A DNA stretch of 64,000 bases from Branchiostoma floridae (lineage: Eukaryota; Chordata; Leptocardii; Amphioxiformes; Branchiostomatidae): positions 15,269,811 to 15,333,810 of the forward strand of contig NC_049986.1 of NCBI RefSeq assembly GCF_000003815.2. The letters are read 5' to 3'. This document shows, one piece after another, positions 1-64,000 of this stretch; the stretch's first letter is position 1; each line of letters opens with the position of its first letter. Both the position numbers and the translations under genes were made by a program. Below the pieces are notes generated by a model. It searched no databases, had not been told where the DNA came from, and saw only the letters and a program-made list of their open reading frames with translations.

Positions 1-2025
1 CTGTTTGGACTAAATGTTATCTCCTGTTGGTATTTTAATACTTTTCCCACTGATAAGAGAGCGTCAGAACATGGGAAAAAAATAAAGGGATGTCAGAACA
101 AATTAGGGATTTAGAAAAGAGAAGCAACAGTCTTATTCTTCTGCAAAACAGGTGTCACAAAACATGGTATATAAAACAGTATGATGTAACAGTTTCGAAA
201 TATTTACCTTTCACAACAGGTATCTATCCAATTAAGCTCAAAGCCAGTAATTTTCGGATCATTTGATACTCATCTGGCTAGTGTATATAATGTTACACTG
301 ACATAAATTTATGTATCTGATTCTACTGCTTCTGGACAGAGTACAAAAATGTATGTTGGAGCCTGATAGCTAAGTTTGTAACCCAAAGCCTAACCTTTTC
401 CACTCTTTGTAGACTATCAACATATGAAATATACATTTGTACTGTGTAACATCAATCCATCTAGCCACTTTTTAAAATTTTCTTGGTGGCAAACAGATAA
501 ATAAACAGACAAATACAACCAAAACTTTAACCTTCATGCAAGGGTAGTAAGCCTTACTTTTAATAACAATAGTACATATAATCATAGTATTTGTGAGATT
601 GACTGAATACACTGAGCAACAAAAAATGTAGACTGTGAGAAAGGATATTATCCCGATTTTCTAGCTACGGGGGAACGGTAGACATTACATGATAAATGAG
701 GTTGTGAAAGGTGGCACTATGATTAAGGTATGCAACCAAGAGCACACCTCGTTAGTGGACAGAGGAATTCCATTTATGACAATTAAGATTTGAGAGATAA
801 GATGTACAGTCACACCTGTGGAGCTGATAACCTGGACTCAAGACTTTTGTTCTTTGGAACCATCCTTGATATTGTCTTACAAAAGGCCCAAGCACTGAAA
901 GAGAGTCGTGAAGAAATCTCCATTGCAAGGAACTTCATATGGCAGTGATGTGCCCCCACTGCTTACCCTTTGACATAAAATTTGTAATATCTTAATTTGT
1001 GTGTGTTTGTGTAACATTATCATTGAGGGCCAATTGCCAAGTCTTGGCAATACCAATGTACATGTAGTACATGCTCTTTCTCTCAAATGTATTTTATTAA
1101 TTTATTCATAAATACTGTATCAATGATTTAGTTTGCAGAATATGATACAATGAAGTTTCAGAATCAATGAGTTGTCAGGAAGTTGTAGATATTCAGGATA
1201 TCCATTCTACTACATAGTCTTAGGACAGTTTTTCTTTCAACTCTGCATACAGCAAGTATGTATCCTCTTCAGTTTTGGTGAAGTAGGGAAAAAGTACATG
1301 ACAGTTTTGTGAAGAAAAAATACTTTCATGCAGACTTGCTCAGCACCATATGGCACCATATTTAGTACTTAATCATCACGTATCGATGAATTGTTATTAC
1401 CCAGAATGTCTTGCCTATGACTATCTGTGTCATCAGTAGTTATTTTAATCTCCGGTGCTTGTTCGTTAACCTACAATTATCTATATTAACCTGTCACAGA
1501 GTCCAGTGAAATTCTATCAACCCTGATATGGGGAGCAGGAAAAACCAGGTGTTGTCATCAATCTGTCATTGCTATCTGGTGGAAAATGGAGCGGACATAC
1601 AGATGACTGGTGTGGGACAGAATCGTCTTCTTTTGTTTCTTAAAGTTTCGTGTCTGAAGCTATATTCAGACAGTATCGGGGAAGAGAATAAGCCACCTTA
1701 GTATCCCAGGGGACTAATGGGTCTCAAATTCTTGAAATGCATTGATAGATCTATGTGCAAGTTACATTTTTTTAACCACTACATGTATGATACATTAGTT
1801 TCTATGACCTGTGTTGTTTGAAATGTAGTCCTAGAGCCTAAAGATTTGGGATTTATTCAAACACTTGACATATGTTCACCAATGACTGCAGATTCTGTAC
1901 AGACTTACCTAATCTGATATGTAATGAATATTAGTTTTTCTGTAAAGAGAAAGAAAGTACTTGGTGGTTAAGTACAATTGGAGGGACCTCAAGATCCATA
2001 GGAGATATCCTTTAGCTCAGCTTAC
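1..2025. other. Non-coding stretch beside the DDX31 3' part
   Basis: No convincing exon was seen on either strand. The conserved DDX31 C-terminal block expected after the last recognised exon is absent here. The stretch is AT-rich, with a few TACATGTA-like words. It is probably a DDX31 intron. A short minus-strand frame at about 1284-1215 ending TYLLYAELKEKLS plus stop is open, but it has no clear acceptor and no family match. Confidence 0.5.
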
Positions 2026-5000
2026 CTTGGTGTTTTCTTCTTGTCTGAGTCCTTGGAGTTGATGAAAAGTGTCTTCAGTACTTCATCCATTGCCATCTCT
2101 TCCATACTGGATAAAAGATAGAAATAAAATGAAGAAACCAACAACTTAGAGATAAATGTATTCCATAGTAAACCTTGGGAGTGGGCTATGGGAAACGTTC
2201 AAATCAGTGCCTTTTATGTCAGACTCTATGTCTTGTTTTTCCCTATGCCTGGATAGAAGTTTGAGTTCAATGCAAGGCTGTCTCCTGAACCTATCCCTAC
2301 ATCCCGGGATGGAAATTTCTTTGTTGGGACGGAAAAAATTTCACCGTCTGTCCCCAAAAATTTGAACTTCATGACATGGGCTCCCAAACAACTAGTAAGA
2401 CAGAAAAAACTCAAATTCAAAACTGGAGACAGTCCATTGTTGGATGTTCAAAGAGCCATGTTTATACATGTATTATCTCATCTCTGTACTACCTGATGTT
2501 GTTTGTTGCCAGGACCTTCACAAACTCGACCTCCGACGGCAGGAGGAACAGGAGCGCCTGACCCTGCCTGCCGATCCTCGCCGTGCGCCCTGCACGGTGG
2601 ATGTAGTCTGTTGCAGACCCCGGCGTGTTGTACTGTCAAGAGGAAATAAACATCGAGTAAAATAAAATTCAATGTCTTGAAAATGTGTGTGTGCCATTCA
2701 GTTTATGTGCCGCTTACTGCAATCATAATCTTCCACTGGTGGTGAAAAAATATTGTGTAATACTGAACTTGAATTAAGTCAGTTGAAGGCCCTTTTGTGT
2801 TGTACCAATGACCCTAAAATGTTGGAAAAACACTAAGTAAGAGATTCAAGACTTTAACCTCTGGCCGGTTTAATTCTAGAGTATATCATATAAAGAGCTG
2901 CACAATGTAAATATCACACACATATTGATTATTCTTCACGAATCATATCTCCATGTTTATAACAAGCTTAATTTTACATGTTACAGCAGTTAGGAGACAG
3001 CAGGCATGAACTAGGCATGATTTGCAAACAAAGGCATCCAACAGAAGAAACAGCGCCCCCTAGCAGCCCACTGAGGAAGCACATGATGGAAACTTCCGCT
3101 GTTTATACATGTACATGCACCGCAGTCCACTTACCTGAAGAATCCAGCTGACTTTGGGTAAATGGAGACCCCTAGCAGCAACATCCTAAAGTGCAAGTTA
3201 GTGAGAAATAGGAAAATTATTCCTCACACAATTTACACAGTGTGGAACAACTTTCATACATGTATTATGATTGCTTTACATTTATAGTATCGATGCTAGT
3301 GTATCAAGTCTGAAAAGGTGCAAAAAAAGAGAACCAAACCATATTCTTGAACAAAGAGACATACTAGGGTACATAAATATGAGAAACAGTTGGAAATTTG
3401 ATAAACTTGAGTGGGGATAGACTTACTGTACAAAGTAGTACTCCACTTCGAGCCTCTCGAAACTGCTGAAACACTTCTGTTCTCTCCTGAAACATTTCAC
3501 AACAAATACTTAGGGTATGTTGTTTCTTTGACACACAGACACATGCTATTCAGTGTTGTCCTCATACATCTGTCATATATTTATGCTGATGACATGTATA
3601 CAGCACTTTTTGGCATCTAAGGAGTCAAAGACATTTCAAGCACTGTCTTGTTCTCCAACAGATACTTGAACTTTCTTGAAGATTACATGTACAGTCACGC
3701 TTGCGTAATAGTATTCAACTCTGACAAACCCAAACGCGATAGGAACGTGTCAATGTCACATGCATATCGCATTACAGTTTAGCGCCGCCAACAACCAGAA
3801 CGCGTCAAAGTTTCTGGTCTTACCTGCTGTGTCATGTTACCATGAAGCCTGGAGAATGTGATGTCATGTCCACCAAACTCTGCCTCATCATCCTCATCGT
3901 TCAGGACATTCTTCAGTAGATGGTGGTGGAAGTCTACCGAGTCTTGGGTAGACAGAAACACTAACATCTTCTCATGGCTGCCAAACTGGGGATGGAGAAA
4001 AACAATGGTCATTGTTTGATTCTCTTCAAATCCTAAAAGAAAATCTTAATAGTAATTGCATACTAGATGAAATTTTCAAACTCTTATACTTGTCACACTT
4101 TTGCCATAATAACCTGTGTGAATGCATATTTGTACCCTTATATCATAGCCAAAATACTGTTTTTAAACAGAGCATGCTTTCAATCAGACTTTCCACTGTG
4201 CTGCTGGAAAGGATTGCAAAACTTTGGATTAAGCCATAGATGAGAGCTAACTTTACTGGGTTACAGTCATGTCTAGTGGTAAGATAAGCTTTTAAGGAAG
4301 TTAAACTAGATCAGAATACACTTCTATGTACCTTGCATTTCCACAGGATGAAAGCAGCCAGTGTGACCAGTCGTAACTTGCTGGGGACCAGAATGAAGTG
4401 CTGCTTCAGTTCAGCCGGTGTAACAAACCTCTCCTCTGCACTCTTGTCTTCCTCTGAGTTTGTCTGTTGTTTCTCAGAGGGAAGGTCTTTGGTAACAGTG
4501 ATCTTGACTGGATTGTTTAAACTCATGCCTGCAAGTCTCTCCACTCCTGCAAGGGGGCATGACATGTGCGGTGTTAATCATAAAGTTACCCAAGGAGAGA
4601 GATATTTTTGTTCAGAACATGGTGTGATTCATAATGTTACACAGTAAATACAGAGCACAACACATCATAAAATTGGCCAAAGCTATTGACATCATGAAAT
4701 TTCTTATCTCTAAACCCTTACATGTTGGGAAATTACCTTTTCTCAGGTCTACGCTGTACTCTAAGACTTCAAATTATTTTTTTTCTGTATTAATCCAATT
4801 TTCTGGGAAGATGTCCCCCAAACAACTCTGAAAATAAATTTTAAAGTGATATGGTCTGGGAAAGCTTAACAAAAAAAATCCCCCTCACCTTCAGACAGTG
4901 TAGCAGAGAGCAGGACGTTCTGTCTGTCAGTGGAACCTCTCCTATCATTCAGGCCGCTCAGGATGGCACGGATATCCTTCTCAAACCCCATGTCCAGAAG

Positions 5001-8000
5001 TCTGGTGAGAAAAGTGTCAAATCATTAAGTTCAGTATAGTTCTCTTTCACTGGCCAACATCCTGTTATTGAGGCCATACATTTGTGATTATCAAGATGAT
5101 TGCAGGACTGCAACCTCTGTGTAACATATAACCTGGTTACTACTGGTCACACCTTATAAACCTTCTTCCTGATGCCTAATTTTGTAAAATGTTGGTAAAA
5201 AGCAAGACTGTCACTTAAGAAACAGTTCATAACAATAAAACATGATAAACTGATGCAGAAGTTGGCAATAATAACAGCCTGTTGGGTAAGTACAAATACT
5301 ACATGTACATGTACTTTGTGAGCAAACAGAAAACTAAGTTGGGTAGGATACAACATCCAGTACCTTTAGAATTCTTCAAGTTTCTTTTCTATATAAAAAA
5401 GAGCCATTCCCACCTATCTGCTTCATCCAGAATGAGCCATTCCACCCTCCCCAGCTGAAGAGACTGGGTGTTTTGGGTGTGGTCCACTAGTCGGCCGGGG
5501 GTGGCCACGATGATGTTTATGCCCTTCCTTAGTCTGGCCTTCTCAGCTTTCCTCCTCTCTCCTCCTATGATGCAGCCTGGTACGATCCAACAAAATGGCT
5601 GCAAGTTTCACAAAACAAGTGATGTAAAATTTGCACGACATGGAATTGACCTTGAACATGCCAATGAAGATTTCTAACTGATGGCAGCAGCTTTTAAAAG
5701 TATTAGTTACTTATTGGAATTGATGGTTTTGAGTCAACATACACTGCGTTAACAATTCACTGGAAACTTAAAATGCAGTGCATGGTGCTACCGCGAAATT
5801 AAAACTGCCGCAAACAGTTCTTTTTCCCACTACCACGAAATTAAGTCCCTGCAAACTTGCATTTTACAGTATCATATTATTTTTGAATGACATTGTATAA
5901 AGTGAGAGGACTGGTCTTGGTAAGGTTGTAACTTGTACAGGTTTCTTCTTACCTTCACTAGTTTCTGGATAACATCATGTGTCTGAATGGCCAGCTACAA
6001 AGTAAGAAAAACAACTTCTGAATATGATTTGACAGATAATCAATTTCCAAATTGGAAAAAAAACATGGAAACAAACAAGTCATACAAGATGTTATATTCA
6101 TGTAATAGCTACAATCTGTCAATTAATAGATATTAGAAGGTCAATCCATACACAGTGAATAAACATATTTGCTGCTTTATTTGCCTTTTTTATGTTTTGT
6201 GTATCAACTATCATTTACCAATAAATATGAAACAACACAAAACATGAACCCTTATTACCTCTCTTGTTGGCACCAGGACTATTGCATATGGACCATCAGA
6301 CCTCTACAAAGATGGAAGAGAAAAAGGATTACTTTGTGACAAACAGTAAGATTAAGATTTGATAGGACATAGGTTCACTTGATAACCACGAGTATGTCAA
6401 ACTTATTGTCTTCTTACAAAGGTTTAACTTACATGTGTATCACACTATGCACATGTATGCAGGATGTACTGTCTACTACCCAAACAGCTTGGTCCAGAAT
6501 ATTTTCTAAGCGCTGATTGCTGGACAGGAATATGCAGCTGCTATTGTCTTCTTTCATATTGCTTGTTAACACTATTACAATTTTTTCTCATTCTCACTCA
6601 CCACTCATCTTTATTACAATTCTTTACAGAAAGAGACTTAAATGAATTTCTCAGAGCAAGGAAATCTTGCTAACACTAACAGACACTAGCCCTGTGACAG
6701 TTATATAAGCTCTAAAGTCAAGAGAATCATTACCTGAATTTTCTGCTTCTTTGCTTGTAGACAGTGCACTACTGGAATGCTATAGGCAAGGGTTTTTCCT
6801 GAGAAAAGCATGTACAAGACAAAAGATAAATAGTGCAATGTGCTTAATTCTTAATTCCAATTGCAGTGTTGCTCAAACTGAAAAAAAAGTGCAAAACGTC
6901 ATTGGCAGTAGAAAATGCTGATAAATAAATGAAATCTCCTTACCTGACCCTGTCTGAGATTTTACCAGTGCATCTTTTCCCTGCAGCAACACAGGAATGG
7001 CCTCCTTCTGTACACTAGGAGGGAGAATATACATGTACATCATCAGGATTCTGAAACAGTGTGCAGGAGTGGTTGCCATAATTAGTATTTTCTTCAATCA
7101 TTCTCTACTTTAGCATTGTGCTTTTCTATTGGTGNNNNNNNNNNNNNNNNNNNNNNNNNNNNNNNNNNNNNNNNNNNNNNNNNNNNNNNNNNNNNNNNNN
7201 NNNNNNNNNNNNNNNNNNNNNNNNNNNNNNNNNNTATAGACAGGTACATACACTATATATAGACTTGGATCTCTAAACAATGTCTTACCTGGTTGTCTTG
7301 GTAACCATCAAGTTTTCCTCAAGGTTTTTGATCTGAGGAAAAAGCACAGAGAACAATATTTCTGGGCTCACAGTTCAATCATAAAGTTGTCAATCACTAC
7401 AATTTGTAAAAATACACCTCTTCCAATGTTAAGCATATTGAAAGACATGAAATAAATGAAATAGAATCTATGCAGTGACTAGTGTAACTCACCATGAACG
7501 GATGTAAGTTGAGGTCCCCAAACTTTTCCGCAGAGAAAACTTCTTCTTTGTTCTCTTGTACAGTTTCCCTGTGGGCAAAAAATGCAAGAAGATTCATTGT
7601 TGTTTTAACTTTTATATATATATATGTACTAGTAGATAACACAACTTCTATCAGTCGGTAGGACAAAATTGGGTAAATAATAATCTTGCAAGTAATATGT
7701 CGATATTTCAAATACAAATACAAATCTGCATAAGAAAACACCGATAAACTTACTGTGCCACCACTGGTATCTCTGGGTTGTATCTGAAAAGTGAGGAGAT
7801 GACTCCTTTTCCCTGGGGAAACTTGCCTCCATGTTCTGTGATCGAGTCAGGTTTACTTGGAGAAAGTTTCGCCTCCTTTCTCTTAGATGGAGACAACTGC
7901 ACTTCCTTTTTCTTGGACTTGGGAGAAGGTAGAGAAGTTCTCTGTGTCTGAACCGTTTTGCTATCTTTAACCGATGATTTGACATCTTGGTTAGATTGTA

Positions 8001-11000
8001 ACAAGTCTGGTGGTGCTTCATCGTCTGAGTCTGCCTCTACTTTACGCCATTTTGAGGGACTGGTGTGAGCATGTGCACCTGTGTAGGTTCTTTTCTGGTT
8101 TCTCCTCTTCTTTTTCTGGGTGGAAGGTAATATCATTAGGGTGGTAATAAATGTACATCTGTTAGGAGCTTCTGCACTGCCCATAAATTACTAACTTTAA
8201 CAAGGCAATCAGAGTTTGCAGAGTTCACCCCGTTTCCCATACTAATACATGTACAGAATCACAGAAACACTCATCGCACGCATGCACACGCACACGCACA
8301 GATTCACACATGCACACACACACACACATGCACACACACATGCGCACACACAGATACATACACACACACACAGAAACCCACAAAACACAATCAGACACAC
8401 AAACAAACTGATGACAGACAAACAATCCACAAACAGTACACTTTACTCCCTGGGTGAAGTTGTGACAACCCAGTTCCTGTTCTTAGCCGTTATCATCATC
8501 ATCACCATCCATCTGTCCATAGGGTCGGAGCCAGCCTCTACACTACTGGTTCTGTCCACCATGGCTATAAACTATATAACACTGCATTCTGCATTCTTAT
8601 GCACAGTTTATCATACACATATACAAAAAAGTTGCAAACACTGAGACAGAGGCATTACAACCGACATAGCTTTATGTTATAAATCATATAATAAACATAT
8701 CAACTACACTGACAGGTGTACTTAGTTAATAATCAGACTGTGCTTTTGCCAAAGCTACCAAAACAGACTGCATCTATTCTATCTGACCCAACCTGGCTTT
8801 TAAAGCCTCACTCCTCACACTAGCGACACTCACAAACTCATACAAACTTGCAGGGCATCAAAAGCAATCTCCATCCACTTTGTTTCTGACTCAGACCAGC
8901 CAATCGTAACTTGTATCCCTGACAATGTTTGTCTCTAACTGAATAAAACATGTCATGGATACAAAATTGTAATTATACAACACAAGAAGTTGCAGGGTAA
9001 CTTACCTCATTACTTAGTCAAATCATAGATTTTGCTCATTATAAAATCCACCATTCATATACATGGTATTCAGACACGAAGAAAACTAGAGCAACCCTAT
9101 CTGAGGAAAAAAACGGGACCCTGAAAGTGAAGAAGGCAGCACCACCCCATCTCTGCCGGCCAACAAACGTCCCTGATACTGACCTGACTCCAACCTCTGG
9201 GGTGATTCTTGTGCAGACCTACCCGTCACAACTGAGCTGGAAGTGAACTACCTGTTCATACCCCAAACAGCTGATCTGCTTTCTGTTCCCTGTTGTAGAC
9301 TGTAGACAGGGATGGAGTCCTGTAACCCATTTCATGATGTCCTAAGCTCAGGCCATTACAAGGTTGCCAGAATGAAATGTCAAGACTGTGTAGGAATTTG
9401 AGAAGAAGAAAACACTTTCTATCAGTCTTAGACCACAGGTTCTGCTTACATGGCAGAGTTGTCGGGTCCCGTCTTTAGTACACATCACTCTCTGGGTACA
9501 AAGGGTAACACCATACATTCCCAGTGACTACTCTCCTATGAGCCTCATGGCAACAGTGTCACACAGACACAATCATTCTCAGCAACTGAGCTGTGGGGGG
9601 AAGGAGAGGGGAGCTTAACTCCAGTCAACCGGCCCCATGGCTACAGTGTCACTCAGACTCAATCAGCGACGAACATATGGGGAGAAGGAGAGGGGTCTTA
9701 ACCCCAGTCCACCGGCCCCATGGCTATGTAGTCGCACAGACACAATCATTCCCAGCGACTGAGCTGTGGGGGGTAGGAGAGGGGGGTTAACCCCAGTCCA
9801 CTGGCCCCATGGCTATGGAGTCGCACAGACACAATCATTCCCAGCGACTGAGCTGTGGGGGGTAGGAGAGGGGGGTTAACCCCAGTCCACTGGCCCCATG
9901 GCTATGGAGTCGCACAGACACAATCATTCCCAGCGACTGAGCTGTGGGGAGAAGGAGAGGGGGGTAACCCCAGACCACCGGCCCCATGGCTATGTAGTCG
10001 CACAGACACAATCATTCCCAGCGACTGAGCTGTGGGGGGTAGGAGAGGGGGGTTAACCCCAGTCCACTGGCCCCATGGCTATGGAGTCGCACAGACACAA
10101 TCATTCCCAGCGACTGAGCTGTGGGGGGTAGGAGAGGGGGGGGTAACCCCAGTCCACCGGCCCCATGGCTATGGTATCGCAAAGACACAATCATTCCCAG
10201 CAACTGAGCTATGGGGGGAAGGATGGGGGGTAACCCCAGTCCACCGGCCCCATGGCTATGGTGTGCAATCATTCCCAACGACTGAGCTGTGGGGGGAAGG
10301 ACAGGGGGGGTAACCCCAGTCCACCGGCCCCATGGCTACAGTGTCGCACAAACACAATCATTCCCAGCGACTGAGCTGTGGGGGGAAGGAGAGGGGTCTT
10401 AACCCCAGTCCACCGGCCCCATGGCAATGGAGTCGCACAGACACAATCATTCCCAACGACTGAGTTGTGGGGGGTAGGAGAGGGGGGTTAACCCCAGTCC
10501 ACCGGCCCCATGGCTATGGTGTCACACAGACACAATCATTCCCAACAACTGGGCTGTGGGGGGAAGGAGAGGGGGGTTAACCCCAGTCCACCGGCCCCAT
10601 GGCTACAGTGTTGCAATGACACAATCATTCCCAACAACTGAGCTGTGGGGGGAAGGAGAGGGGGCGTAACCCCAGTCCACCGGCCCCATGATTGGGGGAG
10701 GAGGAGATGGGCTCCTGTCTCCATAGAGAACAAGGACTAGGTAATGGTGGAGGTTACCCTTTGTACCCTGAGAGTGATGTGTACCAAAGACATGAGACCC
10801 AACAACTCTGCCTTGTAAGTAGCCTGTGACCTAAAGACTCATAGAAAGTGTGGTCTTCTTCTCGAATTCCTACCCAGTCTTGACATTTCCTCCTGGTGAC
10901 CTTGCAAAGACCCGAGCTAAGGATATCATGAGGTGGGTAACTAGACTCTACCCGTCTCCAATCTACAGCAGGTGACAGAAAACAGATCAGCTGTTTGGGG

Positions 11001-12159
11001 CAGGAACAGGTAGTTCACTTCCAGCTCAGTTGTGACGGGTAGGTCTGCACAAGAGTCACCCCAGAGGCTGGAGTCAGTTTGGTTTCAGGGATGTTTGCTG
11101 GCTGACAGAGATGGGGTGGTGCTGCCTTCTTCACTTTCAGGGACGCGTTCCTTTCTTCAGTGACGGTTGCTTTCGTTTTCCTTGTGCCTGATTACCACAT
11201 ACATGAATGATGCATTTGGTGAAGTGCAAAGTCGATGATTTGAATAAGAAATGAGGCCCAGCAATTCCTACTAGTAAATGCATGATATACTAGTAATTAC
11301 AGTTCCCTATCCATGATAGACATTTAACTCAGTTAGAGACATACATTATCAGATAAAAGTTAAGATACAAATTATAGCAGCTGTAGTCATCTTATATATT
11401 CATTTTCAAACTGCTCTGGGAGCAGCAAATGGTTGCCTGGCTAGCAGATTATTATCATTAGTTACGGGAGATACTAGAAGACGGAATACCAAGTAATACC
11501 AAGTAATACCACGTAATACCAGGTTAAACATCACGGAACTCAAATATTTTGTGTGCATATGTGTTCCCCACACATATAAACCAAACATTTTGTGGTTTAT
11601 GGGCTTTAAAATTATATTTTTGCCTAAGAATTCCGCTAACAAAACGCCGCTGCCCCAAGCGGCATGATAGCGCTGGCGGGCCGGGTCAATCAACAACACG
11701 GTTCTTCTTCTTCCGGTAATGTCCAACTGCCATGACTGCCGATGAGTCGGCAATGATTGACTAGTGTTTCAAACACTTATGTTTTATTCTTGAAAAAAAA
11801 AAAAACAACCTTATACACGTAGTTGGAACATTCAACAACATAATTGTACCAGTGTTGTCGTCGTGTTGCATGTTGTAACTTGTAAGGGCAAAGATTCCAG
11901 AATGTTTAACTTTAAGGCTCTACCTATACAGTCAGCTGTATTCAACTACAAACTAATAATTGGCTGAATTATGTGTCATACTTGAGTTTTGCTCCCAAAC
12001 GTTTACTGCCCCCCTCCCCCTCCGCTCCCAGCTGCAGGCCGTGCATGTACCCACCTCTCTCCAGCCCCGGCCCTGTTTCGTCGCTTTACCGGGAGCCCCG
12101 ACGTAAGTGTCTGAAACCAGGTTTAGCTCCAAACTACTTTCGTTGTCCATATTTGTCAT
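2026..12159 (-). CDS. DDX31: DDX31, DEAD-box ATP-dependent RNA helicase (3' end not found)
   Basis: This gene encodes a probable nucleolar DEAD-box RNA helicase of the DDX31/Dbp7 type, a family linked to large ribosomal subunit assembly. Exons on the minus strand: 12159-12055, 8115-7754, 7568-7493, 7332-7289, 7014-6944, 6798-6734, 6303-6259, 5994-5953, 5598-5414, 5001-4889, 4546-4332, 3985-3824, 3486-3427, 3185-3135, 2632-2493 and 2106-2026. All phases join, giving about 605 aa. Visible motifs are Q-motif [11 protein letters not shown], motif I SQTGSGKT, Ia [16 protein letters not shown] (LILDEADR), SAT, ARGL and HRAGRTAR. Helicase spacing and wording closely follow vertebrate DDX31. The N-terminal exon is Lys/Ser-rich. 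Exon 1 is inferred from an open frame with a phase-0 GTGGGT donor and a GKATK motif similar to human DDX31; the start could be at 12159, 12150 or 12231. The C-terminal exons (beyond [14 protein letters not shown]) were not found in 1-2025 and probably lie off the left edge. Confidence 0.93.
7135..7234. other. Assembly gap (100 N)
   Basis: Exactly 100 N, the conventional filler for a gap of unknown length. The flanking DDX31 exons (7332-7289 and 7014-6944) join in phase as T-S-V-Q-K and match the family without missing residues, so the gap is intronic and costs no coding sequence. Confidence 0.99.
8278..8400. repeat. Interrupted (CA)n microsatellite
   Basis: Runs of CACACA with interruptions such as ATGCACA and GATACATA, in DDX31 intron 1. 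The open frames across it on both strands are by-products of the dinucleotide repeat. Confidence 0.9.
8896..9545 (+). repeat. Left arm of a large inverted repeat
   Basis: Pairs in reverse complement with 10715-11370. The best-conserved core (about 9115-9510) reads the same as the reverse complement of 10750-11150 at roughly 85% identity by eye, including shared stretches around GTGAAGAAGGCAGCACCACC. Outer parts are more diverged, with indels, but still alignable around TCTCTAACTGA and CAAATCAT. It lies in DDX31 intron 1. Confidence 0.85.
9546..10690 (+). repeat. 89-bp minisatellite, about 13 units
   Basis: A unit containing CACAATCATTCCCAGCGACT, CTGAGCTGTGGGGGG and CCAGTCCACCGGCCCCATGG recurs with starts near 9568, 9650, 9741, 9830, 9919, 10007, 10096, 10186, 10265, 10354, 10440, 10531 and 10620. 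The modal period is 88-89 bp; one unit is shortened by about 10 bp. Units differ by point changes. The array fills the centre between the two inverted arms. Open frames here are repeat artefacts. Confidence 0.93.
10715..11370 (-). repeat. Right arm of a large inverted repeat
   Basis: Reverse-complement partner of 8896-9545. Similarity runs from the edge of the minisatellite through AAGGGTAACC, the GTCAAGACTG and CAACTGAGCTGGAAGTGAAC blocks, and out to GTATGTCTCTAACTGAG. No open reading frame of note is shared between the arms. Confidence 0.85.
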
Positions 12160-12480
12160 ATTTTCCTCCGACGCATGTGTAATCGTGTTCGCACATGTGC
12201 AAATTTCCAACGTCGCGCGTCGGTCTTTCACCCTCAGCTGTAACCCTTGACCTTTCAGCTGTTGCGCGAACGCATCAATGATCCTAATATTGTCGCAGTA
12301 TAATCGTTTGTCGATCGATCTCCGACACCACAGAAATCAGTAAGGACTCAGTAATGGGGCTAACAAGATTTGTGTTTGATGTAACCAATGATTGTCATGA
12401 ACAGAAAGACAGAAAGCTACAATGATTTCTGTAATGAATATTTTTCAGTCACATCTCACGCTGTGACAGCTAAAAACACT

Positions 12481-12486
12481 TTTATT
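12481..12486 (-). terminator. Poly(A) signal AATAAA for the 323-aa gene
   Basis: TTTATT on the plus strand, AATAAA in the gene direction, about 175 bp past the stop codon of the intronless gene and before the DDX31 start. Position and hexamer fit; no transcript evidence. Confidence 0.5.
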
Positions 12487-12658
12487 CGGGATATCATTTA
12501 ATCATAAGGACGATGACGGTGACTGTGAGTGTTCCTGTAACGTTACATTCAACAATATAACGAAACATATAACATTATCACTGCAAGTTAACTGCTTAAT
12601 TGTATAATGGAATAGTAACAGGCTACTTTCACTTCATTACAATTTTGCAATGTTCACT

Positions 12659-13630
12659 TCACGGGTCTTCACATGCCGTCACAGTGTCGAGGAACAACTT
12701 GAGCAGTCCCGGGTGGAATACAGCTAACTGGTGACCCGCTGGCACGACTATGTCCCTATCTTCATCTTCAACGTACTCTGGTAACATCATGGTGTTCAGG
12801 AAAGGTCCCTCAACGAAGTCGTAGTGATGGTCGTTCCGTCCCGCATGAGCTAGCGTCACAAAACGTTGCCACTCGACGAACTTTCCGTCCCGAAACACCT
12901 TCCCGTTGTAGGAGTCTCGCCACCCGGGCGGTAGCGTGTGGGCCACCACGGCCACCTGATACTTCCCAAACACTTCTTCTAATTCCAAAGCCCACTTCTT
13001 GGCGACGGAAATCAACTTGGTAGCATAAAATCCTTCCCTGCTCTTGGGTGTAAAGTCTCTCTTTGAGACATCAGGTTGAAATAGTTCTTCTATATTCTGT
13101 GAAAGGGGTACCACGGCGTAATACGTTTCCTTGTCATCTCGCATTGGCCTGTACCGTTTCAGTAGATCGTTGAATGTGAGAAGGTCAGCTGACCTTAAAT
13201 GCAAATCAAGTTCTAACTGCAAGCATTCTTTCGCCTCTTTTGAAAGTCTAAACGGCATTTCACGGGAATAAGTTTCCTTCGTGATGTCCACACCGGAGCC
13301 GGCATCTCTCAAGTCTTCTTTCAAGGCACTAATGATGAGTTCTGCGTACTCAAATGGTTCATTGCTGGTAAAAATGTCTACTTGGTCGGCAGTCATCTCA
13401 AAGGAAAAGAATCCTGACCTGTCCACGACGGCCCTGGCCTCACGATGTGTGAGTGTGGTTCTGTCCGCTATCGAGGCGCGTATGTCAAAGTAGTAAGCCA
13501 GGAGAGAGTAGTCGTTGAGGAAGGTACGACCGTTCGAATCAGATCCATTCTTCGTAGTGAAGGAGGCTGACGCCTTGAACTTGTTCACCTTGAAGACCGT
13601 CGAGAGTTTGTGCCACGCCTTACGGAACAT
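12659..13630 (-). CDS. Intronless 323-aa protein, possible DUF3990/ADP-ribosyltransferase-like fold
   Basis: A single open frame of 323 aa with no signal peptide or membrane segment, starting MFRKAWHKLS. Its length is about five times that of the chance frames around it. I do not recognise the first 190 residues. The C-terminal third has a pattern recalling DUF3990 proteins of the ADP-ribosyltransferase superfamily: GFYATKLISVAKKWA, a middle EWQRFVTLAHAG, YDFVEGPFLN, and a late HQLAVFHPGLLKLFL. In that family the corresponding words are roughly GFYxTxxxxxAxxWA, YDxVxGPxAN and QxxFHTxxALxxL. No transfer boundary such as flanking repeats is visible. The function call is inference; the reading frame itself is well supported. 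Its stop lies about 500 bp upstream of DDX31 on the same strand, with its own poly(A) hexamer at 12481. Confidence 0.75.
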   Translation of the reverse strand: MFRKAWHKLSTVFKVNKFKASASFTTKNGSDSNGRTFLNDYSLLAYYFDIRASIADRTTLTHREARAVVDRSGFFSFEMTADQVDIFTSNEPFEYAELIISALKEDLRDAGSGVDITKETYSREMPFRLSKEAKECLQLELDLHLRSADLLTFNDLLKRYRPMRDDKETYYAVVPLSQNIEELFQPDVSKRDFTPKSREGFYATKLISVAKKWALELEEVFGKYQVAVVAHTLPPGWRDSYNGKVFRDGKFVEWQRFVTLAHAGRNDHHYDFVEGPFLNTMMLPEYVEDEDRDIVVPAGHQLAVFHPGLLKLFLDTVTACEDP

Positions 13631-14560
13631 TATTTGTTTTGTGTTGCTTCCGACTCCAGTTACCAGACCATTATGACGTTACATAATGACAACGATTCAC
13701 AGAAATCAACTGAGACTTTATATCTTGGAAAAACATGATTGTTACGCAGCAAAGCCCTTTCATAAAGAGTCCAACAAAGCATTCCAGAACACTCCCCATT
13801 GTTGAAGTGTGTACCACTTGGATACCATGTTGTCGATTCACTGTGATACAGACAGTGTGCCATGCAGGGAATCAAGTCTACTATACGCCACAAATGTACC
13901 CGTTTGCGCTCAGACCATTATACACGGAAACTTTGTAAAGAAGTTATGTCAATGGGCTACTTTATGAACGATATAACGTTACTGTTTTGAGTCAAATATT
14001 CTGTCAGTTAGACGAACGGTCTCGAAAAAAATGCGTGGATCTTTAAATTTCGATGCAGTAAGAGCCTCAAATATCAAACATCTCATCCCAAGTCGTTTGT
14101 GACTCAAAGATCCTTACATGCATGCATTGAATTCAATTTCTTGATCACCTGTAGCTGTGCTAGAGAACGTGTGACAATCCGTTTGAAAGATAGAGTAACA
14201 CCTGTCTGCGCACCCACGTTCTTGTAGCGTTGTTTCCTCACAGCACCCTGGTAATGGCACAACTTCCGTATAATCCGGGGAGAATTTGATAACAACGCAA
14301 ACATTCCGTCTTGATGAGGTGAGTCACAGGTGAATCATCGTTTGTGCGATCGTTGGTCAAAGGTCACAAACGTCCTTAAAAGCTAACACTACACACGGTC
14401 GCTAGCAGCGATAGGCAAGTAACCATGTGACCATGAGTATGTTAGGCGGTAGGTGGGAGGATGTTGTTAATAAGTTATTTAACTAAAGGTGTGGCAATTT
14501 AGCTTTCCCTCCACTTGCAAGCCTGGACGGCAGTCAGCTGTACCTCTGGACGTGTTCGAC
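13631..14560. other. Intergenic, divergent-promoter interval
   Basis: This lies between the 5' ends of the minus-strand 323-aa gene and the plus-strand Ly6-like gene, so it must hold both promoters. No clear TATA box was picked out and only short open frames occur. Confidence 0.5.
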
Positions 14561-15636
14561 ATGAAGATTCTTCTGCTAGTAGCTGCTGTTGCGTGGCTCA
14601 TCTGTGAAGGTACCTTAGGTGTATTATTCTTACCAAAATAACCGACGTAACGTTACGTACCAGTCACCTCGTATTCCGACTGAGGTTGCAAAACACCGTA
14701 ACGTTAGATACACATTACTCACACTCAGTCCAACCCCTCTCAATGTAGAGTTCCGTTTTACTCTCTATACATTGTATAGGCTAATATTAGAGACACGTAT
14801 TGTTCTACACAGTATCACCTAGGCTATTTTTAAAGGCAGTAGAAAGCTATCCTGTGACATACGGGTCCCCAATATGGACCAAAGAATCGCCACATGCGCA
14901 CGTTTGTTTGTGTACGCAGGTGAGGCGCTGTCCTGCTACTCCTGCCCCGCAGTCGACACAGACGACATCTGTAACAAGAGCGGGGAGGTGAAGTGTCCGG
15001 AGAGTACAGACACCTGCTACGCCATCAAGGGAGGTAAGAGAGCAGTACCTGGACAAATGCTGGATGAAGTGGCCAAAATAGTACTAATTTCCAGTGTGGC
15101 TGAATTTTCTTAGTCAGAAGCCTTCAATATTGTGTACCATACGTATTTTAACGGTAAAAAAATAGATAACACCGAACATATTTAGTATGCAAAAAGTATT
15201 AAACAAGATAAAGGTTTATCTTACTGCCTGGATGTCTCTGTCTCAGATTATCAACTTCCGCTCTAGTTTCACTTAATTCCTGGTTAACCTTGTTCAACTT
15301 CTCGTTCAGTTTGTATCAAAAGGGGTTCAACTGTAATGCTCACCAACTTGCAAGATTAAACTTGACCTTTCAAGAGAAATAGATTAGTGAAGCATTTGAG
15401 TTTAATGTACAATTGTGCAAATAACAGGTTCTTCTCCATTCACTAGTGTTAATGACATTTATCATACAGGCCTAAAGGGTGGTCAGTTCGTCGCAGTTCG
15501 GAAGGGCTGCACGAGTCTCGAGCAGTGCCGCAAGGTCAAGGACGAACAGCCATGTGACGTCACACAGCTTCACTGGGCATGCGTGGAATGCTGTCAGACG
15601 GATAGCTGTAACAGAGTGGCACCGAGCCCTCCCTGA
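14561..15636 (+). CDS. Secreted Ly6/uPAR three-finger domain protein
   Basis: Three coding exons: 14561-14609, 14920-15033 and 15470-15636, all GT-AG and phase 1, giving 109 aa. The first exon is a signal peptide (MKILLLVAAVAWLICEG). The mature part opens LSCYSCPAVD and closes ECCQTDSCNRV, the classic Ly6/uPAR signature of an N-terminal CxxC and a C-terminal CCxxDxCN. Twelve cysteines are present in the mature chain, so up to six disulfides. No hydrophobic tail follows the last CN motif (ending APSPP), so a GPI anchor is unlikely and secretion is expected. The receptor or partner is unknown; the family covers nicotinic receptor modulators and many unrelated roles. The three-exon layout is typical of Ly6 genes. 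Confidence 0.88.
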
Positions 15637-17365
15637 TGTGACGTCACATTCAACGTTCTCGGTCATGGTTGTTGTTTCCTAAACTTGAGGTTGAATACAA
15701 TCAACACGATACCAATCAGTCCACCTCTCTCCTGCCAATTCATGAGTGTCGACATGGTATTATTTTACCTATTTCCCAGAGGACATAGATATTGTAGTCT
15801 ATAGCTAGTCTCAAAGCAGATGTTGGATGGAATATCTAACGTTTGCGAGCTGTCGGGCTTTCCTTGCATCCACCCACCTCAACATCTGCTTGACGATTCA
15901 CCTATAACCTGCTATATCATACTTGGTCAGTAGGTAGCGCACTTAGAAGTTCGATAATGTCAATGACGTTATCATATAACGTCCTTGGTAATATTAATGA
16001 AATTCTTAAAGAAATGTATCACATAACCGTTTATTTGTTCCTCTAGCAATTCCTGGTCACTTTTGTTTTTGCGATGAATGTTGCTTGCCGTTCACCTTAT
16101 GTTGCAGTTGAAATGATTGTTAGAACAGTCGTTAGAAAGTGGCAACCTTCTAACCTTCAAGATACCTATGATCTCATCAAGCCGAGACCAAACCACGAGG
16201 AACATTAGCTGGTGTTATCACCCAGTCCATTATCGGCTCCAGATTAATGGAATTCCGTGTTTAGAGTAAAAATGGACGAAATATTTCCTCTATTTGTTCT
16301 AGTTTTATGCTTTTATCATTTTCATATGGCTAAAAGGAAAATTAATTAAATCAAGCAGCTTTTCTTAAATCTACTGGGCAATGTGGCCAGGCTATTTCAG
16401 ATATTATGAAATATTGATAAATCATAAATGCTTTATGGAGCAATTTGTTAACGCTTGCGACAGCCAGGAATCACGAGATGACATCCGAATTTCTTGACGC
16501 ACACACTTCCGACACAACACTAACGATAAACTCTTTTTTGGCGTTTTGGAAATCCCACCCCACTCACTGGTGAAACGGCCTCCCCCTGTGACATTGGGAA
16601 GTGGGCGGGGCCATGAGGCTGTATGTAGGTTATGCGAGACTTAAACAGTGACGTAAGGACTATGGACGGTTCCAATTCAACGACAGGAGGCACATATAAT
16701 TGGAACTTTACAAAAGTGTTTTTCGTAGAAAATGTTTTATATAATCAACGCTATTTTTAATTGCCAGTAGTAGGGCTTATTCACTCGTTTTGATATGATA
16801 TTGTAAAGACGATCTATACATTTACATGCAATACATTTTCTCTACTGATAACCAATATACATGTACATCATTGTACATGTGTCAACTTGCGTAGAAACCG
16901 CGAATAATTCCACTTTGCGTGACACATTTTCTTTGTCGTAAACGGGTTTGAGAATCATTCATGCAAACTGGTAGATGGAAGAAAATTATATCGCCGTACG
17001 TATAACTGTGAACAGGGAGCTTTTATCAGGCTGTGAAATATCAAGATGGAATGTATCAAGGAGCTTTTGTCGATAAAAGATTCTGATGTTTGATATAAAT
17101 TTGGCTGTACTATAACTGTCTTTAGTTCAAGGGAATGACTAACATGGGTTGTTTTTCTTCCACTTGTGTTATGTCAAGAGTTCTGAAATACAGTACCAGT
17201 AAACTACTAGTCAAGGAGGTTGAAAGTAGTCAAGGGCATATAGGTCAAACAGCCTTAATTTAAGGCTGTCCCACGTGACCCCTCTCCACCAACCAGAGGC
17301 TGTTTGTTTAGACACGGGAGAGTTCCCTTGGGAGAAGCGCCATCAATAGAAGCGAGCTAGGAGCA
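15637..17365. other. Intergenic
   Basis: No gene seen on either strand. It contains the 3'UTR of the Ly6-like gene, AT-rich spacer with a TACATGTACAT palindromic cluster near 16858-16880, and the promoter of the following small membrane-protein gene, which becomes G+C-richer just before 17366. Confidence 0.5.
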
Positions 17366-19042
17366 ATGGCGGCGTCCATGTATTTTCGCGTTTTTACGCT
17401 GTTTTTCGCAGTCTTTGTGCTAGGTAAGCCTATTCGTGCCTCTTTTCTATACTTTTACATTACCTTGCCGTCATAGATTCAGCTAGTTTGTCATTAGGGC
17501 GTATAGAAAGTGCTTGCGACTCAAATTTGCGATCAGAACTGGGCGAAATGCTGTTCCGCCTTTCTTTCTGTCCTTCCTACCGCTGGACATCAACCTCTCT
17601 AATTTTTACGCCACAAATCCCAGTATTGCCATCTTTCAGTTTAATTGACTTGACTTCAATTAGTAACGTGTATTTTCTACGACGACTTATGTATATTTTT
17701 CATCCCTTTAGCCCTGTTTGCCGGTTGTGAAGGACGAAGCGTGGATCTCCATAATGAGGTACATGACATGGCCGCTGTGGGGACAAACCACGACACACAC
17801 TAGTGTGGTTCGGCTGTTTTACCAGTTTTGCTTTCTCATTGCACGCCGGATGTAACGCTATGATAAGGAAACTAAGACTTGTTCTTTGTACATAATGCAC
17901 GGACAATTTTGTCGCTAGATCGAATAGAAGAAATATCTCGAATTTGTTAATTCTGTCTTCTTCGTGGCAATAATAATTTTGCCGGTGCCTCCCGAGCTCC
18001 CCCCACTCCCATATGTATTCAGTTGTCTTAGCGCTTTGACCTGAAACAATACAGGCCAGAAATAGGACACCCGTTGGGAGTATAGGCAGTTACTAATGCT
18101 TTATTTGTTGCCAGGTTTCTAGTCTTTTTTATCAGTAATGCTAGAAAGCTGTGCGTTGTAACGCGCTCTAAAACTGAATAAAAGCCATCACCATTTTAAC
18201 GCACACATGCCCTTGCCGCGCCCCCTGCTTGGGAATAGCTTTTCATGCATGCGTGATTATGAATCGGTATGACCTCTTGGGAATGCAATTATCCAACTTC
18301 TTCCGGGGCAACATTTAGGCATAGGCATATGGGAATTTAGTAGGAAACAATTTAGTTTTCTTTTTAACCGATTGCTTCCGCCAAAGATTTCCTTAAAATG
18401 ATAGATACCTGGACTAGTTTCGCACGCAGTGGATGTCACCAAACCTGCAAAAATGGCTTGTAAACCATGCAAGGATATGTAATTGCCTTAGATATTATTT
18501 GGGCCTGTAAATTGAGCTAGAATTTGACACCTACCATTCTTATATTGTAACACCTACCATTTCCATGTTGTAGGATGAATTAGAAGCTGATCTTGCCCGT
18601 GTACGGCGACAGGCTGTCACTGACAGTGGTACAGGTAAACAAGTTTTCAATTATCTTTATAACAATTATGTTCAATGATCCTGCATGTACCAAGTATATC
18701 AATGGGATGAAAATGTGTTATTTTCTTTCATCATGTTCATCAAAATTACTTGCATGTTTTGCGCATGTATATGTTAGAATCTTTTTTATCTCTTTTATAC
18801 CTATTTTTGTGTTATCTCCTGTGGTACCTACAGCAGCGCCTCCTGTCGGAGCTAAGGGGAAGAACAGGACGGTTCTCCAAGTGATCTTCGCCCGCGGATA
18901 TGCCGGTCCATTCTTCGGTGTCCTGGCCTGGTGCATCATCGTCGTCATCGCCTTTGTCGCCGCCTACGTCGTCTACCAGAAGGTCCTCCGGAAACCCGAA
19001 GACGAGGAGGCCAGAAGGCAGAGGCTGGCCGTGGCTTACTAG
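17366..19042 (+). CDS. Small type I single-pass membrane protein, unknown function
   Basis: Four exons: 17366-17423, 17712-17758, 18574-18628 and 18834-19042, giving 122 aa with matching phases. The ATG sits in AGCAATGGCGG, a good start context. Residues 1 to about 25 form a signal peptide ending near FAGCEG. A short lumenal or extracellular part follows with an acidic DELEADLARVRRQ stretch and one N-glycosylation sequon (KNRT). Residues from about 80 hold one membrane helix (FFGVLAWCIIVVIAFVAAYV). The cytosolic tail is short and charged (KPEDEEARRQRL). I do not recognise the family; it resembles many small integral membrane proteins only in layout. The dibasic VRRQ could be a processing site, which is speculation. 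Confidence 0.8.
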
Positions 19043-20420
19043 TCAAACACCCGACACATGTTCAACACCTATTCTCTGTTGTGTTCCTGCACGTGTCTAG
19101 CTCAGACCATAGGGGATGGGGTACTGGAACTAGTATGATATTGTCTCCTCTTTGCCAAACAGTAACACATGTTGTATGTAATATTCAGCATGTGTATAAG
19201 AAGAAGTCATCAGAAACATGAATTGGGTATAGAAACTAATCCAACAGTATCTTCATAGAATTGAACATGCACTCTCTGTGATTTTGGCTGGTGTATAGAC
19301 AAAATTATTTGAAACATGGATGGGGTGTAGAAACTAATCTAACAGTGTCTTCATAATCATAGAATGGAATATTCACTCTGTGATTTTTTTGCTCGTGTAT
19401 AGAGGAAACGATAGGGATAAGGTACAAGAACTAGTCTAACATTGTCTTTAAAAACATTACCCATGTTCTCAATATTTGGCATGTGTAAATGTGAACTAGG
19501 GGTGGCCCGTATAAGTAGTCTTCTCTTTAACAAATTACTTTAGGAGTGAGGAAGGTGTCTTAGAAATCGTATACACAATTTTAAAGTAATGACTCTTTAA
19601 GTGCAAGTGTGTTGTGTGAGTTATTGTTATGCAATCTTATGAAAATTTTTAGATGTGTTTGTTTGTTATGCACTGGCTTTAATCATGCACATGTAAATTT
19701 CCTGAGAATGTAGATATCAGTAATTAAATAATCTCACTAGTTGCTGTTAACACTATCTAGGATGTAGTTTAGAGATGGCTCTAATGTGGGGAAATATTAC
19801 ATTGGTGTCTAGACTTTATATATAAAGACATAGATAAGTAGCAAAGAAAAGGAACTAAAAGAAAGCAAATCATGTTGAACTAGTATCTAAAGCTGTAGTA
19901 GGAAAATGTCCCTTTTTCTCCTGTATCCACAACAAAATATAAACTGAAACCTCCAAAAATGACATGGCATTATTGTAGCTAACCCTTGACCCAAGGATTA
20001 CTTTACAGCAATTCTAAAGAATAATTGTGATGAAAATGATTTAATTTTGTCCCATTGGACAATTGGTTTCTTTCCTCTTATGTCATGCCCTCTTTCTGAC
20101 TGTTACCGTAAGTTTGTATTGCGTTTTGCTTTCGTTCATTGCACATTGATATTTTTTATTATTTTGTGTCAAAATCCACAAAAATGCTTGTTCCAGGTTG
20201 AGTGGATATTGTAACAAGTTCATTCACAAACATTTTATTTCAGTGCATTCATTCACAAAAACACAGTTCAATTTATTACCCTGTTATTGTTAACTCGATA
20301 GCTCTTCAATACATCATGTATCTGTTGAGGACTGCAAATACACAATATTAGAGATGTATGCACATTTATCTAGAAACGTTTGTATTTAGAACCACTTGTT
20401 TGTTTTGCAATAAAACCAAG
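19043..20420 (+). other. Probable 3'UTR of the small membrane-protein gene
   Basis: AT-rich, no open frame, ending with AATAAA at 20409-20414, the first clear plus-strand signal noticed after the stop. It includes two similar blocks near 19240 and 19320 (GGGTGTAGAAACTAATC and CTTCATA) suggesting a small internal duplication. Confidence 0.45.
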
Positions 20421-21428
20421 GATTGTTAAGATACCTTTCAAATTGAGATGATTTGTATGAATACGGAACGTAGGTTCGGAAATATATTACATGTACTACA
20501 CATTAACTATTGAAATCTTTAATATGCTATCACTGTGTGAAATTTAAAGAAAATGAAAAGTCACATTAGCTTTTAGAGTGTCGCTCCTCGAATAGCTTGT
20601 TCCTAAGCTTGTTCGAATAGCTTGTTGTCATGTACAGAAGCTCTACTTCTAGCCAACAGCTTTGAGAGTTGCACAATAATCCTAGCCGAGTGCCACCCTC
20701 GGTAGTGACCGCTCAGGATACAATAATTCGCAGATATAAGATACAATGTACATGTAAAATCATACTCACATAACTCGCCACCCAAAGTCTATGTGTAGCC
20801 CGTTTACCATTTGATCTGGCAACAATCACAGTTCCATGTAAAATGTACTTCAAACGCTTCAGTTGACACTGAGATGTGCTAAAGTGGTCGGCGCTCCACC
20901 AATTGCACTTTTGAGTGCTGCAAACAACAACAGGTCTTTATTGGTTTGAAAACTTAAGCTCAACAGAACGGTAGAGAAACGCTAAAGGCTGTTTGTATAA
21001 GTTGGTTTTCATTCAAATTATGTGACCAGGCACAAAGTACACAACTGAAGTTGCGTCTACTAGTATTAGACTATACCATTGTACGTTCCACACAAATATG
21101 GGAGTGTTGATATATGGCAGAAGAATATGATAAGCTTTGCAAGAAAACAGGAAAAAGAATGCTTTAATAAAAGGATTCGTTTGAAGTAAACGAAAGTCAA
21201 GTTAAGGGATTAAAAGCAGATAAACTTTCCGTCACCCGAAAGTGAACATAGAATAACCTACTCCTGCAAGCTGCTCGGTTGTTTCAGTCGCTTGAAACAA
21301 GTTGTCAACAAAGTCCTGAATCGTGGGAACTTAGATACCTTGTCTTCCCAAGACAGTGCGTGGCTTTACCCATCTGTCTTCTATGCGTTGATCATCCGCA
21401 AGGCCAGTGTAGAGTGAAGGAACCAGGC
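20421..21428. other. Intergenic and TLCD3 5' region
   Basis: No gene seen. The short open frames do not fit any splice model. The interval precedes the TLCD3-like start codon at 21429 and should contain its promoter and 5'UTR. Confidence 0.45.
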
Positions 21429-23871
21429 ATGGCTCTCCTGACTGCCGTTTTGATGGGCTGTGTGTTTTTCCCGATGTCGTACGTTTGTGTGCGGTCCTGG
21501 CTGGCTCGGACCTGGCCCCGCCTGACGGAGGCTGACAGGGCGGTACTCACGGGAAGGTAAACATTCTATGACTTAGAATCTCTCTTCGATGCGCTTATTT
21601 AGGCTGGAATAAGGGGGAGGGGGTTACAATATGATAGCCATATGGTTTTGAAGATGACATTTGCTGACGATCTTATGTTCTGACAGTAATACCCCCCTCA
21701 CATTAGGCGGGATTCGATCGAACGACGAGTCTGCGAGCTCTAAATCACGAGGAGGCATGACCCTGACGGGAAGGGGGAACTCTGCCATTTCTTCGTCGGC
21801 ATCAGGGTCATGCCTCCTCGTAAATTAGAGTTCGCAGACTCGTCGTCCGATCGAATCGCGCCTAATGTGAGGGGGGTATTAGGGCACGATCACATACGTC
21901 GTGCGACCGTCGTGCGACGAGGGCATCCCTCATGCGTTCTGGAAAATTCAGCCCTCTTTTAGCGAAGAAAGCTGTCTTTCATCCTTGTGATTATAGCACG
22001 ACGATCTACGACGAACCTGCGTTACAATAGCTGAACATGTACAATTGCTATCGCTAAATTTCTGTTTAGACATGTTTCTCAATACCAAGGACGTTACATC
22101 AGGCGGAATCACCCACCTATACTCACACATGTTCTTGTGTTTGTGTTGCACACACACAGCGCAGTGTCGGCTCTGCAGGGTCTGCTGGCTAGTTTGGCAG
22201 GTGCTACTATTGTCTCACACTGCAATGATGTCATGTACGACAGGCAAGTGGATTTCGACTCTGAACTTTGATTTTTTATGTATCCATGACTAGCGTAACA
22301 TCTCTGATAGCTAATCTTCCTATGGTCGAGGGATGATGTACATGTACGTAGACTCTGGTCATGGCCGTGGATAGCGCATTGAATGACTTGCCAATCCTAC
22401 CTTGGCTTGGTCGTCCTGAGCACAGTACATTATAGAGTCACGTAACTTACAGGGATTTCAGAACAATAATACATACGATGCTTTAGATACGTTATATTGC
22501 ATGTGCTAATTGATAAGTTGCATTCATGGCCAAATGATAGGTGACATATTTCACTCATATTTACATCTGTTGACTTCTGCTGTACTTGATTTAGAGATAA
22601 AACTTTTGATCACTGCTGAAACAAGAAACGACTTACTACAGATGTACGGGCTTAAGGGCACCAGACCAAAACGTGATTTTTCAGGTACCTTTGTCAACAA
22701 CAGAGAAGCTTTCATGTTTTACCGTGACGTGTCGTACTCATACTCACAAGCGTCCTTTAATTCTGTAAGATCTGTTATTGCCAAATGATACATTTTTGCA
22801 AAGGGTGGTCCTTATATCCAGTATATTTCAGACACTGGCTTGCTGACTGGTACGGTGGTTTCTGTTTGCCGTATTTCGGGTTCGACATCTGGGCGATGTA
22901 CCAAAGCACGAGTTTTCTGGCTTCATCCCAGGGACGGTTGCCATGGACAACATTCCTGGCCAATCGTGGGTCGATGGTCGCTCATCACGTGATCTTACCC
23001 ACAATCTTCTTCCCAGCAACGGTACAAACTTTGTTATGTATCATACACATTGATGTATACGTATTGACTAATATTCATGTGATTTGAACTTTCACTGACA
23101 ATAGTCTTTTTGACAGCTCTAAGCAGCAAGTCATGTCTTCTTTTTCAAGTATGTCGGACTCCTGAGCAATTCGGTTAAAAGCTTTTAAGGTCTAACGTTT
23201 AGAAAATATCAATTCTCCTTCTAGCTCTTACGCCGTGGGATCGGAGACTTCTTTGTTGGGTGCTTCTTCCTGTACGAGTTTTCTGCTCCCTTCACCAACC
23301 TCAGACATGCTCTTATTCAGGTAACGAAAAACACCTTGTTGTAAAGATTGTGTAGCGGAGGATACACTTGGACAAGAGTAACAGATGTTTCAACGAAAGT
23401 TGAAGTCCAAATAAGACATGGTTGGGGGAGGATTTTTTACAGCATTTAGACATCGTGTATTGTTTGAAAAGAAAGCATCTCAGAAAAAAATGCGATTTTA
23501 AGAAAAAAAGTATCTAACTTTATTTTTGGCACATAGAAATGTGACTTTAACATTTGTGTAAGATATAGACATCAATATTTACGTTAATGTTGTTCTTGCC
23601 CAAGCTAAACATGAAGGATACCGGTCTGTACTACATGAACGGATTTGTGATACTTGTGACGTTTTTCCTGTGCCGCATCGCTATTCTACCCTACATGCTG
23701 TGGGCCTATGGGCAACAATACGGTCTCCCGCTGTCGGACGTCCTCTACCGGCTCCCGTGGAAGTGCAGGACGGGGTGTGCTGTAGTGATGACTTTTCAAT
23801 GTTACTGGTTCACAAAAATGCTTCAACTGGTACACAGAACCATCAGAAATAAAGTTCTCAAACAGATGTAA
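21429..23871 (+). CDS. TLCD3: TLC-domain membrane protein, TLCD3/FAM57 family
   Basis: Five exons: 21429-21556, 22160-22243, 22832-23021, 23225-23320 and 23605-23871. Phases join to give 254 aa, against 257 for human TLCD3A. The family consists of multi-pass ER/plasma-membrane proteins linked to ceramide and membrane-lipid metabolism. Diagnostic words are VSALQGLLA, HCNDVMYD, a HWLADW motif, MVAHHVILP (the TLC-domain HH), GDFFVGCFFLYEFSAPF and CRIAILPYMLWAYGQQYGL, which track FAM57A closely. At least five hydrophobic helices are visible. The second intron has a GC donor (GAC AG/GCAAGT) with a normal AG acceptor; the R-H-W join it gives is the one conserved in the family. Whether it is nearer TLCD3A or TLCD3B cannot be decided here. 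Confidence 0.92.
21687..21881. mobile_element. Palindromic MITE, 195 bp
   Basis: Two arms of about 80 bp are near-perfect reverse complements, both outer ends reading TAATACCCCCCTCACATTAG and the inner parts CGAGGAGGCATGACCCTGA. The loop is about 30 bp. If the terminal TA is a target duplication, the ends are ATACCCCCC, as in Tc1/mariner-type or related non-autonomous elements. It lies in intron 1 of the TLCD3-like gene. Confidence 0.85.
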
Positions 23872-24513
23872 TTTAGATTTAACGTTATACATATTCCTCA
23901 CAAAGGTTGTCGAGTTTCCGTCTAACCTAAATAACATTGTTGCAGAACTAGAACGGTTGAAATGCATCTCTGCAGTACTTTTCAGATCTTCTAACATTAA
24001 AAGGAAGCCTACTTGAAGTCCAGTTAACACCTGCTTTGTATACACTTTATTACCAGTCTGATGTGAAAGATAAAACATTATTCAAACACAAAAAGTCTGA
24101 CGCTGCCTTTTTACACTTCCGGGTCCAAGGCTTCCACGACCTCGTAAACGTAACACAGAAAGAATGCTGTCCAACAAGTACTTGAAGTAGGGTGCTCTGC
24201 GAGGGCACTCATATTGAGGTCACATCGATAGTTGATCACCACAAACGTATGAGGCTAGGGAACAATTCATAAAACATGAAGCTTAAATTTTCAGCCCGAC
24301 AGAGTCTCAGACTTAAGGTAAACAAGCCAGTGTGTGAAAGGTTATTCGCGGTCAACTTTTGTTGTGTCTGACGCAACCTCTTTCTGGGACAGTTACACAG
24401 TTGCAGGTCACGTACAGAACGTAACGGTCTACGTGGCACATAAAAACAAGTAGCAGGTAAGCTTATATTGCCCTTCTGTGAATATATATCGCCCGTCCAT
24501 ATCTACTGTGACC

Positions 24514-25500
24514 ATGGACATGGTCATGTACTCAAGTGATTTGGCGGAGATCTTCGAGAAGTCCGGGGAACACAAGCACAAGGAGAAGAGGCACAGGCGT
24601 ACAGGTAGCTACGAGCCAGCTGTGCAGGAGAAGGCGGCGACTGGACACCGCCATCTGCAGCACATCCAGCGGGAGAGAGCGTACACAGACCCGTCCCACC
24701 ACCGAGGGGCTCACGGGCCGCACCACCACCACCGGCACGGACCGACCAAGGATTCGGGAACCGAAGCGGCGTCGGGGGCTGGGGGGGAGGGGGAGAAAGG
24801 GACGGGAGCCGAGGGCGCGGAGGGTGCCGAGGGCGGGGCGACCTCGGGGGAGAAACACCACCACAAACATCACCACGGACTGCACCTGCCACATCCACAC
24901 CTGCCACATGTTCATCTTCCACATCCGCACCTGCCACACATGCATCTGCCACATCCGCACATGCCTCAGTGCCTCCAACCAATGGATGGTAAGTTTAACG
25001 TTATATCTAAGTTTACTCTTGCCCACATTTCAGTAGTCTATGTAGCTTTGCCAAGCGTTATCGGGGTGGGTTCGTGTGGATGTCTTTTAACATAGATATA
25101 CATGTTGTATTGCCCCCCACCCCCTTTCCCAAGTGTCCTTGAACATGACCTTTGGTATCGGATATCATACCTAGAAAAACGCTTACTTACGAGACAATAG
25201 AACTCCAACATTACCATCAATAATGTATGCAGCTGCAGCTTTCTGTAGCAATTTATTTTATAGCCTGGCTACTTTTGATATGATAACATTGAAGCGCAAG
25301 ATATCTTTTTCTATGTGAAAATAGCACAACAACTTCGAGAACGTTGACTTTGCACTATGCTATCTGATGCTCAGGAATTCATATCAGACGCTTTCTGATG
25401 AGATGTTTTCTTTCATTTTACAGACGAAACGGAAGAAAACAAGGAACGAAGGAAAGTGGAAACAACACTACAGGCAGAATATTTCCCCTTTCCCTTCTAG
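24514..25500 (+). CDS. His-rich repeat protein, unknown function
   Basis: Two exons: 24514-24988 and 25424-25500, phase 1, giving 183 aa. The start chosen is the ATG in TGACCATGG at 24514; the upstream open frame begins with GTG and is not a natural start. The protein has a short non-repetitive N-terminus (MDMVMYSSDLAEIFEKSG), a basic and His-rich middle (HHRGAHGPHHHHRHG), a Gly/Glu/Ala low-complexity stretch, then a run of HLPHPHLPH-type repeats of about 10 residues encoded by a 30-bp repeated unit, and a charged C-terminus ending EYFPFPF. No signal peptide or membrane segment is seen. His density suggests metal binding, but nothing proves it. I do not recognise a family. Confidence 0.75.
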
Positions 25501-27109
25501 GTGGGGAAAATATATCCTGGTAAGACGTACACAACAGTGTGATATTTAGCTTCAGTATATTATGATATCGAATATTCAATATTATAAATTTTTAGTAAAT
25601 AGTATAGTCAATACATTTTCAGGTCGTGCATAGGTTAGAGTTCCGTTCTTATTCTTCGCAGGTAAGCTGCTGTAAATATTATGCTGGCCTGACATTGTTG
25701 TTTATTCAACACATTTCAGAGGTGACTGACCGACAGCACAGGAGCGCTAAGGCCATGCATTGGGTGACGGCGTCACTCTGCATATATGGCTTGGCAAGGG
25801 GACCAATAGGGAATATCATTACTTATATAAGGGGAAAATCTACATGAAGGAACCATAGTTATCGTTGTTGGTATCCTTTGTTGAATACATGTAGTTATGA
25901 ACAATTGTGACATCATGTTTTTTTGTCGGAAGAGGCTTTTGGCGAAGGAGTATCTCTTTGTACTTTTGATACAATTAACAATAATGTCACATTGGTGTAA
26001 TATACATAAAAAGCTCATTCTGTACGTTTACAATTTGCAGATCTTGTATCATACTTAGGATTGGATCCATTCACTGATATAAACTACGGCAACGTTACCA
26101 TTTTTGTAACTAGGCTTTGATATGATTTACAATTATACCACATTTAATACGAAGCAATACACATTTCTTGATGTGTGTATGACCTTTCGTAGATCATGTG
26201 TTTTACCTCATTACAATTGTAAAGTGTTGCAAAATAGTTATAAATAGATAGGGTACTATGACTTTTACTTGGCTATGGCCGAATGAGGTATCTCTTTGAA
26301 TCTTTGATACGATCAACAATCATTTCATGTTGAATATCTGATTGCTCGCGTGTTATGTACAGATTTATCAATGTACTAATGAACGTTAAAAAATATGTAT
26401 TATACTTTATTTTAAAGGCTTGTGAAATAGATATGACTGTAACAATGATATGTCAGCTGACTAACAAGCGCATAAATCCAACTAGTAATTTTGTCAAGGA
26501 CAATGATGTAATGAACTTGACATAGTATAGGGTATGTACAAATGATTGTATCTAAACTAATTTTGAAAAAATGTTAAGACAGTGTTTACTGAAGTGGTAA
26601 ATCAAGTGTTTTGTTTGTACATAAGTGTATGTAATATATAAAGTCTGCAAGCCATTTGGTCTCTTGTTGATATCATACGACGCACAATACTACTAATTGT
26701 GATACGGAATTTTTCATATATAATAATGGCAAAATCCCTCTGATATATACACATGTACGTGGTTATCATTAAACTACATGAAAGCAATGAATGACACTTA
26801 AATAAAACATGCACAAAGTTACTCTATATCTACATTACGTTAGTACTCACAAACTTAACGTCCAATCCTCACTAGTACAGTACTGTAAACTTGTATCGTT
26901 ATGATTCCTTAACGGATTAGTACCTTCGAGACATGCCATAGTATACATCTGATTCAATATAACGGGAAGTGTCTTTGGTATCCTTTCTTTTGCAGTCGAT
27001 TGATAATTTCCTTATACCGCATACCGCAATCATCCGTGTATATAGCTTATGAACAGCACTGGAGCCGCATATATGGAGACATTCTTGACTATGATGTACT
27101 GATATCTAT
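25501..27109. other. Intergenic, AT-rich
   Basis: No gene seen. A diverged repeat pair occurs near 25942-25990 and 26285-26330 (GAGTATCTCTTTG.. and TTGATACAAT/GATC). This is the tail-to-tail space between the His-rich gene (plus) and the NHL gene (minus). Confidence 0.45.
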
Positions 27110-28810
27110 CTAGCTTCGCTGTGACTCTGCTTTCCCTGAGTAGTTGGACTCAGACGGCGCAAACCTGACTTGTTGGGTGGAAGAAGCCCTGTCTTCCTCC
27201 TCAGCCGGAGCCGGTGGTGCTGTGTACTGTATTATCGTCACTTCGTCCACGCCACATTTCCCCACATTGGTGACCACCACAAAGTCCGGCCCGACTGCCA
27301 CAGCCCACGGGTCCGCCATGTCCTCGGCGATGTGTCGGATGAAGTTCCCATTCCTGTCGAACAACTCCACCCTCTTGTTGCCCCTGTCCACCACGATGAC
27401 GTTGTCCTCGCTGTCGGTACAGACGCCGTGCGGCGTGTCCAGGCATCCGTTCTCGGTGCCCTGAGTCCCGAACCTTGACGGTTTGTCTTCGTCCTTAAAC
27501 GTGTGGACTCTGTGGGTCCAACAGTCGCTCACGAGGATGTTGCCTTTGCTGTTGACCGCGGCGTACCGTGCCTTCCTGGTCCGACCTCCCACCGTTCTGT
27601 ACATCGTGCCGTTGGGCAGGAACACCTTGGCACAACTTTCAACATACCATTTTCCCTCCCACGGCCTGACGCGTTGTTCTGTGACGATGATTTCCATGTC
27701 AGGTTTGGGAGGAAGGTCGTCATCTTCCTCCGTCCGAATCTTCTCCCTGTTCCAGAGGTTGTTCGGTCTCGCTGCGATGCCGTGCCACGATTCCTTGCCT
27801 GTATGGGGGATGTCGATCTTGCTGATAAAGAGACCCTCTTTGGTGAACTGGACTACAAAGTCCGTCGGAAAACGTTTCTTCGGGATTGCCAGTGAACCCA
27901 CAACCCAGACTTTCTCGTACTTGTCTATCGTGACATCCTGTGGTTGAAACGGCACGGGTTTGAGCAATCCTTTTATGGTGGTTTGAAACTCGCGTATGAA
28001 CTTTCCCTCTGTACTGTAGATAACGATCCTCTCGTTGTAGCAGTCTGCGATGTATATCTCGGAGTCTTTAGACACGGCAAGACCGGAGACACAGCGAAAC
28101 TTGTCTTTGACACGCGTGCTTCTGCCCCCAAATGTGATCGGTGGAGGCTCCTCCGGTTCTGGTGGTACATCTTCTGGTATTTCTTTGAGCGAAGCCAAGC
28201 TTCCTCTTTTAGACCCAGTTAAGCTTCTAATCGAGCCTATTATGCTCTGGGTCAGACTTTTCTTTCGGCCTGTGGTTCCTACTGCTGCGTTTGAGACCCC
28301 CTCTGCTTTGATCGACTCCGCTTTGCTTCCTCTTCTTGAACCAGCTACAGATCCCTTGACAGACCCAGATATGCTCTGTGTCAGACTTTGCCTTCGTTCT
28401 GTGTTCGCTTCTTCTGTGTTTGCATGTAGCTCTGCTGTAACCGTGTTTGCCTCGGCCTCTAGTGTTTCTCGGGATACCGCCTTGCTTCCTCTTCTCGATC
28501 CTGCTAGGCTGCCTCGGATAGACCCTGCTATGCTCTGAGTCAGACTTTTCCTCCGGTCTTTACCCCCATCTTGCGATGCTGCATCTACCTCTGCTGTTTG
28601 TCTGTCTCCCTTTTCTTGTGTTGTTGTGTTCCCTTCTGCCGTCCCCGCGTTAGCCTCCTCTGCTTTCGCGTCCGCCGCTGTAGTTTCTCCAGTGACCGAC
28701 CCTGCCACACTCAGTCCTCTGACGGACCCAGACAGGCTCCCTCTCCTCGACCCTGCCAAGCTTTCCCTGATGCTGTTGGTCAGACTTTTCTTCCGGACTT
28801 TTTCCGCCAT
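27110..28810 (-). CDS. Intronless NHL beta-propeller protein with four N-terminal SLTQSI..GSRRGS repeats
   Basis: One open frame; the ATG at 28810 (CAAAATGGCGG) gives 566 aa, and the in-frame extension up to 28927 looks like 5'UTR. Residues 6-25, 86-109, 139-162 and 182-204 carry four copies of a K/RKSLTQSI-x-GSxRGSxAGSRRGS module rich in R-x-x-S sites favoured by basophilic kinases, separated by Ala/Glu/Thr-rich linkers. A Pro/Glu hinge (about 212-224) leads to ITFGGR and an NHL propeller to about residue 545. Propeller words include GLAVSKDSEIYIADCYNERI, PQDVTIDKYEKVWVVG, ILVSDCWTHRVHTF, NVIVVDRGNKRVELFDRNG and FIRHIAEDMADPWAVAV. RING, B-box and coiled coil are absent, so it is not a TRIM ligase. 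The propeller probably binds RNA or protein; the role is unknown. Confidence 0.9.
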   Translation of the reverse strand: MAEKVRKKSLTNSIRESLAGSRRGSLSGSVRGLSVAGSVTGETTAADAKAEEANAGTAEGNTTTQEKGDRQTAEVDAASQDGGKDRRKSLTQSIAGSIRGSLAGSRRGSKAVSRETLEAEANTVTAELHANTEEANTERRQSLTQSISGSVKGSVAGSRRGSKAESIKAEGVSNAAVGTTGRKKSLTQSIIGSIRSLTGSKRGSLASLKEIPEDVPPEPEEPPPITFGGRSTRVKDKFRCVSGLAVSKDSEIYIADCYNERIVIYSTEGKFIREFQTTIKGLLKPVPFQPQDVTIDKYEKVWVVGSLAIPKKRFPTDFVVQFTKEGLFISKIDIPHTGKESWHGIAARPNNLWNREKIRTEEDDDLPPKPDMEIIVTEQRVRPWEGKWYVESCAKVFLPNGTMYRTVGGRTRKARYAAVNSKGNILVSDCWTHRVHTFKDEDKPSRFGTQGTENGCLDTPHGVCTDSEDNVIVVDRGNKRVELFDRNGNFIRHIAEDMADPWAVAVGPDFVVVTNVGKCGVDEVTIIQYTAPPAPAEEEDRASSTQQVRFAPSESNYSGKAESQRS

Positions 28811-29473
28811 TTTGTCCCGGTTTTGTGTCTTTAGCTGTGTCTTCACTCGATGAAAAGTTGTAAGACCGGTCTGACAGCTAGCAAGTGGCCCACACGTAGG
28901 CCCCTGTTTATGTTTAGGGCTACTCAATGATTTCGAATGCCATAAAAGAAAGGGCTAACAAAACTCCAATACGATTATTTCACGTTACTTCGAGCTAAAG
29001 TCATGAAAAATTAGCTAAAAACTATGCTCATTTTACATCAAGGGCCTTTATCGATAGTATTCATGGCAATCATTTAAGATAACATCACCTGCACGTGGTG
29101 ACCCCGCCCCTTTCTTTAAGCCCAAGGGGATATAGACAACATCTAGATTTGTCCTGTTTCAAGCTTCTTGGTCATTTCTGGATTGACTACGGATGAAAAT
29201 TTGATCGCAAGATCGACGTTACTCTTCGCTGCAAATGTTTGTTGTGATTTTATCAGATTAAAAGGGGAAAAGGCACCAACCAATTGTTATTGGAATGATT
29301 GAGTATCAATGTAGATAACATATCTTACAAATATCCGAGGTCGTATGTTATGGATATTCTTAACCTTAACCTTAGTGGCGAAACTGCCTAAACAAAGTAT
29401 TCTCCCTAGTCAGCGCAGTTAGTCTGGTAGATAAACTGAAAGCCGCTAGCTGTACTTTCTTCATAATAATGAA

Positions 29474-29491
29474 GGGGGGGGGGGGGGGGGG
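29474..29491 (+). repeat. Poly-G run (18 G)
   Basis: Eighteen consecutive G with no interruption; able to form a G-quadruplex and prone to length error in sequencing. Confidence 0.95.
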
Positions 29492-30298
29492 CTGAAGTTC
29501 TCATTACACAGGGTGGTAGTGGTGGTATCATCAACAATAGGGCCGTAGAAACTTAAGTTAACAGCAAAAGAGCTGTTAATTACGAGAAACGAATGCTCGG
29601 CCAAATTGTGCGCTACCGACTCAGTTCAGATGATGGCGTTTCAGCACTAGTATGCGGCAGAACTGCTCAAAACACGATATTAGTTCCAAAGAATGGTTAA
29701 AAGTTAAAAGGGCCTAAATGATTTTTAGTAGGTTGTTTCCTTACCAAGTTCAAAGTGAATCTCTTCATGCTCAGCACAGCAGACATTGTTATAACACTGT
29801 GCAACTCATGGGAAAGTTTTTTTTTCAGCAGAGAGAAACTCAAGTTAAGTAAAACTGACCTCTTAATGATGTCCATTGGTCACAAGTCAAGTGTTCAAAA
29901 CAAAACATTTAGAAAACCAGGCATCTCTTTTATTCAAAGTTATTGAACCATTCCCATCAATACTGTAGCAAATACAAATTCATAGCAAAATTGAAAATAC
30001 AAACTTAAGTACATTGGTCCCTAAGCTCCAACTATATATAATTTTGAACTTCCTATTAAGTAATCTACCCATTATCCACTATATGTAAACCCATTATCCA
30101 TAATCTATCCATTACACATTACACAGTTATACCCAGCATTTCCTTTGTCATTTATGAGATCCAATCTAACATTGGTCTAACATTTACCTTTCCCCCAAAT
30201 AAACAAAAAGAGTGATGATGTTTTTGTTTTCAAAGACAAAATTCCAATTTACCCAATAAAAGATGCAGTTCACAATTTTTTATTCACCCTACATACAC

Positions 30299-30460
30299 TT
30301 AGCTCGGGTACCATCTGGGTAGCAGTTTGCTCCTATGTTTCCTTCTGCTACCCAGAGAAGCAACTGTATATAGTGCATAATAAAAGTCAGAGTGAGAAGC
30401 ATGGATATAGTGTATAATAAATGTCAGAGTGTACTACTATCCAGATGGTACCCAGGCTAA
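30299..30460. mobile_element. MITE-like element with ~25-bp inverted ends
   Basis: Left end TTAGCTCGGGTACCATCTGG and right end, reversed, TTAGCCTGGGTACCATCTGG pair over about 25 bp. The inside carries a tandem pair of TATAGTGxATAATAAA..GTCAGAGTG. It has no coding capacity. Confidence 0.7.
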
Positions 30461-30925
30461 TATACATTAGAATATCCTTTGCAAAATCTTCTGCATGGAA
30501 ACAAGGACAAAAGTAGACATTGTACGCAGCAACTCCTTAATAAATCCTACCTGAGAAGTTACACAGAAAAAAGGAAGAAGCTACAAATATCAGCATATTT
30601 TAACACAATTAAAGATGTAATTGATTTGAAAATATATACAGTCAGCAAAGGCTTGGCCTCATGAACCATATATTACAGATATTTTTTTTTCATTATTGCA
30701 CCAACCTCCCTACATCCACCCTACCTCATACACACTATATCCATTATCCATAATCATTGTTAGTTCTGTATAGCAGCAATTTAAATAGCAGCCTGCTTGC
30801 TGGAATTCTCATAAAAGTTTCTTTCTCATCACACAATGTTTCCAACTGCAACTTCTCATGACATCAAATTAGGGCAACTTCTGATGACATCATGTGAGAG
30901 CGACTTGTCATGACATCACAGAAGG

Positions 30926-33900
30926 TTAAAGTTCATCATGCATCTCCAGATGCTTGTACATGAGCCGTTCCAAGGTGGGGTCATGAAACCTGGCCGAGTC
31001 AAAAGGCTGTAATGCGGCCTTAATGTTCTCCTTCAGCAAAGCAATTGTCAGGATACCACCATCATTTGGGACCAGCTTTGACACAATCTGGGTGTGTCAG
31101 AACAACATAATAGGTTAAAAGTTCTTCTGTGTTGGAAGGTATCATTCTGAAAATCTAATCAAGGAATGAAAAATCCACGTCTTCCGAATGATGTCACATT
31201 ATGCAGATGACACACATGACTTAGTGAGTAAACTTTATTCTGTTCACCAAGTCATGTGTTTGTTCTTCTGCATAACATCACAGAAGCTACGGGGAGACAA
31301 CGTGCAGAGGTGACCTGTCACCTGTTTTGTCTCGCCCTCCATTGATATGGAAAGTTCAATAAACAAATAAACAAAGCGGTGGATTGCTCATTTCCTTGAC
31401 AATTATTGAAGTTGAATTTTTGTGTAGGAAATTAAAGTTCAATCTTGCTTCAGAAAGTTAAACAGAACAATATTTCACAAATTGGAGCAAACTTTATCTT
31501 ATCATACGCTAGCATAGCCTGATTAAATCTCGCTTATAGCAGCCCGCCAAACATCCGCCGGCAGGGAGGGGCCAGTTAGAGCCCTGGACAGCGGAGTTTG
31601 TGTTACACAGACTAACGCTAGCACTGTAAAGCCGTTGTGTGACTATATTTTGCTATCAAGTGAATCTTTTTTGGGTTGAGATAAAGTCTCACCTCCTCTG
31701 CCACCTGTGAAGTACCCCCGAGTGTATCCACATACTCCTTCACAAACAGGTCTGTAGGTATCTTCCCGTTATGCTGATGCACCAAAGTCACAAGTAGTGC
31801 CCTATTAGAATGAAAAAGGACAGTTGACACATGATAGAAAGGATAAGAAAGTTAATTTATCTTACTAGTATATGCCAGTGTCATCTATGAGGATATAGAT
31901 ACTGTATATAACGTTACATGTAGTTATCATGATTACACGTAGTGCGGATCACGGCAAGCTGCCGGATCACGGCAAGCTGCCGGATCACGGCAAGCTGCCG
32001 GATCACGGCAAGCTGCCGGATCACGGCAAGCTGCCGGATCACGGCAAGCTGCCGGATCACGGCAAGCTGCCGGATCACGGCAAGCTGCCGGATCACGGCA
32101 AGCTGCCGGATCACGGCAAGCTGCCGGATCACGGCAAGCTGCCGGATCACGGCAAGCTGCCGGATCACGCCGGATCACATTTTCCATTCTAGTCAAATTT
32201 TTCATCAAATGAATGCATTCCTCTTTCTTTCCATCGGATCAATATCAATTCATACATTATTCAGCAAAATCTAGTTTTAATTCTAAAAATGTGAATGATT
32301 GGAACAAGTTCATTTCTGTTATTCTGAAGTTGTTTATGAAGCATCCTGACATAAATTAATCCATAACATAATTATGTTGACAAACACAATGAGAAAATCA
32401 CGATGATAGAAACATTGTGTCTGCCAATGTTTTCATCTTCAATGTTGATGCTAATAGTTAACAGATCTCAGTTCCTCCTTGTGAAGGCCTCACCTTATTC
32501 GCTCCGCCTCTATGTGGCTGTACTCGAACGATTCCATGTCAGACACATCTGTGGGGTCGATGACCAGCATGAGCTCCTTCATCTCCTCTACTGTCAGCGC
32601 CTTCACCTCATCCTTGGTGATGTAACCTCTTCCTTCTGGGTCCACCTTCTTAGCAAACTATATGAACAAACATTTTACACTCTTTACACACCTACAGGGG
32701 GTCTTGTAGACATATCAACGTTACATTCAGATTCTTTACACTCTCACAAGGATTTTTGTAAAGAAACATTCCATCTGGTTGAGAGGGAGTGGAGCAATGG
32801 AGCAGGCATATGCAGTAGATTTCTCCCTTTCCACAGTTTAGGCTTTTAGAGAATCTTAAATTAAGATGTATAGTACCTTAAGATCCTCTGAACCTGAACC
32901 GTACCTTTACCTGATTTTTTGTACCGGTACCCACCCCTAGTGAGTAGCAATTGTTTGATGTAACAACTAGTGACTGCTCAGTGCCTGCAAAGCTGATGTA
33001 TATTCACATAATTATGTGGGTTAATTGCAGTAAGGGAAACACTTTTTTGACATCACTGTATCCTGTTAAGATGACTCGTAAACTGACCTCGCTCCTCATG
33101 TTACTGTAGAGCTCATCCATGGTGTTTATCTGTTCCTGTGTCATTTGAAAGTTCTCTTCAATCTCATCTTTTGCTTCATGTTGACCCTGCGTAAAAAGAA
33201 GACACAACAAGAAATAATGTGGATGTAAACTTCAGTTGAGATTGGTACATATATCCAACACTTTTGTTTGGTCTTTTGCATACTTGACCTGCGAATGTAT
33301 GATGGGTCATTGTTGTCACTGTAGGTGTGATCATACCCCTGTCACATCCACGATCTTCGGGCGTATCGATGGAAGGTTGGCCATAATCAAGATCGACTGA
33401 GGGTTGTGCATATATTTCACCTGAAAACCGTCCCTGTCACATATAAGCCATACTTTGTATCTTGTACAATTGTTGTGCAATAAAGTTATTAGTATAAACG
33501 AGGCTCGGGCGATTGTTGCAGAGTGGTCGTCCGATCGATTTTCACCAAATGTGACAGGGACTACATATAATACAACTTACTGTACATTGACTCACCTTGA
33601 TAAAGTTGTGCACGAAATGTTTGACTGAAATCTTCCCTTCAGAGTCGGCCAGGAGCAACAGGAGCCTCCTGTAGATAATGACACTGGTTGATCATAACAG
33701 ACTACTTTTCGTGATATCAATTCTTCATTCAACAATCACAAAAAATAGAGCAGTTCCTCTATTGATTCAGATTGTTTTTCTCACATGCTCATGTTTTTTT
33801 CAGAGCACACCAGAGCACTGATCCTCACTCTAGTTGATGTGATGCGTACATAATGCTTCTGCAAAGTAACATGGACAATGTGTAGTCCCTGCCAGTAACA

Positions 33901-36900
33901 TTGTTTTATCAATTGGGGTTCATTGGAGCCTCTAATCTCTAGGTTTGTAGAATTTGTATGTGAGGTAAAAGCTTTCCCCTCAAATGTATACATACATGAA
34001 AAATGTAATATATCTATTTCTATATTATGTACTGCAAATAGTACACAACCAAGAGTAAGGTAGTGGCCAACAGATGTTTATTTCATTTTTCATGTTACAA
34101 TTCCTAATGTTCAAAATGCTTAAAACAAGACACTTAATGAAATGTACAATGTGCAAATACAGCATAACAGAAAACTTGACAACAGACATCATCAAAGACA
34201 ATTACATTCGAACATCCTCAAGAACATTCATATTACTGGCTGCTTATTACTGAGAATATAGCTATTCATTGTTGACAATATTTACTCAGTCTAAAGACAT
34301 CAAAAGGTAACAAAGAATAATAATTCTCTATCAAGGTCAGGGTTTTCCCATTCCATGACCAGTTATTTTCTTCCTTCATCTCAACAAATCCATGCAGGAT
34401 TGGACCTTATTTTAATTTTTTTCCTATTCAGACCAATTTTGTATTTCAAGATGACAGATTGTCCATACTTTTGTCGTCACTTGCAACAAGATTTCCCTGA
34501 AATGATGGTATGGCAGATAATGGAGGAAACCCTTGAGAAGAAGATTAAGAAGACAGAAACACAATACTGATTACAATTTTACAGAGGGACCGTTGCTGTG
34601 GGCAGTACTTCTCATCATCAATCACCAGCTAGTTTTCATTAATGTGACAAACATGAAAAACTAAAAAGGGATGATATTTAACATATAGATATGATTATAC
34701 ATTGAGTTAGAAACTGGACTGGAGGGTCCGGAACTTCTTACAGCGATGTATGACTGACTGTACTGGAAGTGAAACTTCACTTGATGCACCTCATAGAGGA
34801 TGACAAATGATGATGATATCATACATTGTATTGAATTAGAAAGTGTGGCACTAATTCAATGTGTTAGGTGTGCACAGTATTAATAAATTGTTCTAGCTAA
34901 ATATTATTCTAAAAACTTTAAGTACAGCTTTAAATACTGCTAACAGAGTACCAAAGGGCAAAGTTTTCTCTAGTCACGCCAAAAAGTAGTTACTCAAGCA
35001 ACTGGATATGGTTTTGGAAACGGTCAAACGTTTCAACTTCTACTCTAGTCAGATTCAGGCATAGAAGTTAAATTTGAGTATAGTGATGGTGCAACTTGTA
35101 GAGACTAACACTAACTGTCCCTGCGCGGTCATGGCAACAGCATGTGGTGACACTATATCTGTAGCGATGTGCCTGATGAATCTGCCAGTCTTGTCAAACA
35201 GCTCCACTCGGTTATACTCTCTGTTTGCCACAATGATGTTACCTGAATGGTCTGCACAGATACCACAGGGAAGCTTCAGGTGACCATCATCTCTGGTCTT
35301 GCATGTCACTCCAGACCGCAGCAGTAACTGTCCATCCTGGCTGAATGCATAGAAACAGTTATTGGCCCAGTCTGAAACGAGAATGTGCCTTCCCGATCCC
35401 TTGTCCACATCGACATACCGCAGGTATTTAGACATCCCTCCCTGCTTTTCACCCAAGGTTCTCACGAATGTCCCATCTGCCCTGAACACCAACACCACCC
35501 CATACGGTTTGGATGGACTTCCTGTGGTTTCTGTAATGAAGACTTGATTTTTCCTGGTGTCCACGGCAACTCCTCTGCCCTGCGTAGTGTACCGTAGGTT
35601 AAGCTTGTTGATCATACCACCCTGTTCGGTGTACAGTACAGCATACTCAGCAGAGTCTGTCCTCCCCACCACCCACACATACCCCATCCCATCAATGGCA
35701 ACATCACCAGGGCACATCTTCTCTCTGTCCGACACGATTGTTGGGAACTGGCGCATGAATATTCCCTCTACAGTGAAGACTTGGATTCTCTGGTTGCAGT
35801 AGTCGGCCACAAAGATACATCCATCATCGGACACTGCAACACCGCTTGGGTCCCTAAACTTCCCTGGTTCTCGTCCCTCTCCACCAAAAGTTATCCTCTG
35901 AGACTGAAGCTCTGACCTGTTGACATGATGACCTGTTGTGCAATGTCTTGCATTGTTTCTCAATGTAACAACAGGCAATGGTGATGGTGAACACTCATGA
36001 TTGGTGACAGCTGCTGTGGCTGGTGTAGAAGAAAGAGACTGGACTGTCACACGTCCCAATAATGGCCTTACGATGTCTGTGGGCTGGAAGAGAGTATGCT
36101 GGGTTTGTACAGGCGTAGGCTCTGATTTTCTTCTGTGCCTTCCTACCACCTCTGTCAAAATGGTTTCCTCACTAAAAGGCCCATCCCCACCCTGCCCCAG
36201 TTCTTTTTCTGCTTGATTACAGGCATCAGACAGTTCTTTTATATCTCCCAATACCCTGTCTCTCTCAGCATTTATCTTCTCAAAGTTTTTCTTGTGATTT
36301 TGTCCAACTTCAGCCAAAAGAAAGCCTTTTCTTAGTTCGAGTTCCTCGTCCAGTTGGTTGTAGGAATCGATGATTCTGCTCCTTGTTTGCTGTTTCTGTG
36401 TATTCAGGGTTCTCTCTGTCTCTCCCAAAATTCTCAGGAAGTTGCAGTAACTCTCCAGAATGTTTCTTCCCTCATTAATCAAGGCTTGGACAGTGGACCT
36501 CCTTTCAGGCTGTATGGTCACCCTGTGAAGCCTTTCACACAGACTTGTAACCAAGTAGTTGTCTGGCAAACCTGCTATCCCCTTGGGCGCCAGCATGACC
36601 TGCTGACGGCAGTTTGGGCACTTGAACGCCCACACTTTCTTTGAATTCCCCACATGGTCCAGGAGGCAACCCTGACAGAAGGTGTGTCCGCATGGCAGCA
36701 CCTTCGGCCTGGTGAACAGCTCCAGGCAGATGCTACAGGACAGTTCTTCACGAATCTGCTCCCCTAAGCTTGACGGTGCAGCTGCCATTTTGTTGTCCCT
36801 TTTAAGCCTGTGACGTGTTCTGCTGTTCCTCCCTGGAAGGCAACATTAGTGACGCAAGCCCTGACCTATTATTGGCAGGTGTGTCCACTCACTTATGACT

Positions 36901-39900
36901 CACATATACCGCACGTCCAATGTTCCTGCCTGTCTACAGCGCAATGGCACATAGTGTGTCCACAGCTGGGCCAGAATTCAATAGATTTTTTGTTAGAACT
37001 TTGCAAGTGTGTCCACCTGTAAATGGTGGTTTTATGCTATGCTTAGTGGCTCCTTCATTTTAGGCATAACTTCAGGAAGTGATTTTACAATTACAGTGCT
37101 GAAAACAGGTTTACTTACATGTACAGTAACTAGTAATGTCATGTGAGGTCAGTGACATCTAGAGACTGTTTACAGAAAGTAACAATAGTGATGTAAGCCC
37201 GCCTATCAGCACCAGGTGTGCCTACTGGCTTGTGATTCACACATACCAGATGTCCAACTTTTCTGCATGTCTGTGATAGCAATGGCACTGTTGGGCCACA
37301 ATAAAACATTCACTGTGCTAAGCCAGAATAAAACGTAATACTCATTTTTTAGAACTTTTATCCTTATTGAGTCTACCTGTGAATGCTCCAGATCTATCAT
37401 GTATATGGTCTCTCTTGTTTAAGACAAAATGCCATGGCATGGCTAGGTAAATACCTTGAGAAACTAATGATGCCTGCAGGGCATTTGGGGCTTGAATACC
37501 CAGCTGCAACCTGTGATTTGCAGACTAAGAGCTTTGCAATATTCAGACTACAGGTTACAAGGTTGTAAGAAATGCACAACAATGTATCATGATGTACAAC
37601 TTTGTGCAGTTTTCTGATGATGTGGTTAATCACCAAATCCAAAGATCAGTTACTTTTTGACCATTTAGTCTTTAATGATGTCAAGGACAAATGGGTGGGA
37701 CCTTCAGTTTGGACAATGAAGCAAACCAGTTTTCAAGGAGACTGTCAATTTTTCTTACCGCAAGGCATGGTCACAATGAAATTGAGGTCAATGACCCTCT
37801 AGCCAAGTAACAGGTGGTCTATCCAAGGAGGTCAAAGTTCAAAAGGTTCCACTGGATTGGATGTGTACTTTGTTTGTTTATTACAATTTACCTCAAATGT
37901 GGATGGGTTGAGAGAACTGGTGTGTCATTAAGTTTAACTGGTGCGCTATGCTACGTGGTAGTATATCAGGCATGCAATACATACAAACAAACTAACTAAA
38001 AACAATCAAAGTGCCTTTTTTGCTCCACCCAGGAAGGAATTATAATGACCTCTGACCTGAGGATGTGAATGTCCATGTGACCTTGGGGGAGGTCACCATG
38101 GCCGCTGTAACGCCACAGCACGTCCACCTGGTCCATGGGCGTGAAGTCGAACTCTTGGTCGCACCCGGTGTTGTCGAACTCCTTCAGACGAGAGATCCAG
38201 ATGGACACAGCGGTGTTGAGGTGGCCGTTCACTCTCACCTGGTGGGGATAGCCTACAGGAAGGAGGGGCAACACTTGCAGTTAGAAATGCAAGGCTTAGG
38301 CTGTAATAACTTACTGAAATGACTCATGTTGTCATCTTGATCATGTAAATAAGAATTATTCATCTTAAAAGCTGAGAACCAAATATGAGCAAATTTGGTA
38401 ATTTCTGACAGGACTAAAGTTTGGTCAAAATTGAAAAGTATAAACTAGAAGATCCTCTTCGAAAGTTTAAAAAAGATGAGTACTGAAGTTAAAAAGGCAA
38501 CCAGGGAGCCCATTAATCTTCACCACTTACTGTCTGCTCCATGCCAGTCTGTAAGTCCTGCTACAGTACCTAGAAACCCACTAGGAGGCTCATTATCTCT
38601 CTTAATCTTTCTGACAGGTATACCCACCCACCTATCATGAAGATCCTACAACAGCTTCTTGAGTTATACTGCTTACATAAACAAACAAAAGCACCTTGCC
38701 TGCTGGCCTCAAACAAACAGCACCAGGAACATAAAACAGCGAGCAGATCATATGATTGAACTGGGCAGAGCACTTTGGAGCCTTTTGCAGTTTAAACTTA
38801 CATAAATGATATTTTGTGAGAAACTTCTCTGGTACTCAACGGATCAAAATGACTACCAGCAGGGTTCTTCATAATTTGTGGAAATAAAAAAATCTTGAGA
38901 TGTATAACAAAGATCTTGAGACTTAATGTTAAATCTTGAGATATTTTGACTTGATCTTGAAATGCTTTGACTTGATCTTGAGATGTTTTGACTTGATCTT
39001 GAAATGCCTTAGAAAAATACAGAAGATGCTTTGCAAAAATCTTAAGATAGTTTGAAAGTTGCTTTGAAAAAGTCCCATGTCTTGAGATGTATAAGAAAAA
39101 ATCTTGAGATCATTAAAAAAATCTCAAGATTATTGTGAAAAATCTCAAGATTGTCTCAAAACATCTGGAGATTGACCACAAAATCTTGAGTTAAAAAAAA
39201 ATTTCAATGAGGTGTGAAGACTCCCACTAGGGGATATTATGATCTACTGTGTAACTGAGGAAAGGATTTTGAAAAATATTAGATGTTTATCTTTAAGCTG
39301 TAAACAGTCACAAGCATTAGTCCAAAATGTCCTGAAAGTCCAACAATGATCTGCTTGCTGTTATAACCTTATTGGCAATGGTGATAACATGAGGTAAAAC
39401 TTTAAGGACTTGCCTCCAGGTACAAAGATACAGTCTCCCTTGTCCATGGTGATGCGAGCAAAGCGGACATCCTGGACCTTGGGGAACTCTAACATGTCCA
39501 CGCGGTCAACATCGATCTCCGAGAACCCTCCCCACTCGTACCTCGACTCTTCCGCAAAGTACAGCAAGTCACTCTGGAGAATAGAGAGAAATGGATGGAA
39601 CACTACAATGCAGAATCCGAACTTCCATTAATAAACCTTCAAGTTTTCCTATCTGTGGAGTCATTCAAAAATGAACAGCTATGGCAATGACAGCAGGGCT
39701 GTCTCCAGGACCCATTCCTCCATCCCAGGACAGAAATTTGCTTCTTGGAACGGACTAAGATGTCATCTTTTCCTCCCGAAATGATGAACTCCATAGCATG
39801 AAACTGCTTAAAATACATTTTTCTAAGTATAAATTGACAGTTTACACAACGAAATTCAAAGTGGCAGGAATGATGGTCAGTACCTGGCTGGGATCTATCA

Positions 39901-41312
39901 GAATCCAGTCCTTGGTACCATTAAACAGACAGTGGAAGGTGCTGTATGGGTCCCTGTGCACCTTGGTCATTCCTCCTGCTGCTGTCAGGAACAGATGAGT
40001 CTCCTAAAAAAAGTTGTTCAATAATAAAACACAGCTCTGACAAAATTAATTGGGTCTGTTATAATTTGCTATATAGGCCAATACAGCACTACTTATGTAC
40101 ATACTAGCCTTACTAATAGTAACTCATAAAGTAAGACTTATGGTGTTCTTTAATCACTCACTCACTCACTTGCTCACTGTCATTCATTCACTCACTCACT
40201 CTTTTACTCACTCACATGCTCCCTTGCTCACACATACTCATCGAACACTTAACGTTATACAGAAATATTTATTGACACGACAAAAGTACAGCGACTTTTG
40301 TAAGGTCTTATAATAGCAACTACTTAAAGTACATATAAACAGACATATATGAATACATGTATCTATAGAAATGAATAAGTCAACATGTTGAGTTACATAA
40401 GACAGATAGAAAGAAAGAAGAAACATGGCTTCACCTGGATGCCCTGTGCGATACTGCCACACCTGAGGCAGGGTGGGACAGCGACATCCCTCTCCATGGG
40501 ACGGGGGATCTGTGAGATCACGTACGCGTCCATCGTCTCGAAGTTCTGCATGAAGTGAGCGACCGTGTCCCTTCCAAGGCCCCCCTCCCCTGCAGGGATC
40601 TTGCCGTTACCCTCGCTTCGTGCCTCCAGTCGTACGGTGAGGTTGCCGTACTCGCGGATGAGGTACTCTGGCGTCCACAGAGAGTACGCACGTGAGGGCT
40701 TCGCTGCTCCCCTCAGCAGGACAGGCTTGTTTGGTTTGACGAATTTGTCGAAAAACTCCTGGGGTTGCGGGACTGTCATAGTGGTGGATGGCAAGAAAAG
40801 ACAATTTGTTTATGAACAATTGTGGAAAGTATCAATTTACAGAAGAGGTTTCGGGTCGTGGAACTCAACACTAAATTATCTACTGTTTCTTCCAATTTTG
40901 CCCTCCCCATGACCTACATGTAACGTTAGATAATTATTCTTTTTCGTGGACTAAAACTTGGTTAGCACAAAGTATGGTATCCAGTGTCCACAATGTGATA
41001 TCATGTTGGCTTCATGGATAAAACTAAAAGTTACTTTGCTTGTTATCCAAAACACTAGTTTAGCTGTCATCTTTTTATAAAGATCCTAGAGAGTGACTAT
41101 TAAAGAAGCCTGGTCACGAAGAAAAATCTAGTCCAACCTGTGAACATCTCGTCGATGGTTTCTGTCGCTTCTGCGTGAGATCCGAAGATTTCTAAGTGTC
41201 CCCTGGGACTTCCACAAGGGACATCTTTAGAGCATGAGTTCTGCTGTACAGCTGATGAAGAAATGGTCACCAAAGCTGTCAAGAAAAGCGCTACGCTGCA
41301 AGAACCCTTCAT
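30926..41312 (-). CDS. Predicted ER-lumenal JmjC oxygenase with EF-hand-like repeats and HDEL tail
   Basis: Ten exons: 41312-41138, 40772-40435, 40003-39884, 39573-39414, 38252-38057, 33668-33596, 33186-33088, 32657-32494, 31801-31693 and 31087-30926. The sum is 1596 nt, a 531-aa protein. A signal peptide (MKGSCSVALFLTALVTISSS) leads to a cupin_8/JmjC domain of about 59-300. Its Fe(II) ligands are H187 and D189 in TKVHRDPYSTFH and H268 in GYPHQV; K202 in NGTKDW is the likely 2-oxoglutarate contact. The triad is intact, so hydroxylase activity is plausible. Residues 330-531 hold about four EF-hand-like units: one canonical loop (DPEGRGYITKDE) and three degenerate ones built round a GKI or GGI core. 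The chain ends LEMHDEL, an ER-retrieval signal. The exon at 39414 uses a GC donor (GGAG/GCAAGT). The 4.4-kb intron between 38057 and 33668 contains another gene on the same strand. Confidence 0.87.
31945..32177. repeat. Perfect 18-bp minisatellite, 12 copies
   Basis: CGGATCACGGCAAGCTGC repeats without a single change from 31945 to 32160, followed by a decayed partial copy (CGGATCACGCCGGATCAC). It is in a JmjC-gene intron. The long open frames through it on both strands (AACRDP, DHGKLP and SCRITA type) exist only because the 18-bp unit lacks stops. Confidence 0.97.
33336..33561. mobile_element. Possible MITE with CCCTGTCACAT ends
   Basis: The left end CCCCTGTCACAT near 33336 matches the reverse of ATGTGACAGGGA at 33549-33560. 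A third direct copy (TCCCTGTCACAT) occurs near 33430. It is in a JmjC-gene intron. The ends match over only about 12 bp, so the element boundary is tentative. Confidence 0.4.
35055..36788 (-). CDS. Intronless RING/coiled-coil/NHL protein (TRIM-NHL-like E3 ligase)
   Basis: One open frame of 577 aa starting at ATG 36788 (AAAATGGCAG). Residues 18-60 form a C3HC4 RING finger with C18, C21, C33, H35, C38, C41, C57 and C60 (SCSICLELF, LPCGHTFCQGC, CPNC). No B-box Cys/His cluster follows; the chain goes through GLPDNYLVTSL into a coiled coil (about 95-205), then a variable linker, and an NHL propeller from ITFGGEGREPGKFRDPSGVAV (about residue 300) to the end. This is the TRIM2/3/32/71-type layout minus the B-box. 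Expected role: ubiquitin ligase whose propeller selects the target; targets are unknown. The gene sits inside the largest intron of the JmjC gene, same strand, which suggests arrival by retroposition or a nested duplication. Propeller wording (NRVELFDKTGRFIRHIA) is close to the NHL protein at 27-29 kb. Confidence 0.94.
   Translation of the reverse strand: MAAAPSSLGEQIREELSCSICLELFTRPKVLPCGHTFCQGCLLDHVGNSKKVWAFKCPNCRQQVMLAPKGIAGLPDNYLVTSLCERLHRVTIQPERRSTVQALINEGRNILESYCNFLRILGETERTLNTQKQQTRSRIIDSYNQLDEELELRKGFLLAEVGQNHKKNFEKINAERDRVLGDIKELSDACNQAEKELGQGGDGPFSEETILTEVVGRHRRKSEPTPVQTQHTLFQPTDIVRPLLGRVTVQSLSSTPATAAVTNHECSPSPLPVVTLRNNARHCTTGHHVNRSELQSQRITFGGEGREPGKFRDPSGVAVSDDGCIFVADYCNQRIQVFTVEGIFMRQFPTIVSDREKMCPGDVAIDGMGYVWVVGRTDSAEYAVLYTEQGGMINKLNLRYTTQGRGVAVDTRKNQVFITETTGSPSKPYGVVLVFRADGTFVRTLGEKQGGMSKYLRYVDVDKGSGRHILVSDWANNCFYAFSQDGQLLLRSGVTCKTRDDGHLKLPCGICADHSGNIIVANREYNRVELFDKTGRFIRHIATDIVSPHAVAMTAQGQLVLVSTSCTITILKFNFYA
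38880..39200. repeat. Degenerate ATCTTGAGAT array with a strand switch
   Basis: About a dozen copies of ATCTTGAGAT or ATCTTGAAAT spaced 20-35 bp apart run to about 39115; beyond that most copies appear as the reverse complement ATCTCAAGAT (39121 on). The two halves could fold on each other. Intron of the JmjC gene. Confidence 0.8.
40157..40235 (+). repeat. (ACTC)n microsatellite, imperfect
   Basis: Short runs of CACTCACTCACT interrupted by TTGCTCACTG and TTTTACTC, in a JmjC-gene intron. Confidence 0.8.
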
Positions 41313-42066
41313 GGTGATCTTTCCAAAACGACCTCCGACCAAGCTCCTTGTAATTTCATATAGTAGTGACGAAGTCTGATACTGTCCAGCTACAGCCAGA
41401 GGCTGTTATTAGATAGACAGTTGTCTGTGCAATGTCCAGATCTAGAAAACTAGTTGAAGCAGGAGTTGAAGATTACCGCGAAACAACCCGGAAGTAAAAG
41501 GGCGACCTCTGTTGATGTTGCATCAAAGTGCAGCAATAATAATGTTTGCTTTTCACTTTCATAGAGCAACGACCAAGTTAAAATTATTTGCTAAGCATTT
41601 CAGCTAACAGAAAAACAACGGTTAGACAAGAGAAAATTTCAACTTTAGTTGTATTTTCTAGGTTTTGTGTTTCCCTAGTGCGCCTCTTGCGATATTGTTC
41701 TGAAATGCAGTGGAAAAATCCTGGTGTTTATGTCTTGTGATCAGCTGACACGGAAGTGACCGCAGCTCTGAGTCCTGATCATGCCTACGTGAGGCGATGC
41801 TCACTGGTTGGCCGTCATCGCCCTGATCGCCCTGTAAGATTCCCTATTTAGAAGAGCAGTTTGGAGCTGGAATCGACGGTAAGGCGACCAGATGTCCTTT
41901 AGAGCATTCCCAGTCGCTAGATCGCGACAAATCCTGCGTTTTCGTGCCTTATGACGCCTGCGTAGGTAGGCTTCGTGGTGGTGAGTCAGCCATTGTGCAA
42001 TATGTACAACCAGAATGAATGACGAAAGGTTTGATGGTGCTGTATTAAATCGTATCTGTTCTTCTA
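41313..42066. promoter_or_regulatory. Probable bidirectional promoter interval
   Basis: It separates the 5' end of the minus-strand JmjC gene from the presumed first exons of the plus-strand RING-CH gene. It is locally CpG-richer near 41760-41960. No TATA box was identified. The call rests on gene orientation only. Confidence 0.35.
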
Positions 42067-42133
42067 GCCTTCCATCTTGGAAAATTGGTGGACATCTGGG
42101 TCACATCAAGGTCGTACCCACGGCATCGGGAAT
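42067..42133 (+). other. Possible 5'UTR exon of the RING-CH gene
   Basis: Flanked by a good acceptor (GTTCTTCTAG) and donor (GGAAT/GTAAGG). A matching acceptor (TTCTTCCAG) occurs at 46536-46544, upstream of the coding start at 46687. There is no coding signal here and no transcript evidence. Confidence 0.3.
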
Positions 42134-42237
42134 GTAAGGATCATCTCACATCACATGATTCTTTGTTATCTATATTATGTACATGTTGGACTAAGTGTAA
42201 AGTGGTTCATTCATTATAATGATGCAGCCATATATAT

Positions 42238-43456
42238 GAGGGTCTGCATGGGGGGTCCTGACAACGCTTTACGCTAAATTATTCGGGACGGTCGACAACG
42301 CTTTACGTTAAATTCACGAAGGCAGGCAACGTTTTACGCTAAATTCAGACAGGCTGACAACGGTTTACGCTAAATTCTGGAAGGCTGGCAACACTCGACA
42401 GAGGCGGGGTCGTGCTCCGCAAGAAAGATTGAAATTTTGGCTCTGAAACACTACTCCCTGCATTTTGAAGGGAAATTTTCGCTGGCACACAAAGCTAAGT
42501 TAAATGGCATTTCTAATTAAAGAGTCCCAGGGGTTCAGCGTAAGCTTATGAGGGTGACGCCAGCCAACTTATTTTTGCCACGTCGAGCGCTGAAGGAAAG
42601 TCCGGGAAAATTTTGAAATCCTGCCCCCCTGAAACGCCAGTTTTTTTGGCTATTATAGAAAACTAATTATAAGTGAAATTACATTTCTATCAGTAAAAAA
42701 TGTGTTTGAGGTTGACACGTCACATCCCCCAGCCATGATGCATATTTTTTACGAAGTCGATGACCGAAGGTGAATAGAGTGGCAAAGGAGATCCGGCTAA
42801 ATTTTGAAATCTTGACCCTCTATAAAACGATATTTTGTGCATTTTGATTGGCAAATTTCTATTAGCAAAACAGATCTTTGAGGTTGACATACATCCCCAA
42901 CATATTTTCAGAATTTCGAGCTCCAAAGGCGCGAGGCGGCACAAGGAGGACCATGGAAATTTTGAAATCTTGACCCTCTAAAATGATATTTCCTGCATTC
43001 TGATGGGCAAATTTTGCTGGCAGACTAAGCTAACTTCAATGACATTTCTATTTGCAAAAAAAGAAGATTTTTGAGGGTATATACCATATTTTTACCATGT
43101 CGATGACCGAAGGTGAAAGGAGTCGCAAGTGAAGTGAAGTCCGGCGAAATTTTGAAATCTTGATCCTCTGAAACGCAATTTCCTGTGTTTTGAAGGACTA
43201 AATTAACTGGTAGACTACGTTTCGACTTACGAAATTTGGGAGGCCAGCTACGCTTTACGGGTAATTTTTAGGCTTAATTACGCTTTACGTGAAATTTTTA
43301 GGCTAGATTACGCCTTACGTGAAATACACTGGCTACGCTTTACGGTAAATTTTCCATCCTCACTACGAATTACGTGAAATAAAATAGCTTACCCTACGAA
43401 TTACGGGAATTAAAAAGGCCTGCCTACGCCTTACGGAAAAGAGCATGCAGACCCTC
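42238..43456. mobile_element. Non-autonomous mobile element, about 1.2 kb, with subterminal and internal repeats
   Basis: Ends are perfect 13-bp inverted repeats (GAGGGTCTGCATG at 42238-42250 and its reverse at 43444-43456), flanked on both sides by ATATAT, a possible target duplication. Just inside both ends lie short arrays (42258-42400 and 43235-43440) of a 30-32-bp unit around ACGCTTTACGCTAAATT, in the same orientation at both ends. The centre holds about five copies of a 160-190-bp unit starting GAAATTTTGAAATCTTGACC. No transposase frame is present. It lies in a presumed 5'UTR intron of the RING-CH gene. Confidence 0.8.
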
Positions 43457-46400
43457 ATATATGCTCTGTTTCATAATTGTCTTGTCTGATGAATGTTGTT
43501 GTCGCCCATAGGATCAGATTAAATTTAGATAAGATTCCCACAGGGCCAGTGTTTTCCTGGACTGAGTAGGGTGCATGTGTACACATTTTTGCCCCAAGGG
43601 AGGTGATTTGTAATTGGACTGGTTTGTCTATGAGTCTCTATCTGTATTTAACAGTGTGTCTCTTGGAACATTAAAATGTATTTGTAATTATTTCTTATCA
43701 CTAGTTGGCACAAATCCTCAGTGCTACAAATTTGTCTATGAGATTGAAAGCATCACAAAGCAGTTGTAACGTTATGGGTATGATGAAGGGGATGGCGTCT
43801 GCCATCTTAGCTCTGCTTGTAATATAACACATGCAATGCCATATATTTCTTTTCAAAGTTATGTCTTCTATAATGATTCCCATGTGAAAAGTCATAGGGG
43901 AAGATATAAATGCTGGTGTAGGGTCTACACAATTGATTTCCGGAGAGGGTGGGGTACAAAAAATCTGTGGTCTTTGTTTGCCTCCACATCCCAGGGACCC
44001 TGCATGGGGGGTTACCATCTGAGTGCTCTAAATTTGGGAATGATGTACTTTCTTTGCTGTTATGTTAAATTCAGGAATCCATTATGCTATGGTGTATCAA
44101 GATCATATTGGAGAAGCTCTGGGAGCAGCAGAATTAGGATTTGCAAGAGTGTCAAGACTTCGAATTCCACAGGCCTGAATGCTTCTTTCCCAAGTTTTTA
44201 GATGATAGAATCTGATTTATTCAGGTAGTACTTTGGACCTCCTTAGCTATATCTGCTTGGTAGAATGCACTGACCTGGATCAAGGTGGTTATTCAGAATG
44301 GCTGATTATACTTTGCATAATGTAAAGTGTATGCAGACCCCATCCCAGGGAGGGCCCATTGTTAGCAGACGTTTGATAGCCAAAGAGAAACATCCCATTG
44401 TTTGCATGTAAATCATTGCCAGACATAAGTCTTAGCTGCTGTAAGTTTAAGCTTTAATTTGTTTTCTCAAGGGACAAGGCAGGGATTTGGAGTGGTATTT
44501 CCATAAAGGCTCTATTTATCTCTGAACAGGTGTGCCAAGGGTCTGCAGAAAAAAATCTTGTAGTTGCAGTTCAACATCTGCTTGATAATTGATCACTCAC
44601 ATACAGCACCTTGAATTGCTCTGTCTTACTTCATGTCCCCAAGGTATGCAATCTAACAGTGTACAAAGTACATGTCAAGATGACACAGTGATTTCTAGCC
44701 TGGATGCCAGCCTTTTCAGCTGTAGTATGCTCTCTTCATGATCCATAAAAAAAGGCTGGACCTGCGCAGATTCTATCTATCTCGTGATCATGTCCATCTG
44801 GTAATGTCACAAAATGAGCTCTTTTAACTTGCACCCATTGGGTGCAGAAGCGTCCGAGAGAGCGGACTAAAGCTAGACTGGCTGGCATCCATGCTATTAC
44901 TAATAGTATTAGTGATTTCTATTGGACATTTGGACCCGTGCCATAAACTGATATAAAACTTTGAAAACAGCCGAAGTTTGGATGACCGGTCAAACGTTGA
45001 ACATTTGATAGCCATGAACTTTGAACCAAACTTTCTACTCTTATGTAAGTCAAAGGTACAATGTACTCTGATGACCCAGTAACCAGATTACAACACTTCT
45101 GTACACACATGTGACATTACCCTGTGACTGGGCAATGCGCAGTTAAGTTTAGACTTAGATTGGTTTCTAGTCGACTTGTATGTCAACTTACAAGTTACAT
45201 GTACATCACAAGGTTTAAAGGGATCTGCATGGAGGATAAGACAAACTTCTCAGACGCCTCCTTTAAAGTTAAACAATAACATGACGCAATAGTCCAATGT
45301 CCAAGGATATGGTTTGGCGCCTGATCCTTTAGAAACAGGTGTGGTCAAGTTGATAAAGAGTGAGGCAACCATACTTTTTACTACATGTAACTACACTTAA
45401 GTATGTTACTGTGTCATCAATTGTTAGAGACTTTCAACTGTGATGATCATGAAGTAGACTATGTATGAAAACATTCCTGGGAGAAGTGTTTTGTCTGTCT
45501 GTTATATTTTTTTCATCATTTGCTTTGGTATGTTCCCAAAAGTTGTTTTTCACACTTCATTTGTAGGTTATGTCGTTTGATAGGTTGTCACTATTGTAAA
45601 CACCTCCTTTCAGCTAGAGACTGTGACCGTGCTGTGACTGCTGAGTGACCAAAAATTTGTCAGATTGCTCAACAAATGTCACAGATAAAAAGCACTTTTT
45701 TTTTTACCTTTCTTATGTTTTGCTGTCTTTTGAATCATACTTTCACATCATGGTCCAATCATGAAATAAAAGGTCAAACAAATCTAATTTTGGTCACTGT
45801 TTGATCGCGCAATTGCTGTCTAGTGGAATTTCGAGCCTAATATAATATCTGTTTGGGCATCTTTGTTAGTTTTGGCACTTTTCCAAAAGTTGTTTTTTTC
45901 TCCCAGAGGATTTCGGCACTGCGTCATTGTTAACAAAGTTCCCAGTGCATGTACACGTGTACAAAGGTTCAGTGATCCTGGTCACGCCTTTGTTTGGTAA
46001 TGATACATGGTCATGTGAATGTAGGCATGCATTACAAGGTATGTGTTGAAGACAGTGCTTAGTTTCAAATTGTGATTTGGACTGTTGTTTGTGTTGTATT
46101 GATGAAAAACTATTTGTAGAGTTCCAACAAAAGCAGGTGTGTGCATATATGTGTGAGGGAGTTTTGTACAGCCAACGTTGATTTCTTCTTGATTGAGTTA
46201 CCATGTCTACTAGTGTGGTGATAGAGATTTTGCATAGGATGCTCTGGCCCCCATGCCTGGAACGTCATAAACTTGGATCATTTCTAACGAAACTGTAAGA
46301 GTTTATTTTTATCCTTAAGAGGCAGAAAAGATGGCCTTTTGATTTCTTAGTGTACAGACACATGTACAACTTGATGTTTTCTGTTAGAGATCTGGCAAGT

Positions 46401-46686
46401 ATTTTGATAACTTCTCACAGCGATGAAAGACAGACTGTTCCGGTATATTCATTGGTATAAAGTATTCTTCTCAATTGTGAGATATGGCCTTAGCATAAAG
46501 TGTATGATATCCAAATTTGGTCTAATTTTACCCTTTTTCTTCCAGATGTGCAGTTTTTCAAAATGTGAAGAATAAAGAACCAGCAGCAGTCAGCAAAAAC
46601 TGGGACCACCATTAAGACACTGCAGCTGCAATAGTTCTCACACATTTTAGACGAATGAACATTGTAAGAAAAGCCAAGAGTAACTG
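43457..46686. other. Intron/5' region of the RING-CH gene
   Basis: No coding exon seen. It holds a small inverted-repeat element at 44697-44895 and, at its right end, a probable 5'UTR exon starting about 46545 that runs into the coding start at 46687. Confidence 0.45.
44697..44895. mobile_element. MITE-like element with 16-bp inverted ends
   Basis: AGCCTGGATGCCAGCC at the left pairs with GGCTGGCATCCATGCT at the right, one mismatch, about 200 bp apart, with no coding content. Target-site duplication is unclear. Confidence 0.6.
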
Positions 46687-49600
46687 ATGGAGAGTATCCT
46701 GGGGAAGTTGTTGAACTTGACTACTTTGATGATGGGACTTACCGAGGCAGAGGAGTGCAGGGACAACTGCTCTGAACATGGCGTCTGCTATGAGGGGAGG
46801 TGTATCTGTGATGTAAGCAAAACTGATTTGATATTGTTACAGTGTTGGTGTATCAATGCTTGCCTCCACCAGCTTTCTGAGGGGTGATTGATGATTTAGA
46901 CAATGGCAAGAGTAAATCTGAGTGAATAATGTGGCTAGGGCTGAGACTGAAAGTGAGACCATAGTAGGGGAACGGATTCCTCTTGGAACTGCACGGGCAA
47001 ATGATACCCAATGGTGGTTAAACTCGTCTTGACAATTATTCTCACTGTCGCTATTTTTCAGCCAGCACAATTAGTCTATGGGGATTGTAACAACCTCAAG
47101 TGTGGGAGAAGCAATTGTCTTTCATTTGAATGTGAATTGAGAAAAACAGAGATTAAAGTTTTACAGGACAGTAGCACACTTTTCAAGGATATTAGAATTA
47201 TACTTGACCAAAACTAAGAAAAAGCACAATGTATGGTAAATGGTATAACGTTACCTGTCTGTACATGTATGCCATATTTAAGTCATTCAACATTCTTTTC
47301 CTGCATGAAACGAAATTGTATGAATTTTATCCACTGTTATTAGGTACAGTTTACAGGGGAGGCCTGTGATGAGAGTAACATGAGTTACTTCATTGGCTTC
47401 GGCTTCGTCTTCTACTTTCTCGTCCTGGTGTCAAGTACACAGCTGGTAAGACTTCTTCATTTGTCAGATATATACTAGTCCTTACCTGAGACCTTAGGTC
47501 CTCCCGTGCCGTAAGGCATATTGGGCAGCAAGTTTGCATTGACCTCTGTTGGTTGCAGTGAACTCTGCCTGTCCCCAAGTGATGTTGGCTCTTTTCAGGT
47601 CTTCATATACTAGTAGCATGTCTTATAAATGACTTGATGTCCTGCCTTCCAACTCACAAAAATTTAAAAGCCCCACCACATTTCAACCTGTTACCAGATA
47701 CACAGTTAAGTTTGAAATGTGTTATGAACATGTATGCCAAGTGGAAAGCAGTGTGTGTAATGGGGTGAAGTCTGCCATCTCTGATTGCCTTGTTTGATGT
47801 TGTTTTTAAGGTCCTGTGTGTGCGGTCGGAGTTCCAGCGTCAGAAGGAGCCGTCCCTGTTTAAAGCCTGTAAGATGACCACACAGAAGATGCTGTACTTA
47901 CTCACACTGCTGGCAGCCGCCTCCAGGGCTGCATACTTTACTGCACAGGTATTTGTGAAGAAAATTTGTGTTTGGCTCAAACAAAATTAGTTTGCCTAAT
48001 GAGACTGAGAGCCTCGTTCCCTAACTACACTTTTTTACTACAAGTACAAAGATTGGGCTCATGTTACAAAGAAAAGTGCTTTTAATTAATCTTATTAGCC
48101 TTGGACAATTCAATAAGTTTGTTATTGTCCTGCCTTTTCCTCCATTACCAGTAGGTAATGACATTGTTGACTGGAGTCTTTTAAATGTTTTCATTGTAGT
48201 TGGAATTTTCCTACACATTCCTGCAATGCTAGGGATTTCAAAGGGTTGATTTTGTGTTGATACCCAAAATGAGTAACCCAAAATGAAAGGGTTTATTTCA
48301 ACCGTATACTATAAGTAACTCTTAGATAGATCACATCAAGAAAGGAAGACAAACATTATGTAATTTATGTAAAGTATTACAAAAAGTCACAAGTTTAGAT
48401 CACAGGGAAAAATTGCAGTACTGTATTTGTTATAGTTCTTATAAGACAGTAGCCCGCAGTTTACAATGTCCAATTGCAAGGAATACAAGCCTTTGTAGTA
48501 GGGTACCATTAAACATTAATCATGTGTCGCAATCGGCAGAGTGTTGGGCTCAGGCCCAAGAGGTCCTGAGGTCGAGCCCTGCTTTGCCACCGATCTTGTG
48601 TCCTTGGGAAAGGCACTTTACACGACTTTCCTCACTTCACTCAGGTGAAAAAGTAGTTTGTACCTAGCTTCAGCTAGGGCCGTCCCTTGGATAGGACATT
48701 AAATGGAGGTCCTGTGTTTGGGAAGAACCACACCGCAAGCACGAAAAAGAACCCACCACACTTATTGAAAAGAGTAGAGGACCTTCAATAAGTGTGGTGT
48801 GAGTGGATCAAACCTTACAGTCGGTATATAGGCTACAAAGTCTTTAGCAAGTTGAAGTTGGTAGCCTCAAACAAAAGATGAAGAAGAAGAACTGTTACAT
48901 TAGGTGCATCAATAATATTAGAAAGGTGGGATTGAAACCCTTAACTTTCTGGTTCAGGAATGGATCACTAGCTGCTCAAAGTTCGATGTTGTTTACATTT
49001 GCCCCGTAATCCAGACAGTCAGAAAATATTTATCCTTACCTCGTGATATCTGCTGCAGGCAAAGTCAACAAACCTAAGTTTAAACAAGGAGGTTAAGATA
49101 CTTTTGATTTGAACATAGTTGCTTCAAGTTGGTAGAATAATATTCTGCATAGGGTGCATCATGTTTGTTCAGGGCTAGCAGAGTTTGCAGAAAAAATATC
49201 AACAACCTTCAATCTGACCAACTTAAAGATACAGTCTCTGAGTCACAAATCACATATTGCAGAACACACTCACAGAATTTTAATGGCATGTATATCTGTA
49301 TGCTAAAATTTAGTTTTGTGTGAAAGTTTGAGTTTGCCTCCATCTTTAACCATCTCCCTGTTACCTAACCCTGTAACTACAGATTTGGTTCAAAAGGCTA
49401 CCTCAATAGTGTGCAGCTTTTAAGGAAGTGGAAAATCTGTACACCTTTTAGGCAAACAAGTTTGTTCCTAAGTAGTAACATGCCATTACACATACTTGGT
49501 TTTCACTGAACCAAATCTCTTGTAAATTGTTCTTACTGGTGCTGTTTTAACAAACTTAAGTAGGATTACAAGTGATGAAGTGCAATGTCAAGAAAAATGT

Positions 49601-52600
49601 TCGTAGGAAGGCTTTCTCCAGTTTTAATGAACATTTTTTTGTGCCATTTTATCTTTGTTTGCAAGCCAATGTTGTTAATTTTTGCTGATAAATCTGTCGG
49701 TTTGAGCTTTACAAAAATAATTTAATTTCGTGTCTTGAAGTTGATTTTTTTTCAGTTGGACAAGATGAAAGTTTTGTCCCAACAAAAGAAATTCCATCAT
49801 AAGATGGAAGGACAGGTCCAAGAGACATCCTTGGTTTTCACTTCTTTAAAATCAGAAATGGACATGTAAAATAAATGTTTGCCATGACTGACATTTTTGT
49901 TTTTGTGTTTCAGGAGTACATTCCCATCCAGTGGGCCCTGAACCTCATGAGTGCGTACTACCCACTTCTCATCACCGGGAGTTCACTGGTCGTCTGTGTC
50001 TGGGCTGAGGTCAGTAGAACATGCACTAAGGTTTTTTTAACACACTTGAATGTCATTATCTTTTGGAGTCTTCTAGGACTTTGGAAGTGTTGCATTCACT
50101 GTGCAACGTATTGATCTCTGTCTCGTTTGTGCTTCTGTATAGCCAGCTACATGTATGTGTGTAATTAGTACCTTTCACCTCGCAGAGGATAGCTCGTACT
50201 TAAACTCGGGAGGGTGTAAATGGTGATAAAATAACACTTTTTAGATACGTTTAGACAGCAGATCCCTTTCACAAAAACGGCTGTCAACATTTATTGTCTA
50301 TAGAATGACCAGAAATGGCTACTGTCTAAAACATGTGATTTTATCCCCTACTTACATAATACTGATTCTGCATCAGATTCTGTCCGTAGCAGCACTTGTG
50401 AACATGTTACAAGTCAACCTTAGGTACTCAAAAATCACTGTTTTAAAGTTGATGTTTGTATGCAACAGTACAAAGTATCTAATGTTGATGTTTTTATTTA
50501 ATTTTACAGACATTCCATGTGAAGGATGTTCCATGCGACCGCCCACGGTTCCTGACCAAGTCCTTCGCAGCCTTTGTCGTGTTCAACGCCTTCGTGTACA
50601 TTCTTCTCATCATGCAGTTTGTGCTGTCAGAAGTTGTGGACCATTCTATGGAGGTACATGTAGGGGCTCGTAATGCTAGTTCACCTTTATTCATGTAGTA
50701 ACCAATTTCCATTGTTTTGAAATGCAGGGTGTTAAGGGATAGCTGCTATATTTTAAAATTTTACAATTTGAAACCATTGCCTATCAACCTCATATCCCTA
50801 AATACTCCATTTTTTAAAACAATGGATATAGGTTACCCTGCGGATAAAGGTGAACTAGCGTTGCATTTGATGTGTTGGTATGCATGGAGTCAAATAAGTA
50901 CTGATACATTTTGATTAAGGAGGTCTTGTTAGCCATTTTCGAAAAAAATTTTTTTTGCCTTCCTCTTATTGAAATTTTTTAAAGAGGCTTACCTTTAATA
51001 TGTGAATGCCACTAACTCTTTGCAGGACTAGGAGACTGCAAATCTTTGCCAAAACTATGTAGTTTTTGTTCTCAGATCTTTACCCCTTTCGTTCTTGTAA
51101 CTTAAAGTTCTGGTTGGTGTTTTTCATGTTGTCAGTAGCTTGTAATATGCAAAGGAATAAAGGAATTTGATCCATCTTTTGATTTGAAGAATCTGTATAA
51201 AATTCTTAGAATTTCGTAGAATGCATACAGTCATCTACTGTATTACTATTGATAGTCTGTTGTTCTTTCACAACAGGAGTACCTGGTCAGCATATTCCAG
51301 TGCTGTTTTGGCATGCTGATGATTCTGGTCCTCATCTTCTTCCTCATCTATGGTGTGGAGATGTTTTTCAAGGTGAGACAATCTCACATGATATAAGCCC
51401 AAATCACCTTATGCTGTTATTAGTAGACACCAAGTACAGTATGGCCTTCAATAGAAAAGTATTGGTTTGCTATGCTGCTGTACTGACAGCTGCTATTAGG
51501 GGGCGCTAATTAGTGCTGAAGTTTTCATGTACATGTATCTCGCAGTTACATGTACTTGCAATTGATTAAAAGTCTAAATTCCAAAATATCGACAGATAAA
51601 ACAAAGTAAGATGTGATATTGGATTTCAATTTTTACAATACCTAGAATTTTGAATGGGTGATTTGAACATCTTTTGCTTTAATAAAAACATCTTGCAATT
51701 TGCCACTGGAGACTTTTCTGCATTTTTTTTTCACTTGATCGTTGTTCTGTATCGCAGGTGCATGGTGCTGATAGTATCACCCTTTGTTACAATACACTAG
51801 CTTCTCTTTCTGTATCTGTATAGCCTATAGTTATAACTGCCCTTCCGTCCAACACATCGGCTTCTCAGGTATGCAGTGCAACAGCAGGTGGTTACTACTA
51901 TATTACACTGATCATGACTTGCTCGTTGTTCTGGTAGGTGCATGGTGCGTTTGCGAGCCGTAACAACTCCCTGAACCTGACCCAGCTGCACATGTCTCGC
52001 CTGGGGCTGGTGTTCCAGGCCGGCCTGCAGCTCTTCACAGCCCTGCTGCTCATCATGGACATGATGGGCAAGATATGGAAGGACAGGTGGGAGGCAGACT
52101 TCTCTGTAATAGCCCTGTCTACATGCACGTAGCTGGTATATGTATCAGCCTTTGGCGCAACACACCAGCTTCTGTATCTGTATCTGTGTAGCCACTGTAA
52201 TTGCCCTTCAGCGTACATGTGTAACATACCGGCTTCTCAGGTATGTAGTGCAGCAGCAGCTGGTTAGATTACCCTGATTCGAATGACTTGTCACACCTAA
52301 CCTTTTGGCTTCACGTGCCCAGCAAGAGACTGCGACATTAGGTTTATATTATAACATTTTGAGCTTTTATCCATAACCCTGTTGTGTCCTCCTCTTCCTG
52401 CGCCCAGTGTTCCCCTGGTGAGTAACAACTACTACACCCTGACATTCCGCATTGTGGAGCTGGGGGTGGTGCTGTGGTTCCCCTGTGTGCTCTGGAACGT
52501 CACCAGGTAAGGACCCCAGCCCTTCTTATTGCAATCATGGCTAATATAATAAAACAAAAACCTTTCTCAGGTTTTTCATTCATTCCTAGACTTAAGAATA

Positions 52601-54676
52601 CTAAGTTTAGTGCCCTGGATATCTGTGTGACCAAATCCATACACAAAGCAAAAATATCTTAAAAGTACTTAAAGTAGATGAAACCCTAGTTTTCTTTCCT
52701 GGTCAAGGTTATGATTAGAAATGATTGAATGTTTATAAAGCAGAGCACAATGAATTTAAGCTAAAGTGCTTTACAGAAAGGCAGTATAATTCTATAAGTG
52801 TTTGTCATCTGAACCATTGTCTTTGTTGAATTGAAAGCCTTAATGCCAAATATAATATTAAAAAAAATCAACTTTTTGTCCACCTCTAGCCCTGAGCAGC
52901 TCTGGATCCTGAACCCAAAACAACTGCTGAAGAAACGGGACTTGGAGCAAGTTGAGGTAATGAAATGTCCTCCCTGAAAATGTCTTTATCCAATTTCTTG
53001 GTTCTCAAATTTCAATCTAAGATTCGTTTTCCTTGAACTTTTTTCCTATCATTCTCCTCATGTAGCCCACTGAGACAGACAGCCTCCTACACCACCGTAA
53101 CATCCCCAAATACCACGCCACCGACGATAGCGCCCAGAATGAGGAAACCGAGGAGTCCGAGCCTCGCGAGTGTTGGATCTGCTATGATCCGGACAAAACA
53201 GACGCTGGTGAGATGATCCAGCCATGTAACTGTAAGGGAGATGTGTCTGCTGTTCACCATGACTGTCTGAAGAGATGGCTCGCTGAGGTGAGTCAACAAA
53301 CTGTACATTTTATTTATTTATTTACCGTATTAAGGTTCTCCAATACAATGGAAGGTATAGTGGAACAGGTGTTTCTTGTTAGAAGACATCTTTTCAAGGC
53401 TATCATACCGAATTTGTGTGTAGTATGTTTGTTATCAAGAAATTGGAATGTATTACTCACATATTCATTCGTCATCTGCAATGACTTAATGCAATATAGA
53501 GACTTGGTCATGTTCTATAGACGTGTGAAAAGCATCATTATATGCCCGGTTGCAAGTTGCAAGGCCAAATGTTTGTTGCTGTAATTTTACATTTTCCCCC
53601 ACTTTCTCCAGTCTATGGGCAGTGGGTCTGCACCAAGATGCAAGGTTTGCAAAGAGAAGGTAAGAGCAATAAAGGTTACATAATAAAGTTACCCCTGGTT
53701 CTAGCTCAAGCCATCATCAGACACCAATAACTTTTACAATTACAATGTAAGTGTAAAAAGTAAAGTTGACACACTGTAATTTCAGCATCCTTGAAAAAAG
53801 ATGAGATGAGTTATGAATGAATAAAAAGAGACACAACCACAGCTTTATTTTGAAGTCTCTTTATTCAGTGACATACCAACCTGATGAAACTATTCACAGA
53901 TGAGTCATGAATGTACATAATCTCTGTGTCAAACCTGTCATTTTGTCCTGTAACAGTACCAGCTGCGGGAGGGCAGTGTGTGGCTCCCCTCCGCGGTGAC
54001 AGTCCGCCAGTGGCTCATCTTCAGCTTCATCCTGGTGGTCATGTCCGCTGGACCGTTCATTGTGTACCTGATTTTCCGAAGCTTTGCGTCTCCCGTGCCA
54101 AAGATTCTCGGGATTGGAGGAGTTGTACTTCTGGAGTACATCTGTTTGAAGTAAGTAGTCTTAATGAAGGTTACTTTGAGGTGCTTTGAGTAATTGATGT
54201 AGACTATAGATTGTGATAAAGATGAAAAGCAGATTGAAATTCTAAGACTACACTAGGGAAATGTCAGCTCTATGGTGAAGTACACTTTTTGAGTTTTGAT
54301 TCCACAGGTTATGAAAGAATCATCTTGTTTAAAAAAATGGTCTTTGTGTGTTTTTTTACATGCTTAATTAGAAATACCATTGGGTCATACTGTCTGGCAA
54401 TTTATCAGTGTTACTAGAGACAAAATTTAATGAATCCAAAGAAAAAATGACTGCTTTTAAATGAAAGTTTGTTTCTGTGTGCTCTTTAGGCTGCTTGGGT
54501 TCAACTGCCTGACTGTGTACCAGCAAGCCAGACTGTCAGCCCTGAGGATTCTGGGAAGGCCTGTTCCTGCCCACAGTTGTGTTCCACGGAGGGAGAATTC
54601 TGAAGACAGAAGCTCAGAACCACATCAGAACATTGTGGTGGTGGAGGCAGAGGTGCATGTCGGAAACCATGTCTGA
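46687..54676 (+). CDS. EGF-like / multi-pass membrane / RING-CH protein, putative membrane E3 ubiquitin ligase
   Basis: Thirteen coding exons: 46687-46812, 47344-47445, 47811-47948, 49914-50009, 50510-50653, 51277-51372, 51938-52086, 52408-52506, 52890-52956, 53066-53287, 53612-53659, 53957-54150 and 54490-54676. The total is 1668 nt, 555 aa. Residues 24-50 are an EGF-like module (C24, C28, C34, C39, C41, C50). Seven membrane helices follow, roughly one per exon 2-8. Residues 375-426 form a C4HC3 RING-CH finger: C375, C378 (CWIC), C393, C395, H403, C406, C423, C426 (CKVC). Two more helices flank GGVVLLEYICLK. The seven-helix part, with YYPLLITGSSLVVCVWAE and RPRFLTKSF, recalls THH1/TOM1/TOM3-GPR137 proteins; that resemblance is tentative. 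A RING-CH in a membrane protein is known from MARCH ligases, which ubiquitinate membrane cargo; that is the expected role here. I know no vertebrate protein with this exact order. Confidence 0.9.
48524..48891 (+). mobile_element. tRNA-derived SINE
   Basis: The head reads like a tRNA with an A-box-like region (GTGTCGCAATCGGCAGAG) and a B box (GAGGTCGAGCCCTG). The body contains GTGTCCTTGGGAAAGGCACT and TACCTAGCTTCAGCTAGGG, words I associate with SINEs of lancelets and other deuterostomes (BflSINE1-like). An ACCACACTTATTGA stem-loop follows, and the 3' tail is (GAA)n at 48877-48890. It is in an intron of the RING-CH gene. No clear target duplication. Confidence 0.75.
51733..52293 (+). repeat. 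Local duplication around coding exon 7 of the RING-CH gene
   Basis: Intron sequence before exon 7 (51766-51925) and after it (52130-52293) are copies (GCTTCTGTATCTGTAT, CGGCTTCTCAGGTATG, AGTGCAxCAGCAG). In front of the first copy lies a stub (51733-51770) matching the exon 7 acceptor and its first coding bases (GTTGTTCTG..AGGTGCATGGTGC). Confidence 0.8.
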
Positions 54677-57428
54677 GAGTTTCATGTGTCATCATATTGA
54701 ATCAATTACAAAAGCACAGTAACGCTAGTTACATGTACCATAATATGTGTGAAGCATAACAAAACTCCTCCCCTTTGAATATCAATTTTAATGTGCCACT
54801 CTATCGTATGATCACGCATCAGCGTAAAGCATATTTTGTGCAAGAAGCAATCTCTGTAAACAAAAAAGGTGCAATCTGGTGTGGTTGATTAACAGTGCAC
54901 CCAGTATATGAATTGAGCAATTGGGAAACACCACTTCAGTTCTAGATTTTATATGCTTGCGTTTTCTCTTTCAAGAGCAGCTTTTTTAACTATTGTTCAA
55001 GTTTTTTGTCATAATCATTTGAAGCTTTTAAAAAAAATCTTATATTTGTGCAGCTAGTAGAGAGTTTACTAAGTGAGTGAGTTAGCTGATGAGCAAGCTA
55101 TTTTATTAAAGGTAATTTAAGATGAGTAGGAAGATGAATGAAGAAATGATTACTGCGTTGTTGCAAACTTTCTAGATTTTCTACTTTGCTATGGACATTT
55201 GGTTTGGTGTAGCTGCATGCTTATGTCCGATGTTGAATGATTGCTGCTCTTTACTTGCAAGATTTGTTGGTTGACATCATTGTCAACTTCTTAGGTTAGT
55301 ATCATATCTTATTTCTTCAGGGATCCAAATTCTTATTACATTCTTTGGTAGATGAGACCAAATTTCAAATTTGCTGCTGAGCCTAATAGATGTATAAACA
55401 ACCATTCCATTTGTTTGGATGTGCGCAGTTTAATTTAAAGCAATGCAGTACCAATGCAATACCTGATATGTTGCTACTCCAGTATGGCAATAGCACTTCA
55501 GATTGTACAGTGTAGATTTGTAGATACATGTGAATACTTGGTAAAAATATGAGAAAGAAAGAAAAGCAGCACAGAAAAGTTGTGTCAATATTTAAGATGA
55601 TTCAACCAGATTTTTGATAGAAGATAGAATGATTAAAGCTTGTACATGAGTGATACTAACTAGCAAGACATGCTAATGATTTAATGTGAGGTTGATTCAA
55701 GAATCTTGAGGGAGTGAAACTAGTATCAATTGAGGAGCAGATGTTTGACTTTTACAATGAGTCTTAAGAAAAATACATCTGATTGTTAGACATGACAACC
55801 TTTATATAGGAAAGTCAAAACTTCAATACACTTAATTCTTTAAAGAAATGATACAACAGTGTATGATATGTTAAGCTGCAGTTGATGTTAGCTGCACTGC
55901 CGTTACATTATAGAGTTAAGTTACTTCTCTTCTTGTTGCACAGGACTTTCCGAGTGTGTTTATCTCAGGCACACACTACTCTGTAGACTGACTGTATGTT
56001 GCAGATTTGCACTATTTCTTGAAGGAATGATGTATTAACAGAATCATTCAGATTGTATTCATATCTTCCTACCGCATCATATGTGCACTTCATTCATAGA
56101 TGATTATTGTCAGAATGATAATGACATACTAGATGTAGTGAAAATTTGCTGAAAATAGTTTAAATTTTCATACATAAGATGTTGTTTTCTATGTTTAGAC
56201 ATTAGTTGAGGACTATCAAATGATACTTAATGTCTTGATTTTTTGAACAAGGTGCAATGTCACATGAAGTCGACGGAATTCTTAGCTGCTCTTTAGAGGT
56301 AAAAGGAAAGGATAGTTTTTAAGGTGGTATGAAGTCCACTTGCTTTTTTTCTGTTTAGATTTTGATGATTTTGGGTAGAGAAAATGAATGTATTTGGTAA
56401 CAGAAATATGTCTCAGTACTTCATGATCAAAAATATCATCAACGAAAATTGATCAACTGTAAGGAAATCTCAATGTATAGATAACTAGCAATGGAACAAA
56501 GGAGGGAACAAAGATGTTGCTATTCTGATGATTATTTTCATTTTGAACGCGAGATATATAAGAGAGATTTACATACATTATAAGTGACCACACAATTCTA
56601 GTTGCCAACTGTAACAAAAGGGAAAGAATGTACATGTAGTCAGAAACATTACATGATTCTGAACTACAAGTGCTTAATGTTTTAACCTGGTAAAATCTAA
56701 TGTCAACAGGGCCTTCTATCTAAAAATGTATGGAAGAAAGTTAGATGGCTAAAGACTAGGCACTTACACTTTTGGTGTTGTACAAGCTGTACCGTGATGA
56801 TGCCAAGACAATGTGAAGATGGGTGTAGATTATCTAAATTGTGCTGCTACGTATGAACTCTATTCAACTGTCAGTATTTTGGAATCAATACAGGAACTAC
56901 TGATGTGTTACTGTAACGAACAGATTCTTAGGTCTGTTGCAATATCTAGGATTTGGGAAGAAAAGCTGCTCCATACGAAAGGTTTATGATATATCCAAAT
57001 ATTGCTTTAAGATTTTAATTATTTTATTGATTTTGAATTGGTCACGTAACATAATAAGTTGCAGTCCTTTTGTGATTATCAATGGAAAGGTAATATACTT
57101 GTAATTTATCAAAATGTTGCTTTGAAAATCATTCATTCAACCATTTATTGATGCAGAATTGATCATGTAATGTAATTCAAAGTATGCTGCAGCATATGAT
57201 TAACTAATGATAGTACTTAAGGATTGATTATTACAAAAATAAGCAATGTCAGTATCCACAACATGGACTTAACGTAAAACCTATCTCTCAGTCTTTTAAT
57301 AGACGAGTTCATGTTCATGTAATTTAAGGAGATCCTCAGTCTGTACTTGCTACCAGGGCTAGCCTTTTTAGCAGCCTTTGAGTGATGTCTGGCTACCCTG
57401 GCCTGGTCAATCAAACCCATGAAATAAA
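54677..57428 (+). other. Probable long 3'UTR of the RING-CH gene
   Basis: No gene seen over 2.7 kb. AATAAA at 57423-57428 is the best plus-strand poly(A) signal noticed. It is AT-rich throughout, with no reading frame or element recognised. Earlier ends are possible. Confidence 0.45.
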
Positions 57429-57551
57429 GCTATGGTGATTTTAGGAATGTTTTGTAAAATGTGTCTCTGGAAAGACTGTGAGATGACTTTACAAAGTAAG
57501 TAATTGTCTAATGTTAAAACAGAATACTCGTAGTATAGGGAAAGTTAGAGT

Positions 57552-57557
57552 TTTATT
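57552..57557 (-). terminator. TTC16: Poly(A) signal AATAAA for TTC16
   Basis: TTTATT on the plus strand, AATAAA in the TTC16 direction, about 590 bp beyond the TTC16 stop and about 125 bp from the opposing signal at 57423. Confidence 0.5.
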
Positions 57558-58147
57558 CAATGAAAGCAACAGCCAGTGGCCATTTGAAAGTATCTGACAA
57601 TGACAACATGGTAGCTAATATCAGACATACACAATATATAACAATATACAGTCATACATGTATGTTACATGCTGTAACTTAAAATTCTTACCAGCACAAG
57701 GCTTAAAGCCAGAAATATTCACATCATAAAAGATAATTGGACACTTAGTGCTATTCAACAGTCATGTACATAATATTAGTTACATCAACAAAATGATATG
57801 TCAATTTTGTGTCCCACTAATTGTGATAGTTGAGGTATTAATGGCATACCACATATATGATTAGGAAAGTGCAAAAATTATTCTACATTTTCAAACACTC
57901 AAATAATCTGTCTTCTGCTTGTTGGAAATTATAAGTAGCAGGGAAACACTAGTATATATTATTGTTCATCAGAATATTGAATGCTAATAGTGCCCTCATC
58001 CTTTACTGTAGCAGCTCTGGAGGACCTAACAATTGCCATTCAAATTATGGCACTACTGGCATTTGTTTGTAGTTTTGGGCCTATACAACTGTACAAAACC
58101 AATCTCTTTAAAACAACTTTTAAGTCAATTAGCTGTTCTTGTGTTTT

Positions 58148-61100
58148 TTATCCATCTAGTAGACCCAGGCCGACTTTGGGCTGGATATTTCTCCACTGGG
58201 ACACGGAAGGTTCATCGCTCTCTGCACTCTTGGTCCTTGTTGGAGGGGGAAGACGTCTTAAACGGGCACCCTTGTACTTCAGGGGCTTCCTTTCCTTCAA
58301 GACTTTCTTCAGTCCAATAGTTATCTGGAAAAAAGAAAACAGTCCAATATGATATTTTTACATTGTATTGTACATTACAGTTATGTACCGATCAAGGAAG
58401 TTTACATCAATATACTAGTAAGACAGTTGTACGTGTGTACCTAAAATCTCAAATCTACTCTAAATTTTGAGATGTTCATTTATTTTATTTCTGTCATTAT
58501 TACCCAGGGTTGTCCAACTCAGTGCTATTGCACTGCTTTGCATGGTGGTTCAATTTTCAGAGTGACCTCAGAAATGATGACGCTGTGAAGACTGTATTAC
58601 TCCCATTTTAATTGTAAACTTAGCACAATGTCAAAACATCCTTTTACCTTAAAGATTCAAAATGAAATTACAAAAAAAAATTTACAGCTTTCTGTACATC
58701 GTAAAACCATGAATATGATATCATACCTTCTTCTTGCCCTTTGCAATCTGCAAGTGAAAGTCTCTCTCTTCCATGCACATTTTCAGGTCTGGAAGGATGG
58801 GGGGCCTCTTGGCTTTTGATGCAGGGAAGGGGCCTTTGATGGTGGCCTTCTTCTTCTTTGGCATATCTTTTATCACATAAGGTTCTTCAGACACCTGTGT
58901 ACCCTTGTCTGTCATGTCTTCTGAGGAGTCCACAGCCAGAGACAGCTCAGGAGCAGAGTGGCTTCTGTTGAAGGGAACCAAAACAACACGTCAAAGGATG
59001 AAGGTCAACGAGATTGACCAAAAATTCATGTTGAGTGTTTTCCTTGTGTTGGAACAACTTAGCTCAAAACTGTTCAAATATGGATTCTACCAACACAGAT
59101 GAGTCTTCACTTGTCAAAAGGATGTTATCAGACAATTTCTTTTATGATTATGTAGCTGAACATGTCTGTGTCAAGATGGCTTCCTTTTTTGATTGAAATG
59201 ACAATTTCAGAAAAAAGCAAAATCTTAAAATATTTATTTTAAATTTCAGATTTGCTCCAACATATGTCTGAGACATCTTTGTTTGCAACTGTTCGCGTTT
59301 TACTTGCAAGTGCAACTACTACTAATCTATTTGAAAGGTAGACTTTACATTGATTGATTGCTTTACCTATTTTTGAAAGCACAACTGCTGGTAATCCTTG
59401 TATAAGGGGCTAAGAAGTAAACAAAGTGAGATGAAAGAAAGATCTACCTGTCCACAGGAGGCAGTCTGTGTGACGGAGCTGCAGCCATGTACAGCATCTG
59501 GTCCAGCGTCAGCTTGGCGGCTTTCGCAGCTTTGCTCTTCATCACCTCCCCCACGCTCTTCCCCGGGAACAGGCGTGACAGGATGGACAGTATCTCGTCG
59601 CTGCTGGGATCCAGGTGCAGCGACATCAGGATGTCTTCTCGCGCCCCGCGTATGTTCTGATGGAATGGACCAGCAGAGTACACAATTAGTATTTGTGTAT
59701 TGAATCTTGGCAAGACCATATCAAAGATAGCAGAGATGCCCTATAGTCTGTGTCTGCTGTCCAGGGCTGTAACTGGCCCCTTCTCAAAGGCCAGTCAGAT
59801 GTTGGGCAGGCTGCTATAAGAGGCTGGCTATAAGTGAGATTTAATCAGGCTAACTTTGCCCCCTCTGCCAGAACGTACAGAAAATGCACTGCAGAAACAT
59901 ACACAGACAGACAGATATTCCAAAAACAGGGCTTCACTTCCTTAGGAAGCCAGAGAGATGCAAAGTTCTCACCTCCATCATGTACCTGGCCCGTGCCCTG
60001 TAGACGTAGAAACGGGCGACCTTCGGGTTGTTCTGAATGGCAAGACTGAAACGGGTCTCTGACTCCTGCAGGGCAATGAAAGAAACATAGTCAAACAAAT
60101 CTAGCTTGTTTTGCAACAGCACTTTCCAGAATGTAATGTCATATTCTCATCTTTTTCAGAATAATAATGGTATAGAATATTCTTTTATCTTATAAAAGGC
60201 TCAGAGTGATATAGAACTTAACATTGTATGTCAAAGTCAGTTGTCTATATGTTAAAAGGAAAAACCTTGATTTTACTTTTTAAGAATGGAAACAAACCAT
60301 TCACAGACTGAAGAAGGTGATATGCGGTCACTGTAACTCCTTGGTTGTGAATGAAAATCTTTGTCATACAGTCATTTATTACCAGCCTAGTACTAGTACA
60401 TGTAGTAGTTATTCACATACCTGGTAGTTCCTTTCTTCATAGTCCAGCACACCAAACTCGCTGTGAACCACGGCTATCCTGGACCTGACTGCCCAGTCCT
60501 CAGGGTCCAGCTCCAGGGCCTGGTGATAGTCGGCCAAGGCAAAATGGAGATCCCCTTGTCTGAAGAAACAATCTAGAACAAAAGAGACAAAGCAACAACT
60601 TTTGAAATAGCACAGAAGAAATAAATAGCAACAACCTCCATTCAGGATTGAAGTCTAATGGCTGTATTGTCACAGGCAAGTGAAATCGGGCAAGCACATG
60701 TCCTACCCCGCTTGCCCTACCGGGCAAGTAAGATGTTTCAATAAATGAGATTTTCATATTCATATGCTTGTTACTTTTCACAGTCATGGCATCAAGCAGT
60801 GGTCAACACAGAAAAATAGAGCCACTGATTAAAGAATTCCATTGCTGGAAGTGAAAATGCATAGAAAAAAGTCATTTAAACTTTGGGCAAATGAAACATA
60901 AACTTTTGTCTATTTGTCTCACCTCCTCTGTTGATATACAGGCCTTTCTCCCTCTTTTCTCCTTTGATAGCCTTGTTCAACAGAATTATAGCCTCGTCAT
61001 AGAACCCCTTCTGGAAACACTCCACAGCAAAGTCATTGTACGTCAGGAGCAGTTGTCGCTGGCCCTCCATGTACGTGGGGTCCTGCTCATTGTGGTCAGT

Positions 61101-64000
61101 CTTGTCCAGTGCCAGGAGGTAGTCATCGATGGCGGAGTTGAAGTCTCCCAGACGACGATGAGTCGCACCTCTGGAGTTGTAATAGTGAAACAGGTAAGGA
61201 AAAAAGAGAATGGCTAAGGTAAAAGGAATTTTAGGTATAGAATCAGGACTGGGACCATGTTCTAGTTCTACGCAATCAGGTGAAATACAGACTGAGATGA
61301 AGGAAACAAAAGAATATCTTGAAATATGTGTTGAGGGCTGCTTCCAGCTTTCATTTTTTTCTGTTTCACTCATTGTTTGGGAGGTCATCTTGTCAGTTTG
61401 CTATGTTAAATCTGTCATTTTAAGCCTAGGCAAAATAACTTTTCATCAATTTTGTGTCACGAAGGTCAGATTTTTTCGATGGACTCAGTGAAATTTATTT
61501 CAACAAGCAAAATTCCATCCTGAGACGGAAGGTCCTGGAGACAGCACTGCACTTGTTTGAAGACACAAACCTTAGGACATGGAACTCTGGGATGGACGGG
61601 TTAGTCTCAATCGCCATGGAGATTTTCTGCAGGGCCTCGTTGCTCTTGCCGTTGATTGACAGCTGACAGGCGTGGTTGTGATAGTCCTCAGCCTTCCTTT
61701 CCAGCTTTGCCAACATAGCCTGGGCCTCAGGCTGCTCCGGATCCAGAGACAGGGCATCCTTCACATCATAGTAACACAGTGTGGACTGCAGGATGGAAAA
61801 GGTGTTGAAAAGATGATGTGGTATATGTAAGAGAGAATAAGCTAACACAATACTAATGAAACATAATATGTGTCTACCTATTTCAAAAGTGGAATCTATT
61901 TAATAAAAGTTATGGAACGCACTATGCTGCTATATTTTGTATTAAGTAATAATGTTAGATTAGTACACTACTAGTGTAGATAGCTTGTGGTTGTTAGTAA
62001 TGAGTGTTATTTGCCATACATTGTACCTGATGCAATCGTAGAGCAATAAAGTTGCCTTGACTTGACTATCATATAAAGTTTTTTAAAAGGCACAAAATTA
62101 AGTGTATGTATTGATTTCAATCACCTCTTAATACCTGGCTTACACAGCAATTTAAGGTGACAGAAAGTCAGCCACAAATTGTATTGCCAGTTACAATTAC
62201 TGCTTACCTGGTTAGCTTAGTAACTGTTACTCAAGCAGCATGAATAAGGAAACATTGGCTTGCATTACCAGTAATTTGCATAGTATGTACAAGTACATGA
62301 GTGAAAGTGAGTTGGTGATCACATGTGACACAAGCAGACACCACAAGTTTGCAGGGTACAAACTTTGCTGGTCTAACTTAATGTTGATACTTCCAACCTG
62401 CAGTTTTAAAGGAAAGTACTAGAGGCATTACTCTATCTCAAAAGGAGAAGAAAGAGAAAAGAATTTTCCTTAAGTCTTACATTTCTGAAGAGCTCGTGCA
62501 GCCTTGCTCTCATGATGTACAGGTCAGCATTGTCACGTTCCTCCTCCAGTCTTTGATTGACAAGTGCCAAACACTCCCCATAGCGATGCAGGGCAGCCAG
62601 ACATGCAACACTGACATGGGGTTAGGAGCAAGGGTTATTATCAACAAAAATTTAAAAATCTGTAATAACTACTAATTGTACTGTCAATCTAAATGTTCAA
62701 AAGTTACACAGTTCAAAAATATTAAGGCTATTCCAAATCAATCCATTTCTTCATAGTCCAGCCCACCAAACTCTCTGCGAACCACGGATAAGTGTATGAG
62801 GGGGCATACATGTTCTTACATGTAAGCAAAACTTTTTTTACCATCACCCCCTTTCATTTCCTCAAGATTCCATTTCTTGAAGACAAAATCAAAGCACCTG
62901 TGAATGTTATCCAACACTATGAGACAGGAATGATGATATTTTGTCTGTACCTTCTGGTGTGGTAGCCTATGACATCTGGTCTGATCTCAGCTGCTCTGGT
63001 GAAAGATTCCAGTGCCTCTGCATACAACTGTTGGTCGAAAAATGTCTGACCCTGCAAAAATTCACAGCATTACTTAACAGTGATACAATAGTAGTGTAAT
63101 CCAAATCCAAAACAGAACATCATAAGGGATTCTGCTATAGTTCTGGGAGACATGTACACATTAGCTTACCTGGAAATAGTAAATAAAGGCAAGCCTGGAG
63201 TATAGCTCTGAAGAGTTAATTCTGATGGTGCAGGCTTTCTTGTAGTTTAAGATGGCGGACTGGAAGTCGCACATCCATAAGTAGATTTCACCCCGCTGTA
63301 CGTAAGCATCTGCATCTTGTGGTCGGAGGTTAATGGCTTTGGAAAAATCCACGAGAGCGTCTTCAAACTTCCCGTCCTTGGCACATTGGATTCCCCGGTA
63401 GTAACTGAAAGGGTAAGAATTTTAAGATTTCAGCACTCAGAGTTGTCAAAACCACCTGTTTATGTCACACATGATTGAACCTACATGTATAAATAAAAAT
63501 TCCCAAGCTGAGGTAAAATTACATTATTCTTCAACAGACTATTCTCCAGGCAGAGGTTAATAGTCAAGGGCTAGTACTGTGGCTGTGATGTTTTGCCTTT
63601 TTGAGCCACTACTATTACCAGCCCCCAGACTGAGTTTCCTTTGAAAAAGGCTTTGCCTTTGAATAAAAGAGCATACTTATCAGCTAATGTAACTTGCTGA
63701 TTACAACTTGAAAAACCCATTTTCCATCTAAACACATTTTGACGTCAAATCAAGAATGATTCAATCTTGAGTACATGTACTGATATTTGCATTGCTAAGC
63801 GAAAAACCACCATACATTCCCTTCAGGTCTAGAGATGGAGTACCCTGGAACTGGAAGCCTGATTATTGGTGAGAGTAAATGAACTTACTGCTCCAGAGAC
63901 TTGGTCCCGATAACGTCTCCAAACGGTTCTTTCGACAGGTGTCCCCACATGCCCAGCACCCCCTCCCCCACCTGCTGGTGCTGCCTCCCCATGGCTTCCT
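58148..64000 (-). CDS. TTC16: TTC16, tetratricopeptide repeat protein (5' end off the window)
   Basis: Exons, minus strand: 64000(partial)-63889, 63404-63170, 63051-62951, 62610-62481, 61785-61571, 61170-60923, 60572-60421, 60065-59973, 59656-59448, 58964-58727 and 58324-58148. All phases join and the reading ends at the TAA at 58148. TPR helices repeat throughout (FEDALVDFSKAINLRP, QSAILNYKKACTIR, YAEALESFTRAAEIRP, NEALQKISMAIETNPSIP, SAIDDYLLALDKT). RQLLLTYNDFAVECFQKGFY and KGLYINRG match human TTC16 almost word for word. The tail after the TPRs is short and basic (PKKKKATIKGP, ending VGLGLLDG), lacking the long Ser/Lys repeat tail of the human protein. TPRs mediate protein contacts; the molecular role is not established, and a cilium link is only suspected. 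The N-terminal exon(s) lie beyond 64000. Confidence 0.94.

Follow-up and report, generated by a model that had tools for sequence, protein, structure and literature searches.

Genes that combine a JmjC domain with an EF hand, and carry no other domain, have already been described from highly regenerative animals under the name HRJD. HRJDs, such as the planarian HRJDa and HRJDb (DjHRJDa/b; LC408963 and LC408964), typically occur in two or three copies per species, have KDM8 as their closest outside relative, and have reportedly been lost from animals that regenerate poorly. They have been linked to planarian regeneration by RNAi and to fly lifespan by expression, and the literature considers them possible histone demethylases. 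HRJDs expressed in fly cells, from a coding sequence that carried a FLAG tag at its 5′ end, were reported in the cytoplasm and not in the nucleus. The part of the localization report available to us mentions no endoplasmic reticulum (ER) marker, and a search of the main text of two HRJD papers found no mention of the endoplasmic reticulum or of a signal peptide.

The window analyzed here, a 64-kb stretch of the Branchiostoma floridae genome, holds a gene that can be compared with several known systems. Like JMJD8, an ER-lumenal JmjC protein with a signal peptide, its product has a leader and a predicted ER-lumenal JmjC domain. However, JMJD8 consists of the JmjC domain only, and its iron-binding Asp is replaced by His, whereas the window protein has an intact HxD (HRD) and an additional C-terminal domain, and JMJD8 orthology was rejected on these grounds. 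We know of no leader, EF-hands, or xDEL tail in the nuclear JMJD5/KDM8, whereas the window protein carries a leader, an EF-hand-like region, and HDEL. FKBP14 (FKBP22), which carries an xDEL tail, shares the layout of lumenal enzyme, EF-hands, and xDEL, although it is a prolyl isomerase and the window protein is a predicted oxygenase. Likewise, P4H-TM (P4HTM) is an ER 2-oxoglutarate (2OG) oxygenase whose EF domain binds Ca2+ in the ER range, a combination that is also predicted for the window protein; its authors state that such EF-hand motifs occur in no other characterized 2OG oxygenase. Unlike the window protein, P4H-TM is membrane anchored and not a JmjC protein, and its EF domain is inserted in a prolyl-4-hydroxylase catalytic domain.

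Results

The window gene was rebuilt independently and comprises ten exons (1596 nt) in a single open frame of 531 aa on the minus strand, from the ATG at 41312 to the stop codon that ends at 30926 (Table 1). All nine junctions are phase consistent and agree with the original prediction. Eight of the nine introns are GT-AG, and the remaining one, after exon 4, is GC-AG (donor AG/GCAAGT).

Table 1. Exon layout of the window gene and features assigned to each segment
Feature	Position	Strand	Content	Remark
Exon 1	41138..41312	-	Start codon, signal-peptide-like hydrophobic leader, RGHLEIFG motif	
Exon 2	40435..40772	-	JmjC (Cupin_8) domain, N-terminal half	
Exon 3	39884..40003	-	Iron-triad HxD (H187, D189) and 2OG lysine K202	
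Exon 4	39414..39573	-	JmjC barrel; GC-AG donor	
Exon 5	38057..38252	-	Distal iron histidine H268; JmjC match ends here	
Intron 5	33669..38056	-	Nested intronless RING/NHL ORF; residue 330, phase 2	
Exon 6	33596..33668	-	First EF-hand-like unit, degenerate loop	Inferred from sequence
Exon 7	33088..33186	-	Acidic linker	Inferred from sequence
Exon 8	32494..32657	-	Best EF-hand-like loop DPEGRGYITKDE, Arg at Z	Below Pfam cut-offs
Exon 9	31693..31801	-	EF-hand-like unit, degenerate loop	
Exon 10	30926..31087	-	Last EF-hand-like unit, C-terminal HDEL, stop	

The long intron 5 raises the question of whether the locus holds one gene or two. A JmjC gene that stops after exon 5, followed near exon 6 by a separate EF-hand/HDEL gene with a nested RING/NHL gene between them, would be in keeping with the 596-aa ORF found there on the same strand. 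However, each of three single-ORF paralogs contains both the JmjC and the EF-hand halves, and the junction is an intron whose position and phase are conserved in the C14 paralog, where its counterpart measures 387 bases in the spliced model. The two genes also share introns at 265 (phase 1), 442 (phase 2), and 479 (phase 0); their first introns differ, and two of the window introns are missing in C14. Because of the single-ORF paralogs and the conserved junction intron, we rejected the two-gene model, which we regard as scarcely credible.

The Cupin_8 match of the window protein (E = 3.4e-35; 122.6 bits against a cut-off of 27.4) covers profile positions 1 to 245 of 252. H187, D189, H268, and K202 align with the iron-triad and 2OG-lysine residues of JMJD5, which bears out the predicted intact HxD..H triad. 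None of the nine rows of the group alignment, which omits L017, deviates at the HxD, the distal His, or the 2OG Lys. The residue that follows the HxD is Asn in JMJD5 and in seven of the nine members, Thr in the window protein, and Ala in C14, suggesting that cofactor or substrate geometry may differ in the latter two. A double-stranded beta-helix barrel, as a JmjC assignment demands, is present in the predicted structure (AF2) of a paralog, on which the fold was examined in place of the spliced window protein. JMJD5 is the nearest solved relative of the window protein by sequence and, for the paralog model, by fold. A first AF2 model from three alignment rows had a poor barrel (mean pLDDT 39.6), and its EF region alone was used. 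Across the JmjC part of three paralogs, dN/dS is 0.10–0.14.

The leader was called from hydropathy rather than by a signal-peptide predictor (KD11 hydropathy 2.66, residues 7–17) and is signal-peptide-like, as predicted. Hydrophobic leaders are also present in three intronless copies and in L009, L011, L013, and L015, and leaders ahead of a GH..(L/F)G motif recur among the paralogs. Reading the window in all six frames gives 6707 stop codons, of which just one follows [KHR]DEL, and it is that of the window gene, in agreement with the proposed HDEL tail. At the level of sequence, the window protein thus has the layout of a KDEL-receptor client, a leader and a C-terminal xDEL. In the group, [KHR]DEL ends all four members with a resolved C terminus, that is, 4/10, a count that leaves out the ends of L009, L011, L013, L015, L016, and L017. 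In L009, the last exon located ends at a consensus donor, and a search of the ~20 kb beyond it yielded no exon closing in xDEL. An ORF ending in HDDL lies downstream in L015, without an established tie to that gene.

No Pfam EF-hand model scored over its cut-off on the window protein, the best E values being 0.04 for the whole protein and 0.007 for exon 8 alone. Judged by the general EF-loop consensus, the fifth (Z) ligand position of DPEGRGYITKDE is occupied by Arg. With this Arg and the sub-cut-off scores, the label "calcium-type" given to the loop was generous for this member. The same consensus identifies canonical 12-residue Ca2+ loops in L011, L013, and L015, of which only L015 passes a Pfam cut-off. 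The EF-hand identity of the window-protein tail rests mainly on the paralogs, and the suggested calcium link is plausible for the family and weak for the window protein itself.

The group comprises at least 10 JmjC genes of this genome, including the window gene, and eight show EF-hand-like sequence. The count is a lower bound: among the 41 exon-level Cupin_8 matches listed by the first search, 8 loci, 11 regions, and 6 downstream regions were read. L014 (C306) is a near-copy of L013 and probably its other haplotype. The ten members were picked from tblastn matches before tree building. Both own-genome trees were built without L014 and L008, and the second also without L001 and L018, presumably JMJD7- and FIH-like, respectively (L006 is presumably HSPBAP1-like); rows of intron-bearing paralogs came from our own spliced alignment. 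These trees are unrooted, and "group" denotes one side of a branch. The other side holds L007, the separate JMJD5 of this genome (identical to the human chain at 135 of the 194 residues aligned), with branch support of 95/96 and 99/96. JMJD5 orthology was accordingly rejected. These trees do not single out a nearest outgroup for the window group; its best sequence and structure matches are to JMJD5. The window row sits on a long branch (0.85–0.88). Peptide-pattern scans of viral and genome contig collections returned no relatives from outside the genome, nor did a tblastn search of phages with one paralog as query. This says little, as the collections consist of non-animal genomes and only close relatives are within reach of such scans.

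Discussion

We consider it probable (roughly 0.72) that the window gene encodes an ER-lumenal Fe(II)/2OG-dependent JmjC oxygenase, most likely a hydroxylase of proteins that pass through the ER. At the level of sequence, the original prediction that a single gene joins such an enzyme to an EF-hand region is supported. The leader would bring the chain into the ER, where the JMJD5-like barrel, with iron held via H187/D189/H268 and 2OG via K202, would use O2 to hydroxylate a client. The EF-hand-like domain would serve as a lumenal module, with Ca2+ binding expected in some paralogs and a mainly structural or client-binding role in the window protein, and HDEL would return escaped protein to the ER via the KDEL receptor.

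An ER protein that has become a pseudo-oxygenase, chaperone, or scaffold, whose barrel and EF domain hold clients but catalyze no turnover, would fit the replacement of the Asn in both the window protein and its sister C14, the long branch, and the degenerate EF loops. It would not lead one to expect catalytic residues without a single exception in the nine aligned rows, and the low dN/dS of three paralogs also speaks against it; we therefore find it improbable. Considerably more remote is a nuclear or cytosolic enzyme of the KDM8/JMJD5 type with an accidental leader and HDEL. Although JMJD5 is the nearest solved relative and a demethylase role has been discussed for HRJDs, the genome has its own JMJD5 in L007, the leaders recur across the paralogs, and xDEL at every resolved end contrasts with its rarity among the window stops. 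Against the ER oxygenase itself stand the cytoplasmic HRJDs in fly cells, although their FLAG tag was 5′ and the localization text names no ER marker in the part available to us. The presence of xDEL in four of the ten members, the degenerate EF loops, the altered residue after the HxD, and the intron differences between the window gene and C14 also count against it.

The window group matches HRJDs in domain content, being JmjC plus EF hand only (with the window protein's own EF match below cut-off), and in its nearest solved relative, JMJD5/KDM8; it differs from them in having more copies, some of which lack introns. The vertebrate loss that was originally suggested would fit the loss reported for HRJDs. 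Since the biochemical role of HRJDs is stated as unknown, this resemblance raises the possibility that they are secretory-pathway protein hydroxylases and not histone demethylases. We tentatively propose, as an idea that could well be wrong, that HRJDs and the window relatives are ER-lumenal and calcium tuned, that with their reported loss some secreted or matrix proteins ceased to receive a modification, and that the regeneration and non-cell-autonomous gut phenotypes arise via altered secretory clients. A separate origin of the JmjC and EF-hand content, which would make this a lineage-specific ER family uninformative on HRJDs, seems unlikely to us. It draws on the comparison being one of description and not of sequence, and on the copy number, which is higher than in HRJDs. 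However, the shared two-domain content and best-matching outside relative point the other way, as does the counting of a cephalochordate among highly regenerative species in the part of PMC11077316 available to us, which does not state an HRJD in it.

If the ER-lumenal hydroxylase reading is true, the window gene and its paralogs would join P4H-TM as a second lineage of ER 2OG oxygenases that bear EF-hands, and the ER would have a JmjC protein whose iron triad, in contrast to that of JMJD8, is intact. Moreover, if HRJDs carry the same ER address, the search for their substrates would move from chromatin to the secretory pathway.

Gene structure across intron 5

Rebuilding the gene independently from the raw sequence gave 10 exons on the minus strand, with an ATG at 41312 and a stop codon ending at 30926, and these exons join with agreeing phases into a single 531-aa frame, reproducing the model of the original prediction. 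The splice sites are GT-AG in eight introns and GC-AG in one, which follows exon 4 (donor AG/GCAAGT). The minisatellite in intron 8 looks recent in origin.

Intron 5 (4.4 kb), which separates the JmjC exons from the EF-hand-like exons, contains a RING/NHL ORF that has no introns and runs along the gene's own strand. This nested ORF is likely a retrogene of the TRIM/NHL kind; its listed matches (E up to 1) include no B-box. We considered whether the exons on either side of intron 5 belong to two genes, one JmjC and one EF. Among the Cupin_8 matches of the genome, contigs C3, C4, and C1 each carry one unbroken ORF (435, 434, and 438 aa, respectively) with a hydrophobic leader, a JmjC domain, an EF-hand-like part, and, in the same order, a C-terminal RDEL, RDEL, and HDEL. 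The C14 paralog (L009) has introns, and its spliced alignment spans residues 13–515 of the window protein with identity in 194 of 510 columns. Four introns are common to the two genes (residue/phase 265/1, 330/2, 442/2, and 479/0), of which 330/2 is the disputed intron-5 junction. The first intron is at 69/0 in the C14 paralog versus 59/1 in the window gene, window introns 172 and 212 are missing from the paralog, and its introns at 359/0 and 384/0 lie close to, not at, window introns 355/0 and 388/0. Two more small introns in the C14 model, which are uncertain, have no window counterpart. At the sequence level, the three ORFs holding both halves and the conserved 330/2 junction lead us to reject the two-gene reading in favor of the single gene originally proposed.

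Leader, JmjC domain, and C-terminal tail

The predicted signal peptide is consistent with a hydrophobic leader (KD11 of 2.66 at residues 7–17), and past residue 30, the protein has no strongly hydrophobic stretch (maximum KD19 of 1.08). Two N-glycosylation sequons are present, at N102 and N199. The protein ends in HDEL as claimed, and only one of the window's 6707 stop codons, counted over all six frames, comes directly after a [KHR]DEL. The Pfam Cupin_8 (JmjC-type) model matches at 3.4e-35 over nearly its entire profile, and in sequence, JMJD5/KDM8 is the closest protein of solved structure (7.2e-15), followed by JMJD7 and FIH. His187, Asp189, His268, and Lys202 align with the iron-triad and 2OG-lysine positions of JMJD5, and we take them to serve these roles here; the HxD..H triad is intact, as had been stated.

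Features in the window
Feature	Position	Strand	Remark
ORF with DUF3990 match below cut-off	12662-13678	-	
NHL-repeat ORF, intronless, 614 aa, serine-rich N-terminal part	27113-28954	-	~2 kb downstream of gene end
Minisatellite, 18-bp unit, 12.5 copies, 100% matches	31945-32169		Intron 8
RING finger and NHL repeats ORF, intronless, 596 aa	35055-36845	-	Nested in intron 5
GC donor of GC-AG intron	39412-39413	-	C14 paralog: same position and phase, but GT donor
Non-Asn position after HxD	Residues 187-193, exon 3		Also in L009
ORF with RING-variant domain	53066-53581	+	
ORF with TPR repeats	60879-61899	-	

EF-hand part

The original prediction also held that the protein has a calcium-type EF loop. 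EF-hand models match it weakly, at best 0.04 for the whole protein and 0.007 for exon 8 alone, and its loops are degenerate, the best carrying Arg at the fifth position. The three single-ORF paralogs match at 2.9e-6 to 1.3e-3, under the curated cut-offs. The loop of group member L015, DTNGDGQLSVEE, reads as canonical, with EF-hand_5 above the Pfam cut-off; those of L013 (C18) and L011 also read as canonical, yet stay under Pfam cut-offs. The calcium-type reading is plausible for the loops of these relatives and weak for those of the window protein.

Paralogs and family tree

Searching the 513-Mb genome, in which the window occupies 15269811-15333810 of contig C8, with the Cupin_8 profile listed 41 exon-level matches. 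Unrooted trees were built from JmjC parts of this genome with 16 rows, and then with 14 rows after removing two long branches. In both trees, a branch (support 95/96 and 99/96, respectively) separates ten loci (window; C3, C4, and C1; C14 twice; C19; C18; C8 at 7.5 Mb; and C2) from JMJD5 (L007; matching the human chain at 135 of 194 aligned residues) and from the remaining JmjC genes read. These unrooted trees do not fix the nearest outgroup. The window gene and its C14 sister adjoin (99/96 and 99/97).

Nine aligned members agree without exception at HxD, at the distal His and the 2OG Lys, and at three cysteines. JMJD5 and seven of these nine have Asn after HxD, where the window protein has Thr and its C14 sister has Ala. 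Hydrophobic leaders also precede the GH..(L/F)G motif in L009, L011, L013, and L015, and all four members with a resolved C terminus, in this group of ten, end in xDEL. For one paralog, the modeled fold shows the JmjC barrel.

Pairwise dN/dS among the C3, C4, and C1 copies is 0.16–0.20 over the whole length and 0.10–0.14 in the JmjC part, and dS is 0.85–1.54 over the whole length, with the EF part saturated in two of three pairs; by these sequence measures, they are therefore old genes under selection. Intronless and spread over three contigs, these JmjC+EF+xDEL genes probably represent an old retrocopy expansion of a predicted ER oxygenase. Separately, the short contig C306 (51500-55849; L014) holds gene pieces nearly identical to the C18 paralog and is probably its other haplotype.

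Discussion

The window protein most likely works by entering the ER, where HDEL would retain it, and by hydroxylating a client among secretory or matrix proteins, with a JMJD5-like barrel that would bind Fe(II) and 2OG. As a lumenal module, the EF-hand domain would be expected to bind Ca2+ in some paralogs; in the window protein, it is probably structural or client-binding. JMJD8 is a known JmjC protein of the ER lumen, where the window protein is also predicted to be, but has His in place of the iron Asp (PMC5684140), whereas HxD is intact here. P4H-TM is an ER 2OG oxygenase whose EF domain binds Ca2+, a domain described there as lacking in every other characterized 2OG oxygenase (PMC7948501).

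The JmjC+EF design is already published as HRJD, to which the window protein may be orthologous. HRJDs are reported as kept in highly regenerative animals and lost elsewhere, with Drosophila named, and the HRJD-linked gut-junction effect is described as non-cell-autonomous (PMC11295675, PMC11077316). The latter paper reports HRJD as absent from several arthropod orders and retained in Chelicerata, and includes the lancelet B. lanceolatum in its high-regeneration set (PMC11077316). The terms "endoplasmic" and "signal peptide" are absent from the main text of both papers (PMC11295675, PMC11077316). The new, testable point relative to these two papers is the predicted ER address.
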